DNA from: a virus
Reading direction: 5' to 3' (one strand)
IMG/VR virus record: IMGVR_UViG_3300044825_001089
Span: 1-45,313 of that record
Length of the DNA stretch: 45,313 bases
Part shown: positions 1-45,313 of the stretch, in pieces
Numbering within the stretch: position 1 is the stretch's first letter
How the letters are laid out: every line of letters begins with the position of its first letter
The notes under the pieces: generated by a model
Databases searched by the model: none
Told to the model about the DNA's origin: nothing
The model's input: the letters and a program-made list of their open reading frames with translations, nothing else
Program-made: the position numbers and the translations under genes

Positions 1-164
1 GCCAGAAAACGAGCAGCACGGCACACATACAGAAACACTTGAAACATTCCCCATTGCTCTTCAGTCATTGGCGTTCGCTGATTTTCAGTCGCAAACAACG
101 GGGTGAATTTTTCATCCAGTCGCTTGAGCAGTTCCTTTAATTGCAGTTTGCAGCAATCGTCCAT
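1..164 (-). CDS. hypothetical protein, 3' end off the window
   Basis: An open frame starts at the ATG at 164 and runs off the left edge. It begins MDDCCKLQLKELLKRLDEKF and continues with a charged, probably helical stretch. Its start overlaps the stop of the next gene (TGATG), and its ribosome-binding site is the GGGAGGTGAG that encodes the last codons of that gene, so it is translationally coupled. I do not recognise the family. At least 54 residues are visible. Confidence 0.6.
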   Translation of the reverse strand, partial: MDDCCKLQLKELLKRLDEKFTPLFATENQRTPMTEEQWGMFQVFLYVCRAARFL

Positions 165-188
165 CACTCACCTCCCGGCGTCGGGCCG
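162..188 (-). repeat. stop-RBS-start repeat, copy 1 (divergent)
   Basis: This is the most divergent of three similar 27-bp elements (others at 404-430 and 625-651). On the minus strand it encodes the last residues of one gene (GPTPGGE, stop) while carrying GGGAGGTGAG as the ribosome-binding site and the TGATG stop/start overlap of the next gene. Confidence 0.75.
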
Positions 189-406
189 TTATGCTTCTTA
201 CCGCCAATCTGTGTCGATTCTCGAATGTCGTCCAGAAACCCCCACAGTTCGATGTCTGCTGGCAGGGGATCCCTGCTAACTGCGGCCTCGTGCTTGACGA
301 TGGCCCCGGACATCTCCGATACCACCCGCCGCAATGCGTCAATTTCTTCCTGCTGAAGCAGCATTCGCTCCATTGCCTTCCATCCCAAGTTGCTAATCTC
401 AGACAT
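164..406 (-). CDS. hypothetical protein ending in TPGGE
   Basis: An 80-residue protein, MSEISNLGWKAMERMLLQQ..., with a helical, Gln/Glu-rich first half (about residues 10-40) that could form a short coiled coil. The tail GPTPGGE closely matches the ends of the next two genes upstream. I chose the ATG at 406, which overlaps the previous stop as TGATG and follows GGGAGGGGAG; an upstream GTG at 409 lies inside that ribosome-binding context. The function is unknown. It belongs to a chain of coupled small genes at the distal end of the leftward operon. Confidence 0.6.
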   Translation of the reverse strand: MSEISNLGWKAMERMLLQQEEIDALRRVVSEMSGAIVKHEAAVSRDPLPADIELWGFLDDIRESTQIGGKKHNGPTPGGE

Positions 407-430
407 CACTCCCCTCCCGGCAGCGGGCCG
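404..430 (-). repeat. stop-RBS-start repeat, copy 2
   Basis: A 27-bp element differing from copy 3 (625-651) at one base. On the minus strand it carries GGGAGGGGAG directly before a TGATG overlap and encodes the common C-terminal residues GPLPGGE. Confidence 0.85.
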
Positions 431-627
431 TAAATTGATTCACATTGCTCGACAACAAATCTAAAACATTGCGGCGGCCAAGCCCAAACATCGTGTTGAA
501 TTAAAAGCGGATAAGGTAAAAACTTATTGTTTATCAGTTTCCATATGTCTATTTTTGTTTTTCCAAAAAGCTCACAAAGATCACGAACTGTTTTGGGTTG
601 CAAATCTTGAAAAGTACTATGACTCAT
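406..627 (-). CDS. hypothetical protein ending in LPGGE
   Basis: A 73-residue protein, MSHSTFQDLQPKTVRDLCELF.... The section PKTVRDLCELFGKTKIDIWKLI reads like a small helix-turn-helix, but this is weak. It is followed by an aromatic segment (DVWAWPPQCF) and the shared tail YGPLPGGE. The ATG at 627 is chosen because it overlaps the upstream stop and sits behind the GGGAGGGGAG site of repeat copy 3. The role is unknown; DNA binding is only a guess. Confidence 0.6.
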   Translation of the reverse strand: MSHSTFQDLQPKTVRDLCELFGKTKIDIWKLINNKFLPYPLLIQHDVWAWPPQCFRFVVEQCESIYGPLPGGE

Positions 628-651
628 CACTCCCCTCCCGGCAGCGAGCCG
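625..651 (-). repeat. stop-RBS-start repeat, copy 3
   Basis: A 27-bp element nearly identical to 404-430. It joins the end of the gene at 627-887 (tail IGSLPGGE) to the start of the gene at 406-627 through a TGATG overlap. Confidence 0.85.
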
Positions 652-887
652 ATTGGTCGCCAATGCGATATAGCTCGCAGTGGCCACTTGCCGTTCCAAT
701 GCAGAACCATGAGTTCAGCCCCACCGTAATATTCGTACCGCTGAACAAGGTAGTTGCCGTGTTCAGTCGGTGGCTCACCCCACGCATCCCGCCAGCGGAG
801 CAGGTCACATAATTGATAATTATCTTTTCGAAGTTGGACGCAGGTTCGCAGCAACTCGGCTTCGGAGACAGTAAGACTATTGTTCAT
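627..887 (-). CDS. DUF551-like small protein
   Basis: An 86-residue protein. The segment from about residue 35, with W-R-D...GEPPTEHGNYLV and a final GKWPLRAISHWRPIGSLP, matches the layout of DUF551, a small domain common in phages (W...PP..G.YLV ... THW.PLP). The function of that family is not known. I set the start at the ATG at 887, behind AAAAGGAAAA, and not at longer frames reaching 971. It ends in the PGGE tail shared with two downstream genes, so either these ends were copied or the repeat is kept as a translation-coupling device. Confidence 0.65.
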   Translation of the reverse strand: MNNSLTVSEAELLRTCVQLRKDNYQLCDLLRWRDAWGEPPTEHGNYLVQRYEYYGGAELMVLHWNGKWPLRAISHWRPIGSLPGGE

Positions 888-981
888 ATCATTTTCCTTT
901 TCATTCCATCGCTCTGGGAACGATCCAGAGTACGCCAACCGATGGACAACAGAAAAGCATCTAAATTGCAAAAAGATGCCC

Positions 982-1236
982 TTACTCTTTATCCAAGTGG
1001 TTGCCGTCCTTGCACTCCTCCCGATTTAATTGACTGTCCAGAACGGGAGAAGCTGGGCAGATTCCCACTTTAGTGGCCGTGTTTAATTTCTCTTCCAATT
1101 CCTTTATCCTCTTGCGAAGTTGCTCATTGTCACATCGCTCATCCTCAAGGTTTCCAAGGATGATTGATATATTCTCTTCCATCTTACGAATCTTAACGCT
1201 CATCCTGTAGAATTTCTCTTCTTCAGCTGGATTCAT
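982..1236 (-). CDS. coiled-coil hypothetical protein
   Basis: An 84-residue protein, MNPAEEEKFYRMSVKIRKME.... Residues 5-55 are a nearly uninterrupted charged helix with heptad character (KIRKMEENISIILGNLEDERCDNEQLRKRIKELEEKL), followed by a short, probably disordered tail with two Cys. The ATG follows GGAGAGAGGAAA. Its start lies inside the end of the gene at 1223-1351. No family is recognised; a coiled-coil dimer is likely. Confidence 0.6.
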   Translation of the reverse strand: MNPAEEEKFYRMSVKIRKMEENISIILGNLEDERCDNEQLRKRIKELEEKLNTATKVGICPASPVLDSQLNREECKDGNHLDKE

Positions 1237-1351
1237 TTTCCTCTCTCCATTGCGCTACTATCTCTTCAGCGCACTTTTTCTTGACTCCGTAGAACATCAT
1301 CACTTCACGGAGTTTTGCTCTTCCTTCTAGATACCTTTTCTTTAGCTCCAT
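1223..1351 (-). CDS. very small basic hypothetical protein
   Basis: The likely 42-residue product starts MELKKRYLEGRAKLREVMMF and is helical and rich in Lys, Arg and Glu. The ATG at 1351 follows AGGAATCAAGG. A longer frame to 1432 lies wholly inside the upstream gene, so I prefer the short form. It overlaps the end of the upstream gene by 47 nt and the next gene by 14 nt, a sign of coupling. The function is unknown. Confidence 0.45.
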   Translation of the reverse strand: MELKKRYLEGRAKLREVMMFYGVKKKCAEEIVAQWREENESS

Positions 1352-1742
1352 CCTTGATTCCTGAGATAGGCCGAACAGAGTCAGATCGTTCGCCACCTCG
1401 TTTCTCTCGCTCGGCATTTGCCAGTTCCTCAATGAATATAACAGCTTGTGCAGTCATATCATTTTGGATTTCGCACATTACTTTGTACAGGCTTCCTTCC
1501 TGTTTATAGTCAGAAATCACTGCACCAAGATACTTTCTATTCTCCAACTTCCTTATGGTCACATGGAACAGATTAAGCATCTGCATCTGGGCCACTCTAA
1601 TATGCCGTGCAAATGCCTTGGATGAGTCTTCGTAGGGATCAAATAAAAATTCGCCTACAACCAATTCTGTGATATGAGTCACGGGAATCGGAAGAAACCA
1701 TTTAATGTGCGTAGTATTAGCTTCTTCAACTTCTCTCTTCAT
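1305..1742 (-). CDS. hypothetical protein
   Basis: A 145-residue protein, MKREVEEANTTHIKWFLPIP.... It has a mixed N-terminal half, a helical middle (about 40-110) and a basic tail ending KEKVSRRKSKTP that could bind nucleic acid. The start is fixed by the GGAGATAGGA box shared by many genes of this arm. No family is recognised. Confidence 0.6.
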   Translation of the reverse strand: MKREVEEANTTHIKWFLPIPVTHITELVVGEFLFDPYEDSSKAFARHIRVAQMQMLNLFHVTIRKLENRKYLGAVISDYKQEGSLYKVMCEIQNDMTAQAVIFIEELANAEREKRGGERSDSVRPISGIKDGAKEKVSRRKSKTP

Positions 1743-1880
1743 TCCTATCTCCTATTTGAAAAGTCCGCCAGAGGGACTGCCATTACCCTCATTCCACGAT
1801 ACCGGTTTTAACTCGTGATCCTTCTTGCACAACCTCGTTGTTGCGCTGGCATTTGGACGATAGCGGATTACTATGATGCC

Positions 1881-2225
1881 TTAGCGGTAGCGAACCACTG
1901 CGACATACATTCCATTATTCAAGCGCCCGGTTGCAATGTCAATCGGAGTCCGCTTGCCCCAATAGCAGCAATTTTGAATCGCAGCTTGGGGAGAATGTGC
2001 GCTCATGCCAATCCCTTCAAATCCACCATTGGGATTGCCCCAGTGGCGAAACCGTCCAGTAGTGACAATCAGATTCACAACGCTGGCAGCAGAGGAAGTG
2101 TCGCCTTTCACTGGAGCGGTCTGAGTGGTGGTAACGACAGTCCTTGTCCTACGAAATACACCAGCGTCAGCACTGCAAGCCAAACCAGCAAGAGCAGCAA
2201 GCCCCAGAGCGTATCGCATAAACAT
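1881..2225 (-). CDS. exported small protein with CCYWGKR motif
   Basis: A 114-residue protein. Residues 1-22 (MFMRYALGLAALAGLACSADAG) form a Sec-type signal peptide with likely cleavage at ADA-G. The mature part has a Thr/Val-rich linker, then FEGIGMSAHSPQAAIQNCCYWGKR. I know this style of sequence (E-G-x-G-S-x-x-A...CCYWG-[KQ]R) from short exported proteins of planctomycetes, where it is abundant; this is from memory, not a search. The paired Cys and Trp suggest a small disulfide-stabilised fold. Export by a phage protein from the early block suggests a change to the host envelope. The ATG follows AAAGGATTCGCCA. Confidence 0.65.
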   Translation of the reverse strand: MFMRYALGLAALAGLACSADAGVFRRTRTVVTTTQTAPVKGDTSSAASVVNLIVTTGRFRHWGNPNGGFEGIGMSAHSPQAAIQNCCYWGKRTPIDIATGRLNNGMYVAVVRYR

Positions 2226-2237
2226 TGGCGAATCCTT

Positions 2238-2468
2238 TCAGAATTTAACTTCGGACCTCTCATATTCCTCTACTACCTTTTCGAGGAACCCAATCTCGAT
2301 AACCAGCTGCTTCACCAATTGGATCAGCTTGCCAAGGTCATCGCCATTAACGATGCGAGGAAGTGCCTCATACCGTTTAATGATCGCTTCAAAATCTGAT
2401 TTACTCATCCGTGATTTGCTTGGCCAATAGCTAGGCCAAATCTCAATCTTGTTGCTCTCCGGTTCCAT
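2238..2468 (-). CDS. hypothetical protein
   Basis: A 76-residue protein, MEPESNKIEIWPSYWPSKSR..., predicted helical after residue 25 (KSDFEAIIKRYEALP...LIQLVKQLVIEIGFLEKVVEEYERSE). The start at 2468 lies behind the very strong GAGGAGGAGAAGG; a longer frame with a poly-Arg leader only translates that purine run. It overlaps the upstream gene by 26 nt. The function is unknown. Confidence 0.6.
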   Translation of the reverse strand: MEPESNKIEIWPSYWPSKSRMSKSDFEAIIKRYEALPRIVNGDDLGKLIQLVKQLVIEIGFLEKVVEEYERSEVKF

Positions 2469-2790
2469 CCTTCTCCTCCTCCTCTTCAATCGCCTCCTGC
2501 AATCTGGTCATCTCATGCACCAGCATTCCAAGTATACGCATGGCCCGTTTGATATGTTTCAAATTTCTTTGATAATCTTCTTTTGGCTTAGTAATTAGAT
2601 AGATTGCGGAAAATGCGAGGTACATGAAAGCGTATCGATAACGCAGAGAACAGAATTCTGGAATAAGCTTTTCAGCGTCCAAACTGTCTATTCCAGAATC
2701 CATATTCTTGACAATCCTCTTGATGTCATCAACTTCAAAATCGGCATCAAGAATGTCGTCGATGAACTCTTCAAAGTCACGACCCGGCAT
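2443..2790 (-). CDS. hypothetical acidic helical protein
   Basis: A 115-residue protein, MPGRDFEEFIDDILDADFEV.... It is acidic at both ends (…EEEEEKDGTGEQQD), with a hydrophobic stretch near residues 50-68 (YAFMYLAFSAIYLI) that could be a membrane helix or a buried helix. Its start is within the stop of the primase-helicase (TAATG type), so it is coupled to replication genes. No family is recognised. Confidence 0.6.
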   Translation of the reverse strand: MPGRDFEEFIDDILDADFEVDDIKRIVKNMDSGIDSLDAEKLIPEFCSLRYRYAFMYLAFSAIYLITKPKEDYQRNLKHIKRAMRILGMLVHEMTRLQEAIEEEEEKDGTGEQQD

Positions 2791-4808
2791 TATTTGACCC
2801 TCAAAAAGGTTTTGCCGTCAACCGCAACTTCATTGGCCAGTTGGGCTACCGCAGATTGTACCACATCATCTTCGTAACCGGCCAGCTTTGCATCATGGAG
2901 AACAATCTCCTTCAACTTCCTCCCAGTGGATAGGTAGCTCCCAATATACCACAACGCATTCCTATTCTGATTGCTATTCTGCTGGACTGTCGGATCACGG
3001 TATTCGTTGCCATTATTCCCCATTCTTACCTGTAATTCGTTTGGAATAATGCTATTCGATTTGCTAACAAATAGCCTCCTTAAATTGCTTGTCGGTGGCT
3101 CATCTGGAATTTTGGACAAGTTGATCATCTGACGGCACTGGCCAACGATACGCCTGCCTAGAGCTTCGCCTCCAGCCGACAAGTGAGTGACCAAAACAAT
3201 AGTTGTATTTGTCCTCTGCGCTATCTCTGCAAGAGGACGGAAGTATTTTACTCCATCCTCCGGGCGCATCGTGTTATGCGGTGTGCTGTTCATCACCGTA
3301 TCGACGAATACCAATGACGGTCCAATGCGAAGAATGCGCTCCTCTAGAACCTTAAAGCTCTTCTCATTCTCAAGCATCGTTCCTTCAGTTGGTTCGTCAT
3401 CCCATCCGTTCAGGTAGATAGCTTCCGGCGGTATCCCAAACTGCTCTGGAAATTGCGCTATTTCTCCCCATTGATTATCACACGCCAGCCACATGACAGA
3501 TGATCCACGATCCAGAGTAGGAGCAGAACCATCCGGCCAAGGCATATGGTTGTAAATACGCTTGGCTAAATCGGCGCAGAATCGTGTCTTGCCTGCTCCC
3601 GGTTCAGCAGCAACTCCAACTAGCACTCCACGCTGAATCCAATTGGGCCAAATCCACTGCAATGACTGTCCAAGACGGATAAGATCAGCAACAGTGGCAT
3701 CAGACCGCTTGGTCCCATCTTCCTTCTGGATAGTCTTTTCAATCGGAAAATCTTGCTTCTTTACCTTCTCGCCCAATTTCGCAGGGTCGATATTTTTTAT
3801 AGCCTCATCAAGCTTCCTCTCAAGATCACGCTGATTCCAAGGTGGACTGCAACCTTGATTCCATTCTGCCAGTATCGGATAAGCTTCCTCTCTGCTTAAT
3901 GAGAATCCCTGAACTAGAATCCCAGCAACCCTATAGGTATCGTTGTGCCCTCCGTTACCAGAAGATGCGCCCTCAATTTTTTGAACATACGCTCTCGCCT
4001 GATCCGTAATAGATGCCTTCGCTGATAACTGGCTAGCAAGATCATTTTGCTCCCGCCATATCTCAAGAGCTTTCTGAATCGCTTCGGTATTCGCTTTCCT
4101 TGCCCCATCACCATGATTGCCATCGCTAATTATCCCAGTAGTTCTCCAAGGACGATCTGGCGTACTGTCGCCCTTCCTCGCCTTGGTTCCATAAAGCCTA
4201 ATCATCCGCTGACTGTCATAGGTGACAGGATCGACCTTTGCGCCAGTGGAAGTGCAGCGTGACGATAGCTCTGAAAGGAATTCCTTTATAAGTGAATCAG
4301 TTGACTTTCCAGATGGGAGATCAACAGGGAAAAGCAGATGGCATCCATTTCCCGAATCCGCTCTCACTGGGGCGTTGAATCCGAATACCCGTAGAGTTTC
4401 GACTACATCATCAGCAAGTGAGAACGCCCTTGATCTTTCGCCATCAGTGGCCGATACATCGCTTGGCCTATTGGAATCGCAATCAATAAATAGCCATCGC
4501 CTTTTTAGACAGTCCTTGCTGCTGGATGATTTGACCTTCGTATCGAATGGCCTACGATATTTGGAATCATTCAGTTCCCTCAGTTCAGGATTTACTGGGG
4601 AGGAAACCAGATAGATTCCAACGCAGTTATCTTTTGCATCTTCTGCATGAATGAATTGCGATATGGCATCAGCATCTTCATGGCTGATGTATTGATTTCT
4701 GCAGTACCTATCGTCCACATTGACTTTAGATTTATACAGAGCCCGGACCTCTGTCACTGATCCGGGCTCAACGAGAATCCGAATGGAATCGGCTATCGAG
4801 AACGACAT
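2790..4808 (-). CDS. primase-polymerase / RepA-type helicase fusion
   Basis: A 672-residue replication protein. The N-terminal third fits an archaeo-eukaryotic-type primase: the metal-binding FIDCD (D109, D111), then DSGNGCHLLF (152-160) as the small-residue-plus-His motif, then VDPVTYDSQRMIRLYGT (192-208). The C-terminal half is an AAA/RecA-like ATPase: Walker A AEPGAGKT (401-408), Walker B SLVFVDT (498-504), and a sensor-like VTHLS near 545. Such fusions prime and unwind phage or plasmid origins. The ATG follows GGAGATAGGA. It is the main replication initiator visible here; no DNA polymerase is seen, so the host enzyme may be used, or one lies outside the window. Confidence 0.9.
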   Translation of the reverse strand: MSFSIADSIRILVEPGSVTEVRALYKSKVNVDDRYCRNQYISHEDADAISQFIHAEDAKDNCVGIYLVSSPVNPELRELNDSKYRRPFDTKVKSSSSKDCLKRRWLFIDCDSNRPSDVSATDGERSRAFSLADDVVETLRVFGFNAPVRADSGNGCHLLFPVDLPSGKSTDSLIKEFLSELSSRCTSTGAKVDPVTYDSQRMIRLYGTKARKGDSTPDRPWRTTGIISDGNHGDGARKANTEAIQKALEIWREQNDLASQLSAKASITDQARAYVQKIEGASSGNGGHNDTYRVAGILVQGFSLSREEAYPILAEWNQGCSPPWNQRDLERKLDEAIKNIDPAKLGEKVKKQDFPIEKTIQKEDGTKRSDATVADLIRLGQSLQWIWPNWIQRGVLVGVAAEPGAGKTRFCADLAKRIYNHMPWPDGSAPTLDRGSSVMWLACDNQWGEIAQFPEQFGIPPEAIYLNGWDDEPTEGTMLENEKSFKVLEERILRIGPSLVFVDTVMNSTPHNTMRPEDGVKYFRPLAEIAQRTNTTIVLVTHLSAGGEALGRRIVGQCRQMINLSKIPDEPPTSNLRRLFVSKSNSIIPNELQVRMGNNGNEYRDPTVQQNSNQNRNALWYIGSYLSTGRKLKEIVLHDAKLAGYEDDVVQSAVAQLANEVAVDGKTFLRVK

Positions 4809-4820
4809 TCCTATCTCCGA

Positions 4821-5156
4821 TCAAAGCAAGTCTTCCGGCGTAATGCCTTCCGATTCCGTTTCCACTGGAGCGTCTTTCTTCTTTCGAGTGCTGCCCTTTT
4901 TTGGGCCACGAACACCCGACATATAATCTAGTTTGCCCTGATTAGCTGATAGCCAATCCGCAAGGATATCGTCCGTAACATACCAGCGTGAACCAATCCT
5001 TAGTGCTGGGATAACTCCCTTATCTATCCATTTTTTGATGGTGAGATAAGTAAAGCTCCGGCCAAGGATGGAATCACAGATAGGGATGACTTGGCCCCCT
5101 GACCGGAGTGTTTCCACAATCCGCTGGTTGTATTCTTCAACCGTTGGATTGCTCAT
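4821..5156 (-). CDS. excisionase-type helix-turn-helix protein
   Basis: A 111-residue protein. Residues 22-78 (ICDSILGRSFTYLTIKKWIDKGVIPALRIGSRWYVTDDILADWL) match the winged helix-turn-helix of the excisionase/MerR-like 'DNA-binding domain, excisionase family': a recognition helix, G-x-[IV]-P-x-x-[RK]-x-G-x-R-W wing, then a D-x-x-x-W-L helix. A basic linker (KKGSTRKKKD) and an acidic tail follow. It sits between the primase and the SSB-like gene with TGATG coupling. It could act as a recombination directionality factor or as a regulator or origin-binding protein; with no integrase visible, regulation or origin binding is equally likely. Confidence 0.75.
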   Translation of the reverse strand: MSNPTVEEYNQRIVETLRSGGQVIPICDSILGRSFTYLTIKKWIDKGVIPALRIGSRWYVTDDILADWLSANQGKLDYMSGVRGPKKGSTRKKKDAPVETESEGITPEDLL

Positions 5157-5638
5157 CAGAACGGAGCCTCATCCGATTCTTCGGACTTCTTGAGGCTAAC
5201 CACACTGATATTGTGGTAGGTCTTGCCAGTTTGCTGATTGCTGTTTGTTCGCTTGCGACCATTGAAGACCTTGCCAATGGTCTTGCCAACTGCGCCAACC
5301 AACAACTTAGCCAAAGGAACATTGTCCTTCTTCCAGTCACGGGGCAACGATCCAAGCAGAGTGAGATCGGAACCCAGAATGTTGAGGGCAACTGGCTTGC
5401 CAAAGTAACTGGTGCGCTCGACAATCGAGTCAACGCAGCTTGGGCCTTCCAGAACCTTGAGGGTCCATCGCACAATGGGAGTGCCGGTACTCTCGATCTT
5501 CTCAAGCTCCATGTTCTCAACCTTGAAAACATAGGAACCATCTTCAAGCTGATCCGCATTGACTTTGGTGGACGGATTGAATTCGTCCTCCATGCTGCCA
5601 ATCAGATCATCAACCCAGCTGTAATCTTGCTCTGACAT
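5156..5638 (-). CDS. SSB-like phage protein (DUF669-like)
   Basis: A 160-residue protein starting MSEQDYSWVDDLIGSMEDEF. The central beta-rich part (about 30-110) with DGSYVFKVENMELEKIESTGTPIVRWTLKVLEGP is the layout of phage DUF669 proteins, which are found with recombination genes and considered ssDNA-binding. The C-terminus ESDEAPF is an acidic tip ending in Pro-Phe, like the partner-recruiting tip of bacterial SSB. I set the start at 5638, behind GGATGAGGATT; longer frames run into the helicase gene. It lies between the excisionase-like gene and the helicase, consistent with a replication/annealing role. Confidence 0.7.
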   Translation of the reverse strand: MSEQDYSWVDDLIGSMEDEFNPSTKVNADQLEDGSYVFKVENMELEKIESTGTPIVRWTLKVLEGPSCVDSIVERTSYFGKPVALNILGSDLTLLGSLPRDWKKDNVPLAKLLVGAVGKTIGKVFNGRKRTNSNQQTGKTYHNISVVSLKKSEESDEAPF

Positions 5639-5657
5639 AGCTCTAATCCTCATCCTT

Positions 5658-7235
5658 TCAAACAAACTTTGGACGGGGCATATTGCGACGAGCAACATCC
5701 TCTATCCAATCGGGAAAATCGGGACCGCAACCACCAACACCACCTGCGACAAACAGGTTTCTTTTCGCCCTAGTCAATCCGACATAGAGCAAGTTCTTCT
5801 CTTGCTGGTACGCTTCAGGGTCTTTAGCCCTAGCGCAGCACAGATCGGGCCGAAGCAGAACAACTGTCTCAGCTTCCAGCCCTTTTGCACGATGGATAGA
5901 AGACAACTGAATTTTCTCTCCATCGCTCTTTTCCTTAAATAAATCCTCGCACAACTTGGTCATTTCGCTGACCGTATCGCACTCTGAGGACAACTCAAGG
6001 ATCGTTTGCACCTTGTCTTCCAAGGCATCGAAAGCGGACTCATGGGCATCACGATCAAGCAGTTTCTTCTGCTCTCGCTCCTTCCATCTGGACAGTCTGG
6101 AGTTCAAGTCCTTCATATCAAACGGATCGAGCTTTTCGATCAGATTGATAATGTCGGCCCCGATATCTTTGCCTTTGACCATGCACGGAATTTTCTGGCG
6201 CATGAGATTATACGCAACAGAAATCAATGGTGCATTATTACGGCAAATAATAAGATCGCCGGGAGCAACTCTGCCAGCAATAGTGTAGGAGTCAATCGTG
6301 TCCCAAACACCTTCCGTTGCTGACGGCGATGCTTCAATATGCGGAACCAGCTTCCGGGCCAGTTCCAAATGAGATGTAGGACAACGCCAGCAGACGGATA
6401 GTGGTAGCTCTTTGGCGTGTAGGGCGTTGGTCAGATTCCTGAAAGATTTAGAATCTGCTCCAGCCCAGCCCATGATTGACTGGTATGGATCGCCTACGAT
6501 CACAGTATTTTCGGATACCCGCAGAATTAACTGCTGTTGCACCCGATTGAAATCTTGAGCCTCGTCAGCGAATAACAGATCAAAATCCTTCGATGCGATA
6601 TCCATCTTGACCGGTAGCCAGATCATATCTGGGAAATCCATCTCAGATATAACGCTCCAGTCAGAACCGATTTCAAGGCATCGAAAAGCTGCCCCGATCA
6701 CTTCGTCCACATATTCTCTGGACGGTAGCGCAACGCCCTGAATATCGCAGGATTTAGATATCTCCGATTTAATATCCTGAGTCAGGGTGTCAATCGGGAA
6801 ATTCTCTGACCGAATCAGATTCAGGATTGCAAATAGTGAAGCATACTGCGGTTTAAGGAATGACCTAGTACCCTTCGACTCAAAGTATGACGGGAACTCC
6901 TTCTGAGCAATCTTGCGATACTTCTGACCAGCACTATCCACAGTGAGAGATGGCAGCTTGGATTTAACCAGTCGCATACCAAGACTGTGCAGCGTGGAGG
7001 ATTCGGCAGAACCTTGCAGCTTCTTGCCAAGCTCTTCTGCAATGCCCTTGTTGAATGCAGTAAAAGCAATCCGCTTGTATCGCTTGGAAGCGTACTTGGC
7101 AGCTTGGACTGCCGTTGTGGTCTTTCCGCTTCCGGCAACCGCATCCACTGAAAGGTTTCCACTCTCAGTAGACCGCAGCTTGCGGTGGCCAGAAATAATA
7201 TCGTAAATAATCTGCTGCTGGGCCGTGGGAATCAT
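5658..7235 (-). CDS. UvrD/Rep-type superfamily 1 DNA helicase
   Basis: A 525-residue protein with the SF1A helicase motifs in order: Walker A AVAGSGKTT (33-40), motif Ia region RIAFTAFNKGIAEEL, motif II LLFADEAQDFN, motif III VGDPYQSIMGWAGAD, motif V region SIHRAKGLEAETVVLL, and motif VI LLYVGLTRAKRNLFV. It is shorter than chromosomal UvrD (about 720), as is usual for phage members. The ATG at 7235 (MIPTAQQQI) is chosen because it lies behind GGAGATAGGA; an upstream frame to 7277 overlaps the previous gene and has no such box. It probably unwinds DNA in replication or recombination together with the SSB-like and RecT-like neighbours. Confidence 0.92.
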   Translation of the reverse strand: MIPTAQQQIIYDIISGHRKLRSTESGNLSVDAVAGSGKTTTAVQAAKYASKRYKRIAFTAFNKGIAEELGKKLQGSAESSTLHSLGMRLVKSKLPSLTVDSAGQKYRKIAQKEFPSYFESKGTRSFLKPQYASLFAILNLIRSENFPIDTLTQDIKSEISKSCDIQGVALPSREYVDEVIGAAFRCLEIGSDWSVISEMDFPDMIWLPVKMDIASKDFDLLFADEAQDFNRVQQQLILRVSENTVIVGDPYQSIMGWAGADSKSFRNLTNALHAKELPLSVCWRCPTSHLELARKLVPHIEASPSATEGVWDTIDSYTIAGRVAPGDLIICRNNAPLISVAYNLMRQKIPCMVKGKDIGADIINLIEKLDPFDMKDLNSRLSRWKEREQKKLLDRDAHESAFDALEDKVQTILELSSECDTVSEMTKLCEDLFKEKSDGEKIQLSSIHRAKGLEAETVVLLRPDLCCARAKDPEAYQQEKNLLYVGLTRAKRNLFVAGGVGGCGPDFPDWIEDVARRNMPRPKFV

Positions 7236-7258
7236 GATCCTATCTCCTTTTCCTTTAC

Positions 7259-7957
7259 TCATTGCTGATTCAACCATTCAGTAACTTCAGACCATTGTAC
7301 ATCAGTGAGTGTATTAAAGTCAATGGTTGGGAATGATTTTCTAAAATTTTCTTTCAGGTCAGGGTTGGTGGTAGCCTTCGCCTTGAACAGTTCAGCAATT
7401 TGCTTCTTTTTCGTAGCGTCGATGAACTTAACCGAAACTTTGGGCGTATCATACCTTGGGATGTCCTCCACTTCAGTCTCATCCAGAAACGACAATCCAA
7501 CCATAGACAGAGTGCAACGGCGAAGTGCTTTAGTGTGGCACTTCATGTAGGCGTTGGCCAAATCCAATCCCATCATGGTTGTGGGGATAAATACATCGCC
7601 CCTGTTGATTCCGTATCGTCCAGACTTGTCTTGCATCTTGACCTTAACTGAATAGATTCTAGTCTTCTCGTCAAACTTCTCTTCAGTATCTACAATTGAA
7701 ATGCCGTGAATCCGACATAGCTGATCCGTGCAATTGCGTGTAGCGTACAACCGCTCCTTGCCATTCAGAACGATATATCCAAACGGCTGGGTAAGATGAT
7801 TGAGCCCAACGCTTTCGCAAGTCTTCAGATATAAGGCGCGTTTCTCTTGAGGGGAAAGCTTGGCTAAATCGCCCTTAATCAGCGCAGTATTGATTGCGTC
7901 CCAATTAGAGACTGGCTGAATTCCTGTTTCCTGTTTCACTTCCTGAATCTCATTCAT
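7259..7957 (-). CDS. RecT-like / single-strand annealing-type phage protein
   Basis: A 232-residue protein. The pattern YLKTCESVGLNHLTQPFGYI, then RNCTDQLCRIHGISIV, then ANAYMKCHTKALRRCTLSMVGLSFLDETEVED resembles a phage protein family that I recall being annotated as RecT-like or recombination protein. The conserved 'K-C-x-T-K-A-x-R-R' segment and the 'DETEV' end are typical. I cannot confirm the family without a profile search. The start is fixed by GGAGATAGGACG. Its place directly upstream of the helicase and SSB-like protein supports a role in annealing or recombination. Confidence 0.65.
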   Translation of the reverse strand: MNEIQEVKQETGIQPVSNWDAINTALIKGDLAKLSPQEKRALYLKTCESVGLNHLTQPFGYIVLNGKERLYATRNCTDQLCRIHGISIVDTEEKFDEKTRIYSVKVKMQDKSGRYGINRGDVFIPTTMMGLDLANAYMKCHTKALRRCTLSMVGLSFLDETEVEDIPRYDTPKVSVKFIDATKKKQIAELFKAKATTNPDLKENFRKSFPTIDFNTLTDVQWSEVTEWLNQQ

Positions 7958-7982
7958 CGTCCTATCTCCTGTTTAGTTTGGA

Positions 7983-8270
7983 CTACTTCAACAACTCACT
8001 ACGCAGAATCCTAGTCGAATCCCCGATGATTAGTCGCAGTGCTATCCTACCGCCTTCAACACTCTCCAGATAAACCCCGCCATCGTCAACCCCAAATGAA
8101 TCCCCAATCCGCATCTCATACTGGTAACCATCCAGAGAGATGATGGCTGGCCCCTCGTTAGGGAAGACCTTCTCTACTTTAACTACTCGCTTAGTCTTCT
8201 TCTGCTGGTCGAGCAGTAGAATCTCTTCGCCGGCCTTGCGACTGATAATCAGTCCACCTATACGCACCAT
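7983..8270 (-). CDS. CsrA-like RNA-binding regulator with central insertion
   Basis: A 95-residue protein. It opens MVRIGGLIISRKAGEEILLL, matching the start of CsrA/RsmA (M-L-[IV]-L-[ST]-R-K-x-G-E-x-I-x-I), and ends GGRIALRLIIGDSTRILRSELL, matching the CsrA end (V-x-L-G-[IV]-x-A-P-x-x-x-x-[IV]-x-R-x-E-[IL]). CsrA is usually 55-70 residues, so about 25-30 extra residues lie between these parts. The conserved RNA-contact Arg in the RXE motif corresponds to the R of LRSEL. CsrA binds GGA in ribosome-binding sites, and this arm is full of repeated GGAGATAGGA boxes, which are potential targets. The start lies behind GGAGATAGGAT. Confidence 0.7.
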   Translation of the reverse strand: MVRIGGLIISRKAGEEILLLDQQKKTKRVVKVEKVFPNEGPAIISLDGYQYEMRIGDSFGVDDGGVYLESVEGGRIALRLIIGDSTRILRSELLK

Positions 8271-8281
8271 ATCCTATCTCC

Positions 8282-8740
8282 TTAATTCATACTCTTTGCG
8301 ATAGTAACCAAAAGAACTTCCAGATATTCCAGTGGCCAGCGACCACCGTTGAGCAACTTCAGGCTACTGCTCAGATGGTTTGGAACGATATTCATCAGCA
8401 GTGCATGAACATCGTTCCCACTAGCCACATTATACACAGTTGCTGCAACTTGGTTTCGTTCTTTAGGCAACGATCCAAGATAGTGAGAAAGAATTTCGTC
8501 GGCATTGGAAAACACGGATGAATCCGCAATCTCATCTGGCGATAGCTTATTCCTAAGCTCGCCAACTGCTCCGGTGACATTGTGATGTAAAAATCGTTTC
8601 ATCACTTCATTCAGGATCGCAGCATCAAATGTGCCGTCGATTTGATTGATCTGTAGCCTCATCCTGTCCATGACATCTTGATGTAGACGATCCAGATGGC
8701 GAACAAAGATTGCACTAGCCTCAGTTTCTGGAGAAGTCAT
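8282..8740 (-). CDS. hypothetical protein
   Basis: A 152-residue, mainly helical protein, MTSPETEASAIFVRHLDRLH..., with no motif I recognise. I chose the ATG at 8740, behind GGAGGGAAACGA. It begins inside the end of the small membrane-protein gene (20-nt overlap), so it is coupled to it. The C-terminal part (GRWPLEYLEVLLVTIAKSMN) is hydrophobic. Confidence 0.6.
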   Translation of the reverse strand: MTSPETEASAIFVRHLDRLHQDVMDRMRLQINQIDGTFDAAILNEVMKRFLHHNVTGAVGELRNKLSPDEIADSSVFSNADEILSHYLGSLPKERNQVAATVYNVASGNDVHALLMNIVPNHLSSSLKLLNGGRWPLEYLEVLLVTIAKSMN

Positions 8741-8873
8741 TTCGTTTCCCTCCACTGAGGTGGGTATTGGATTTTAGGATTAAACCTATGAGCCAGTAAA
8801 GCCCAAACATGACCATCCAGAGAGGGATGGCAATGCAGGCCCATCCAGCGAACCAGATTAGATTATCCAGCAT
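8721..8873 (-). CDS. small two-segment membrane protein
   Basis: A 50-residue protein, MLDNLIWFAGWACIAIPLWM.... Residues 4-34 are almost entirely hydrophobic (Trp-rich; VMFGLYWLIGLIL), enough for one long or two short membrane segments, followed by a polar tail ending GGKRNDFSRN. The start overlaps the upstream stop as TGATG behind AAGGGCGAG. It resembles early phage membrane peptides or a small holin/antiholin in size and shape, but its place in the early arm argues against lysis. Confidence 0.6.
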   Translation of the reverse strand: MLDNLIWFAGWACIAIPLWMVMFGLYWLIGLILKSNTHLSGGKRNDFSRN

Positions 8874-9118
8874 CACTCGCCCTTACCGCTGGTATAAGAA
8901 TCAATCAGGAAAACGAGGTACTGCTGGCATTTCTTCAAATCTGTTACCCCGCCTTTTTCCCTGAATCTGAATAGATACTTATATATACAGGCGACACAGT
9001 AGTCCTCAAAACCCTTCTGACCTACCGCCGATTTAATCGCAGTCCAGCACGATACGCCATCGTTACATTTCGGAAGATAATGCGCTGGATTGACTGGATT
9101 GATTGGGTCACTGTTCAT
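8873..9118 (-). CDS. DUF3310 protein
   Basis: An 81-residue protein. It matches DUF3310: N-P-[AS]-H-Y near the start (VNPAHYLPKC), a Trp/Ala helix (SCWTAIKSAVGQKGFEDYCVACIYKYLFRFREKGG) and DLKKCQQYLVFLID. This is a small domain widespread in phages whose molecular role is not established; nucleotide metabolism has been suggested because it occurs fused or next to such genes. The ATG at 9118 follows GGAGTATTCTAG. The end overlaps the membrane-protein start. Confidence 0.8.
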   Translation of the reverse strand: MNSDPINPVNPAHYLPKCNDGVSCWTAIKSAVGQKGFEDYCVACIYKYLFRFREKGGVTDLKKCQQYLVFLIDSYTSGKGE

Positions 9119-9302
9119 CTAGAATACTCCTTATCCTTGATTCCAATTGGGTCTGTTTATCCATGTAGTACAGAGCTTCAGCGAATGCTTCGACCAAAAT
9201 CTTTTTAGATTCGGGACTAAGCTCTTGGTACAGCTTTCCAGCGTCCACAACGGATTTGGAAAATAGCTCAGCCAGCTTGATATCATCATCTACAGTGGGC
9301 AT
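9108..9302 (-). CDS. small helical hypothetical protein
   Basis: A 64-residue, all-helical acidic protein (MPTVDDDIKLAELFSKSVVD..., ending QLESRIRSILDEQ). It starts inside the end of the sigma-like gene (13-nt overlap) behind AAGGGGAATGGA. Its position suggests it is made together with the sigma-like factor; an accessory or antagonist role is possible but has no sequence support. Confidence 0.55.
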   Translation of the reverse strand: MPTVDDDIKLAELFSKSVVDAGKLYQELSPESKKILVEAFAEALYYMDKQTQLESRIRSILDEQ

Positions 9303-9844
9303 TCCATTCCCCTTTCCTCTGCGTACTTACGCATCCTCCTTATAGCACTCCTGTAACACTCAGAAGTGGTTCCAATTGGCTTTCCCATCAGCTTGGATAT
9401 TTCTCTGCGACTCATGCCATCGCACATGAATCCAACCACTGTTCGCTGATATTCTGTTAAGGGCTCCATCAACTTTATTATTACCGATCTCTTGTCACGA
9501 ACGCTGAAGCACTCCTCTATATCTCCAGAAAGTTCACCTTGAATATTGTCTATAATCGTGAAGCTGCACTTCCTATTCCTCCTCTTTATGAAGTGTTTCA
9601 ACTGCTTCCTATGCAAATACATTCCACCGGCAGCATAGGTTGAAAATCTAGTAATTCCAGAATCGAAAGTACGAGCAGACTTCCACAGAGATATCAGCAT
9701 CTCTGATTCATATTCCTCATGGGTCATCCCCCTGAGTTTTCCATATTTATGTGTGAACCAGTAAACTAATTTCATGTTGTCATCTACTAGCTTCCTGACC
9801 AACTCGTCAGAATTTGTTTGCTTTGTGATTGGCGCACTAATCAT
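9290..9844 (-). CDS. phage-encoded sigma-70-like factor
   Basis: A 184-residue protein with sigma-70 domain order. Residues 14-75 (LVRKLVDDNMKLVYWFTHKYGKLRGMTHEEYESEMLISLWKSARTFDSGITRFSTYAAGGMYLHRKQLKHFIKRRNR) correspond to region 2 (N-x-x-L-V, then the W-K-[AS]-x-x-x-F-D and F-[ST]-T-Y-A motifs). Residues 125-178 (MEPLTEYQRTVVGFMCDGMSRREISKLMGKPIGTTSECYRSAIRRMRKYAE) form a region 4 helix-turn-helix. Region 3 is short, as in ECF-type factors. The start lies behind GGAGACAGGA. It probably directs RNA polymerase to phage promoters, for example those of the middle or late genes. Confidence 0.85.
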   Translation of the reverse strand: MISAPITKQTNSDELVRKLVDDNMKLVYWFTHKYGKLRGMTHEEYESEMLISLWKSARTFDSGITRFSTYAAGGMYLHRKQLKHFIKRRNRKCSFTIIDNIQGELSGDIEECFSVRDKRSVIIKLMEPLTEYQRTVVGFMCDGMSRREISKLMGKPIGTTSECYRSAIRRMRKYAEERGMECPL

Positions 9845-9853
9845 TCCTGTCTC

Positions 9854-10015
9854 CTATTTCCGAACTGTTACAGAAACTGCTCCGTCCTCATACTGATAGC
9901 TTGCTGTAACTGAAATCTCTATCGGTCGAGGACGGGGCGTATTCCGCTCATAACACCTACATCCTACGCTCCAGAACGACAACACGAACAGACCGATGAT
10001 TGACATTCTAGGCAT
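9854..10015 (-). CDS. small putative lipoprotein
   Basis: A 53-residue frame, MPRMSIIGLFVLSFWSVGCR.... A hydrophobic segment (residues 4-18) ends in SVGC, an acceptable lipobox with Cys19, then a Pro/Arg stretch (RNTPRPRPIEI) and a beta-like tail. The ATG lies behind AGAGGAGCAACTAAT. It overlaps the end of the upstream gene by 52 nt. Small phage lipoproteins act as outer-membrane spanins, exclusion proteins or receptor blockers. The early-arm location favours superinfection exclusion over lysis, but that is inference. Confidence 0.55.
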   Translation of the reverse strand: MPRMSIIGLFVLSFWSVGCRCYERNTPRPRPIEISVTASYQYEDGAVSVTVRK

Positions 10016-10188
10016 ATTAGTTGCTCCTCTGTCCTAATCCTGAGTTTACCGTTCCTATACTCCACCCACTCTGATTTATCGCCACTATCTCCGATAAACT
10101 TTACGATCCGATCCATCATCTTACAGACACACAGTCCAGAAGTGGCAGCAATACGGTTTAGTCCGGTAATAGTGGTAGAGCGCAGCAT
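9964..10188 (-). CDS. small Cys-rich hypothetical protein
   Basis: A 74-residue protein, MLRSTTITGLNRIAATSGLC.... It has Cys pairs CVC near residue 20 and C-x-x-C...C-x-C-C in the last 15 residues (ICLECQSSVCSCC), suggesting metal binding. The ATG lies behind ACAGGATATTAGCC. The 52-nt overlap with the lipoprotein frame leaves open which is the main product; both have ribosome-binding sites. Confidence 0.45.
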   Translation of the reverse strand: MLRSTTITGLNRIAATSGLCVCKMMDRIVKFIGDSGDKSEWVEYRNGKLRIRTEEQLICLECQSSVCSCCRSGA

Positions 10189-10234
10189 GGCTAATATCCT
10201 GTCTAGAATGTAGGCGGGAACCAGTCAGTCTAGA

Positions 10235-10861
10235 TTATGATGCCGTCTGCTGCAACCTCGCCTTCGTCCTTCGATATGATTCTCTATTGACTATCCTTTC
10301 TTGCAATACACGGCATGAATCACAGTATTTAGAATTTCTGTTGGGATATCTCACAATAAAATCGCTGCAAACAGCGCAACTAGCAACACTACCAGCACGG
10401 CCAAATCCAGTCCGTATAGCAGTAAGTAGTTTTGTATCATTTTTTTTAACTTCACCACCACTAGCGATTCTCTGGATCGTCTCCTTCCATTCCGTTGGAA
10501 AGGCCGAAATAACTGAATCCATCTCATCCCTGTGATCCTCCGACAGATCGGGCATCCGTGAATTAGAGATACTATCCAAAGATGAATCGGATGGAATTGC
10601 CTTATTTCGATTCCTCCATCTATTAACCGTATTCCGACAATCCTTCCACTTAGTCCTAATTAGATTCTTGAGTAAGGTGGCCAGCTGCCCCTTCGACTCA
10701 TCATGCCATACAACGGACTGCATAAGCATAATCAGAATCTCCTGCATCCAGTCATCAGAATCCATTCCTATCGGTCTCTTATATTTTCTATGATAGTAGT
10801 AAGCTAAATTTATATTTCTTTCTACTATCCTCTGCTGCTCCTCTGTTAATGGATCAAACAC
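10235..10861 (-). CDS. sigma-like protein with C-terminal Cys cluster
   Basis: About 208 residues. The N-terminal 70 residues (LTEEQQRIVERNINLAYYYHRKYKRPIGMDSDDWMQEILIMLMQSVVWHDESKGQLATLLKNLIRTKWKD) have the sigma region 2 pattern: N-x-x-L-A-Y, D-x-x-Q-E, and a position like F-x-T-[YL]. No convincing region 4 follows. Instead residues 165-190 (CAVCSDFIVRYPNRNSKYCDSC) form a C-x2-C...C-x2-C ribbon and the tail is basic. The start is probably GTG at 10861 behind AAGGGG, or TTG three bases upstream. It may be an atypical sigma factor or a sigma-derived DNA-binding protein. Confidence 0.65.
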   Translation of the reverse strand: MFDPLTEEQQRIVERNINLAYYYHRKYKRPIGMDSDDWMQEILIMLMQSVVWHDESKGQLATLLKNLIRTKWKDCRNTVNRWRNRNKAIPSDSSLDSISNSRMPDLSEDHRDEMDSVISAFPTEWKETIQRIASGGEVKKNDTKLLTAIRTGFGRAGSVASCAVCSDFIVRYPNRNSKYCDSCRVLQERIVNRESYRRTKARLQQTAS

Positions 10862-10977
10862 CAAAAAGCCCCTTTCGATTCTTTAGGCCCTAGAATCGCT
10901 TATAATTGACTTTCTACTTTTATTGAGCGATTGGCCAAAATTAAAATAATTTCAAGTTAAACGCAATCCTATTGATT

Positions 10978-11586
10978 CTAAATGGCATTCCCGAATGGCA
11001 GTCTAACCAATCCAGAAATATCAACGATCAAACTTATTGAAGATATTCTCAGCTTGTCCGATCTCCATCCTTCAGTCATGCCACTAAAATTGCTATCAAA
11101 ATCAAATAAATTCTGAAAATTCATTGATTTTATAAATTTAATAAAATAAAATTCAACTCTCGATGCAGTTTCTGGAGAACCAACCCATAACTCAATTACC
11201 TTGAATCCTTTCCTTCCGTGATAGGCTAGGCGGGTTTCTGGTTGTCCGGTTATCCCTATTTTTTGGATGTTCAATTTTTCGTTTTCAATTAAATAAACAA
11301 ATCCAGCTATACATCCTTCCTTCAGTGGCCTCTTTTGGACAGTATTTTGTTCATCTTGTTTTTTCCGAGAATACTTAATATGAGAAGAGCATAGTCCAGA
11401 AGACTTGGTAATTGATATTTTATTACATCCCTCGTACTGGCATCCTCCAAGCTTTCTTTTTTTAACTTCGATTATCATAGCCTTCTCCTCTTCCGTTATC
11501 TTTTTTGATAATACGCTTGAATGTTTCAAGCACAAACCGCCCCTGACCATTGGCATTTTCTTTTTGCAGACTTCGCAAAATTTCAT
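10978..11586 (-). CDS. putative GIY-YIG-type endonuclease with Cys/His N-terminus
   Basis: A 202-residue protein. The first 80 residues carry C-x2-C (CEVC), C-x2-H (CLKH), C-x4-C (CQYEGC) and C-x2-H (CSSH) groups, consistent with two small zinc fingers. Residues 95-155 (GFVYLIENEKLNIQKIGITGQPETRLAYHGRKGFKVIELWVGSPETASRVEFYFIKFI) follow the GIY-YIG/T5orf172 pattern: VYLI, K-I-G-I-T, R-L after a short gap, and a later Glu (VEFYF). The zinc-finger plus GIY-YIG layout is typical of free-standing homing endonucleases. The ATG lies behind GGGGGTTAGTTT. AT-rich codon use differs from its neighbours, consistent with mobility. Confidence 0.65.
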   Translation of the reverse strand: MKFCEVCKKKMPMVRGGLCLKHSSVLSKKITEEEKAMIIEVKKRKLGGCQYEGCNKISITKSSGLCSSHIKYSRKKQDEQNTVQKRPLKEGCIAGFVYLIENEKLNIQKIGITGQPETRLAYHGRKGFKVIELWVGSPETASRVEFYFIKFIKSMNFQNLFDFDSNFSGMTEGWRSDKLRISSISLIVDISGLVRLPFGNAI

Positions 11587-11632
11587 AAACTAACCCCCAC
11601 AAAGAGAGAGTCAGTTTAACAGAAATATCAGA

Positions 11633-11866
11633 TCAAAACAATTTACTCCTCTCCCTTAATCCGATGCTCGTTCCATAGACTGATGTTTCCCCAAATTTCG
11701 GAAGCACCTCAATAAAGTAGTCGAAACCCGATTTAACGCAAAATTCATGGGCATTCCGGGCAAGCTGATTGGCCCTCTCTGGGCTTTTGGCTACTACTTG
11801 CTTCTGGATAGTCCTTCCATTGGCCCAATAGCGCAGTAGGACAAGATATGAATCTCCGGGAATCAC
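11633..11866 (-). CDS. hypothetical protein, GTG start
   Basis: A 77-residue protein beginning at GTG 11866 behind AGGAGGTCTAAGCC. It is a mixed alpha/beta small protein (DSYLVLLRYWANGRTIQKQVVAKSPERANQLARNAHEFC...). The pattern of a beta hairpin followed by a helix is common in small phage proteins, but I do not recognise the family. Confidence 0.55.
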   Translation of the reverse strand: MIPGDSYLVLLRYWANGRTIQKQVVAKSPERANQLARNAHEFCVKSGFDYFIEVLPKFGETSVYGTSIGLRERSKLF

Positions 11867-11869
11867 GGC

Positions 11870-12136
11870 TTAGACCTCCTGCCAGATTGCAGATTTAGAG
11901 ATAATTTCATCAAACAATTCAGTAGCTGATGCTTCAGCATGAACCATAGCCGAAATGCAGCAGTGATGATCTGCTTTGGAGTGGCGGGAGTTATGCCCTT
12001 CAATCCAAACCATATGGACATACTTCCCAGTAACTACGCAACGGTAGACAGAGAGCATTATGTCACTGTTTGCGTTTAGGCTAATTGCTGACCAGATTCC
12101 ATTGCCAGATGAATTGGTGTTCCAAGAAATCTTCAT
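11870..12136 (-). CDS. hypothetical protein, first gene of leftward operon
   Basis: An 88-residue protein, MKISWNTNSSGNGIWSAISL..., with a beta-rich first half and a His/Cys patch (HNSRHSKADHHCC). The start is the ATG at 12136 behind GGAGACAGGACG, about 45 nt after the predicted start of transcription from the promoter at 12187-12215. As the first gene of the leftward operon it is probably expressed immediately after infection. The function is unknown; early small phage proteins often act against host systems. Confidence 0.6.
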   Translation of the reverse strand: MKISWNTNSSGNGIWSAISLNANSDIMLSVYRCVVTGKYVHMVWIEGHNSRHSKADHHCCISAMVHAEASATELFDEIISKSAIWQEV

Positions 12137-12186
12137 CGTCCTGTCTCCTCTTTCCGTCACCGAATCATCCCCGATTCGATGATTAA

Positions 12187-12215
12187 GTTCTAACACCATC
12201 ATTCGGCAGAGTCAA
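12187..12215 (-). promoter_or_regulatory. leftward early promoter
   Basis: On the minus strand TTGACT (12210-12215) and TAGAAC (12187-12192) are separated by 17 bp, a good sigma-70-type spacing. The first gene of the leftward block starts about 50 bp downstream. The -35 context GCTTGACTC recurs at 15431-15439. Confidence 0.6.
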
Positions 12216-12251
12216 GCCCAGAACTAAAATATTTTTTCATTGAATTAAAAA

Positions 12252-12272
12252 TACTATTATTAAGTAATAGTA
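12252..12272. promoter_or_regulatory. AT-rich perfect hairpin / operator-like dyad
   Basis: Arms TACTATTA and TAATAGTA are perfectly complementary (8 bp) around a 5-nt loop. It lies upstream of the leftward promoter. A dimeric repressor or activator site is possible. There is no T-run matching a terminator. Confidence 0.45.
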
Positions 12273-12453
12273 GAGTTGGCCTATTTTGGGCCTTATTGCA
12301 GACTGAGATGTAAATTGTCTCAAAGTAAGTCATTGGAAAATAAGGGTTTAGGATAACTAGAGATGCGCGAGGTGGATTTCCCATATATAATAGATTAGTG
12401 ACGCATAATTTAGTGAATTAGATTTAGTGAATGAGCCAGAGCCAGTAGAGCGA

Positions 12454-12481
12454 GTGGGGTGGGTAGGGCCCCATACCCCAC
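12454..12481. repeat. GC-rich inverted repeat 1
   Basis: GTGGGGT pairs with ACCCCAC around a 14-nt loop that itself contains complementary GGG and CCC. The sequence next to it resembles, in reverse orientation, the second GC hairpin at 12550-12580. Confidence 0.55.
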
Positions 12482-12549
12482 GAAGCGATTTACTTATTCT
12501 AGTTAATAAATAAGGTGAGGGGGATTGTAAGGGGGATTTGATTTGATCG

Positions 12550-12580
12550 CTGGGGGTTCGCTTTGGGGCCCCTACCCCAG
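12550..12580. repeat. GC-rich inverted repeat 2
   Basis: CTGGGG pairs with CCCCAG, with an inner perfect GGGGCCCC palindrome (12565-12572). Its reverse complement resembles the first hairpin (both contain a GGGGT, GGG, GCCCC order followed by AAGCGA). Confidence 0.55.
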
Positions 12581-12674
12581 ACTCACCCCCGCTCTTCTTG
12601 TCGATTCACCAGAATTGAGAAGTAAGATCGGTCGCCCTAGGTCGGGCTACCCTCTGGCTCTGGTAAAATTGTCC

Positions 12675-12702
12675 TTGCAATTAAAATATATCTAGCTATA
12701 AT
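12675..12702 (+). promoter_or_regulatory. rightward early promoter
   Basis: TTGCAA (12675-12680) and a perfect TATAAT (12697-12702) are separated by 16 bp, with A/T tracts in the spacer. The first rightward gene starts 70 bp downstream behind GGAGAGTTCC. Confidence 0.75.
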
Positions 12703-12772
12703 GAATCGAGGACTCATCCCATTCGTCGTGAGATGAGCCCTCTAAACACAGTCCTCTTCACTGGAGAGTTCC

Positions 12773-13228
12773 ATGTCTGAATTCGATTCTACACCAATTG
12801 ACCCATATCGCAATCAATTAAATAAGTATCCTTCCTACTCCAGATTGGAGAAGGAGGATTGCGAACTGTACGCTTATTACAGAGATTTATCCAAGGAGCA
12901 GAACGCTGGCGATTACATTGGCATGGTCTGCTACTTTGAAGATTGGATGCGTTACTACTACATGATGGATTTGGTAGAGAGGGGCGTTAGGCTTATCCCT
13001 CTCGTCACTTCTGGATCGTTGGGTAATAGCTCGGATCAGGATAAGGTTTACATCCTTGGATTGGCTAATGAAATACTTTCCAAGGTGTACGATGATCGGG
13101 ACTATTCGGTGTATACTGATGAGATGGTGGATAGGATATTCAAGGAATTGGATCGCCATTTGGGCGAACTCAAAGAGAAGTGGAGAAAGGAAGATGAAGA
13201 AAGAGATAGATCTCTCGGCATCAGATAA
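12773..13228 (+). CDS. hypothetical protein, first gene of rightward operon
   Basis: A 151-residue helical, acidic protein. Residues 12-50 (YRNQLNKYPSYSRLEKEDCELYAYYRDLSKEQNAGDYIGM) loosely follow sigma region 1.2 (Y-L-x-x-I-x-x-x-P-L-L-[TS]-x-E-E-E...A-R/D). The following helices (YFEDWMRYYYMMDLVERGVRLI) could mimic the start of region 2, but the -10 recognition motif is absent. It may be a sigma-derived or polymerase-binding protein. Sure only that it is a real gene: the start has GGAGAG and the promoter is close. Confidence 0.65.
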   Translation: MSEFDSTPIDPYRNQLNKYPSYSRLEKEDCELYAYYRDLSKEQNAGDYIGMVCYFEDWMRYYYMMDLVERGVRLIPLVTSGSLGNSSDQDKVYILGLANEILSKVYDDRDYSVYTDEMVDRIFKELDRHLGELKEKWRKEDEERDRSLGIR

Positions 13229-13361
13229 TGTCCTATTCCTAGCCAAGCTGACCGATAAGGCCCAATCCTACTGCAAGGAAAAGAAAGTAGAATTGAGCCT
13301 AGAGAATGTGATTAAGGCTAGGGATTGGCTAATCAAAAAACAGTTGGAAGCTGTCGAATGA
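13194..13361 (+). CDS. small hypothetical protein
   Basis: A 55-residue charged helical protein, MKKEIDLSASDNVLFLAKLT.... The start at 13194 is behind AAAGGAAG and overlaps the previous gene by 35 nt. It ends in the ATGA overlap with the next gene. The function is unknown. Confidence 0.55.
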   Translation: MKKEIDLSASDNVLFLAKLTDKAQSYCKEKKVELSLENVIKARDWLIKKQLEAVE

Positions 13362-13645
13362 GTATGGTCGAAAAAATCGAGCAACTAGCGGAATTTTCTG
13401 AACAGGATATTCCGCTATTTGCCGATTTCGATGACTGCATTATCGGAGCCATTTATCGGCGTGGAAAGTATTATGCAGTTTATTCACGATCCAAGATGCT
13501 GCGTCAATTGATGAATGATAATGGCTGGGACTACTTCGATTCCTTGGATTGGTTTTGCCATAATATCGAATGCGCCTACGGTGGCCCTCAATCGCCTCTT
13601 ATCCTGATTGACGAGATGCCGGATGGTATCGGGGACTTAATGTGA
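13358..13645 (+). CDS. hypothetical protein
   Basis: A 95-residue protein, MSMVEKIEQLAEFSEQDIPL.... It contains LFADFDDCIIGAIYRRGKYYAVYSRSKMLRQLMNDNGWDYFDSLDWFCHNIECAYGG..., a beta hairpin followed by helices with D-x-x-x-x-x-F-x-x-N-x-x-C-A-Y. I recall a similar 'A..YF..N.. AY.G' pattern in small phage proteins of unknown function. Coupled to both neighbours by 4-nt overlaps. Confidence 0.6.
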   Translation: MSMVEKIEQLAEFSEQDIPLFADFDDCIIGAIYRRGKYYAVYSRSKMLRQLMNDNGWDYFDSLDWFCHNIECAYGGPQSPLILIDEMPDGIGDLM

Positions 13646-14067
13646 CAATCCTAGAAACACTCTCCAAGGCCAATCCAATCTGGTCAATTACAGTCCCGAT
13701 GCCAACCGCAAATAATGCGATGTATCTTCCAGTTGGCGGGAAAGGGAAGGGGCGAAATAGAATCATAATCAGCCCAGAGTATCGACTGTGGAGGGATTCC
13801 CTTAATCTGCTTGAGTGGGACAGTCCTACCATCGAAGGGCGAGTATTTATTGAAATTGAGATTAGGGCTGGCGAAGGCATGACGGACAAGTCAGACCATG
13901 ACGGATTTATAAAGTCTTCGATTGATGCACTCGTCCGTCATGGAGTGTTGTGTGATGATAATCGAAAATATGTTGCCGGTTCGATCACATATTTTGGTCG
14001 CCCAGCTGTAAACTGTTTCCATGAGGGCTTCGCAGAGATTCGAGTTTACCCGGAGAATGTACTGTGA
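13642..14067 (+). CDS. RusA-like Holliday junction resolvase
   Basis: A 141-residue protein, GTG start. It fits RusA-family endonucleases (about 120-140 residues): the N-terminal PMPTANNAMYLPVGGKGKGRNRIIISPEYRLWRD (P-x-x-x-N-x-x-Y...R), then the acidic metal site TDKSDHDGFIKSSIDALVRHGVLCDDNRKYV, with the D-x-D/N-N-x-x-K-x-x-x-D-x-L layout and DD. RusA cuts four-way junctions formed in phage recombination and prepares branched DNA for packaging. It complements the annealing protein of the left arm. Confidence 0.85.
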   Translation: MTILETLSKANPIWSITVPMPTANNAMYLPVGGKGKGRNRIIISPEYRLWRDSLNLLEWDSPTIEGRVFIEIEIRAGEGMTDKSDHDGFIKSSIDALVRHGVLCDDNRKYVAGSITYFGRPAVNCFHEGFAEIRVYPENVL

Positions 14068-14291
14068 CTTATGTAAAGATTTGGAATGAATTGCGGATGC
14101 TGCAAGGGCAGATTTATGTCTTGGAGATCAAGAAGAGGTCTGGCGATATTACTGCGGATCAGCTTGAGACTCTCGTTGATTTGAATCAAGAATATGGAAA
14201 ATGGAACAGGATTGCTATTCTCTGGGACAAGCATGGTGAAGCAGGGTTCGATGAAAACGACAATCCAAGATGGGAACTACTCAATGACTGA
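14064..14291 (+). CDS. hypothetical protein, GTG start
   Basis: A 75-residue acidic helical protein (VTYVKIWNELRMLQGQIYVL...). GTG at 14064 lies behind GGAGAATGTACT and overlaps the resolvase stop by 4 nt. The function is unknown. Confidence 0.55.
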   Translation: MTYVKIWNELRMLQGQIYVLEIKKRSGDITADQLETLVDLNQEYGKWNRIAILWDKHGEAGFDENDNPRWELLND

Positions 14292-14493
14292 GCAGCAGAA
14301 GCAACGGGTGGCTGAGCTTACAGAGTTCATTCATTCCAAGTTGATTGATCCCGATAAATTCCATGTGACTGTGTCGGATTGTCTTCTCCTTCTGGAAAGT
14401 CAATGGGAGGACTATTGCGCTGGATCAGAGCAGGCATTCCAGATTCAGAGGGAGAAGGAGATTTTAGAAACACTTTCCAAGGAGAATGGATAA
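14284..14493 (+). CDS. small hypothetical protein
   Basis: A 69-residue helical protein, MTEQQKQRVAELTEFIHSKL.... The ATG at 14284 overlaps the previous stop by 8 nt. The end is joined to the next gene by TAATG. The function is unknown. Confidence 0.55.
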   Translation: MTEQQKQRVAELTEFIHSKLIDPDKFHVTVSDCLLLLESQWEDYCAGSEQAFQIQREKEILETLSKENG

Positions 14494-14768
14494 TGCAAAT
14501 TGATGAGAATAAATTCCGTTTAGCTTGTCAGTTAAAAGATAAGGATTGGCTGATCGAAAGGGTTATTCAGGCTAACAGTCTGATATTCGATGGTCATGCG
14601 CTAATCAAAAAGGCGCAGATTATGATTGATGGGACGATGAAAGCTATATCGGATCATCAAGGAGAATCAACACCGCATACTGACGCAGATATTAAGCTAT
14701 ATACCAGTGTTGCATCACTCATTCGTGCCCTTGGATGGTCAGGTGATTCTAATCGGGAAAATGAGTAG
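14493..14768 (+). CDS. hypothetical protein, last gene of operon
   Basis: A 91-residue protein, MQIDENKFRLACQLKDKDWL..., behind AAGGAGAATGGATA and overlapping the previous stop as TAATG. It is mainly helical, with a C-terminal TSVASLIRALGWSGDSNRENE. No family is recognised. A near repeat of TTCTAATCGG plus AAAAT occurs at its 3' end and again about 60 bp downstream. Confidence 0.55.
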   Translation: MQIDENKFRLACQLKDKDWLIERVIQANSLIFDGHALIKKAQIMIDGTMKAISDHQGESTPHTDADIKLYTSVASLIRALGWSGDSNRENE

Positions 14769-15432
14769 GCTTGCGAAATCTATAGGATTTGAAAGTCGAT
14801 TTATTTCTAATCGGAAAATCGAGGGGGTGAGGAAATCTAGCTAGTTATTTATACGATTTATTTCTAAACTAAAATTTTAGATGCCTAAACTAATGTGGAT
14901 TGAATTGCAGTTGCCATAGTTTAATTGCTGGCAAAGGAGTTATGGAGATTTTGCAATTGAATTTGGTAGCAATTCTTAGCTAATTTGACGCAATAGTTGC
15001 GGAGATTATCGGGCTATTCTCCGCTCCATCTCTGGATCGTCCATACGCAGGATTGCGAGAAGATTTGGAGGGATGCGGATTTTGAATAAATTATGCGGAT
15101 CGTGGATGTTAGCTAGTTAGCGTAGGTTGCCCAGATTGCATATTTTATCTAGATTACCTATCCTGCCAATACCACCCAGACTGCCCATACCCCCTAGGTC
15201 GCCAAGAGTGCCCAGACGGCCTATCTTAACAGGCTTGCCAATCTTACCAATCTTACCAAAACTACCGATCTTACCAAAACTATTTATTTTACCAATATTA
15301 CCCAAATAGAATAAACCTCCAATCCTATTTAAATTAGACTATTGGGCAAACAATAGGCTAATTATCGGTAGTGAAAAAATTCAATGGTTAAAAAATTATT
15401 TTTTATTTTTTTTATTTTTTTTAAATTTTTGC
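14769..15432. other. long gene-free AT-rich region with repeats
   Basis: About 660 bp without a credible gene. It contains repeated CGATTTATTTCTAA (near 14797 and 14854), the perfect palindrome CTAAAATTTTAG (14869-14880), repeated AGCTAGTTA-type words, the 9-bp periodic array at 15120-15308, a hairpin with arms CTATTG/CAATAG (15339-15356, extendable with one mismatch) and T/A runs at 15389-15430. This looks like a replication or control region rather than decayed coding DNA. Confidence 0.55.
15120..15308. repeat. degenerate 9-bp periodic array
   Basis: About 20 imperfect units near TTACCAATC / TTGCCAGAC with a 9-bp period. Because the period is a multiple of 3 it leaves open frames on both strands: L-P-[IK] repeats on plus and G-[KRS]-[IL] repeats on minus. 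Neither frame has a clear ribosome-binding site. Units are most alike in 15238-15290. Confidence 0.7.
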
Positions 15433-15461
15433 TTGACTCATTCCGATTACAATTCTACCAT
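15433..15461 (+). promoter_or_regulatory. candidate promoter of the AT-rich cassette
   Basis: TTGACT (15433-15438) is followed after 17 bp by TACCAT (15456-15461). The -35 context GCTTGACTC is the same as in the leftward promoter at 12187-12215, and a long T/A tract lies just upstream. The -10 is only a partial match. Confidence 0.45.
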
Positions 15462-15519
15462 GACATTGTTCCAATGGTGGAACGATAAAGGAATAGGAAT
15501 AGGAATTGGAGGAATTAGA

Positions 15520-15819
15520 ATGGGTTTGCCTAGTTTTCAATCTTATGCTAATTATGCGAATAAATCATCCGCATATAATTCGCTACAATTCTTTTTGCCC
15601 AATGTTACCCTATGGTTTTCATATGGTTCCCTAGTGGCATTTAAACCATTGGGCAATCCAACCATAATATCCGAGAATATTTGGGGGAATACTAGTGGGA
15701 AGCATATTAACCTAATCGAACCAAATAAAAAAAATAGGATTCCTAGGGAATTATTTAAATTGTTGTGGGATGAATTCGAATCAACCGGAATGATTTCAAA
15801 TTATCCTAGTCAATCCTAA
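15520..15819 (+). CDS. hypothetical protein, cassette gene 1
   Basis: A 99-residue protein, MGLPSFQSYANYANKSSAYN.... I chose the ATG at 15520 because TTGGAGGAATTAG lies directly before it; a longer frame from 15460 only adds a repetitive leader (KGIGIGIGG). It is rich in Asn, Ser, Phe and Tyr, with a beta-like middle (FFLPNVTLWFSYGSLVAFKPLG) and a C-terminal helix (RELFKLLWDEFESTGMI). It is AT-rich and heavily uses TTG, AAT and ATT. No family is recognised. Confidence 0.6.
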   Translation: MGLPSFQSYANYANKSSAYNSLQFFLPNVTLWFSYGSLVAFKPLGNPTIISENIWGNTSGKHINLIEPNKKNRIPRELFKLLWDEFESTGMISNYPSQS

Positions 15820-15834
15820 TTGGAGGTTTTCACA

Positions 15835-16122
15835 ATGGTTGTATATGCGGATGATTTAGACAAAGAATGTCAATTGTTTGTTGATCGGCCGGAATGGTTA
15901 TATCGCAACGGTATAAGATTGACTGAGACAGCGACGGGATACGGTAAAAAGCTTACAACGGATTTTAAGATTAAATTCATGGGAAGGAATTACCGAATTT
16001 ATACAACGGTATATTCCAATAATGGTTCCAATTGGTTCCAATGCAAAAAATACGGTAAGGTCTTCATCCGTAATTGTGGCATGGATTGGGGCAAGCTTTA
16101 CACCGTTGGAGGGTTAGTCTAA
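15835..16122 (+). CDS. hypothetical protein, cassette gene 2
   Basis: A 95-residue protein, MVVYADDLDKECQLFVDRPE..., behind TTGGAGGTTTTCACA. It is beta-rich and aromatic, with YRIYTTVYSNNGSNWFQCKKYGKVFIRNCGMDWGK. The 24-bp stretch encoding YSNNGSNW (16012-16035) recurs with one change at the end of cassette gene 4. It is joined to the next gene by TAATG. The function is unknown. Confidence 0.6.
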   Translation: MVVYADDLDKECQLFVDRPEWLYRNGIRLTETATGYGKKLTTDFKIKFMGRNYRIYTTVYSNNGSNWFQCKKYGKVFIRNCGMDWGKLYTVGGLV

Positions 16123-16382
16123 TGAAGGATAATTGGGAATTAATTACCTATGATATTTGGGGTAATGAATCGGATGGTTGGGAAGTTAATCAATCGTTCC
16201 GAACTGGCAATAGAATAGAATTCGATGAATCAATTCAGGATAAGGAATTGGAGGAATTGGTTTTCAATAAATTAGGATTTATTGGGACCGTTGACAATTC
16301 ACAATCATTCAATGATTGTATTTATTTTTCCGATGAATCCAATGGTTGCCCATTGTTTGAACTCCGGAGGGTTATCCGATGA
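16122..16382 (+). CDS. conserved-type small phage protein, cassette gene 3
   Basis: An 86-residue protein. ELITYDIWGNESDGWEVNQSF followed by ...IYFSDESNGCPLFELRRV is a layout I recall from small unnamed proteins of diverse phages (T-Y-D-[VI]-W-G-N-x-x-D-G-[YWF]-E-V-N at the start, 'G.P.FEL' at the end). The function of those is unknown. It is the only cassette gene that looks familiar to me. The start overlaps the previous stop (TAATG) behind TTGGAGGGTTAGTC. Confidence 0.6.
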   Translation: MKDNWELITYDIWGNESDGWEVNQSFRTGNRIEFDESIQDKELEELVFNKLGFIGTVDNSQSFNDCIYFSDESNGCPLFELRRVIR

Positions 16383-16687
16383 ATCTTAGGAATTATCGCA
16401 ATTTGTGCAAAAAATGGGCTAAAATGCGTGGGTTATATGATTCCCATGAATTGGATAGTTGGAGGTTTTCAAGAGATTCTGCGATTCATTGGTACGCTAC
16501 GGAATGGCATGACGGACAATGGTCCCAATTATATAAGATTATTGGCCAAATAGGATACAATCCATCTCGATTGGCAAGGAATGCTAAGGAGGATTTGAAA
16601 GAGGATTATACGGCATGGGAATTGTATAAATTCCTTAATCGTCGGGCCAAATATTATTCCAATAATGGTTCAAATTGGAGGATTTAA
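16379..16687 (+). CDS. hypothetical protein, cassette gene 4
   Basis: A 102-residue protein, MNLRNYRNLCKKWAKMRGLY.... It is basic and helical, rich in Trp and Tyr, ending AKYYSNNGSNWRI, whose DNA repeats part of cassette gene 2. The ATG overlaps the previous stop by 4 nt behind CGGAGGGTTATCC. The function is unknown; the charge would suit nucleic-acid or protein binding. Confidence 0.6.
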   Translation: MNLRNYRNLCKKWAKMRGLYDSHELDSWRFSRDSAIHWYATEWHDGQWSQLYKIIGQIGYNPSRLARNAKEDLKEDYTAWELYKFLNRRAKYYSNNGSNWRI

Positions 16688-16689
16688 AA

Positions 16690-16938
16690 ATGGACCGTTG
16701 CAATTGTGGAAGGAATTCTATTTGGGGTTATACGGTTAGTTGGGAATACAATGGTTGTGGTTATATACGGCAACAATGTAAAGGGCATTTTAAGGAATCG
16801 ACGGAATATTTTAGGCAAAGAAAAATATATGATTACAATAAACCAAATTTTAAACCGGGAAGGTGGCAATATTTTTCTACCGATTACATTGGTAATGTAA
16901 TGGACGGCAATGGTGGTGAATTGGTTTATGGTGGATAA
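16690..16938 (+). CDS. hypothetical Cys/aromatic-rich protein, cassette gene 5
   Basis: An 82-residue protein, MDRCNCGRNSIWGYTVSWEY.... It has CNCG near the start and further Cys (GCGY, QQCKG), then KPNFKPGRWQYFSTDYIGNVMDGNGGELVYGG. The four Cys could hold a zinc ion. The ATG at 16690 is behind TTGGAGGATTTAAAA. The function is unknown. Confidence 0.6.
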   Translation: MDRCNCGRNSIWGYTVSWEYNGCGYIRQQCKGHFKESTEYFRQRKIYDYNKPNFKPGRWQYFSTDYIGNVMDGNGGELVYGG

Positions 16939-16953
16939 TTGGAGGATTTAGGA

Positions 16954-17205
16954 ATGAATCAGTCAATTGAAACAATTGAACAATCGGAATTGATCGAATC
17001 AATTCTATCTAAATTAACCCATTATGAATTAAGTTTATTATCTAATAGAATATGGGATTCTATGGTAGAATCCTACGGATATCAACCGTTTGGGTTCGAC
17101 GCACGAACAATGCGGATGAATCATCCGGTTGATTGGGAAGCTTACCAATTGGTTAATAGGTTTGAAGAATTAAAATTGGAGGATAAAAAAAATAATAAAA
17201 AATAA
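16954..17205 (+). CDS. hypothetical protein, cassette gene 6
   Basis: An 83-residue acidic protein, MNQSIETIEQSELIESILSK..., with helices through residue 35 and a C-terminal Lys/Asn tail. The ATG lies behind TTGGAGGATTTAGGA, the same box as gene 5. The motif SYGYQPFGFDARTMRMNHPVDWEAYQLVNRFEEL has no match I know. The function is unknown. Confidence 0.6.
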   Translation: MNQSIETIEQSELIESILSKLTHYELSLLSNRIWDSMVESYGYQPFGFDARTMRMNHPVDWEAYQLVNRFEELKLEDKKNNKK

Positions 17206-17292
17206 ACTTGAAAATCTAATTTGCCGATTATAGTATTAGGTTGGATTCATGGTGAATCTAATTGGAACGGAATAGGAATTGGAGATTGGACT

Positions 17293-17700
17293 ATGCGAAC
17301 CATCGAAACAATTGAATTGGACCGGGTTCCAACTGGTGAGGATTCACTAACCAGCCGTAGGGATTGGAGGCCAATTCTAGCACAATTGGAGGCCAGACTA
17401 TTCCGCCGACAAATTATCCAACAATTTGGGAAGGATAATTTGGAGGCCAATTCTGTATCGGTAAGGGTTAAAATTCATTATGGGAATTACACCGAACCAG
17501 AAGTTGTGATTAACTACGATTTAGACAATGGTGAATCGACGGCACTAGCCTACCAAATTGAAATGAATTGTTGGACAAAATGGTCTGCCCAATCGGCAAG
17601 GATTTTAAAATTGGCAAGTAGCCTTACCGAAGAACAATTGGAGAATGCAAAAATGTTAGATAATAGGATTATCTTGAATTTGCTTGGATATTGGGAATAG
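17293..17700 (+). CDS. hypothetical protein, cassette gene 7
   Basis: A 135-residue protein, MRTIETIELDRVPTGEDSLT..., with helices (residues 25-50), a beta section (SVSVRVKIHYGNYTEPEVVINYDLDNGESTALAYQIEM) and a helical end. The start at 17293 is behind GGAGATTGGACT. The DNA just upstream contains GGAATAGGAATTGGAG (17269-17284), which also stands before cassette gene 1 (15496-15511), so the cassette begins and ends with the same leader word. The function is unknown. Confidence 0.6.
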   Translation: MRTIETIELDRVPTGEDSLTSRRDWRPILAQLEARLFRRQIIQQFGKDNLEANSVSVRVKIHYGNYTEPEVVINYDLDNGESTALAYQIEMNCWTKWSAQSARILKLASSLTEEQLENAKMLDNRIILNLLGYWE

Positions 17701-17727
17701 AATCCCTAAGAATTAAATAACCCAATG

Positions 17728-17762
17728 AACCCTAAGATTAAATTCTTAGGGTTTATTTTTTT
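17728..17762 (+). terminator. rho-independent terminator closing the cassette
   Basis: AACCCTAAGA (17728-17737) pairs perfectly with TCTTAGGGTT (17744-17753) around TTAAAT, followed by TATTTTTTT. A second upstream arm, CCCTAAGAATT (17704-17714), is perfectly complementary to 17741-17751, so an alternative hairpin using the same 3' arm is possible. Confidence 0.85.
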
Positions 17763-17908
17763 GTATATTGGATTGAATAATTTAATTAAATAATTGGATT
17801 GGATTGGATGGATTTATAAATATATATTCCCATATACTCTGCTTCCCTAATTATAATTATATATCTTCTTATCTTGTCAAGGCTAAAATTGAAAAAATAT
17901 TTTTTTCC

Positions 17909-17957
17909 AATATGCGACAATTTTTTCGTCAATTAGAATATGCGACAATTTTTTCGT
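17909..17957 (+). repeat. two exact 21-bp direct repeats
   Basis: The copies lie at 17909-17929 and 17937-17957 (28-bp period); each contains ATGCGACAATTTTTTCG. A third, weaker match (CAGACAATAGTTG) follows at 17962. Their position about 220 bp upstream of the late promoter candidate suggests binding sites for a regulator, or packaging or origin signals. Confidence 0.8.
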
Positions 17958-18171
17958 ATGTCAGACAATAGTTGTTTGAACAATTGTTGGAAAACCAAAG
18001 ATATCAATTGATAGAGGAAATCAGTGGGGGGATAGCAGTCATCGCCTTTGACCCCCCAATCTCCAAGAAATTTCAATTCCTATTTCTTAGAATTATCTTT
18101 ACTAAATTCCTAAACTTAGTAATGATTCCAATCGGGAAATCGACCTTCTCCTAATCCATCTTGATTCAAAC

Positions 18172-18180
18172 TGCTATAAT
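18172..18180 (+). promoter_or_regulatory. extended -10 promoter before terminase genes
   Basis: TGCTATAAT is a perfect extended -10 (TGn plus TATAAT). No -35 at correct spacing is seen, which is usual for extended -10 promoters or for ones that need an activator or a phage sigma factor. The small terminase gene starts 46 bp downstream behind AAAGGATTTTCTT. Confidence 0.6.
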
Positions 18181-18225
18181 GATTAACCTAATTTTTACAG
18201 AATAAATTTTCTAAAGGATTTTCTT

Positions 18226-18762
18226 ATGCAAATTGACCTACTCGACATCGACGATAAGGAAACCCGCAAAGCTGCTACGGGTCGAGTACGCAATCAGAAT
18301 AAAGCTCTCCAACAGGTTACCGACGAAGAGATCATCGAAACGCTCAAGAAGTGCCGTGGGCTCCTCTATCTCGCTGCCAACATCCTTGGAGTGCCACACG
18401 CTACTCTCGCTTACCGAATCAATAACACTCCAGAACTCCTCGAATCAATGAAGGATCAGAGAGGCAAGACTCTCGATCTAGCCGAAGCGAAGCTTATGCA
18501 GGCGGTAGACAAGGGAGAGCAATGGGCCATCACCATGCTTCTCCGTACTCTGGGGCGTGAACGGGGATATGTGGAGCGTCAAGAAGTATCCAATGTGACT
18601 ACCGTCAAGCTCCAGATCGTCGAAGAGATTGTTGACGCAGACTCCAAGCAGATCGAAGTCAAGGTGACTCCAGCAGTCGAATACAAGCCATCCAATCTTC
18701 CAGAAGGGTTCAATGATGCCTCCGAAGCCGAAAGGGTTGCCGTCGAATCCGACGAAGCCTGA
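18226..18762 (+). CDS. terminase small subunit
   Basis: A 178-residue protein. Residues 35-70 (EEIIETLKKCRGLLYLAANILGVPHATLAYRINNTPELLE) form a helix-turn-helix of the type found in small terminases and in related Fis-like domains. Residues 75-115 (GKTLDLAEAKLMQAVDKGEQWAITMLLRTLGRERGYVER) match the oligomerisation part seen in small terminases (A-E-x-x-L...G-x-x-x-A-x-x-x-x-L-x-x-x-G...RGY). It would recognise the packaging start site and feed DNA to the large subunit, whose gene overlaps it by 50 nt. Confidence 0.85.
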   Translation: MQIDLLDIDDKETRKAATGRVRNQNKALQQVTDEEIIETLKKCRGLLYLAANILGVPHATLAYRINNTPELLESMKDQRGKTLDLAEAKLMQAVDKGEQWAITMLLRTLGRERGYVERQEVSNVTTVKLQIVEEIVDADSKQIEVKVTPAVEYKPSNLPEGFNDASEAERVAVESDEA

Positions 18763-20014
18763 GAAGGCTAAATCGGAAACGATAACCAAGACCTACAAGC
18801 TCCATAAAATCCAGCACGACTTCCATCACTCTGGAGCGTTGTATCGTGGATATGTAGGCGGGATCGGTAGCGGTAAATCTTGGATTGGTGCTTACGACAT
18901 TCTCCGTAGAGCCATGAGCGAGGACGGCAAGGGTCGCCTCTACATGGTCATCGCTCCCACCTACAATGTCCTCCAAGACGCAACAATGAGGACGATCTAC
19001 CAAATAGCCGATGACATGGGAGTCACAAAGGAGAAGTGGAAGCAACCGCCAAGATTGGTGCTTGCCAACGGCAGCGAAATCATCTTCCGATCTGGTGAAG
19101 ACCCGGACAAGCTGCGTGGACCGAACATCAGCGGAATCTGGCTAGACGAAGCATCCGTGATGGATGAGGAAGTATTCAACATCTGTATTGGTCGCCTCCG
19201 TGAAGGTGGCAGAGCGGGATGGCTAACAGCTACCTTCACCCCCAAAGGCATGATCCATTGGACTTACGAAGTATTCGGGCGAGGCGACAGGGAGAATACA
19301 GAACTCTTCCGATCCAAGACTTCCCAGAATCCATTCTTGGCCCGTGAATTCGTTAGCGCAGTATCCAAGCAGTATTCCGACAAGCAGGCCAACCAAGAAC
19401 TAGACGGCGAATTCGTCGATCAAGAAGGAGCGGAGTGGCCCAATTCTCACTTTGGAGAGTCCATCTGGTTCGATGATTGGCCACATAATTCCAATATCAA
19501 AATTAAGACGATGGCGGTTGACCCGTCCAAGGGGCGTGATGCCCGTCATGGCGACTACACCTCAATCGTCAAGCTGGCCAGAGATCAAGACGGCATCCTC
19601 TACTGTGATGCCACTATGCGCCGAATGGATTCAGAGCATCTCGTAGCCATGACCGTATCGGAAGCTGCCCAATTCGATCCTGACGGGCTAGGAATCGAAA
19701 CAAACCAATTCCAACATCTCCTTGCGACTCAAATCCTTGAGGAGTCAAAAAAGCAAGGAAATGCTATTCCAATCATGCAAATTTATAATAATATATCAAA
19801 GGATGTGCGTATCAGAAGACTTGGCCCATACCTTGCCAATAAGCTGATTAAATTCAAGCGTAATGAAGGCACAAGACTTCTGGTGGCGCAACTCCGAGAA
19901 TTCCCACTAGGGAAACATGATGACGGGCCAGACGCATTAGAGATGGCTCTACGCACCATGATTTCCCTCTGGAATGGCAAGAGAAATCCCCAAGTAAGGC
20001 GGATTACGGCATGA
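18713..20014 (+). CDS. terminase large subunit
   Basis: A 433-residue packaging motor. The ATPase has Walker A GGIGSGKS (residues 49-56) and Walker B ISGIWLDEAS (near 145). The C-terminal RNase H-like nuclease shows a first Asp in TMAVDPSKG, a second acidic site in DGLGIETN and a third in GKHDDGPDALEMA. This is a complete terminase (usual range 400-550). It starts at the double ATG 18713/18716 inside the small-subunit gene, behind CAGAAGGG. It cuts concatemers and pumps DNA into the prohead through the portal encoded next. Confidence 0.95.
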   Translation: MMPPKPKGLPSNPTKPEKAKSETITKTYKLHKIQHDFHHSGALYRGYVGGIGSGKSWIGAYDILRRAMSEDGKGRLYMVIAPTYNVLQDATMRTIYQIADDMGVTKEKWKQPPRLVLANGSEIIFRSGEDPDKLRGPNISGIWLDEASVMDEEVFNICIGRLREGGRAGWLTATFTPKGMIHWTYEVFGRGDRENTELFRSKTSQNPFLAREFVSAVSKQYSDKQANQELDGEFVDQEGAEWPNSHFGESIWFDDWPHNSNIKIKTMAVDPSKGRDARHGDYTSIVKLARDQDGILYCDATMRRMDSEHLVAMTVSEAAQFDPDGLGIETNQFQHLLATQILEESKKQGNAIPIMQIYNNISKDVRIRRLGPYLANKLIKFKRNEGTRLLVAQLREFPLGKHDDGPDALEMALRTMISLWNGKRNPQVRRITA

Positions 20015-22560
20015 CTACTTGGCAGAAAATCATCAACTTTCTCCTTCCTCCAAGGGAATCCGCTCCCAAGGTAGTCAAGAGGAATATCCGTGAAAATGTC
20101 CTTACTAACGATTTCTGGCTGGGCAACTATGTCGATCTACTGGATCGTTTTCGTGATGGCGGGGTTTTTTCATATCCTATCACAAATCCAAATGATCGTC
20201 GCTACGGTTCCAATTACCCATTTTGGTACAGCGAACAACAGCTTAGCCTCATTAGGGCTCAAGCTCGACTGGTTACCACTACCAATCCAAATGCAATTGG
20301 ACTCCTTAACGGACTATGCAGCTATGTCATTGGGGGCGGATTCAATTACAGAATTGCTCCGAAGGGCACTATAGACATTGACGAATCAACCGTTCGACGC
20401 TGCCAAGACATTCTCGACCGCTTCCTCAACGAGAATGACTGGACGATGATGGAGGAGGAAATCTTCAAGCGTTCCCGCACCGATGGAGAATGCTTCCTCC
20501 GTTTATTCCCCCAGCCTTCTGGACGGTTATTGGTACGCACCATTGAGCCAGAACAGATTATGCAACCGCCGGGAGAAGACTTCTCCCATTGGTCTTACGG
20601 AATCGAGACTGATCCAGACGATGTATTCAATATCCGCTCATATTATGTGGACTACAACGCTCCAAGGGGAGAAGAACAGGACGAGGCGCATAAGGATGCC
20701 TCGACCGGAGAAATGGTCAACGCTGACCGTATCGTCCATGTCAAATGCAATGTGCCGAAAGCAATCAAGCGTGGACTGAGCGACTTCAGCTACGAGACTC
20801 TCGACACATTCAGCATTGCGTCCAAGCTGCGGAAAAACCTTGGGGAGGGGGCATCCGTACAGTCTGCCATTGCTGCGGTTCGCCAGCATGATACGGCATC
20901 TGCTGCACAAGTTGAATCGTTTGTGGATGAGATGGTGGATTATTCTGTTGCGTCTGCTCCCAATGGACGGCAAACGGACTACCAGAAAATTGAGCCCGGA
21001 ACATTTCTGGATATTCCGAAGGGCATGAATTATGTCGCTCCTCCGGGTGCAAGTGGCGCAAAAGATCACTTAGAGATATTTCAAAGTCTACTCCGTTCAG
21101 CTGGGAATAGGCATAACGCCCCCGAATGGCTATCTTCAGCGAATATCGCTGGTGCGAACTACGCATCGTCCTTAACGGCAGAATCGCCGTTCCTCCGCAA
21201 CTGCGTTCGATTGCAAACCTTCTACAAGAAGCATTTTACACGGATTGCCCGTGAAGCAATCAGGACGGCAGCGGAAATGGGCAATCTGCCAATCAATATC
21301 CTAGATGTGGTGGATGTCCTTGTGACTCCTCCAGCGGTCGAAGCCCGTGACAAGATTGCCGATTCGCAGGCCAACCAGACCTACATGAGTATGGGCATCA
21401 AGTCCGCCCAGACCATCACTCAGGAAATCGGCCTAAACTTCGACGCAGAGCAGCGCAATATCGAGCAGCAAGCCGAGAAGATGGCGAATGAGTCTCTTGG
21501 TGGAGAGGGTGACGCTCAAGTGTCCGACTCCGCTCTCAACGGTCTACAGATCGAGAATCTGGTTGGAATCGTCATGCGGGTGGCTACAGGGCAGATTCCT
21601 GTTGAAGTTGGCCGTTCTATCGCCAAGGCTGCATTCCCGCTGATGGCAGAAGAGGACATTAACGCCATCTTCCCAGAATCGCTTGCTGGCTCCCAAGAGT
21701 TGCCTCCTCATTCCACTGGACGGTCATCCGATCAAGCCGAGCCGGAAGCTCCGCCAGAAGTTGATGCGGTCCCAGAAGTCCAGCCAGTTGCGGAATCCAA
21801 GGATGGAAAGTATTCCCATATCACCTTCACCCCGCCTCAATCCGTCCGAAAGTCTGCAAAGCGTGGACTAGAATTGAGGAAGAAGCATGGGCGTGGAGGT
21901 ACTGGGGTTGGAGTCGCCAGAGCCCGTGATCTGATGAATGGCGCAGAACTGTCACCTTCCACAATTAAGAGGATGGTCAGCTACTTTGCCCGTCACGAAG
22001 TCGATAAGAAGGGCGAGGGATGGGGCGTTGATTCAGCCGGATATATCGCATGGCTGCTGTGGGGCGGTGACTCTGGAAAGTCATGGGCCAACAAGGTCGC
22101 CAATCAGATGGATTCAGCTGACGGAAAAAAGAAGGATGTTTCCGAAGTCCAATACGGAAAGCCGAGCAAGGACGATCCAAGGAAAACACCGGCAAAACCG
22201 CATGAGCGTAGAAAAGGAAGCAAGGAGAATCCCAAGGGTTCAGCTTCCAAGGCAAATGCCGATCTGGACTTCTCCAAGGAAACAGATGACCAGATCAAAG
22301 CATTGATGCAGAAGCACAATGAAAATAATCCTGAATTCAAGGCATCAATGGCTACTCTGAAATCAGTGTTTCGCCGTGGTGCTGGAGCGTTCTCAACATC
22401 CCATGCGCCGGGAATGAGCCGAAGCAGATGGGGGCTGAAGCGGGTCGAGGCGTTCCTCTATCTGCTTAGGAATGGAAGGCCATCCAATCCGAATTACAAA
22501 CAAGATAACGACCTTCTTCCAAAGGGTCATCAGCGCAAATCGGAGGACAAAAATGATTGA
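20011..22560 (+). CDS. portal protein with two C-terminal accessory modules
   Basis: An 849-residue protein, far longer than usual portals (450-550). Residues 1-530 have portal character (FWYSEQQLSLIRAQARLVTTTNPNAIGLLNGLCSYVIGGGF; RTIEPEQIMQPPGED...YGIETDPDD; TDYQKIEPGTFLDIPKGMNYVAPPG...AGNRHNAPEWLSSANIAGANYAS). After a Pro/Glu linker, residues about 610-700 (KSAKRGLELRKKHGRGGTGVGVARARDLMNGAELSPSTIKRMVSYFARHEVDKKGEGW...IAWLLWGGDSGKSWANKV) and the last 85 (NPEFKASMATLKSVFRRGAGAFSTSHAPGMSRSRWGLKRVEAFLYLLRNG...DNDLLPKGHQRK) are two modules I recall as separate or protease-fused phage domains. It starts at the ATGA overlap with the terminase. Confidence 0.85.
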   Translation: MTTWQKIINFLLPPRESAPKVVKRNIRENVLTNDFWLGNYVDLLDRFRDGGVFSYPITNPNDRRYGSNYPFWYSEQQLSLIRAQARLVTTTNPNAIGLLNGLCSYVIGGGFNYRIAPKGTIDIDESTVRRCQDILDRFLNENDWTMMEEEIFKRSRTDGECFLRLFPQPSGRLLVRTIEPEQIMQPPGEDFSHWSYGIETDPDDVFNIRSYYVDYNAPRGEEQDEAHKDASTGEMVNADRIVHVKCNVPKAIKRGLSDFSYETLDTFSIASKLRKNLGEGASVQSAIAAVRQHDTASAAQVESFVDEMVDYSVASAPNGRQTDYQKIEPGTFLDIPKGMNYVAPPGASGAKDHLEIFQSLLRSAGNRHNAPEWLSSANIAGANYASSLTAESPFLRNCVRLQTFYKKHFTRIAREAIRTAAEMGNLPINILDVVDVLVTPPAVEARDKIADSQANQTYMSMGIKSAQTITQEIGLNFDAEQRNIEQQAEKMANESLGGEGDAQVSDSALNGLQIENLVGIVMRVATGQIPVEVGRSIAKAAFPLMAEEDINAIFPESLAGSQELPPHSTGRSSDQAEPEAPPEVDAVPEVQPVAESKDGKYSHITFTPPQSVRKSAKRGLELRKKHGRGGTGVGVARARDLMNGAELSPSTIKRMVSYFARHEVDKKGEGWGVDSAGYIAWLLWGGDSGKSWANKVANQMDSADGKKKDVSEVQYGKPSKDDPRKTPAKPHERRKGSKENPKGSASKANADLDFSKETDDQIKALMQKHNENNPEFKASMATLKSVFRRGAGAFSTSHAPGMSRSRWGLKRVEAFLYLLRNGRPSNPNYKQDNDLLPKGHQRKSEDKND

Positions 22561-22765
22561 AGTAAACAAGGATATTGATCCATTGGATGTATGCCAAGAT
22601 ACAGCTTGGAACATCATTCGTCTTGGATCGTTAATGGAATTAGTTTCGCATCAACCAGACAATCTGGAAGCGAAGCTGGAAAAAGAAAGAGTGGAGATTA
22701 AACTAAAGAATCATTTATCTACTTGCTCCAAGTGTGCCGAGGCTTTCAAAGAAGAGGAAAAATGA
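22553..22765 (+). CDS. small protein with anti-sigma-type zinc motif
   Basis: A 70-residue protein, MIEVNKDIDPLDVCQDTAWN.... The C-terminal HLSTCSKCAEAF has the H-x3-C-x2-C signature of zinc-binding anti-sigma (zf-HC2/ZAS) domains, with an upstream Cys (C16) or helix completing the pattern. Such domains bind and inhibit ECF-type sigma factors, and this phage encodes two sigma-like proteins. A small size and lack of a membrane segment are acceptable for a soluble ZAS protein. The start at 22553 is behind GGAGGACAAAA and overlaps the portal stop by 8 nt. Confidence 0.55.
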   Translation: MIEVNKDIDPLDVCQDTAWNIIRLGSLMELVSHQPDNLEAKLEKERVEIKLKNHLSTCSKCAEAFKEEEK

Positions 22766-23985
22766 TTCAGTTCAAAGATAGGATAAAGGAATTCAAGAGG
22801 ATCAAGGCCAGCGAACTTCTGGCCAATCCATTGAATCATAGGGTGCATCCAGAACCTCAAAAGAAGGCACTTCGCAAGACGCTCCAAGAGATAGGATTTG
22901 CTGGAGCGTTACTATGCCGTGAACAGGATGGGCAGCTTGTCCTTCTGGATGGTCACATGAGGGCAGCGGAGTGTGGCGACTCCGAAGTTCCAGTGCTAAT
23001 TCTTGATGTAAATGAAGAAGAAGGAAACAAAATCCTAGCCTCTTACGATGCCATCGGATCAATGGCGAAGATTGACGAGAAAATACTCAATGACCTCCTG
23101 TCAACATTCTCCGACGAAACCAATATCTTCGCAGATTCAAACGAAATAAACGAATCATCTGAAATATTTGAAGATGAGGATAAGAAGCGTGAGGAGGCCG
23201 AAAAGGCCGAAAAGGAGCGCAGGGAAAAGCTGAAGAGTGGAGAAGGACTATTCGGAGTCAAGCCGGGAGATGTATGGCGTTTAAGGGCTGGAAGCTACAT
23301 CTACTGCGGAAGCTACAAGGATCAAATCTTCATTGATACGGTGAACAATAAAACAAAGAAGGAGGGGAAGAAATACTACAAATTATTCGCAAACGCTCCA
23401 AGGGCGACAGAAAGCGACTATTTGGCTTATGACCATCTTTCGCAGTTCATTGAAATAGACGAGGGGTGGACATTCACCAACAATGATCCGGCCTTGATGT
23501 GCAAACTACTCCAATCTGGAAGCGTCAAGGGTCTTTATACGGTATCCAATGGAGATAACGCACAGATCGTGACATTCCACAGTAAAGAGAAGCAAGAACC
23601 GCTGGCGCACTTTAAGAATCATTTTGATTCAGAGAAGAAAAAAGTAGCTGAACCAGCGATCAATTTGGAAGAGTACCCATCCCCTGTGGATGGGGCTGTA
23701 ATTTACAGGAAATCAGCCCAATCACTTTTTGCTGCTGTTCGTGGAAAAGGGTTCAAGGACAAATTTATCCCGACATTTATAATCCCATCTGCGAACACTG
23801 GCCTTCTTGTCAGACTCTGCACCTTTGGATGGTACTCTCAGATCATGGCAGCAGAGCCCGACCCGATGAATATCGAGATAATTCTTCAAAGCTACTTTGC
23901 TTATCCAAGTAGAAGTCATCAGAATCGTGAAAAGGTCGATCCACCAATTAGAGTAGCGGAATGGACAGACTCAACGAAATCCTAG
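22762..23985 (+). CDS. ParB-like domain fused to decayed DNA methyltransferase
   Basis: A 407-residue protein. Residues 10-110 are a ParB/Srx-type domain: LLANPLNHRVHPEPQKKALRKTLQEIGFAGALL, then VLLDGHMRAAE and PVLILDVNEEEGNKILASYDAIGSMA. A charged linker (160-180) follows. The rest follows the plan of ParB-methyltransferase fusions (PGDVWRLRAGSYIYCGSYKD corresponds to 'GDVWRLG.HRLLCGDS'), but no DPPY catalytic motif is present, and the usual 'D-P-F-x-G-S-G-T-T' near the end reads IPSANTGLLVRLCTFGWYSQIMAAEPDPMNIEIILQSY. It is therefore probably not an active methylase. It lies between portal and minor head protein. Confidence 0.75.
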   Translation: MIQFKDRIKEFKRIKASELLANPLNHRVHPEPQKKALRKTLQEIGFAGALLCREQDGQLVLLDGHMRAAECGDSEVPVLILDVNEEEGNKILASYDAIGSMAKIDEKILNDLLSTFSDETNIFADSNEINESSEIFEDEDKKREEAEKAEKERREKLKSGEGLFGVKPGDVWRLRAGSYIYCGSYKDQIFIDTVNNKTKKEGKKYYKLFANAPRATESDYLAYDHLSQFIEIDEGWTFTNNDPALMCKLLQSGSVKGLYTVSNGDNAQIVTFHSKEKQEPLAHFKNHFDSEKKKVAEPAINLEEYPSPVDGAVIYRKSAQSLFAAVRGKGFKDKFIPTFIIPSANTGLLVRLCTFGWYSQIMAAEPDPMNIEIILQSYFAYPSRSHQNREKVDPPIRVAEWTDSTKS

Positions 23986-25031
23986 CTGCCCGACTTGGCG
24001 TTGAGCAGATTGAGTCGATTTATGACTCGATCCGGGTAGCTCGTCTCGTTGGAGCGTCCATTGACAGGCGGATGCGGGATGCGTCGAAATCCGATAATCT
24101 TTCATCAATCGAGAAAATCCAGTATCAGTTGACAATTGTCTACAGAGAAGTTGACGAAATTGTAAGGAATAAAGCACCTTACTTCTTACAGAAACACTCC
24201 AGAAATGTAGTCAAAATCCTTAGAAATGCCATCCTTGGGAAAGATATTGAGGAATCACGCAAATCTATTGCACGACAGGTTTTCGGTCAAATTCCCAAGG
24301 AAATTATTGACAGAATTGTAAGGAATCAGAATGTTCCCGCAAGAATACTAAAGGCTATGCAGAAAACGAGGATGACTCCTCAAGCTTATGCCCAAGTTGT
24401 GGCAATTCAGCGTGATCCGGCAATCAGAGCGTCATTGGTCGCAAATTATTTCAGAATGCTGCGAAATACAGCCTATACAGTAACTAGAACGAATGTTGCT
24501 GCCATGATGGGACAAGTTCGCCTAGAAAATTATGGCGCACTACCCCGTGATCTAGTTGGATTTCAAGTTCACGGAATTCTAGACGAAAGGATTAGGCCAG
24601 CCCACCGGGAGCGGAATGGCAACATCTATTTCAGGAATCCACGCTATGGGCAGCTTGGAATGGATGAGATGCCGAATCCGCCACTGGAAGCCGATGGCAC
24701 TACGGCATTCAACTGCCGTTGCTGGCTAACTCCTATTTTAGCCTCATTTTCTAATAAATTCTATGATTTTAAGGGAAGGATTATTCCTAACGCACAGGTT
24801 TTCAATGAATGGTTTTCCAGCGCATCAAGGGATAGGCAGATTCTGGCGGTTGGTGTGCGTAGATGGAATATAGCGCATTCAAGGCTGAAAAAAGGAGAAG
24901 TCCTTCAGTGGCATCATCTCCTCGATCCATCCTCTGGAATGTTATTGGATTCCGACGAATTGTCGAATGAGACTCCTACTGAAAGAGCTAACAGAATCAA
25001 GAGGGCTAAGACTGTTATTGCTAAAGTATAA
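23961..25031 (+). CDS. minor head protein, phage Mu gpF-like
   Basis: A 356-residue protein. The C-terminal part has the Mu F / SPP1 gp7 minor-head signature: R-T-[NE]-x-A-A-M...G-F-Q-V-H-G-I-L-D-E-R-I-R-P-A-H (D-x-R-[VT]-[CR]-x-x-H) near 195-225 and PPLEADGTTAFNCRCWLTP near 245. The N-terminal half is helical. It normally binds the portal inside the prohead and may be ejected with DNA. The start at 23961 lies inside the end of the ParB-like gene (25-nt overlap). Confidence 0.85.
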   Translation: MDRLNEILAARLGVEQIESIYDSIRVARLVGASIDRRMRDASKSDNLSSIEKIQYQLTIVYREVDEIVRNKAPYFLQKHSRNVVKILRNAILGKDIEESRKSIARQVFGQIPKEIIDRIVRNQNVPARILKAMQKTRMTPQAYAQVVAIQRDPAIRASLVANYFRMLRNTAYTVTRTNVAAMMGQVRLENYGALPRDLVGFQVHGILDERIRPAHRERNGNIYFRNPRYGQLGMDEMPNPPLEADGTTAFNCRCWLTPILASFSNKFYDFKGRIIPNAQVFNEWFSSASRDRQILAVGVRRWNIAHSRLKKGEVLQWHHLLDPSSGMLLDSDELSNETPTERANRIKRAKTVIAKV

Positions 25032-25058
25032 AAAATTGAAAAATTTATACACTAGCAC

Positions 25059-25084
25059 TTGACAAGAAAATATATTGCTATCAA
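25059..25084 (+). promoter_or_regulatory. candidate promoter before the capsid genes
   Basis: A consensus TTGACA (25059-25064) lies upstream of TGCTATCAA (extended -10 form, TATCAA at 25079-25084), but the spacing is only 14 bp. If active, transcription would begin almost at the protease start codon (25094), which has no clear ribosome-binding site. Confidence 0.4.
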
Positions 25085-25093
25085 GATGTCATC

Positions 25094-26455
25094 ATGCCGA
25101 CACTAGAAATTTTAACCGAAGACCTTTCAATCACCACTTTCCAGCCTCAACAAGTGGGCAAGACTCAGCTACTTGTTGACCGGGAAGCTGGCGTTATTCG
25201 TAATGTCAAGATCATCGGTTTTAATTCGCAGAATGGACGGCGATACACTTCTGGCGCATTGAAAGCTGCCATTCCCCTGTATGAGGGGATCAAGGTCAAT
25301 GTCGATCATCCTGAAAAGGGTCCGACTCAGCAGCGTTCCAGCTATGATCGCTTTGGAAAGTTCGTCAATGTCCGCTTCGTTGAAGGCGAGGGGCTTTTTG
25401 GCGACTTGGTCTACTTGAAGAGTCATCCAATCGCAGAACAAGTTTGCGAAGCTGCCGAGCGTATGCCGGATGTGTTTGGAATGTCTCATAACGCTCAAGG
25501 TGAAGGGATTGTTGACAAGCGTGGCATCTTTGAAGTGAATAAGATCACTGAGGTACGCCATGTCGATTTGGTTGCAGACCCGGCAACAACGCAATCGCTT
25601 GCGGAATCGAAACAGGCAACAAAGCAAGAGACAGAAGAAGCAGCGTACTCAGGAGTTTATCGAAAGAGCAAAAAACGACCTCCTCAAGCACGGAGGAACT
25701 TCGTGAAGAGCAAGAGTCAGAGTGCGAACAAGCCGACCGGGACCATCAAGGAGGCTGATGAGAATAGCCAGCCTGTAGATGCCAAGGTTGATGACGGCGA
25801 GAAAATGAAGAAAGACCTTCACTACAAGGTCATGCAGATTCTCACCAGAGATGATTTGGCCGATGACCAGAAGGCCGATGAACTTATTGATTTCCTTGCT
25901 GATGAATTAGGAGATATCGAAATGGATGCAACTGAATCGGTTAAGGATACCGAAGAGGCTATGGACCGCATCGACGATAAGCCGAAAGAAGACGAGAAGG
26001 ATTCTTCGGACGATACCGAAGAGGGCATGGATAAGGAGCCTTACAAGAAGGCCGACGAAACGGATATGGACGAAGAGAAGATGACCACCTGTGAGAAGTG
26101 TGGCGCAAAGCACAAGATGGAATCCGAAGATGAGATGGATTCCGAGAAGGAAGATGGAAAAGAGCGCATGAAACCTGTGAAGGAGTCGAAAGACCCGCAG
26201 GAGCAATTGGCTTATCTTAAAGCCAAGGACAAGATTCGTGACCTCTGCGAAGCATCTGGCGTGAAGTTTGAAGAATCTCTGGTTGAGGATTTGTCCTCGC
26301 TGGAGGAGTCTGCTATGGAGCGTCAGATCAAGAGGATCGCTGCTGCTTATGTTGCAGCGAAGCCCAAGTGCCCACCAGCAAGTGCCCCGCTTCAAGAGAG
26401 CAAGGGGTCTAGCATTCCTGAAGGTGAGTCCTTGTTCCGTTGGTTGCAAAACTAA
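25094..26455 (+). CDS. prohead protease with scaffold-like C-terminus
   Basis: A 453-residue protein. The first 175 residues fit a herpes/HK97-type prohead protease: VNVDHPEKG (His72), VFGMSHNAQGEG (Ser131, His132) and VDLVADPATTQ (the V-x-L-V-x-x-P-A motif). The remaining 280 residues are highly charged and helical (Glu/Asp/Lys-rich), like an internal scaffold, and include CEKCGAKHKM, a possible zinc knuckle. No separate scaffold gene is seen, so the fusion probably shapes the prohead, then cleaves itself and other proteins. No strong ribosome-binding site precedes the ATG. Confidence 0.85.
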   Translation: MPTLEILTEDLSITTFQPQQVGKTQLLVDREAGVIRNVKIIGFNSQNGRRYTSGALKAAIPLYEGIKVNVDHPEKGPTQQRSSYDRFGKFVNVRFVEGEGLFGDLVYLKSHPIAEQVCEAAERMPDVFGMSHNAQGEGIVDKRGIFEVNKITEVRHVDLVADPATTQSLAESKQATKQETEEAAYSGVYRKSKKRPPQARRNFVKSKSQSANKPTGTIKEADENSQPVDAKVDDGEKMKKDLHYKVMQILTRDDLADDQKADELIDFLADELGDIEMDATESVKDTEEAMDRIDDKPKEDEKDSSDDTEEGMDKEPYKKADETDMDEEKMTTCEKCGAKHKMESEDEMDSEKEDGKERMKPVKESKDPQEQLAYLKAKDKIRDLCEASGVKFEESLVEDLSSLEESAMERQIKRIAAAYVAAKPKCPPASAPLQESKGSSIPEGESLFRWLQN

Positions 26456-26472
26456 AGAAAGGGGTATGAGCA

Positions 26473-27012
26473 ATGGGTACTGTTTTCGGTGGATTCAGGC
26501 TCTACAAGCCAGCTTCTGACACGGTGATGGATCTGCCTAGCGCAGCTTCCACTGCCATCAGCGTTGGCGACTTGTTGTTCTGGGATACGACCAACAAGGT
26601 GCTGAAACCTTTTGACCAGTATGTGGCTACTGGAACGGTTAACACCGACCAATCTGCAATTCGTGCAGTTTTCGCTGGCGTTGCCCTTCAAGGCAAATTG
26701 GCAGCTGATCCTTCTGCTGGCTACCCTGCGTTCAATGGCGAGGCTATCACTTTCGCTCCTGACGCTCTGTACGAGGCGACTTGCGCTGCTACCACTTTCG
26801 AGCCCGGTGACTTGGTCGCTGCTTCGGTGACCGCTGCTGCTGGTGCTGGCAATGTGGCTAACCAGACTTTGGTGAAGACCACCGATGCTGGCGAGGCGAT
26901 TGGCTATGTTGTGGAGCGTTACGCTTCCAACACCACTTCGGTGCGTGTTCGCTTGATCGGGCGGTGGTCGCCCTTCAACTTCGCTGACTACAACAACACC
27001 ACTTCCGTCTAA
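26473..27012 (+). CDS. capsid decoration-type protein
   Basis: A 179-residue, beta-rich, Ala/Thr-rich protein, MGTVFGGFRLYKPASDTVMD.... It has the character of phage decoration or head-fibre proteins encoded just before the capsid gene: VGDLLFWDTTNKVLKPFD, GVALQG, ITFAPDALYEATCAATTFEPGDLVA and DAGEAIGYVVERY. Codon choice is strongly biased to C- and G-ending codons (GGC, AAC, GTG), like the capsid gene and unlike its neighbours, a sign of very high expression. AAAGGGG lies upstream of the start. Confidence 0.75.
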   Translation: MGTVFGGFRLYKPASDTVMDLPSAASTAISVGDLLFWDTTNKVLKPFDQYVATGTVNTDQSAIRAVFAGVALQGKLAADPSAGYPAFNGEAITFAPDALYEATCAATTFEPGDLVAASVTAAAGAGNVANQTLVKTTDAGEAIGYVVERYASNTTSVRVRLIGRWSPFNFADYNNTTSV

Positions 27013-27039
27013 TAACGATTAACAAGGAGAACAAGAGCA

Positions 27040-28380
27040 ATGAACACGATCAAGTTGAGGAGCCTGTACGAGTCTCGCACCAAGGAGACTAACGGGCGTT
27101 GGCGATTCCTGACTGAGATGCGCCAAGGTTTGGGCCTTTGCGACAAGGACGGCAACGACAATCGGGACTTCGCTGGCAACCGCATCCTGAAGGATCGCAG
27201 CGTTCGCCCCGAGCAGTTCAGCCTCCAAGAGCTTGCCGAGTCCATCGTTGGACCCAGCTGGCGCAATGTCTTCAATCCTGAGTCTGGCAGTCTGAATCAG
27301 TACACGATTGCCCGTTCTCTGGTTGAAGGCGGTTTCCCCAATGAGCAGAGGGCTCTAGTCGAAGCCACTGGTTTCGGCCTTGATCCTTCGGCCTTCCTGA
27401 ACATCAACACCTTCACCGCTATAGTTGGTGGTCTGGTGGAAGTGAAGATTCTGGAAGCTTTCCAGAACCCCGCTCTGATTGCTGATAAGCTGATGCCCGT
27501 CGAAGCTACCAAGCTTAACGGCCAGAAGGTTATCGGTCTTCAGAACATCGGTGATCGGGGTCGCAAGCGGGCTCCCGGCGAGACTCATCCAAGGGCTCAA
27601 TTCGGTGAGCGTTGGATCGAGACTCCCGAAACCCGTGAGAACGCTCTGGCGATTGATGTTCTCAAGGAAACCGTGTTCTTCGACCTGACCGGAGCTATCC
27701 TCCAGCAGGCGAATTCGGTTGGTACTGAGCTTGCTTATCGCAAGGAGTTGGAAGTTATCGACACGCTGCTTGGGGTGAACAACACCTTCAAGTACAACGG
27801 TTCGACTTACAACACCTATGTGACTAGCCGAACCTTGGGCTACCTCAACGCTCACACCAACCAGTTGGTTGATTGGACTTCGATCCAATCGGCAATGCTG
27901 CTCTTCTCCCGTATGGAAGACCCCCATACCGGCAAGCGTCTGCTGATTACGCCGAACACCATTCTGGTGAATCCGGCCAAGTTGGCTACCGCTAACTTGA
28001 TTCTGGGTGCAAGCAGCACTGATCGCCGTACCACTCCGGGTGCGACTCAGGCAACTGCTGATACCCTGAATGTGAGCAGCACTCCGGGTAATCCTTACTC
28101 TGGACAGTTCCAAGTTCTGTCCAGCCCGTTGATCGAGCAGCGTTGCTTGGCAGCGGATGGTCTGAACCTGAATCAGGCCAACACCGATGGTCTGTGGTTT
28201 ATGATGGAAGCCGGGAAGTCCTTCAAGTATATGCAGAACTACCCGCTGACCGTCACTCAGGCCAGTCCCAATCAGTACGAGATGCTCGACAGGGGCATCG
28301 TCGCAACTTACTTCGCCAACGAGCGTGGTATCCCCAGCGTCTGGAGTCCTTGGCACAGCGTCAAGAACAACAACGCATAA
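27040..28380 (+). CDS. major capsid protein
   Basis: A 446-residue protein following the decoration gene, behind CAAGGAGAACAAGAGC. Size, position after protease/scaffold, and the strongest C-ending codon bias in the window (AAC, GGC, CGC, GAG) support major capsid. The mature region includes VEVKILEAFQNPALIADKLMPVEATKLNGQKVIGLQNIG, a long helix and beta pattern like the HK97-fold spine and E-loop, and an A-domain-like section later (HTGKRLLITPNTILVNPAKLATANLILGAS). I assign an HK97 fold by inference, not from a conserved motif. A 394-codon open frame on the opposite strand is a shadow of this codon bias. Confidence 0.88.
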   Translation: MNTIKLRSLYESRTKETNGRWRFLTEMRQGLGLCDKDGNDNRDFAGNRILKDRSVRPEQFSLQELAESIVGPSWRNVFNPESGSLNQYTIARSLVEGGFPNEQRALVEATGFGLDPSAFLNINTFTAIVGGLVEVKILEAFQNPALIADKLMPVEATKLNGQKVIGLQNIGDRGRKRAPGETHPRAQFGERWIETPETRENALAIDVLKETVFFDLTGAILQQANSVGTELAYRKELEVIDTLLGVNNTFKYNGSTYNTYVTSRTLGYLNAHTNQLVDWTSIQSAMLLFSRMEDPHTGKRLLITPNTILVNPAKLATANLILGASSTDRRTTPGATQATADTLNVSSTPGNPYSGQFQVLSSPLIEQRCLAADGLNLNQANTDGLWFMMEAGKSFKYMQNYPLTVTQASPNQYEMLDRGIVATYFANERGIPSVWSPWHSVKNNNA

Positions 28381-28395
28381 TAAGGTCTGAGGCAG

Positions 28396-28590
28396 ATGAA
28401 ACCCACCACATCTGAAAAGACTGCTATGCCAACAATGAAGGTCTGGGAGGTTTCTTTTGGGGAGCTTCCCAGAGCCTTCATCAAGGCATACGGAAAAGAG
28501 CAGGCGAAGAACGAATACCGACTTCGCTACCAACTGCACGAATCTCGCCAGCCTGTAGCTGTGGAGTTCAAAGATGTCAGCGGAAACTGA
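28396..28590 (+). CDS. small hypothetical protein
   Basis: A 64-residue protein, MKPTTSEKTAMPTMKVWEVS.... The central part (MKVWEVSFGELPRAFIKAYGKEQAKNEYRLRYQLHE) is a beta-alpha unit. A second in-frame ATG (28426) is possible. It is the first gene after the capsid, coupled to the next one by a 17-nt overlap. It may be a minor structural or assembly factor. Confidence 0.55.
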   Translation: MKPTTSEKTAMPTMKVWEVSFGELPRAFIKAYGKEQAKNEYRLRYQLHESRQPVAVEFKDVSGN

Positions 28591-28792
28591 TATTGCTCAG
28601 GCAATCGCTAACATCTCGCAGACCATCAAGGAAATTACGGCCAATCCTAAGCCCAATTACACGGTAGATGGACAGACCGTTAATTGGGCTGATTACCTCG
28701 ATACACTGACCACCAAGCTGCAATCACTGCTAAAGACTCAGCAGCTTCTTGGTGGACCGTTCCAGAGGATGACGAGGGTTAAATCAAGATGA
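28574..28792 (+). CDS. small helical protein
   Basis: A 72-residue protein, MSAETDIAQAIANISQTIKE.... Residues 1-22 are helical, then a beta pair (NYTVDGQTVNWADYLDTL) and a C-terminal helix. The pattern D-G-x-x-V-x-W-x-x-Y-L-x-x-L is common in small phage head proteins of the head-tail region. It overlaps both neighbours. The function is unknown. Confidence 0.6.
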   Translation: MSAETDIAQAIANISQTIKEITANPKPNYTVDGQTVNWADYLDTLTTKLQSLLKTQQLLGGPFQRMTRVKSR

Positions 28793-29106
28793 AATACGCT
28801 GTTGTAAATGCGTCTGCCTCTGGATCGAACACGATTGTCGCAGGTATTGCCAACAAGCGAATCCGAGTTCTGTCCTATGTGATTATCTCTGCTGGTGCTG
28901 TTACTGTTACTTGGCAATCAGCATCCAATGCTCTCAGCGGACCTATGGCGTTAGCTGCCAATGGCGGTGCTGCTCCTTCCGCTGGACAGGCTACTCCCGG
29001 CGGTCTGATTGGACAGTTTGAAACGAACCAAGGCGAAGCGTTGAATCTGAATCTCAGCGCAGCAGTTTCGGTTGCCGGACATATCACCTACATTGTAACA
29101 GATTGA
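28789..29106 (+). CDS. small beta-rich structural protein, paralog A
   Basis: A 105-residue protein, MKYAVVNASASGSNTIVAGI.... It is almost entirely beta-strand with NKRIRVLSYV, GPMALAANGG and a C-terminal GEALNLNLSAAVSVAGHITYIVTD. The next gene is a clear paralog (same start MKYA, same end GHITYIVTD, same length). The composition and place fit a surface decoration or head-tail protein. Confidence 0.7.
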   Translation: MKYAVVNASASGSNTIVAGIANKRIRVLSYVIISAGAVTVTWQSASNALSGPMALAANGGAAPSAGQATPGGLIGQFETNQGEALNLNLSAAVSVAGHITYIVTD

Positions 29107-29115
29107 TGGTGGCAA

Positions 29116-29433
29116 GTGAAGTACGCAAAGATTGATGCACAAACTATTGGATCAAATCTAATAGTTTCATCAGTAGTAAATAAAAGAATACTGGTACTTC
29201 AATATACGGCAACAGCATCAGTGAATTTGGACACATACTTTGCCTCAAATTCAACTGCAATTACTGGCCCAATTTATCTTGGAAGTCATGGAACCACTAT
29301 GGCAGCTTATGGCGCAATGACTCCAGCAGGTCTTGTTGGGTTGTTTATGACTGAAATTGGTGAATCACTAAACATTGTCTTGAGCGGTTCAGGGAATGTT
29401 GGTGGTCACATTACTTACATCGTGACGGACTGA
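29116..29433 (+). CDS. small beta-rich structural protein, paralog B
   Basis: A 105-residue protein starting at GTG 29116 (the ribosome-binding site GGTGGC is weak). It aligns end to end with the previous gene: VNKRILVLQYT versus ANKRIRVLSYV, ITGPIYLGSHG versus LSGPMALAANG, and the same GHITYIVTD end. It uses AT-rich codons while paralog A uses GC-richer ones, so the duplication is old or one copy was acquired. It may be a minor form of the same decoration. Confidence 0.7.
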   Translation: MKYAKIDAQTIGSNLIVSSVVNKRILVLQYTATASVNLDTYFASNSTAITGPIYLGSHGTTMAAYGAMTPAGLVGLFMTEIGESLNIVLSGSGNVGGHITYIVTD

Positions 29434-29439
29434 TGAAGC

Positions 29440-30048
29440 ATGGCATTCCACTCTGTACTGGTAATAGAGTACGATGGTACGCCAACGGTTGACACTGTTG
29501 TCACGCAGAATGTAACCAATACCAATAGAACTAAAATAACCGATCTGGCCAGAGAGATAGTCTGGTCAGCGGTTAGGTATTTTAATGCGGTTGTGAACTT
29601 CCTAAGCGGAAGACCTTACAACCCAGCTGACATTCCAGAAGATGTGATTACAACCACATCAACGCAGCAAGTTGTACAAACTTCTCCAGTGGACAATGCC
29701 ACTCTGGAAAAAGAATTAAAGCAGACTGTCAAATATTTTGTTTCGGCTCATCAGCAAGAATTGCTAAGAATCAAGGGTCCACCCGGATCAAGACCGGGCC
29801 AATACCCAAGATATAGAACAACCAATCTAGCCAAGAGCATATCTTACAAGATGGATGCTTCTGGAATTAAGGCAAAGGTTGGCTATAGAGACAGGAATGG
29901 GCCTACTGGAAATCCGGCTGATTATTCGCAGTGGCTTGCCGACAGAGGACGAAAGAGCATCCCAGATACGGCAATGTCACTTAGCCCATTAAAGACGCAA
30001 AGTGGCTATCTGCTCCAGTGGAGTTATGATACTGAGGGCTATGTGTGA
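29440..30048 (+). CDS. head-tail joining / HK97 gp10-like protein
   Basis: A 202-residue protein, MAFHSVLVIEYDGTPTVDTV.... The second half has LRIKGPPGSRPGQYPRYRTTNLAKSISYKMDASGIKAKVGYRDRNGPTGNPADYSQWLADRGRKSIPDTAM, which resembles HK97 gp10-like tail-completion proteins (a small 'G-x-Y-x-x-x-T-G-x-L-x-x-S-I' helix and a V-G-x-x-x...Y-A-x-x-L-E-x-G-x-x segment). The N-terminal 60 residues are different. It joins the next gene by TGATG. The assignment is from pattern and position. Confidence 0.6.
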   Translation: MAFHSVLVIEYDGTPTVDTVVTQNVTNTNRTKITDLAREIVWSAVRYFNAVVNFLSGRPYNPADIPEDVITTTSTQQVVQTSPVDNATLEKELKQTVKYFVSAHQQELLRIKGPPGSRPGQYPRYRTTNLAKSISYKMDASGIKAKVGYRDRNGPTGNPADYSQWLADRGRKSIPDTAMSLSPLKTQSGYLLQWSYDTEGYV

Positions 30049-30458
30049 TGCTCAACATAGCTGACGATTATGTAATATTCGACAACAAGGAAACGATCAC
30101 CTTCCAGAATCAAGGTGAATCAGCTGTAACCATTCCAGATGTGACACGCCGACCAGCAGTATTGGCGACTGATACGGCATCTGGATCGACCTATTACGCA
30201 GCAGCGATTGAGTTCCTTATCTGGAAGAATTCAATCCAATCAGCTTATCTTCAGGATGGATTAGAAAATGACATTGTTGCTGATGACGATGAAACCAACA
30301 TTGATGCCGTTGGATTGTCATTCTTCATTCCCCGCCTAAATGCGATAATCACTGACCAGAATGGCAAAAAGTACAATGTGGACTTGATTGATGACGGTGT
30401 TCTCCGCACTCGCTGGAGCGTCAAGGCCACTTCTCAAGCTGGGGAAGGGGTCAACTAA
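30048..30458 (+). CDS. head-tail connector-type protein
   Basis: A 136-residue beta-rich protein, MLNIADDYVIFDNKETITFQ.... The position after the gp10-like gene and before the terminator-like gene, and a hairpin-rich sequence, fit a head completion or stopper protein (SPP1 gp16-type). ATG 30048 overlaps the preceding stop; a GTG three bases earlier is less likely. No diagnostic motif. Confidence 0.55.
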   Translation: MLNIADDYVIFDNKETITFQNQGESAVTIPDVTRRPAVLATDTASGSTYYAAAIEFLIWKNSIQSAYLQDGLENDIVADDDETNIDAVGLSFFIPRLNAIITDQNGKKYNVDLIDDGVLRTRWSVKATSQAGEGVN

Positions 30459-30895
30459 TGCCTTCGATATTTGGCGACATTTTAACGGCAACAAAGTCAC
30501 GACTTGAGACGATTTCTGGCATTCCTACAGTTAAAATCAGAAAAAAGCCAGTATTGGTTCAAGAAGATACGATTCCATTAGTTCTTGTAACTCCCGGTCG
30601 AGAAAGGATCGGGATGGAAGCTTTTGATACTGTTGTCGAATATATCTATGAAGTTCAAGTTACTGTAATTAGGGCAGGAAACAGAATATATGAATCTGAT
30701 GTGCAATCTTTTTTAGAATTAAGGCAATCAATTAGAAATAAGCTATATCAGCCACTATTATCTGGTGCTGCATCAGTAATTGATATAAATATGGAAACTT
30801 CTCCACCTTTTGATATTGTATCTGGAGATGCCAACAATTATGATATATCTGGCATTATTGTTAAATATAAGAGTATTGAGCAGAGAGTGAGCTAA
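30458..30895 (+). CDS. tail terminator-like protein
   Basis: A 145-residue alpha/beta protein, MPSIFGDILTATKSRLETIS.... The arrangement of an N-terminal helix, VKIRKKPVLVQEDTIPLVLVTPG, YEVQVTVIRAGNR, a helix (SFLELRQSIRNKLYQP) and an end strand fits tail terminator proteins such as lambda gpU or SPP1 gp17. The protein would cap the finished tail and join it to the head. Assigned by position and fold pattern. Confidence 0.6.
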   Translation: MPSIFGDILTATKSRLETISGIPTVKIRKKPVLVQEDTIPLVLVTPGRERIGMEAFDTVVEYIYEVQVTVIRAGNRIYESDVQSFLELRQSIRNKLYQPLLSGAASVIDINMETSPPFDIVSGDANNYDISGIIVKYKSIEQRVS

Positions 30896-31377
30896 TGGCA
30901 CTCAACTCAGCATCGACATTGATGAATGTCGCTTGGGATCAGCAGAAAACGCTGACCGGATTCAATCCTGTCGCCCAAGGTGCTGATGCTGTATCGCTCT
31001 CAGTATCCCCTGCGATTACTGGTGCTACTCCAGCAAATATCGTATTCGCAGAGCAGAGGACGCTATCAGCTGGTGGATCGTATACCTATGACCTCACCAC
31101 TGGACTCACGGATTTCTTGGGAACCGCAATTAACCTGACAAGGATTTTTGCGGTCATCGTCACTTCCTCCACTGGAACGGTTGTATTCGCTCCCGGCGCA
31201 ACGAATGGTCTTGAATGGTTCCTTGGTGGAACAAGCCCGACCATTTCGATTCCGGCTGGAGCGGGATTCCTGTTCACAACGCCTACCCATCAGACGGTCA
31301 GTGGCACTGACAAGACGCTTACTCTTTCTAGTTCCGCTGGTGCTACTTACAAAATCGCCTTCTTGGGAGGTCAGTAA
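30895..31377 (+). CDS. beta-rich, probable tail-associated protein
   Basis: A 160-residue protein, MALNSASTLMNVAWDQQKTL.... It is rich in Thr, Ser, Ala and Gly with many beta-strands (GGSYTYDLTTGLTDFLGTAINLTRIFAVIVTSSTGTVVFAPG). It resembles the paralog pair at 28789-29433 in composition and its end (TYKIAFLGG). The role may be tail or head decoration. Starts at the overlap with the previous stop (TAATG). Confidence 0.6.
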   Translation: MALNSASTLMNVAWDQQKTLTGFNPVAQGADAVSLSVSPAITGATPANIVFAEQRTLSAGGSYTYDLTTGLTDFLGTAINLTRIFAVIVTSSTGTVVFAPGATNGLEWFLGGTSPTISIPAGAGFLFTTPTHQTVSGTDKTLTLSSSAGATYKIAFLGGQ

Positions 31378-31379
31378 TC

Positions 31380-31817
31380 ATGGCTTATTACGCTGGTAAG
31401 ACTGGATTTATTTCGATTGGAAACTTCGGTGCTGCTCCAGCCTCCAGATTGGCTCTGGAAGAGTGGAGCTTGGAGCTTGAAGTAGAAGAAGTTGATGCCA
31501 CTAACTTTGAATCTTATGGCATGAATTCTATCATGCCGGGAATCAGGGGTGGAACGGTTAGCGGTTCCGGTCCTTATGAAAGTGCCTCTGGATCGGATGT
31601 TCTCACAAGGCTGCAAGCTGGTCTTGTATGTACAGTCGAACTTGGCCTAGTCCAGACTGGTTCGATTGGTTTCACAGTCAATGTTGTTATAACCGGAGCC
31701 ACAGTAGGCAATAATGTCCGTGAGAAGCCAACTTTTGAATTCACTGGCACTTTGACAAACATGGATAATGCCGGTGTGATTCAATCTACCCAGAATCAGG
31801 GTATCACTCAGTCTTAA
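31380..31817 (+). CDS. tail tube protein 1
   Basis: A 145-residue protein, MAYYAGKTGFISIGNFGAAP.... The pattern L-x-x-W-S-L-E-x-x-V-x-x-x-D-A-T-N-F-E, then GGTVSGSGPYES and a final FEFTGTL is that of phage tail tube proteins (a beta-barrel whose hexamers stack). It is half-size compared with some tube proteins. The following gene is a paralog. Both lie before the chaperone genes, where the major tail protein is expected. Confidence 0.7.
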   Translation: MAYYAGKTGFISIGNFGAAPASRLALEEWSLELEVEEVDATNFESYGMNSIMPGIRGGTVSGSGPYESASGSDVLTRLQAGLVCTVELGLVQTGSIGFTVNVVITGATVGNNVREKPTFEFTGTLTNMDNAGVIQSTQNQGITQS

Positions 31818-31829
31818 CGAGGATAAGCC

Positions 31830-32345
31830 ATGCCCTTCTATTCAGGTAAGGGTTCTGGCGTTGTCTTCACTTCCGAGACTCGTCCGGGGACCGTCCTCAC
31901 TCTCTTTGCCGACGAATGGGGCATTGAGATTGAGGACGAGTCTATTCATATCTCTAATATCAAGCCACTCCGTGATGCCAACATTGAAGGTGATATCGTA
32001 GCAGGCGATTTGTCTGCCGTTCCAGCATGGAAAAATTACGGCATACCGATGCAGATGATCCAAGGCGGGATGCGTGAAACCAAAGTGACTATTCACGGAT
32101 ATCTCTTTTTGGATAACACGATTAGCGTCAATGACGGTCCAAGAGTGCCGATCATTAACGAAAAAGGCAAACTAGAAATCAAGTACACCAATCAAGCCGG
32201 TCAGAAGCGGACTCTTTTTGAAATAACCAATTCTGTGGTTATAAGCACCAATTACGATAACTCAGTCAGAAATTTGCTAGAATACGATATAGAATTTGCT
32301 TGCTTGTCTACGGAAGTTGATTACGCACCACACCCGAAAGGATGA
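31830..32345 (+). CDS. tail tube protein 2 (paralog)
   Basis: A 171-residue protein with the same plan as the previous gene: MPFYSGKGSGVVF (versus MAYYAGKTGFISI), DEWGIEIEDESIHISNIK (versus EEWSLELEVEEVDATNFE), GGMRETKVTIHGYLF (versus GIRGGTVSGSGPYE). It is longer at the C-terminus. It may be the major tube, with the other a minor form or a distal ring; I cannot decide which. Confidence 0.6.
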   Translation: MPFYSGKGSGVVFTSETRPGTVLTLFADEWGIEIEDESIHISNIKPLRDANIEGDIVAGDLSAVPAWKNYGIPMQMIQGGMRETKVTIHGYLFLDNTISVNDGPRVPIINEKGKLEIKYTNQAGQKRTLFEITNSVVISTNYDNSVRNLLEYDIEFACLSTEVDYAPHPKG

Positions 32346-32350
32346 TTAAA

Positions 32351-32797
32351 ATGGGAATCCACACCCTTTCCGATTCCATTGGACAGTCTGGAGGAGCTAT
32401 CGAATGGGTATGCTCCAAAGGAAATAAGTATAAGATTTCTCTTCTGACTCTTGAGAAGCAATCTGAGCTTGAGAGGGCATTTGAGCGCAAGTCGCTTGAG
32501 AAGATTCGTGAATACAAGGAATTTCTTGATAAGGAAGAATACGATAAGCAGATCGCTGAAGTGATCGAATCAATCAAGAATGGTGAATTCGTATTCGGTG
32601 GTAAAAGGTCATCTGAATTGCTCAGAACATTGTGGGGAATCTCCACTCTATTTTCAATTTTAGCTGGCATTTCAGCCAATGATGCAAGTACGCTAATCAA
32701 TGAAAACTCAGAGATTTCATCATTAATAGAGATGATTGTCGAGAGATCATTCCCCGTTGCGGTGGGAAAGGCCAAGGCTCAGGAGGCGAAGACATAA
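32351..32797 (+). CDS. tail assembly chaperone, short form (gpG-type)
   Basis: A 148-residue helical protein starting at 32351 behind GAAAGGATGATTAAA. It lies between tail tube and tape measure, the fixed place of the tail assembly chaperone. Near its end the heptamer GGGAAAG occupies 32764-32770 in the reading phase G GGA AAG, the lambda gpG/gpT slippery site; the -1 frame is open from there to 33090. The zero-frame product stops at 32797, 9 codons after the slip site. Confidence 0.8.
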   Translation: MGIHTLSDSIGQSGGAIEWVCSKGNKYKISLLTLEKQSELERAFERKSLEKIREYKEFLDKEEYDKQIAEVIESIKNGEFVFGGKRSSELLRTLWGISTLFSILAGISANDASTLINENSEISSLIEMIVERSFPVAVGKAKAQEAKT

Positions 32798-33090
32798 CGC
32801 CGAATTGGCCACAGCTTATTGCTGGATTGGTTGATGAGCCATACTGCTTGTCGATGGACCAAGTGGCCAAGCTAACTATGAGGCAAGTGTCGCTTATATA
32901 TTACAGGCCAAGAAATAAGAAGACTGGCGTACCACTGAAGATTGATCCGAATTTTGGAGAGAATGAATCGCTTGCAAGGCAGCAGTTTTTTGAGATGGGC
33001 CTTGCATTTGGAAAGTCGATTCAAGAGCTAGAAGCAGCGTGGGAGAATAGATATGGCGACTCCAGCGGACAACCTAGAGAGGATAGCTGA
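32764..33090 (+). CDS. -1 frame extension of the tail chaperone (gpGT-type)
   Basis: The -1 frame is open from the slip site GGGAAAG to 33090, with no ATG near its start, and encodes about 108 residues: GSGGEDITPNWPQLIAGLVD..., MDQVAKLTMRQVSLIYYRPRNKKTG..., ending ENRYGDSSGQPREDS. It fits the T part of a gpGT fusion, made by a fraction of ribosomes, which brings tape measure and tube protein together. The fused product would run from 32351 to 33090. A TTG at 32827 would be the only alternative independent start, with no ribosome-binding site. Confidence 0.8.
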   Translation, partial: GKGQGSGGEDITPNWPQLIAGLVDEPYCLSMDQVAKLTMRQVSLIYYRPRNKKTGVPLKIDPNFGENESLARQQFFEMGLAFGKSIQELEAAWENRYGDSSGQPREDS

Positions 33091-34411
33091 CCTCGCCAGT
33101 GACATTCGTGATTTCACTTACAATTCAAGCAATAACATCTCATTTATCGACACTGGAATATCTGATTTAACTCAAGAAATTGCCAGGAATTTTGCAAACA
33201 CTCAAGGATATTTGTCAAACATATATTCAAAATTGATTGAAATTCTTGATGCCATCAAGAAGATGAAACCGCCAAAAGATGAAAAGAAAAAAATAAAAGC
33301 AGAAGAGAAGAAGCAGGCTGAAGCTGGTAAGGAAAAAAAGAAAGAATCTGGAAGCTCAGAATCCAATATAAAGGATGCTGGAGAAACAATTAAGAAGATG
33401 ACGGAGGGGGCAGCTGGCTCATTCTTCAAGTATGTCGATGAGGCTGAAGCTGGATTCGCAATATTATCAGACGGGATGTTGACTGCTGCTGCTGGAATTG
33501 AAAGTTTAGCTGCGGTTGCTACTGCTGCCGGGGCTGCAATTGCTGCGTCTGCTGTAGCAATAGCGGTCGCTCCAAAAATGTTTATGAATCTGGTTAATGC
33601 TGTATCACCATTTGTAAAAGCACTTGATCCCGGCCTTATGGCTCAATTGTCTTTGGCAATGAGCGATTTGCAGGCAACCATAGGAGTTGGATTAAGACCA
33701 ATAATCCAAGCTGCAATTCCAATTATTAGGGCATTTGCAGATACCCTTATGCCAATAATGAATCAACTTGCACCAGTAATGCAGAAATTTGGCGAATCAA
33801 TGATAAGGATTGCTATTCCAGTAATTGCAGTTTGGGCAAGCGCAATAAATTATTTGATACCAGTAATTGAAAGCATAGTGCCATTATTCACAGATTTGGC
33901 AGAAATATTGATGGTTTTGACTCCGGTATTCGATTTCATGTTCGATGGAATAAACAGGGGAATGAATTTAATAATCGGAGTATTCCACACATTCATGGTT
34001 GGAATTAAAGCCATGACTGTAGCTCTTCTTGAGGCAGGTGCTTGGATAGTGAGTTGGGTCAGCGAATCTGGAGCGCAAGCACTTAAGGACGCATCTGCTT
34101 CAGTCCAACAAAGTATGGATAGGAGTATGGAGGCTCAGGCTAACGCATTTGGAAAATGGTTGGGGCCACCACCAAAGAAACCAGCTTACACTCAAGGTGC
34201 TTCTGTTGGAGCAGCAGCAAAGCAGGCATCTTATTCTGGAATAGCCGATCTTGGAAAGAATATGATGCAAGCTGCTTTTGGGCAATCGGCTCAAAACGCT
34301 GCTCTTCAAACTGCTGACAATACCAAAGTCATGGCCGATGGATTCGGAAAATTAGTTGGCTGGATTATGGGCCAAGGAAAACCAAACGCACCTCAACAAG
34401 GGGTTCGATAA
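33053..34411 (+). CDS. tail tape measure protein (short)
   Basis: A 452-residue protein starting in the end of the chaperone extension. A helical N-terminus, a Lys/Glu-rich coiled segment (residues 75-105), and long hydrophobic runs (about 145-185, 235-340: AAVATAAGAAIAASAVAIAVAP, IMNQLAPVMQKFGESMIRIAIPVIAVWASAINYLIPVI) are typical of tape measures, which set tail length and later enter the host membrane. At about 0.15 nm per residue of extended helix it would give a tail near 65-70 nm, short for a siphovirus. No lysozyme or peptidase domain is seen in it. Confidence 0.8.
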   Translation: MATPADNLERIADLASDIRDFTYNSSNNISFIDTGISDLTQEIARNFANTQGYLSNIYSKLIEILDAIKKMKPPKDEKKKIKAEEKKQAEAGKEKKKESGSSESNIKDAGETIKKMTEGAAGSFFKYVDEAEAGFAILSDGMLTAAAGIESLAAVATAAGAAIAASAVAIAVAPKMFMNLVNAVSPFVKALDPGLMAQLSLAMSDLQATIGVGLRPIIQAAIPIIRAFADTLMPIMNQLAPVMQKFGESMIRIAIPVIAVWASAINYLIPVIESIVPLFTDLAEILMVLTPVFDFMFDGINRGMNLIIGVFHTFMVGIKAMTVALLEAGAWIVSWVSESGAQALKDASASVQQSMDRSMEAQANAFGKWLGPPPKKPAYTQGASVGAAAKQASYSGIADLGKNMMQAAFGQSAQNAALQTADNTKVMADGFGKLVGWIMGQGKPNAPQQGVR

Positions 34412-35490
34412 TGGCAATTGAAGCTTCAGCTAGAAATCTTTATGAGCTAATTGATAGGACAAGTCCGTCCAATGCAGCATTCCAGACGGACGGCGGTTCG
34501 GCTTCGATGGATTTTATCATCGACCGTGCTAATCTTGGAGCGTTGGTAAGTGATATCCTTGGAAGTGTCTATAAGGCTGGTGACGGCACTGGAAGACTTG
34601 TAAGGAGACTACCGGCAGCGCATCCATATTATGACTGGCTATTCGCTTCAAAGATCACAAATATTGAAGGATTGCAGCCAGCTGGCAGAAGTCTTGGTGA
34701 GACTTACCAGCGTGACAAATCTGTCAACTACATTTACGACTTCGTCTTCTACCAGAAGTACAAGGTGACGGTCCAATTTGAGCCTCGTCCATATCTATTA
34801 ATGAACGATACGGACCTAAAGGGTAAGCAGCAACAGCTTAAATGGTATTATAATCTCGCAGACAATTTTGTTAATTTTACAGATCCAAGAGAATATTTAA
34901 GATTTGTTGACATTGAATCGGAGCCAAATGCTGAATTTTTGACAAGTCCTCAAGGACAATTTGCGTTCAAAACACAAAGTGGTAATGTACCAAATGGTCT
35001 TCCAGTGACAAATCAGAACGGTGGCGGAATAACCCTGAGAATTGTAAAACAGAAAGTGAAATTTACTTGGTATTTTGTCCCTTATGAAATTGTTTTTGCT
35101 GAAAATGTGATTTCTGGATTTGGAAAAGTAAACCAATACGATTTTTTTGGATACCCAAAGGGATCATTACTACTTGAGGGAATTGAATCCAAGAGATACC
35201 CACCTCCAGAAGTATTGTTCAAGGCAGATCCAGCCACTGGATCGTCTGTTGCCCAGAAGCTTTGTGATATAACATTTATTTTTAATTGCATGATGCAACC
35301 TTATCGTGACCTTTCAGCTGACATTCCAGCAAGCACTGGCTTCAAGATAACTTATGGTCACAACCTACTTCCAAGGGCTGGAGAACTCAAATATTATTAT
35401 GTGGAAACAAAATATGATTTAAATCCAGCTTTGGCTGGAAGGCCTGTTTACGAATCGTATCCGATGGAACGCTTGTTCAAACTGGATTAA
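34411..35490 (+). CDS. tail tip protein (distal tail-type)
   Basis: A 359-residue protein, MAIEASARNLYELIDRTSPS.... It follows the tape measure where distal tail or tail-tip hub proteins lie. Sequence is beta-rich, with many Tyr and Phe. ESYPMERLFKLD at the end and VRRLPAAHPYYDWLFASKI may be inter-subunit elements. I do not recognise a family. It ends before a chain of structural genes with tiny spacers. Confidence 0.55.
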   Translation: MAIEASARNLYELIDRTSPSNAAFQTDGGSASMDFIIDRANLGALVSDILGSVYKAGDGTGRLVRRLPAAHPYYDWLFASKITNIEGLQPAGRSLGETYQRDKSVNYIYDFVFYQKYKVTVQFEPRPYLLMNDTDLKGKQQQLKWYYNLADNFVNFTDPREYLRFVDIESEPNAEFLTSPQGQFAFKTQSGNVPNGLPVTNQNGGGITLRIVKQKVKFTWYFVPYEIVFAENVISGFGKVNQYDFFGYPKGSLLLEGIESKRYPPPEVLFKADPATGSSVAQKLCDITFIFNCMMQPYRDLSADIPASTGFKITYGHNLLPRAGELKYYYVETKYDLNPALAGRPVYESYPMERLFKLD

Positions 35491-35495
35491 CGATC

Positions 35496-35882
35496 ATGGC
35501 ATTGATGAATGTCAATACGATAGGCAACGCCAATTTCGTACAATCGGAGTGGTTCGTCGCACGAATTACTTCTGTGGCATCGACTGTAAGCGGAACTGGG
35601 ACTTGTACTGGATATAAGCACGGATGGATTGAACAGCGTGTATGCGCCAATGGAATTGATTACGAGGATGCCGATGAAGCATCTGCTGAAGGGGACGAAA
35701 GTTTGGCAAGCCCAGCATATCCAATAAATGGAACAAATGCTGCCGTAAACGATATAGTAATTATGAGAGTAAGAGGGATAGACCAGCAGGGAAATACGAT
35801 ATACGAATTCCTTCCAAAAGGTGGTGGTGGATTTGTAACTTCAGTTCAATGTACTGGTGGTTACCTAATCGTAACTTATTGA
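35496..35882 (+). CDS. probable tail structural protein
   Basis: A 128-residue protein, MALMNVNTIGNANFVQSEWF.... It has a beta-sandwich-like pattern: ARITSVASTVSGTGTCTGYKHGWIEQRVCANGIDYEDADEASAEGDESLASPAYPINGTNAAVNDIVIMRVRGIDQQGNTIYEFLP. The piece 'NDIVxMRxRGxDxxGNTIYEF' is similar to parts of tail-tip proteins of other phages. It may be an attachment or adaptor. No named family. Confidence 0.5.
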   Translation: MALMNVNTIGNANFVQSEWFVARITSVASTVSGTGTCTGYKHGWIEQRVCANGIDYEDADEASAEGDESLASPAYPINGTNAAVNDIVIMRVRGIDQQGNTIYEFLPKGGGGFVTSVQCTGGYLIVTY

Positions 35883-35884
35883 TA

Positions 35885-36334
35885 ATGCCATCATTTGACT
35901 GTAAAACAATTGCGCCGGGATTGACTTATAGTCCCACATATCATCCATGCTGGGGGCTTAGGGCTTTACCGGCAACAATGGATTTCTCAGCTGGACCGTC
36001 CACTCCAATTCCTCCAAATACAAGTTGCAATACCGGATGGCCAACTGGAGTGATAACTGGAACGCTTACCAGAACAGGACCGTGCGATTTCACTTGGGGT
36101 TACTCTACTGGATCGTTCAGTATTCTATTCGCTTGGACTAATGCCGGTCCACCAATCAGCTGCACGATCAACCAAACCGAAATGTTTCCAGATTGGTCAG
36201 TCGATAATTTGGTTGGAACACCAACTGGGTCATGTTCTCAAAACCCGACAACTGGGATTGTCACGATGACATTTACAGCTGTAATCAGTGATGGATTTTG
36301 CGAATGCCCTGTAACCATAACATTTAACGGTTGA
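35885..36334 (+). CDS. Cys-rich probable tail protein
   Basis: A 149-residue protein, MPSFDCKTIAPGLTYSPTYH.... It has eight or so Cys spaced along a beta-rich sequence, with repeated C-N-T and C-x-P. It could be a disulfide- or metal-stabilised tail tip component. Short spacers to both neighbours show it belongs to the same operon. No family recognised. Confidence 0.5.
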   Translation: MPSFDCKTIAPGLTYSPTYHPCWGLRALPATMDFSAGPSTPIPPNTSCNTGWPTGVITGTLTRTGPCDFTWGYSTGSFSILFAWTNAGPPISCTINQTEMFPDWSVDNLVGTPTGSCSQNPTTGIVTMTFTAVISDGFCECPVTITFNG

Positions 36335-36338
36335 TTCA

Positions 36339-37421
36339 ATGGCAACGCATGGCCCAGCAAATCAGCTTGCGGGGGACTGTGTGACAGTCCCTTCAAGGAT
36401 TTGTATGCCATTTAAGGAGTTCTGCATCCATACGCTGATGCACTCGCCGGATGTCGGACAACCGACAAATCCAGAAGCTGGAACATTTGGCTGCATGGCT
36501 AATTTCGCTAATGCTGGAACACAGTTTTTGCCTCAACCAAAAACTCCAAATAATATAAATTTCGCACCAGTGTATGGTAGAACTGCAAACTCAATCGAAC
36601 TCGACTATTTTTATCAGCCAGCCGACTTGGCTCCTTGGAGATCAAGGAAAATATTTGGCCCAACAGATCCATACGACAAGCACAATTCAGGCCCAGCTGT
36701 AAATCAAGGCCACATGGTTACAGAGGTAAGAAGAAGACTTCGTGGAGCATCTCCGAACAACAATTCCTACTCTGGACGGTATACGCATTACTTCACAGAT
36801 TCAAGTTATGCACTTAATGGGGAATATGATTGGCTGAGATTTATGCACCCAGCCGGATACTTCTGGACAAATAAAGTACAATGCAATGAGCCATTCGCAG
36901 CGATGGAGAATTACGAGCAATCTGGAAATCTTCCAGTAGCTGCCGACTATTACAACCAATACTTCATACCATTTTGCGTACCTTTGAATGTCTACAACAG
37001 TTCTGGAAACATAATTGGTCAATTTGTCGGGTACACATTCATATTTGAATTCGGATTCGCCTATGTCAGACTGCCATTTGGAACAAATAGGCCAGAAGAT
37101 TATTATGTGAATCCACAGCCAACGCCACCAATAAGAGTGACAACTGAAAATCAGTTCATGTCTATGGACTGTCATTTATTCATGGTTGCAGCACCAGCTT
37201 ATGCTGGATCAGAAATAAGGTCGCCAGTTCTTAATTCTGTGAGATATTGGTTTTATAATAAACCAACATCGCCACACAACATTTGCCAACCTTACATTTA
37301 TCTTTTATTCGGTGCAGCAGCGGACGAGTGGAAGTTTAATGTGAAATTCAATCATAATGGTGGCGGGGATGAGACAATAAAATTTGGCTTATCCAATCTC
37401 AAATTTTATGTGACTCCATAG
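36339..37421 (+). CDS. probable tail-tip/baseplate protein
   Basis: A 360-residue protein, MATHGPANQLAGDCVTVPSR.... It is rich in aromatic residues, Asn and Pro, with the look of a secreted beta-sandwich protein; no catalytic motif is obvious. Three neighbouring genes (35496-38890) share this style: Cys, Asn and Pro-rich, AT-rich codons. They probably form the tail tip facing the cell. Confidence 0.5.
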   Translation: MATHGPANQLAGDCVTVPSRICMPFKEFCIHTLMHSPDVGQPTNPEAGTFGCMANFANAGTQFLPQPKTPNNINFAPVYGRTANSIELDYFYQPADLAPWRSRKIFGPTDPYDKHNSGPAVNQGHMVTEVRRRLRGASPNNNSYSGRYTHYFTDSSYALNGEYDWLRFMHPAGYFWTNKVQCNEPFAAMENYEQSGNLPVAADYYNQYFIPFCVPLNVYNSSGNIIGQFVGYTFIFEFGFAYVRLPFGTNRPEDYYVNPQPTPPIRVTTENQFMSMDCHLFMVAAPAYAGSEIRSPVLNSVRYWFYNKPTSPHNICQPYIYLLFGAAADEWKFNVKFNHNGGGDETIKFGLSNLKFYVTP

Positions 37422-37423
37422 CC

Positions 37424-38890
37424 ATGCCACAAATCAATGTAAGTCCGGCATCGGCAACAGTCCAGACAACTGTATCAAAGGTTGTCGCAACGGATGTTTG
37501 CGGTGATCTTCCTCCACAAATGCCCGTAAACATAGACTGCTCTCTCTGCAATATTGGATTTCCTCAAGCCGGTGGTCAAATATCAATAACATTCTACGGA
37601 CCATATTGTCCACCAGCTGTTGACCCTAGCAATAGCTACTGGTTGGGATCTGCTGCAAAAATGGCTCAATGGAAATGTCCAAATCCGGGCATGGACAATG
37701 AGCCTAATCCAAACAGATGGGTTGCTACAGGGTATTTCTCTGGAGTGTCTGGTGGAAGTTGCGCTCATCAATATAAATTTGAAGCCCAACTAGATGCCAT
37801 CGCAATAAATCAAATAAGTGTGTCAGTGACCGTTTATGTATTAACTCAGGTTGGTGCAAATGCAACATGGGCTACTTATGTTTCATTTAGTGAAACTCTG
37901 AATGAGATACCAAGCTTGGACCCAACTCCGTATAGAAGCAGGCTTTTCCAATCTCCTACATTTATGCCAATCACGGTGAATCAAGTTGGTGGCAAAGGTG
38001 ATCCTGTAAGCTTCTACAAAATGACAATCGGCATGGAAAGTATGCGTGTTGGATGCGACGATCCATCGGTTGGCGGTAATGCTGTTCCAAACACTTGTGG
38101 TATGTGGGATGGGGCTCAATGGTACAGCTGCTTTAGGGGATTCTTGAGATCGACTGCGAATACAGCATTAAGGGAATTTACTCAGCTTGGTTTCAATGCT
38201 GCTGGTTGCGGTGCAGTTGGAGGGGTATTTTGTAATTGCGACACTATAACATTAACGAATATTGCTCCATTGGCTGGGAATACCACTTACAACAATGACC
38301 CTCTTTTTGTCCAGACTTATGGAGTTTTAGGCATACCGGGTGCGGTTGAAGCAGTTGGCGTTGTTCAGCAAATCCAGATAGCCCAAGGAACATCTGTTGG
38401 AATTGAGGTTGTTGTCAAGTCAATAAATGGTGCGCTCTGGATTTGTACGAACAACAATGGATTGGGTTGGGTATGTACTGTTCCAAATTTCATTCAAGCC
38501 TATTCTCCATTTATTATGACGGCAAATAGGGCTGGTTTTGATGTATGGCTTTATGCACTTAATTTCCCTAACCCGCAGCTTCTTTCGGTTGAATGCTATA
38601 CACCGCCAGCGGAAGGATTCATTCCAGAAGTAGTCAAGAATAATGACCAAGTTGTCGAATCTGTGGCTGAAGCTCCGACTCAATCTGAATTTCAGAAAAA
38701 TCAACTTAAGGTTATGAATCGAGTAAGAATCCCATGCGTCCATCTTGGAGAGTTGATTCCAGAATCAAATAATAGGGGATGCGGAGCCTGTTATAAGTAC
38801 AAATGTTCAGTTCACGGGGAGTGCCGGAAAATTGATCCCTCTGGACAGTCTCGTCAATGTGTGACTTGCGAGGACTATTCCAATGGCTGA
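37424..38890 (+). CDS. tail-tip protein with C-terminal Cys-rich module
   Basis: A 488-residue protein. The bulk (1-420) is beta-rich and Cys/Asn-rich. The last 55 residues carry C-x-H-L-G-E-L-I-P (PCVHLGELIPES), RGCGACYKYKCSVHGECRK and RQCVTCEDYS: seven Cys plus two His in the order C-x-H ... C-x2-C ... C-x2-H-x2-C ... C-x2-C. I recall the same 'C-P-x-R-G-x...C-G-C...V-Y-x-C-x-L-H-G-x-C...C-x-x-C' ending on proteins of planctomycetes and their phages, fused to different partners. It is likely a zinc-binding module. A planctomycete link is inferred. Confidence 0.55.
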   Translation: MPQINVSPASATVQTTVSKVVATDVCGDLPPQMPVNIDCSLCNIGFPQAGGQISITFYGPYCPPAVDPSNSYWLGSAAKMAQWKCPNPGMDNEPNPNRWVATGYFSGVSGGSCAHQYKFEAQLDAIAINQISVSVTVYVLTQVGANATWATYVSFSETLNEIPSLDPTPYRSRLFQSPTFMPITVNQVGGKGDPVSFYKMTIGMESMRVGCDDPSVGGNAVPNTCGMWDGAQWYSCFRGFLRSTANTALREFTQLGFNAAGCGAVGGVFCNCDTITLTNIAPLAGNTTYNNDPLFVQTYGVLGIPGAVEAVGVVQQIQIAQGTSVGIEVVVKSINGALWICTNNNGLGWVCTVPNFIQAYSPFIMTANRAGFDVWLYALNFPNPQLLSVECYTPPAEGFIPEVVKNNDQVVESVAEAPTQSEFQKNQLKVMNRVRIPCVHLGELIPESNNRGCGACYKYKCSVHGECRKIDPSGQSRQCVTCEDYSNG

Positions 38891-39305
38891 TTTTGCTTAC
38901 AACAGCTTCTGCTATGATCTTTGCTACAATACGATAAAGATACCTACTGACACATTTTACATGATGCTAGTCACTTCTGCGTATACACCATTGAGGTCAC
39001 ATTCAAGAAGGAACAATGTGACTGGAGAGGCATCTGGAGCGGGATATTCAGCTGGTGGAAAACAAGTTACCATGCTCTTGCAGCTGGTAGACAATACCAA
39101 CAATGATGTCGAAATCTATTTTGATCCCGTGACTTGGAGTAGTTCAACTATAACTGCAAGGGGAGCAGTCATTTATAAGCGAAGGGGAGGATCTTCTAAT
39201 TTAGACGAATTAGTCCAATATATTGATTTTGGAACGGACCAGTCTAGCGAAAATGGCGATTTTATAGTAACTATGGCAAATCCATTGAAATTTCAATACT
39301 TATAA
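38883..39305 (+). CDS. conserved phage structural protein
   Basis: A 140-residue protein, MADFAYNSFCYDLCYNTIKI.... The sequence D-T-F-Y-M-M-L-V-T-S-A-Y-T-P, then N-N-V-T-G-E-A-S-G-A-G-Y-S-A-G-G-K, a D-P-V-T-W and A-R-G-A-V-I-Y-K-R is a pattern I know from a common phage structural protein family near fibre genes ('K-V-M-L-[VL]-T-S-x-Y-x-P', 'E-V-x-G-x-G-Y-x-x-G-G'). It probably makes a beta-sandwich in the tail tip or head. Overlaps the previous stop by 8 nt. Confidence 0.65.
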   Translation: MADFAYNSFCYDLCYNTIKIPTDTFYMMLVTSAYTPLRSHSRRNNVTGEASGAGYSAGGKQVTMLLQLVDNTNNDVEIYFDPVTWSSSTITARGAVIYKRRGGSSNLDELVQYIDFGTDQSSENGDFIVTMANPLKFQYL

Positions 39306-39308
39306 CTA

Positions 39309-39337
39309 TTGCCAAAAATATATTGATATATTATATT
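39309..39337 (+). promoter_or_regulatory. promoter for holin/fibre genes
   Basis: TTGCCA (39309-39314) and TATATT (39332-39337) are separated by 17 bp in an otherwise AT-rich gap. The holin-like gene starts about 40 bp after the -10. It is the best sigma-70-like site within the late genes. Confidence 0.55.
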
Positions 39338-39376
39338 GAATCGAACCGCCATAGGCTATTTCGGGGAAGATATGGC

Positions 39377-39652
39377 ATGGACTGGCTCAAATTCGCTGAA
39401 CAGTATGGACTTGCTTCGGCTGGATTAGCCTTCGTTTTCTGGTATGTGGTTCTGCCATTAAAAGACCGTCATGTCAAGTTCCTTGATTCAACGGAAGAGA
39501 CCAACAAGTCCTTGGCCAAGACGGTGGAGAAACAGGCGGAAATATTGGAAGGAATGCAGACTGGTTTAGCCAAGATGAATGACAAGATTGACAGGATGGA
39601 AGAAGTAGTAGAGAAGTTGAGCGTTGTCACGCAGCACTTGAGGATGCCATGA
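39377..39652 (+). CDS. holin-like protein, one membrane segment plus coiled coil
   Basis: A 91-residue protein, MDWLKFAEQYGLASAGLAFV.... Residues 9-27 (YGLASAGLAFVFWYVVLPL) form a membrane segment, followed by a charged coiled coil (KDRHVKFLDSTEETNKSLAKTVEKQAEILEGMQTGLAKMNDKIDRMEEVVEKL). One N-terminal transmembrane helix and a coiled-coil tail fit BhlA-type or other class III holins. The ATG at 39377 follows GGGGAAGATATGGC. It may also be a virion membrane component. Confidence 0.6.
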   Translation: MDWLKFAEQYGLASAGLAFVFWYVVLPLKDRHVKFLDSTEETNKSLAKTVEKQAEILEGMQTGLAKMNDKIDRMEEVVEKLSVVTQHLRMP

Positions 39653-39789
39653 GTTTACCACTTCTTGGTGCTGGCCCATCTGCTCCCGGTGGTGGCACAT
39701 TAGTTACAACTGGCCTGCTTATTCAGCCCGGTGGTGGCTTTATTCTCTGGCAACCCGGAACCGACATCCTTCTTTGGAGCCCAGTCTAA
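39649..39789 (+). CDS. tiny Gly/Pro-rich protein
   Basis: A 46-residue frame, MSLPLLGAGPSAPGGGTLVT..., with repeated P-G-G-G (APGGGTLV, QPGGGFILW) and ending ILLWSPV. It starts at the ATGA overlap with the holin-like gene and ends in the TAATG overlap with the first fibre gene, so it must be translated through. I know short 'P-G-G-G' proteins upstream of phage fibres but not their role. Confidence 0.55.
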   Translation: MSLPLLGAGPSAPGGGTLVTTGLLIQPGGGFILWQPGTDILLWSPV

Positions 39790-40889
39790 TGGCTAATTCG
39801 GCGATTAACGGATTGACGGCAAAAACGCCAGTATCAACCGATCTGATTCCGGTTGCTGACCCAACTACTGGTATTGCTGGAAAGTCTACTATTTCTCAGG
39901 TTATTTCTGCCACATCAGAAGACCTTGTTTACACTTACACGGGTACGCTGTCTCTTCCAATATATGTAGTTAAAAGTACACCAATATGGGTTGGTTCTGG
40001 CAACCCTATTTCTGGATGCCATGCGTCTTTTTTATATATAAGAGACAATATTCTATTAACTGAATTGAGTCTAACAAATCTTGTTTCAACAGACAAAGAC
40101 ATCTCTATTGATAGTATGCCAAATTTAACATCAATAAGTTTTCCTGCATTAACTGTTGTAAACAACTTTACTTTCGGTAACTTAACTTTACTTAATACCA
40201 TCAATGCGCCAGAATTGATTACTGTTGTTGGATCAGTTAATATATCCAGTAGCCTTCCAGCAATTACATCTTTTAATGTTCCAAAGTTGACCAATATTGG
40301 AGGGGGTTTTACATTTATCGGCGGATCATCATTTGCATCATTAAATTTTCCATTATTAGATCGCATCGGTGGGAATTTTAATCCACGCCTTTCTAACGCA
40401 ATTACATCAATAAGCGTTCCAGAATTAAAAACTGTTGCTGGGGCTGTTAATATAGATCAACTTCCAGCATTGACGACAATGAGCTTTCCAAAATTAACTG
40501 TTATTGTAGGGGCACTTTCTGCAAATGGCTCAGGTGCTTTGACTTCAGTAAGCCTTCCATCTATTGAGATAATTGCAATTTCATTAACTACTGGATCAGC
40601 AATTGGATTTACATCTGGAACAGCATCTCTTACCGATTTCAATATTGGATCATCAATAAAAAGAGTTGGAGGAACCGCTGGCAATGTCTTATTCACATCA
40701 TGCGCCCTTAATCAAGCATCTGTAGACAATATTCTTGTCAGGCTTGCTGCACTTGATGGCACAGGTGGAACGACAGCATTTAGCAACCGAACGGTAACTA
40801 TTACCGGAACAAGCTCAACCCCATCGGCTACCGGGCTTTCTGCCAAGGCAACATTGGTGGCTCGTGGATGCACGGTAACAAACAACTAA
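39789..40889 (+). CDS. tail fibre with leucine-rich beta-solenoid
   Basis: A 366-residue protein. The N-terminal 45 residues (KTPVSTDLIPVADPTTGIAGKSTISQV) are a capsid/tail-anchoring segment common in phage fibres. Residues 75-280 hold about 8 repeats of 22-24 residues like LTSISFPALTVVNNFTFGN / ITSFNVPKLTNIGGGFTF / LTTMSFPKLTVIVGALSA, a BspA-like leucine-rich repeat solenoid. The last 60 residues (CALNQASVDNILVRLAALDGTGGTTAFSNRTVTITG...SATGLSAKATLVARGCTVTNN) match the end of the next gene. Probably the receptor-binding protein. Confidence 0.75.
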   Translation: MANSAINGLTAKTPVSTDLIPVADPTTGIAGKSTISQVISATSEDLVYTYTGTLSLPIYVVKSTPIWVGSGNPISGCHASFLYIRDNILLTELSLTNLVSTDKDISIDSMPNLTSISFPALTVVNNFTFGNLTLLNTINAPELITVVGSVNISSSLPAITSFNVPKLTNIGGGFTFIGGSSFASLNFPLLDRIGGNFNPRLSNAITSISVPELKTVAGAVNIDQLPALTTMSFPKLTVIVGALSANGSGALTSVSLPSIEIIAISLTTGSAIGFTSGTASLTDFNIGSSIKRVGGTAGNVLFTSCALNQASVDNILVRLAALDGTGGTTAFSNRTVTITGTSSTPSATGLSAKATLVARGCTVTNN

Positions 40890-40898
40890 AGGTGAAAT

Positions 40899-41765
40899 AT
40901 GACCGCTAAAAAGATAAGCGAACTAACAGCGAAAACACCAGTCAGCACGGATGTTATTCCTGTGGCTGATCCGACTACGGGGATTGCCGGGAAGTCCACA
41001 ATCGCCCAGATCGTATCCGCTTCTGGTGGCGGGCTTCCAGCCATTACTGGCGGGGGATTAGTTGTTGCTGCCAATCCATTGGCAACAAATTATGAGCTAA
41101 GGCGAGCCAATTTGGCTGATGCGTCATCCGCAATGGTTCCAGTCACGGCCACATCAATAAATATACTGGGCGTGACATCGTGCGAAAAGCTTAGGTTTGG
41201 CTCAGGATCAATTTATACAAATCTTACAACATTACAATCTGATGACTTGGTTACACTCACAAACTATTCAAATACACAAAGCTTACGGATTACTGGATTC
41301 CCGGTACTCCAGTCATTGAATTTGAATGCTTTAATGTTTTGCCATTCTGTTAATATTTTTAGCAATCCGCAATTGATTACAATATCCATTCAGTCTTTGA
41401 TGAAAACATATAATTTTTATATTGCCAACAATGATTCTCTTGTGACGATTAATGGAAGTTATCTATCTGAAATTGGAGGAAGTTTGACAATAATAAATTG
41501 CCCATTGTTAAGTAGTTATTTTTTCCCTTTTGCGTTAAAAGTTGTTGGTGGCAATGTTGATCTCTCTGGAAATGGACTAACTCAAGTACACATAGATTCT
41601 GCTTTGCAATTCTTGGCCAATCTGGATGGGAACAACGGCAAATGCTTGTGGGGATCAGGACTGTCCTGCAACTTGTCAGGTGGAACTAATGCTGCCCCAT
41701 CAGCTACTGGACTTGCTGCAAAAGCCATTCTTGTTTCTCGTGGATGTACCGTCACCCATAATTAA
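40899..41765 (+). CDS. second tail fibre, paralog with shorter solenoid
   Basis: A 288-residue protein. It shares the N-terminal segment (ELTAKTPVSTDVIPVADPTTGIAGKSTIAQIVSA) and the C-terminal module (VHIDSALQFLANLDGNNGKCLWGSG...PSATGLAAKAILVSRGCTVTHN) with the preceding fibre. The middle has only some 4-5 leucine-rich repeat-like turns (VLQSLNLNALMFCHSVNIFSNPQLITISIQSL) and is otherwise different. The two genes look like a duplication with rapid change in the binding part. Confidence 0.7.
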   Translation: MTAKKISELTAKTPVSTDVIPVADPTTGIAGKSTIAQIVSASGGGLPAITGGGLVVAANPLATNYELRRANLADASSAMVPVTATSINILGVTSCEKLRFGSGSIYTNLTTLQSDDLVTLTNYSNTQSLRITGFPVLQSLNLNALMFCHSVNIFSNPQLITISIQSLMKTYNFYIANNDSLVTINGSYLSEIGGSLTIINCPLLSSYFFPFALKVVGGNVDLSGNGLTQVHIDSALQFLANLDGNNGKCLWGSGLSCNLSGGTNAAPSATGLAAKAILVSRGCTVTHN

Positions 41766-41776
41766 GGAGTTTTATC

Positions 41777-41998
41777 ATGCCTGATCCGACCCCGCATACC
41801 GTTGGCCCAGCCCTTAGCTGGCGATTGGTACACGATACCGTGTACTGGTACGCATGGTTTGAATCGACTGGTTACACCACCAGCATTTACACCATCGAGG
41901 AATTCCAGACGGAAGCAGAAGGTGACGCACGAATTATTGAATTGGGATTGGTTCCCAAGAATCCGCCTGCGCCACCTGAGCCGGAAGAGGGGGCTTAA
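41777..41998 (+). CDS. small hypothetical protein
   Basis: A 73-residue protein, [20 protein letters not shown]..., with an aromatic beta hairpin ([22 protein letters not shown]), a helix and a Pro/Glu tail ([12 protein letters not shown]). The start is behind TAAGGAGTTTTATC, a box also used before the gene at 45082. Possibly a fibre chaperone or small tail protein by position. Confidence 0.55.
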
Positions 41999-42000
41999 TT

Positions 42001-42138
42001 ATGCCGTTGAAGAAGGGTTCGTCGAATAAGGTTGTAAGTCAGAACATCCGCAAGGAGATGAAGGCTGGCAAGCCACAAAAGCAAGCCATAGCTATTGCGT
42101 ATGCGAAGGCTGGACGATCAAAGAAAGGTAAGAAATGA
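42001..42138 (+). CDS. small basic phage protein (DUF6496-like)
   Basis: A 45-residue protein, [20 protein letters not shown]..., ending [17 protein letters not shown]. The pattern M-P-L-K-K-G-x-S-x-x-x-[VI]-S-x-N-I-x-x-E-[MR]...G-K-P-x-x-Q-A-[IV]-A-I-A is a well-known small phage protein of unknown function. It is probably nucleic-acid-binding, given its charge. It overlaps the next gene by ATGA. Confidence 0.75.
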
Positions 42139-42587
42139 ATATTCAGTATGCTGCCGGATTTCTTGACGGCGAAGGCTGCATAGGTTTTTCAATAAATAAA
42201 AATTCGGTGTTTCCAAGAGTTTTAATTGTTAATACCAACAGAAATGTTCTTGAAATGTTTCAAAAAAGGTGGGGAGGAGACATTAAGTCTTCAAGGGTCA
42301 AAGGCAAACCAATCTGGAAAGAAAGATTTACATGGAGACTGTCTTGGTCTAAATGTGTTTCTTTCCTTTCTCAAGTTGAGCCATTCCTTGTAATTAAAAA
42401 TAAACAGGCTCATACAGTATTTGCATGGGATGCAATAAGGCCGGGAAAAGGCAGATCATATGAAAAAGAATCGGTGGATTTTTTAATTTCAAGGATGAGG
42501 TGGATTAATAAAAAAGGCGTGTTTCACAGTAAAGATCCTGTTGAAATCGCACTGTCCAAGGCTGGAAAGTCCAAGAAGAAGAAGTAA
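42135..42587 (+). CDS. LAGLIDADG-type homing endonuclease
   Basis: A 150-residue protein. [20 protein letters not shown] contains a LAGLIDADG-like motif (AAGFLDGEG), followed by the beta-strand and saddle pattern ([27 protein letters not shown]...[28 protein letters not shown]). One motif means that it acts as a homodimer. The C-terminal 16 residues ([17 protein letters not shown]) resemble the end of the preceding small protein ([15 protein letters not shown]), not an endonuclease. AT-rich codons suggest recent entry. It overlaps the preceding gene by 4 nt. Confidence 0.8.
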
Positions 42588-42626
42588 TTCACTTCGGTCT
42601 GCTTCATATCCTCTCAGGAATTTTCC

Positions 42627-43478
42627 ATGAACTGGACTATTAGGCAGACCGATTCTCATGCTTATAAATTAGAATTCAACGGCATCAAGCCAAACGATAG
42701 AAGCAAGATAATGCTACTATCCGATCTGCATTGGGATTCCGCTCAATGCAACCGTGAACTCTTGAAGCGTGATCTAGACGAAGCGAAATCAGAAGGTGTG
42801 CCAGTAGTATTTGTTGGCGACACATTCGACATTATGCAGGGAAAATTCGACAAGCGTAAATCAGCCAAGTCACTTCGTCCAGAGCATCAAAAGGATAACT
42901 ACATTGACACAGTCATTGATGACGCAATTGACTGGTTTGAGGACTACAAGGATGTAATCGCTCTGGTGTCCAAGGGTAATCACGAAACAAGCTGGGAGAA
43001 GTATCACGATACTGATGTATGTTCCAGATTCGTTGCAGGGCTAAAGAGGGCTGGTTCTCGCTGCCTACTTGGAAAGTATTGGGGATTCATCCAAGCAGCT
43101 TTAATCGAGAATCCTAAGAATAGAACGAGTAAAACTATCTTTTTTCATCATGGAGCAGGGGGTGGCGGGGAAATTACACGGGGCTTAATAGATAATTCTA
43201 GAACAAGAGGTATGTATATAGCCGATGTATATATCTCAGGACACATCCATAGACGCAATCTTGACGAGAATATCATTTATAGATTAAATAGTTCTGGGAC
43301 GGTTTGCTCTGAACAGCAACTCTTCCTTCGCAGTTCGACCTACAAAATCGAGAGTGACGGATATCACGCCGAAAAGGGGCGTGGCCCTCGTCCTCTGGGT
43401 GGATGGTGGCTTGAACTGCGGTATATACGAGACAGAGATACAGGAATCGACTGCACCATGAGGGCTTATCAGACATGA
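42627..43478 (+). CDS. calcineurin-like metallophosphoesterase
   Basis: A 283-residue protein with all five metal-site motifs: LSDLHWD (D33, H35), VFVGDTFD (D65), SKGNHE (117-120), FFHHG (172-176) and SGHIHRR (205-210). This places it in the calcineurin-like phosphoesterase superfamily, which includes nucleases, protein phosphatases and nucleotidases. The substrate cannot be read from sequence. It lies in the lysis/fibre region, away from replication genes, and is preceded by CAGGAATTTTCC. Confidence 0.85.
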   Translation: MNWTIRQTDSHAYKLEFNGIKPNDRSKIMLLSDLHWDSAQCNRELLKRDLDEAKSEGVPVVFVGDTFDIMQGKFDKRKSAKSLRPEHQKDNYIDTVIDDAIDWFEDYKDVIALVSKGNHETSWEKYHDTDVCSRFVAGLKRAGSRCLLGKYWGFIQAALIENPKNRTSKTIFFHHGAGGGGEITRGLIDNSRTRGMYIADVYISGHIHRRNLDENIIYRLNSSGTVCSEQQLFLRSSTYKIESDGYHAEKGRGPRPLGGWWLELRYIRDRDTGIDCTMRAYQT

Positions 43479-44155
43479 TCCCACTCATCCTCTTGGCCTT
43501 CTTCCAGCAACCGAAGGTGGAATTTCAATCGCCTATCGCTGGGCGTGTTGGCCAGTATGTGGTAATAAAACCAACCCAATTGAATGGCAAAGCGGTAAAA
43601 TACTTTACCAGTTCGCCGGGATTGGAAGTATTCCCTTCCGATCTTCTAGCCGACAAGACTGCCACTGTAGTTTCAAGCGTATTGCCCGGAAAATACACGC
43701 TAATAGCCTACACGGCACTTGGCGACATTCCTTCCGATCCGGCACTAATCGAAGTGATTATCGGCAATCCTAGCCCTAATCCAACTCCACCCAGCCCTCC
43801 TCAACCTCAACCGGAGAATGATCCATTGATGGACTCATTGCTTGCCATCTGGGGGGCATTGGAGGAGCCAAACAAATTACAATCCAGAGACAAGCTGGCC
43901 CAAATCTATCGCCAATCAGCAGCAGTCTACCGTGATCCAGCTTTTGCCTCCGTTGGGCAGGCATTCCAACGCTCCAAGGAGATAAGCCGATCCTTATTGC
44001 CAGATTCGGCCTTAAATTCGCTCAGAGTGCGAATTGGCGAGGAATTGAAGCGAGTAGTGCCAGTTGACCCTTCGATGCCTTTAACGCAGGATTTGAGGGG
44101 TTCTGTTGCTTCCCAGCTGGATCGTATGGCGAAGCTAGTCGAGTCATTGAGGTAA
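43475..44155 (+). CDS. exported protein with Ig-like domain
   Basis: A 226-residue protein. A short hydrophobic start (MIPLILLAFFQQP) serves as signal peptide or anchor. Residues 15-90 form a beta-sandwich (VGQYVVIKPTQLNGKAVKYFTSSPGLEVFPSDLLADKTATVVSSVLPGKYTLIAYTALGD), an Ig-like or 'C2-set' style domain. A Pro-rich linker (NPSPNPTPPSPPQPQPE) then a helical C-terminus follow. I recall similar '..GKYTL.AYTA.GD..S..A' proteins from planctomycete genomes and phages. It may be a virion or envelope-associated protein. Overlaps the phosphoesterase stop (ATGA). Confidence 0.6.
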   Translation: MIPLILLAFFQQPKVEFQSPIAGRVGQYVVIKPTQLNGKAVKYFTSSPGLEVFPSDLLADKTATVVSSVLPGKYTLIAYTALGDIPSDPALIEVIIGNPSPNPTPPSPPQPQPENDPLMDSLLAIWGALEEPNKLQSRDKLAQIYRQSAAVYRDPAFASVGQAFQRSKEISRSLLPDSALNSLRVRIGEELKRVVPVDPSMPLTQDLRGSVASQLDRMAKLVESLR

Positions 44156-44161
44156 CCACCA

Positions 44162-45070
44162 ATGGAAGATCAATTCTACACGCCGGGATGGACGGACGAT
44201 CCAGTGGAAGTGGAGGTAATCGCCTCCCAGCAACCATTCCCTGTATTCGGTGATACTCCAGCTGGACAGGCCGATATTGCTCTCCCGCAGACCTGTTACT
44301 TCTGGAAGATTCACGAATCTGTCACTGGCAGTCCTATGCCAAATTACAACCAACTTTCCGCAGGCAGTTGTGTTGGATTTGGTGCAGTGGCAGCTATCGA
44401 AATGACAATGGTCAATGAAATCTTCAGGAAGGAGCCGGAAGAGTACAAGCCACTTGCTCAGGAAATTACCTATGCCGGATCAAGAATCGAAATTGGCAAA
44501 GGACGATTGGGTCGAGGTGACGGTTCGATTGGGGCGTGGGCAGCTGAATTTTCTCTCAAGTATGGATGCCTCGCCAGAGGAGTATATAAACAATATGATT
44601 TTTCTAAATATGATCCGGCGAGATGCCGTCAATTGGGACTAACTGGAGTTCCAGACGATTTGGAGCTAGATGTCAAGAAGCATCCTGTAAAGGCCATCAC
44701 GCTCATCAAAAATTGGGAAGACTGCAAGAAAGCACTTGCCCAAGGATTTGGTATCAGCGTTGCCAGTTCTCAAGGCTTCACCATGAAGCGTGACGAATTG
44801 GGACGATGCAAGCCAAGTGGCAAATGGATGCACCAGATGGCTATTGGCGGTTACACGCTAAACGGGAATGAGATGGGATGGATTCGCAACTCATGGGGTC
44901 CAAACGCTCATACTGGCCCAACTGGTGAGGGAAATCCTCCTACAGGTGGGTTCTGGGCTGATGCTGAAGTAATTAACAAAATGCTGAGCCAAGGTGATTC
45001 TTGGGCCTTCTCTGGACTGTCAGGTTTCCCGGTCCAGAATGTGATTGATATTGATTGGGGAACCCTTTAA
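44162..45070 (+). CDS. papain-like (C1A) cysteine peptidase
   Basis: A 302-residue protein with papain family residues: NQLSAGSCVGFGAVAAIEM (Gln64, Cys70), KWMHQMAIGGY (His224) and GWIRNSWGPN (Asn243, with the following W). Papain's Q...C...H...N order is complete. No signal peptide or propeptide is evident. With no murein hydrolase seen in the window, this could be a virion-associated or lysis enzyme, attacking protein layers of the envelope. It follows the exported gene and could share an envelope function. Confidence 0.85.
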   Translation: MEDQFYTPGWTDDPVEVEVIASQQPFPVFGDTPAGQADIALPQTCYFWKIHESVTGSPMPNYNQLSAGSCVGFGAVAAIEMTMVNEIFRKEPEEYKPLAQEITYAGSRIEIGKGRLGRGDGSIGAWAAEFSLKYGCLARGVYKQYDFSKYDPARCRQLGLTGVPDDLELDVKKHPVKAITLIKNWEDCKKALAQGFGISVASSQGFTMKRDELGRCKPSGKWMHQMAIGGYTLNGNEMGWIRNSWGPNAHTGPTGEGNPPTGGFWADAEVINKMLSQGDSWAFSGLSGFPVQNVIDIDWGTL

Positions 45071-45081
45071 GGAGTTTTACT

Positions 45082-45313
45082 ATGGCACTGCTACCCTACC
45101 CAAGCAGCTTCCCGCAAGAAGCGTTGATGATGATGCTCGATAAGTTCAGGGGAAATGAAGTCAATACCCCTGACCTCATCAATGCTGCGTGGAATGTTGT
45201 CGGATATGGTCTTGGACAGTCTATGGGAGGCGGGAAGATCGTCGCTGGAGATGTTCCAGAAGATGCTTCCGATGCCGACATTATCGCTTCTGTACTCAAG
45301 CAGTATGGGAGCT
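45082..45313 (+). CDS. hypothetical protein, 3' end off the window
   Basis: A frame beginning MALLPYPSSFPQEALMMMLD behind TAAGGAGTTTTAC and running to the edge, 77 residues visible. It has a helix, then GNEVNTPDLINAAWNVVGYGLGQSMGGG. No family recognised. Same operon as the peptidase (11-nt spacing). Confidence 0.6.
   Translation, partial: MALLPYPSSFPQEALMMMLDKFRGNEVNTPDLINAAWNVVGYGLGQSMGGGKIVAGDVPEDASDADIIASVLKQYGS

What the first reader, a model, noticed from the sequence alone, without database searches (positions are those of the whole stretch)
15433..17762. Self-contained AT-rich cassette of seven unknown small genes
Seven ORFs of 82-135 residues (15520-17700) stand between their own promoter candidate and a strong terminator, wedged between the early rightward operon and packaging genes. 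They share a ribosome-binding box (TTGGAGGATTTA and variants), an unusual codon style (TTG, ATT, AAT dominate; Trp, Tyr, Asn-rich proteins), and internal repeats: 24 bp at 16012-16035 and 16655-16678 (one mismatch), and GGAATAGGAATTGGAG at 15496-15511 and 17269-17284. Composition, boundaries and lack of known domains suggest a transferred accessory module, for example one acting against host defence. The functional part is inference.
Basis: partly seen in the sequence, partly recalled or inferred. Interest (0 to 1): 0.8.

Follow-up and report, generated by a model that had tools for sequence, protein, structure and literature searches.

The report
Swappable small-gene slot in freshwater phage
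A virus of bacteria carries, between its DNA-repair and DNA-packaging genes, a block of seven tiny genes that almost identical viruses replace with completely different tiny genes, and the near-identical start signals shared inside each block look like the joints along which single genes are swapped.

Summary
Seven ORFs (82-135 aa, 15520-17700) form a + strand operon. It is the strongest compositional outlier of the 45-kb phage contig, has an odd codon style, and ends in an intrinsic terminator. The promoter candidate is no better than chance. "Transferred module" is supported. Contigs sharing about 94-98% DNA identity with the window (L002, L006, L007) carry unrelated small-gene cassettes at the same place upstream of TerS. 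Of the window's genes, only two have relatives at this slot elsewhere: c2 (L017) and c7 (L009, L010, L015, L017, L018). Cassettes have their own uniform gene-start leader around the Shine-Dalgarno site (0/5000 permutations after masking it), and nearly all end in their own terminator. Three single-gene gains, losses or swaps between close relatives break at leaders or stop codons; one crossover lies inside a 16-bp leader repeat. I read this as a moron-like accessory hotspot whose leaders resemble Start-Associated Sequences and serve as gene-exchange joints. Host-takeover or anti-defence function is plausible but untested: no domain, no significant fold match, only hints from c2 and c7 relatives.

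The parts
14769..15519 (.). left edge of the slot: about 0.75 kb without a convincing gene between the last RusA-side gene (14493-14768) and the cassette
   Evidence: L006 is 98% identical up to 14887 and then diverges; L009/L010 are about 80% identical up to 15294
15120..15310 (.). degenerate 9-bp direct-repeat array (TTACCAATC type), noncoding
   Evidence: repeats seen; reading frames broken in L010
15433..15461 (+). candidate promoter TTGACT-17-TACCAT (weak, not above chance)
15496..15519 (+). leader of c1, GGAATAGGAATTGGAGGAATTAGA; its first 16 bases are identical to the c7 leader
15520..15819 (+). c1, 99 aa, unknown; 38% over 81 aa to Microbacterium phage Gingerbug gp33
15818..15834 (+). 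leader of c2, AATTGGAGGTTTTCACA
15835..16122 (+). c2, 95 aa, phrog_3436 (E 1.9e-12); 63% to a gene in the L017 slot; distant relatives in Felixounavirus
16104..16121 (+). leader of c3 (CGTTGGAGGGTTAGTCTA), overlapping the end of c2
16122..16382 (+). c3, 86 aa, no relative found
16362..16378 (+). leader of c4 (CTCCGGAGGGTTATCCG), the most deviant one, inside the end of c3
16379..16687 (+). c4, 102 aa, no relative found; its C-terminus shares a 24-bp coding repeat with c2
16673..16689 (+). leader of c5, AATTGGAGGATTTAAAA
16690..16938 (+). c5, 82 aa, several Cys near the N-terminus, no relative found
16937..16953 (+). leader of c6, AATTGGAGGATTTAGGA
16954..17205 (+). c6, 83 aa, no relative found
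17269..17292 (+). leader of c7, GGAATAGGAATTGGAGATTGGACT
17293..17700 (+). c7, 135 aa; family found as last slot gene in L009/L010, L017 and L018 and at the same place in L015; similar domain in a Gemmata MAG and a Burkholderia plasmid
17724..17757 (+). intrinsic terminator of the cassette; relatives have a different stem at the same place
17999..18225 (+). conserved leader of the packaging operon; right edge of the slot
18226..18762 (+). right neighbour, taken as TerS from its position before TerL (profile match only to phrog_33852, unknown function)
18713..20014 (+). TerL, anchor used to find related slots

Best explanation
The block is the present occupant of an exchangeable accessory-gene slot in a group of uncultured tailed phages, between RusA-side early genes and the terminase operon. 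The seven genes are probably read as one mRNA from a promoter upstream of 15520 that stops at the terminator 17724-17757. Each gene start carries nearly the same leader (AATTGGAG plus an A/T-rich spacer). The leader contains the Shine-Dalgarno site but is conserved beyond it, so it works like a Start-Associated Sequence, giving the genes coordinated translation. Because copies of the leader recur at each gene start, it also serves as short homology through which single ORFs are gained, lost or swapped. That would keep the cassette's leader uniform while its genes differ between phages identical elsewhere. The products are most likely small host-interaction proteins (takeover or counter-defence). 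Shown here: slot, turnover, leader uniformity, terminators, breakpoints at leaders or stops. Inferred: single transcript, translational role, active homologous recombination at leaders, and function.
For: Slot turnover: aligned flanks are 94-98% identical (L002, L006, L007), yet no homologous gene is shared with the window's slot (one 35-bp chance-level hit in L006). In L006 both flanks are held; in L002 and L007 the right one only. A RusA relative upstream of TerL is also found in L056 and L070, where it is 50% and 29% identical. Leader uniformity: within-slot similarity exceeds all label permutations with SD unmasked (0/2000) and masked (0/5000); window leaders versus 7 random window genes, 1/10000; versus random 22-mers of the cassette, 2/5000. 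c2 is 63% identical between the window and L017 but carries a different leader in each. Own terminators were found in the window and in L002, L006, L007, L009/L010, L017, L018 and L056. Breakpoints: L006/L007 junction inside a 16-bp leader repeat; L011/L020 ORF swap at the ATG, and a gene with its leader inserted right after a stop codon. These zones make up only 7-9% of the slots.
Against: Selection for intact ORFs alone would also push breakpoints to gene ends; only event A shows a repeat at the joint. No allele pair exists for the window's own cassette. Leader uniformity is weak in some slots (L002, L056: about 6 masked matches, near the structural-gene value of 5.8). TTGGAG also occurs 7 times inside ORFs, so part of the uniformity is a general word preference. 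No terminator was found at the slot end in L011/L020. No expression or functional data exist.
Confidence: 0.65

Rival explanations
1. Plain moron-type hotspot with illegitimate recombination: genes arrive by random joining, selection keeps intact ORFs, and leaders look alike only because genes in one cassette come from one donor genome with one style of ribosome-binding site.
For: Cassette-wide odd composition and codon style; the leader word is also enriched inside ORFs. The mycobacteriophage literature favours illegitimate joining at most mosaic boundaries (PMC3029335).
Against: Event A crosses over inside a 16-bp repeat; event B keeps the leader and changes the ORF from the ATG on; leaders of c2 and c7 orthologues differ between cassettes.
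Confidence: 0.25
2. Anti-defence island: the cassette is specifically a set of anti-restriction or anti-CRISPR genes expressed early in infection, with the shared leader marking that regulon.
For: Small, variable, non-homologous genes in a fixed slot. Archaeal virus early anti-defence genes share conserved upstream regulatory sequences (PMC11065993). A c7-like domain lies on a Burkholderia plasmid near a DNA methyltransferase.
Against: No informative domain hits in Pfam, PHROGs or NCBIfam; PADLOC was not searched; no significant fold match for c7; no wHTH (Aca-like) gene detected. This concerns function and is compatible with the slot model above.
Confidence: 0.35
3. The seven genes are diverged copies of one ancestral gene (local amplification), which would explain shared leaders and internal repeats.
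For: More near-exact 20-bp direct repeats than order-3 Markov nulls (5 vs 1.4); two L006 slot genes are real paralogues, 41%.
Against: No detectable similarity among the seven window proteins in the all-against-all search; c1, c2 and c7 have different relatives in other phages.
Confidence: 0.05

Closest known systems
Start-Associated Sequences (SAS) of Cluster K mycobacteriophages and Microbacterium cluster EF phages (PMC3203893, PMC7302621)
   Same: Repeated, one-orientation motif at the ribosome-binding position, conserved beyond Shine-Dalgarno pairing, confined to non-structural genes, mostly before ATG.
   Different: There one motif serves a genome or cluster; here each cassette has its own, even among phages with near-identical flanks. 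No ESAS-like inverted repeats were seen. Here the leaders are tied to gene-exchange breakpoints.
Phage morons
   Same: Extra genes present in one phage and absent from a relative, with own control signals and deviant composition.
   Different: Typically one ORF with promoter and terminator; here an operon of 3-8 genes in a fixed slot, with promoter-like sites between genes seen only in L011/L020.
Conserved boundary sequences proposed as joints of phage mosaicism (cited in PMC3029335; lambdoid phages from my own knowledge)
   Same: Short conserved sequence at gene borders proposed as a joint for homologous exchange of single genes.
   Different: Here the boundary sequence is the translation leader itself and is cassette-specific.
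Early anti-defence regulons of archaeal viruses (PMC11065993)
   Same: Unrelated small accessory genes tagged by one shared upstream regulatory sequence.
   Different: There it is a promoter; here a translation-start leader inside one operon, and no anti-defence activity is known.

Membership tests
Start-Associated Sequences | Conserved motif overlapping the RBS a few bases before the start codon | tested here: met
   TTGGAG in 6 of 7 leaders, ending 8-10 nt from ATG
Start-Associated Sequences | Conservation beyond Shine-Dalgarno pairing | tested here: met
   masked leaders still more alike than controls (1/10000; 2/5000)
Start-Associated Sequences | Restricted to non-structural genes | tested here: met
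   TTGGAG in 1 of 35 structural leaders and 0 of 23 leftward leaders
Start-Associated Sequences | Shared by all members of a phage cluster | tested here: not met
   motif differs between cassettes of phages with near-identical flanks
Start-Associated Sequences | Extended inverted repeats (ESAS) upstream of about half of the sites | tested here: not met
   no inverted repeat recurring at the leaders
Phage moron | Present in one phage, absent or replaced in a close relative between the same neighbours | tested here: met
   (L006 both flanks; L002, L007 right flank only)
Phage moron | Deviant base composition | tested here: met
Phage moron | Own promoter and terminator | tested here: inconclusive
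   terminator met; promoter not above chance
Boundary-sequence mosaicism | Exchange junctions lie within a short repeated boundary sequence | tested here: inconclusive
   one clear event (A, between relatives, not in the window); two more at the start or stop codon without a proven repeat at both ends
Anti-defence genes | Inhibits a host defence system | not testable with these tools
   needs experiment
Anti-CRISPR locus | aca-type helix-turn-helix gene next to the small genes | tested here: not met
   no HTH domain in any of the seven by Pfam

The most novel reading that the evidence does not exclude
The gene-start leaders are selected as recombination joints: each phage lineage keeps a private leader that homogenises along the cassette, making it a self-assembling gene-capture array (integron-like in effect, without an integrase) in which any incoming ORF that picks up the leader is both translated and exchangeable.
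Probability: 0.25. Interest if true: 0.8.

Novelty: new variant of a known kind. Interest (0 to 1): 0.5.

Why it matters
How phages swap single genes without breaking them is a long-standing question; illegitimate joining plus selection is the usual answer because boundary homology is rarely visible (PMC3029335). Here closely related phages differ by single genes and the joints can be read: they lie at cassette-specific translation leaders or stop codons. That makes the boundary-homology idea directly testable, and it gives a simple search rule (runs of small ORFs sharing an extended start leader) for accessory and possibly anti-defence genes in uncultured phages.

Tried and rejected
Pfam, PHROGs and NCBIfam on the window's proteins: only phrog_3436 for c2 is significant. 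Structure: c7 model pLDDT 77.6, no PDB match better than E 0.13; c2 model pLDDT 37, not searched. Donor search by leader pattern (22 viral contigs, none with a repeated-leader array) and by five-protein query: no donor found. ncRNA in 14770-15330 or 17900-18225: fold energy not unusual, no Rfam family. Gly-X-Leu repeat protein at 15117-15305 (-): rejected, frame broken in L010. Gene paralogy inside the cassette: no similarity. c7 in 95 genomes of the Gemmata MAG's family: found only in that MAG. Whole-slot repeat excess was present in L006, L009 and L011 but not in L017 or L018. Metagenome contigs and PADLOC were not searched.

Full report
What is there. The window is a 45,313-base virus record. 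A leftward operon (about 1-12400, minus strand; helicases, sigma-like proteins) and a rightward group (12773-14768, with a RusA-like resolvase) precede the packaging operon that starts at 18226 (small terminase subunit by position; TerL and portal by profile). Between them lie seven plus-strand ORFs, each with ATG and GGAG(G) about 8-10 nt upstream.

Composition. The cassette is the top outlier of the window by tetranucleotides, also after GC normalisation, with distinct codon use and more Trp, Tyr and Asn. TTGGAG occurs 13 times in the cassette, all on the plus strand: 6 in leaders and 7 inside ORFs in two frames. Inside ORFs it exceeds synonymous-codon shuffles (9 vs 1.7, a count that includes two leaders overlapping the preceding ORF).

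The slot. TerS- and TerL-anchored searches of viral contigs gave about 90 related loci. In L002, L006 and L007 the aligned flanking DNA is 94-98% identical to the window, yet nothing in the slot is related. L006 holds both flanks; L002 and L007 start inside the slot and show only the right flank. L009/L010, L011/L020, L017 and L018 carry further sets. Mid-size genes in these slots hit DUF932, GP88 and DUF7227. c7 is the last slot gene in L009/L010, L017 and L018 and sits at the same place in L015; c2 occurs in L017; c1 and c3-c6 occur in none of the relatives. Slots end with an intrinsic terminator whose stem differs from phage to phage, except L011/L020, where none was found. A RusA relative lies upstream of the slot also where it is only 50% (L056) or 29% (L070) identical.

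Leaders. Each cassette has its own start leader: window AATTGGAGG+A/T; L011/L020 GGAAAGGAAAGTGGATT; L006/L007 GGATAAGGAGTGATAGCA and AAAGGAGATAGGAT; L009 CAAAGGAGAATGGAAC; L018 AATTGGAGAnTGGACA. Similarity within slots exceeds permuted labels with SD unmasked and masked. Composition alone gives 6.16 masked matches, against 7.62 observed (2/5000). The leftward operon of the window has another repeated leader, GGAGAYAGGA (7 of 23 genes); structural genes show none.

Breakpoints. Event A: L007 519-576 equals L006 4177-4234 (97%), but L007 then has two extra genes before the gene that follows at once in L006; the L006 junction lies inside ATAAGGAGTGATAGCA, present twice in L007 (561-576, 985-1000). 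Event B: L011 3285-3509 versus L020 6289-6483, different ORFs behind the same leader, homology ending at the ATG and resuming at about the stop. Event C: L020 has a gene with leader (8316-8618) directly after a stop codon, absent in L011. Start-leader and stop zones are 7-9% of these slots. Because selection for intact ORFs already favours gene ends, I treat only event A as direct evidence for leader-mediated exchange. These are metagenome contigs; misassembly across a 16-bp repeat is unlikely but not excluded. In the window the identical 16-bp leader start at c1 and c7 brackets c1-c6, which would fit insertion of c1-c6 in front of a resident c7 (inference).

Function. c2 belongs with phrog_3436 and small proteins of Felixounavirus and Klebsiella phages; c1 resembles Gingerbug gp33, inside a run of small genes. 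A c7-like domain also occurs in a Gemmata MAG, in a longer protein whose C-terminal part matches plasmid proteins, some named "type I restriction endonuclease subunit M", and on Burkholderia plasmid pINT23. Those names are annotations, not tests. Nothing shows a biochemical activity. Host takeover or counter-defence is the usual role of such slots (general knowledge) and remains inference.

Placement. It works like SAS (PMC3203893, PMC7302621) plus boundary sequences and morons (both described in PMC3029335), but fails the SAS features of one motif per cluster and ESAS repeats. I call it a new variant of a known kind.

Noticed in passing
window 1-12400 (-): The leftward early operon has its own repeated gene-start leader, GGAGAYAGGA before ATG, in 7 of 23 genes; the two leftmost genes share a different one (GCYCGCTGCCGGGAGGGGAGTG).
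   Followed up: partly
L003 852-3131: Intein-like in-frame insertion in TerL right at the Walker A motif (GGIG|CTAPETLL...LWHHN|SGKSW), with a 259-aa ORF on the opposite strand (1054-1833); similar interruptions after codon about 53 in L019 and L020, and probably L057 and L058.
   Followed up: partly
window 15120-15310: Degenerate 9-bp direct-repeat array in noncoding DNA, kept in L010 although reading frames are broken there.
   Followed up: partly
L113, L115, L116: Among the genome-collection TerL matches, three of the five are Gemmata or Gemmataceae MAGs (best 46%, L113), so the host may be a planctomycete; binning errors are not excluded.
   Followed up: no
L011 3204-3232, 3589-3617, 5418-5446: In the L011/L020 slot some single genes have their own TTGACA-17-TATA-type promoter-like site as well as the shared leader.
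   Followed up: no
window 17909-17957: Two exact copies of AATATGCGACAATTTTTTCGT 28 bp apart between the cassette terminator and the packaging operon; function unknown.
   Followed up: no
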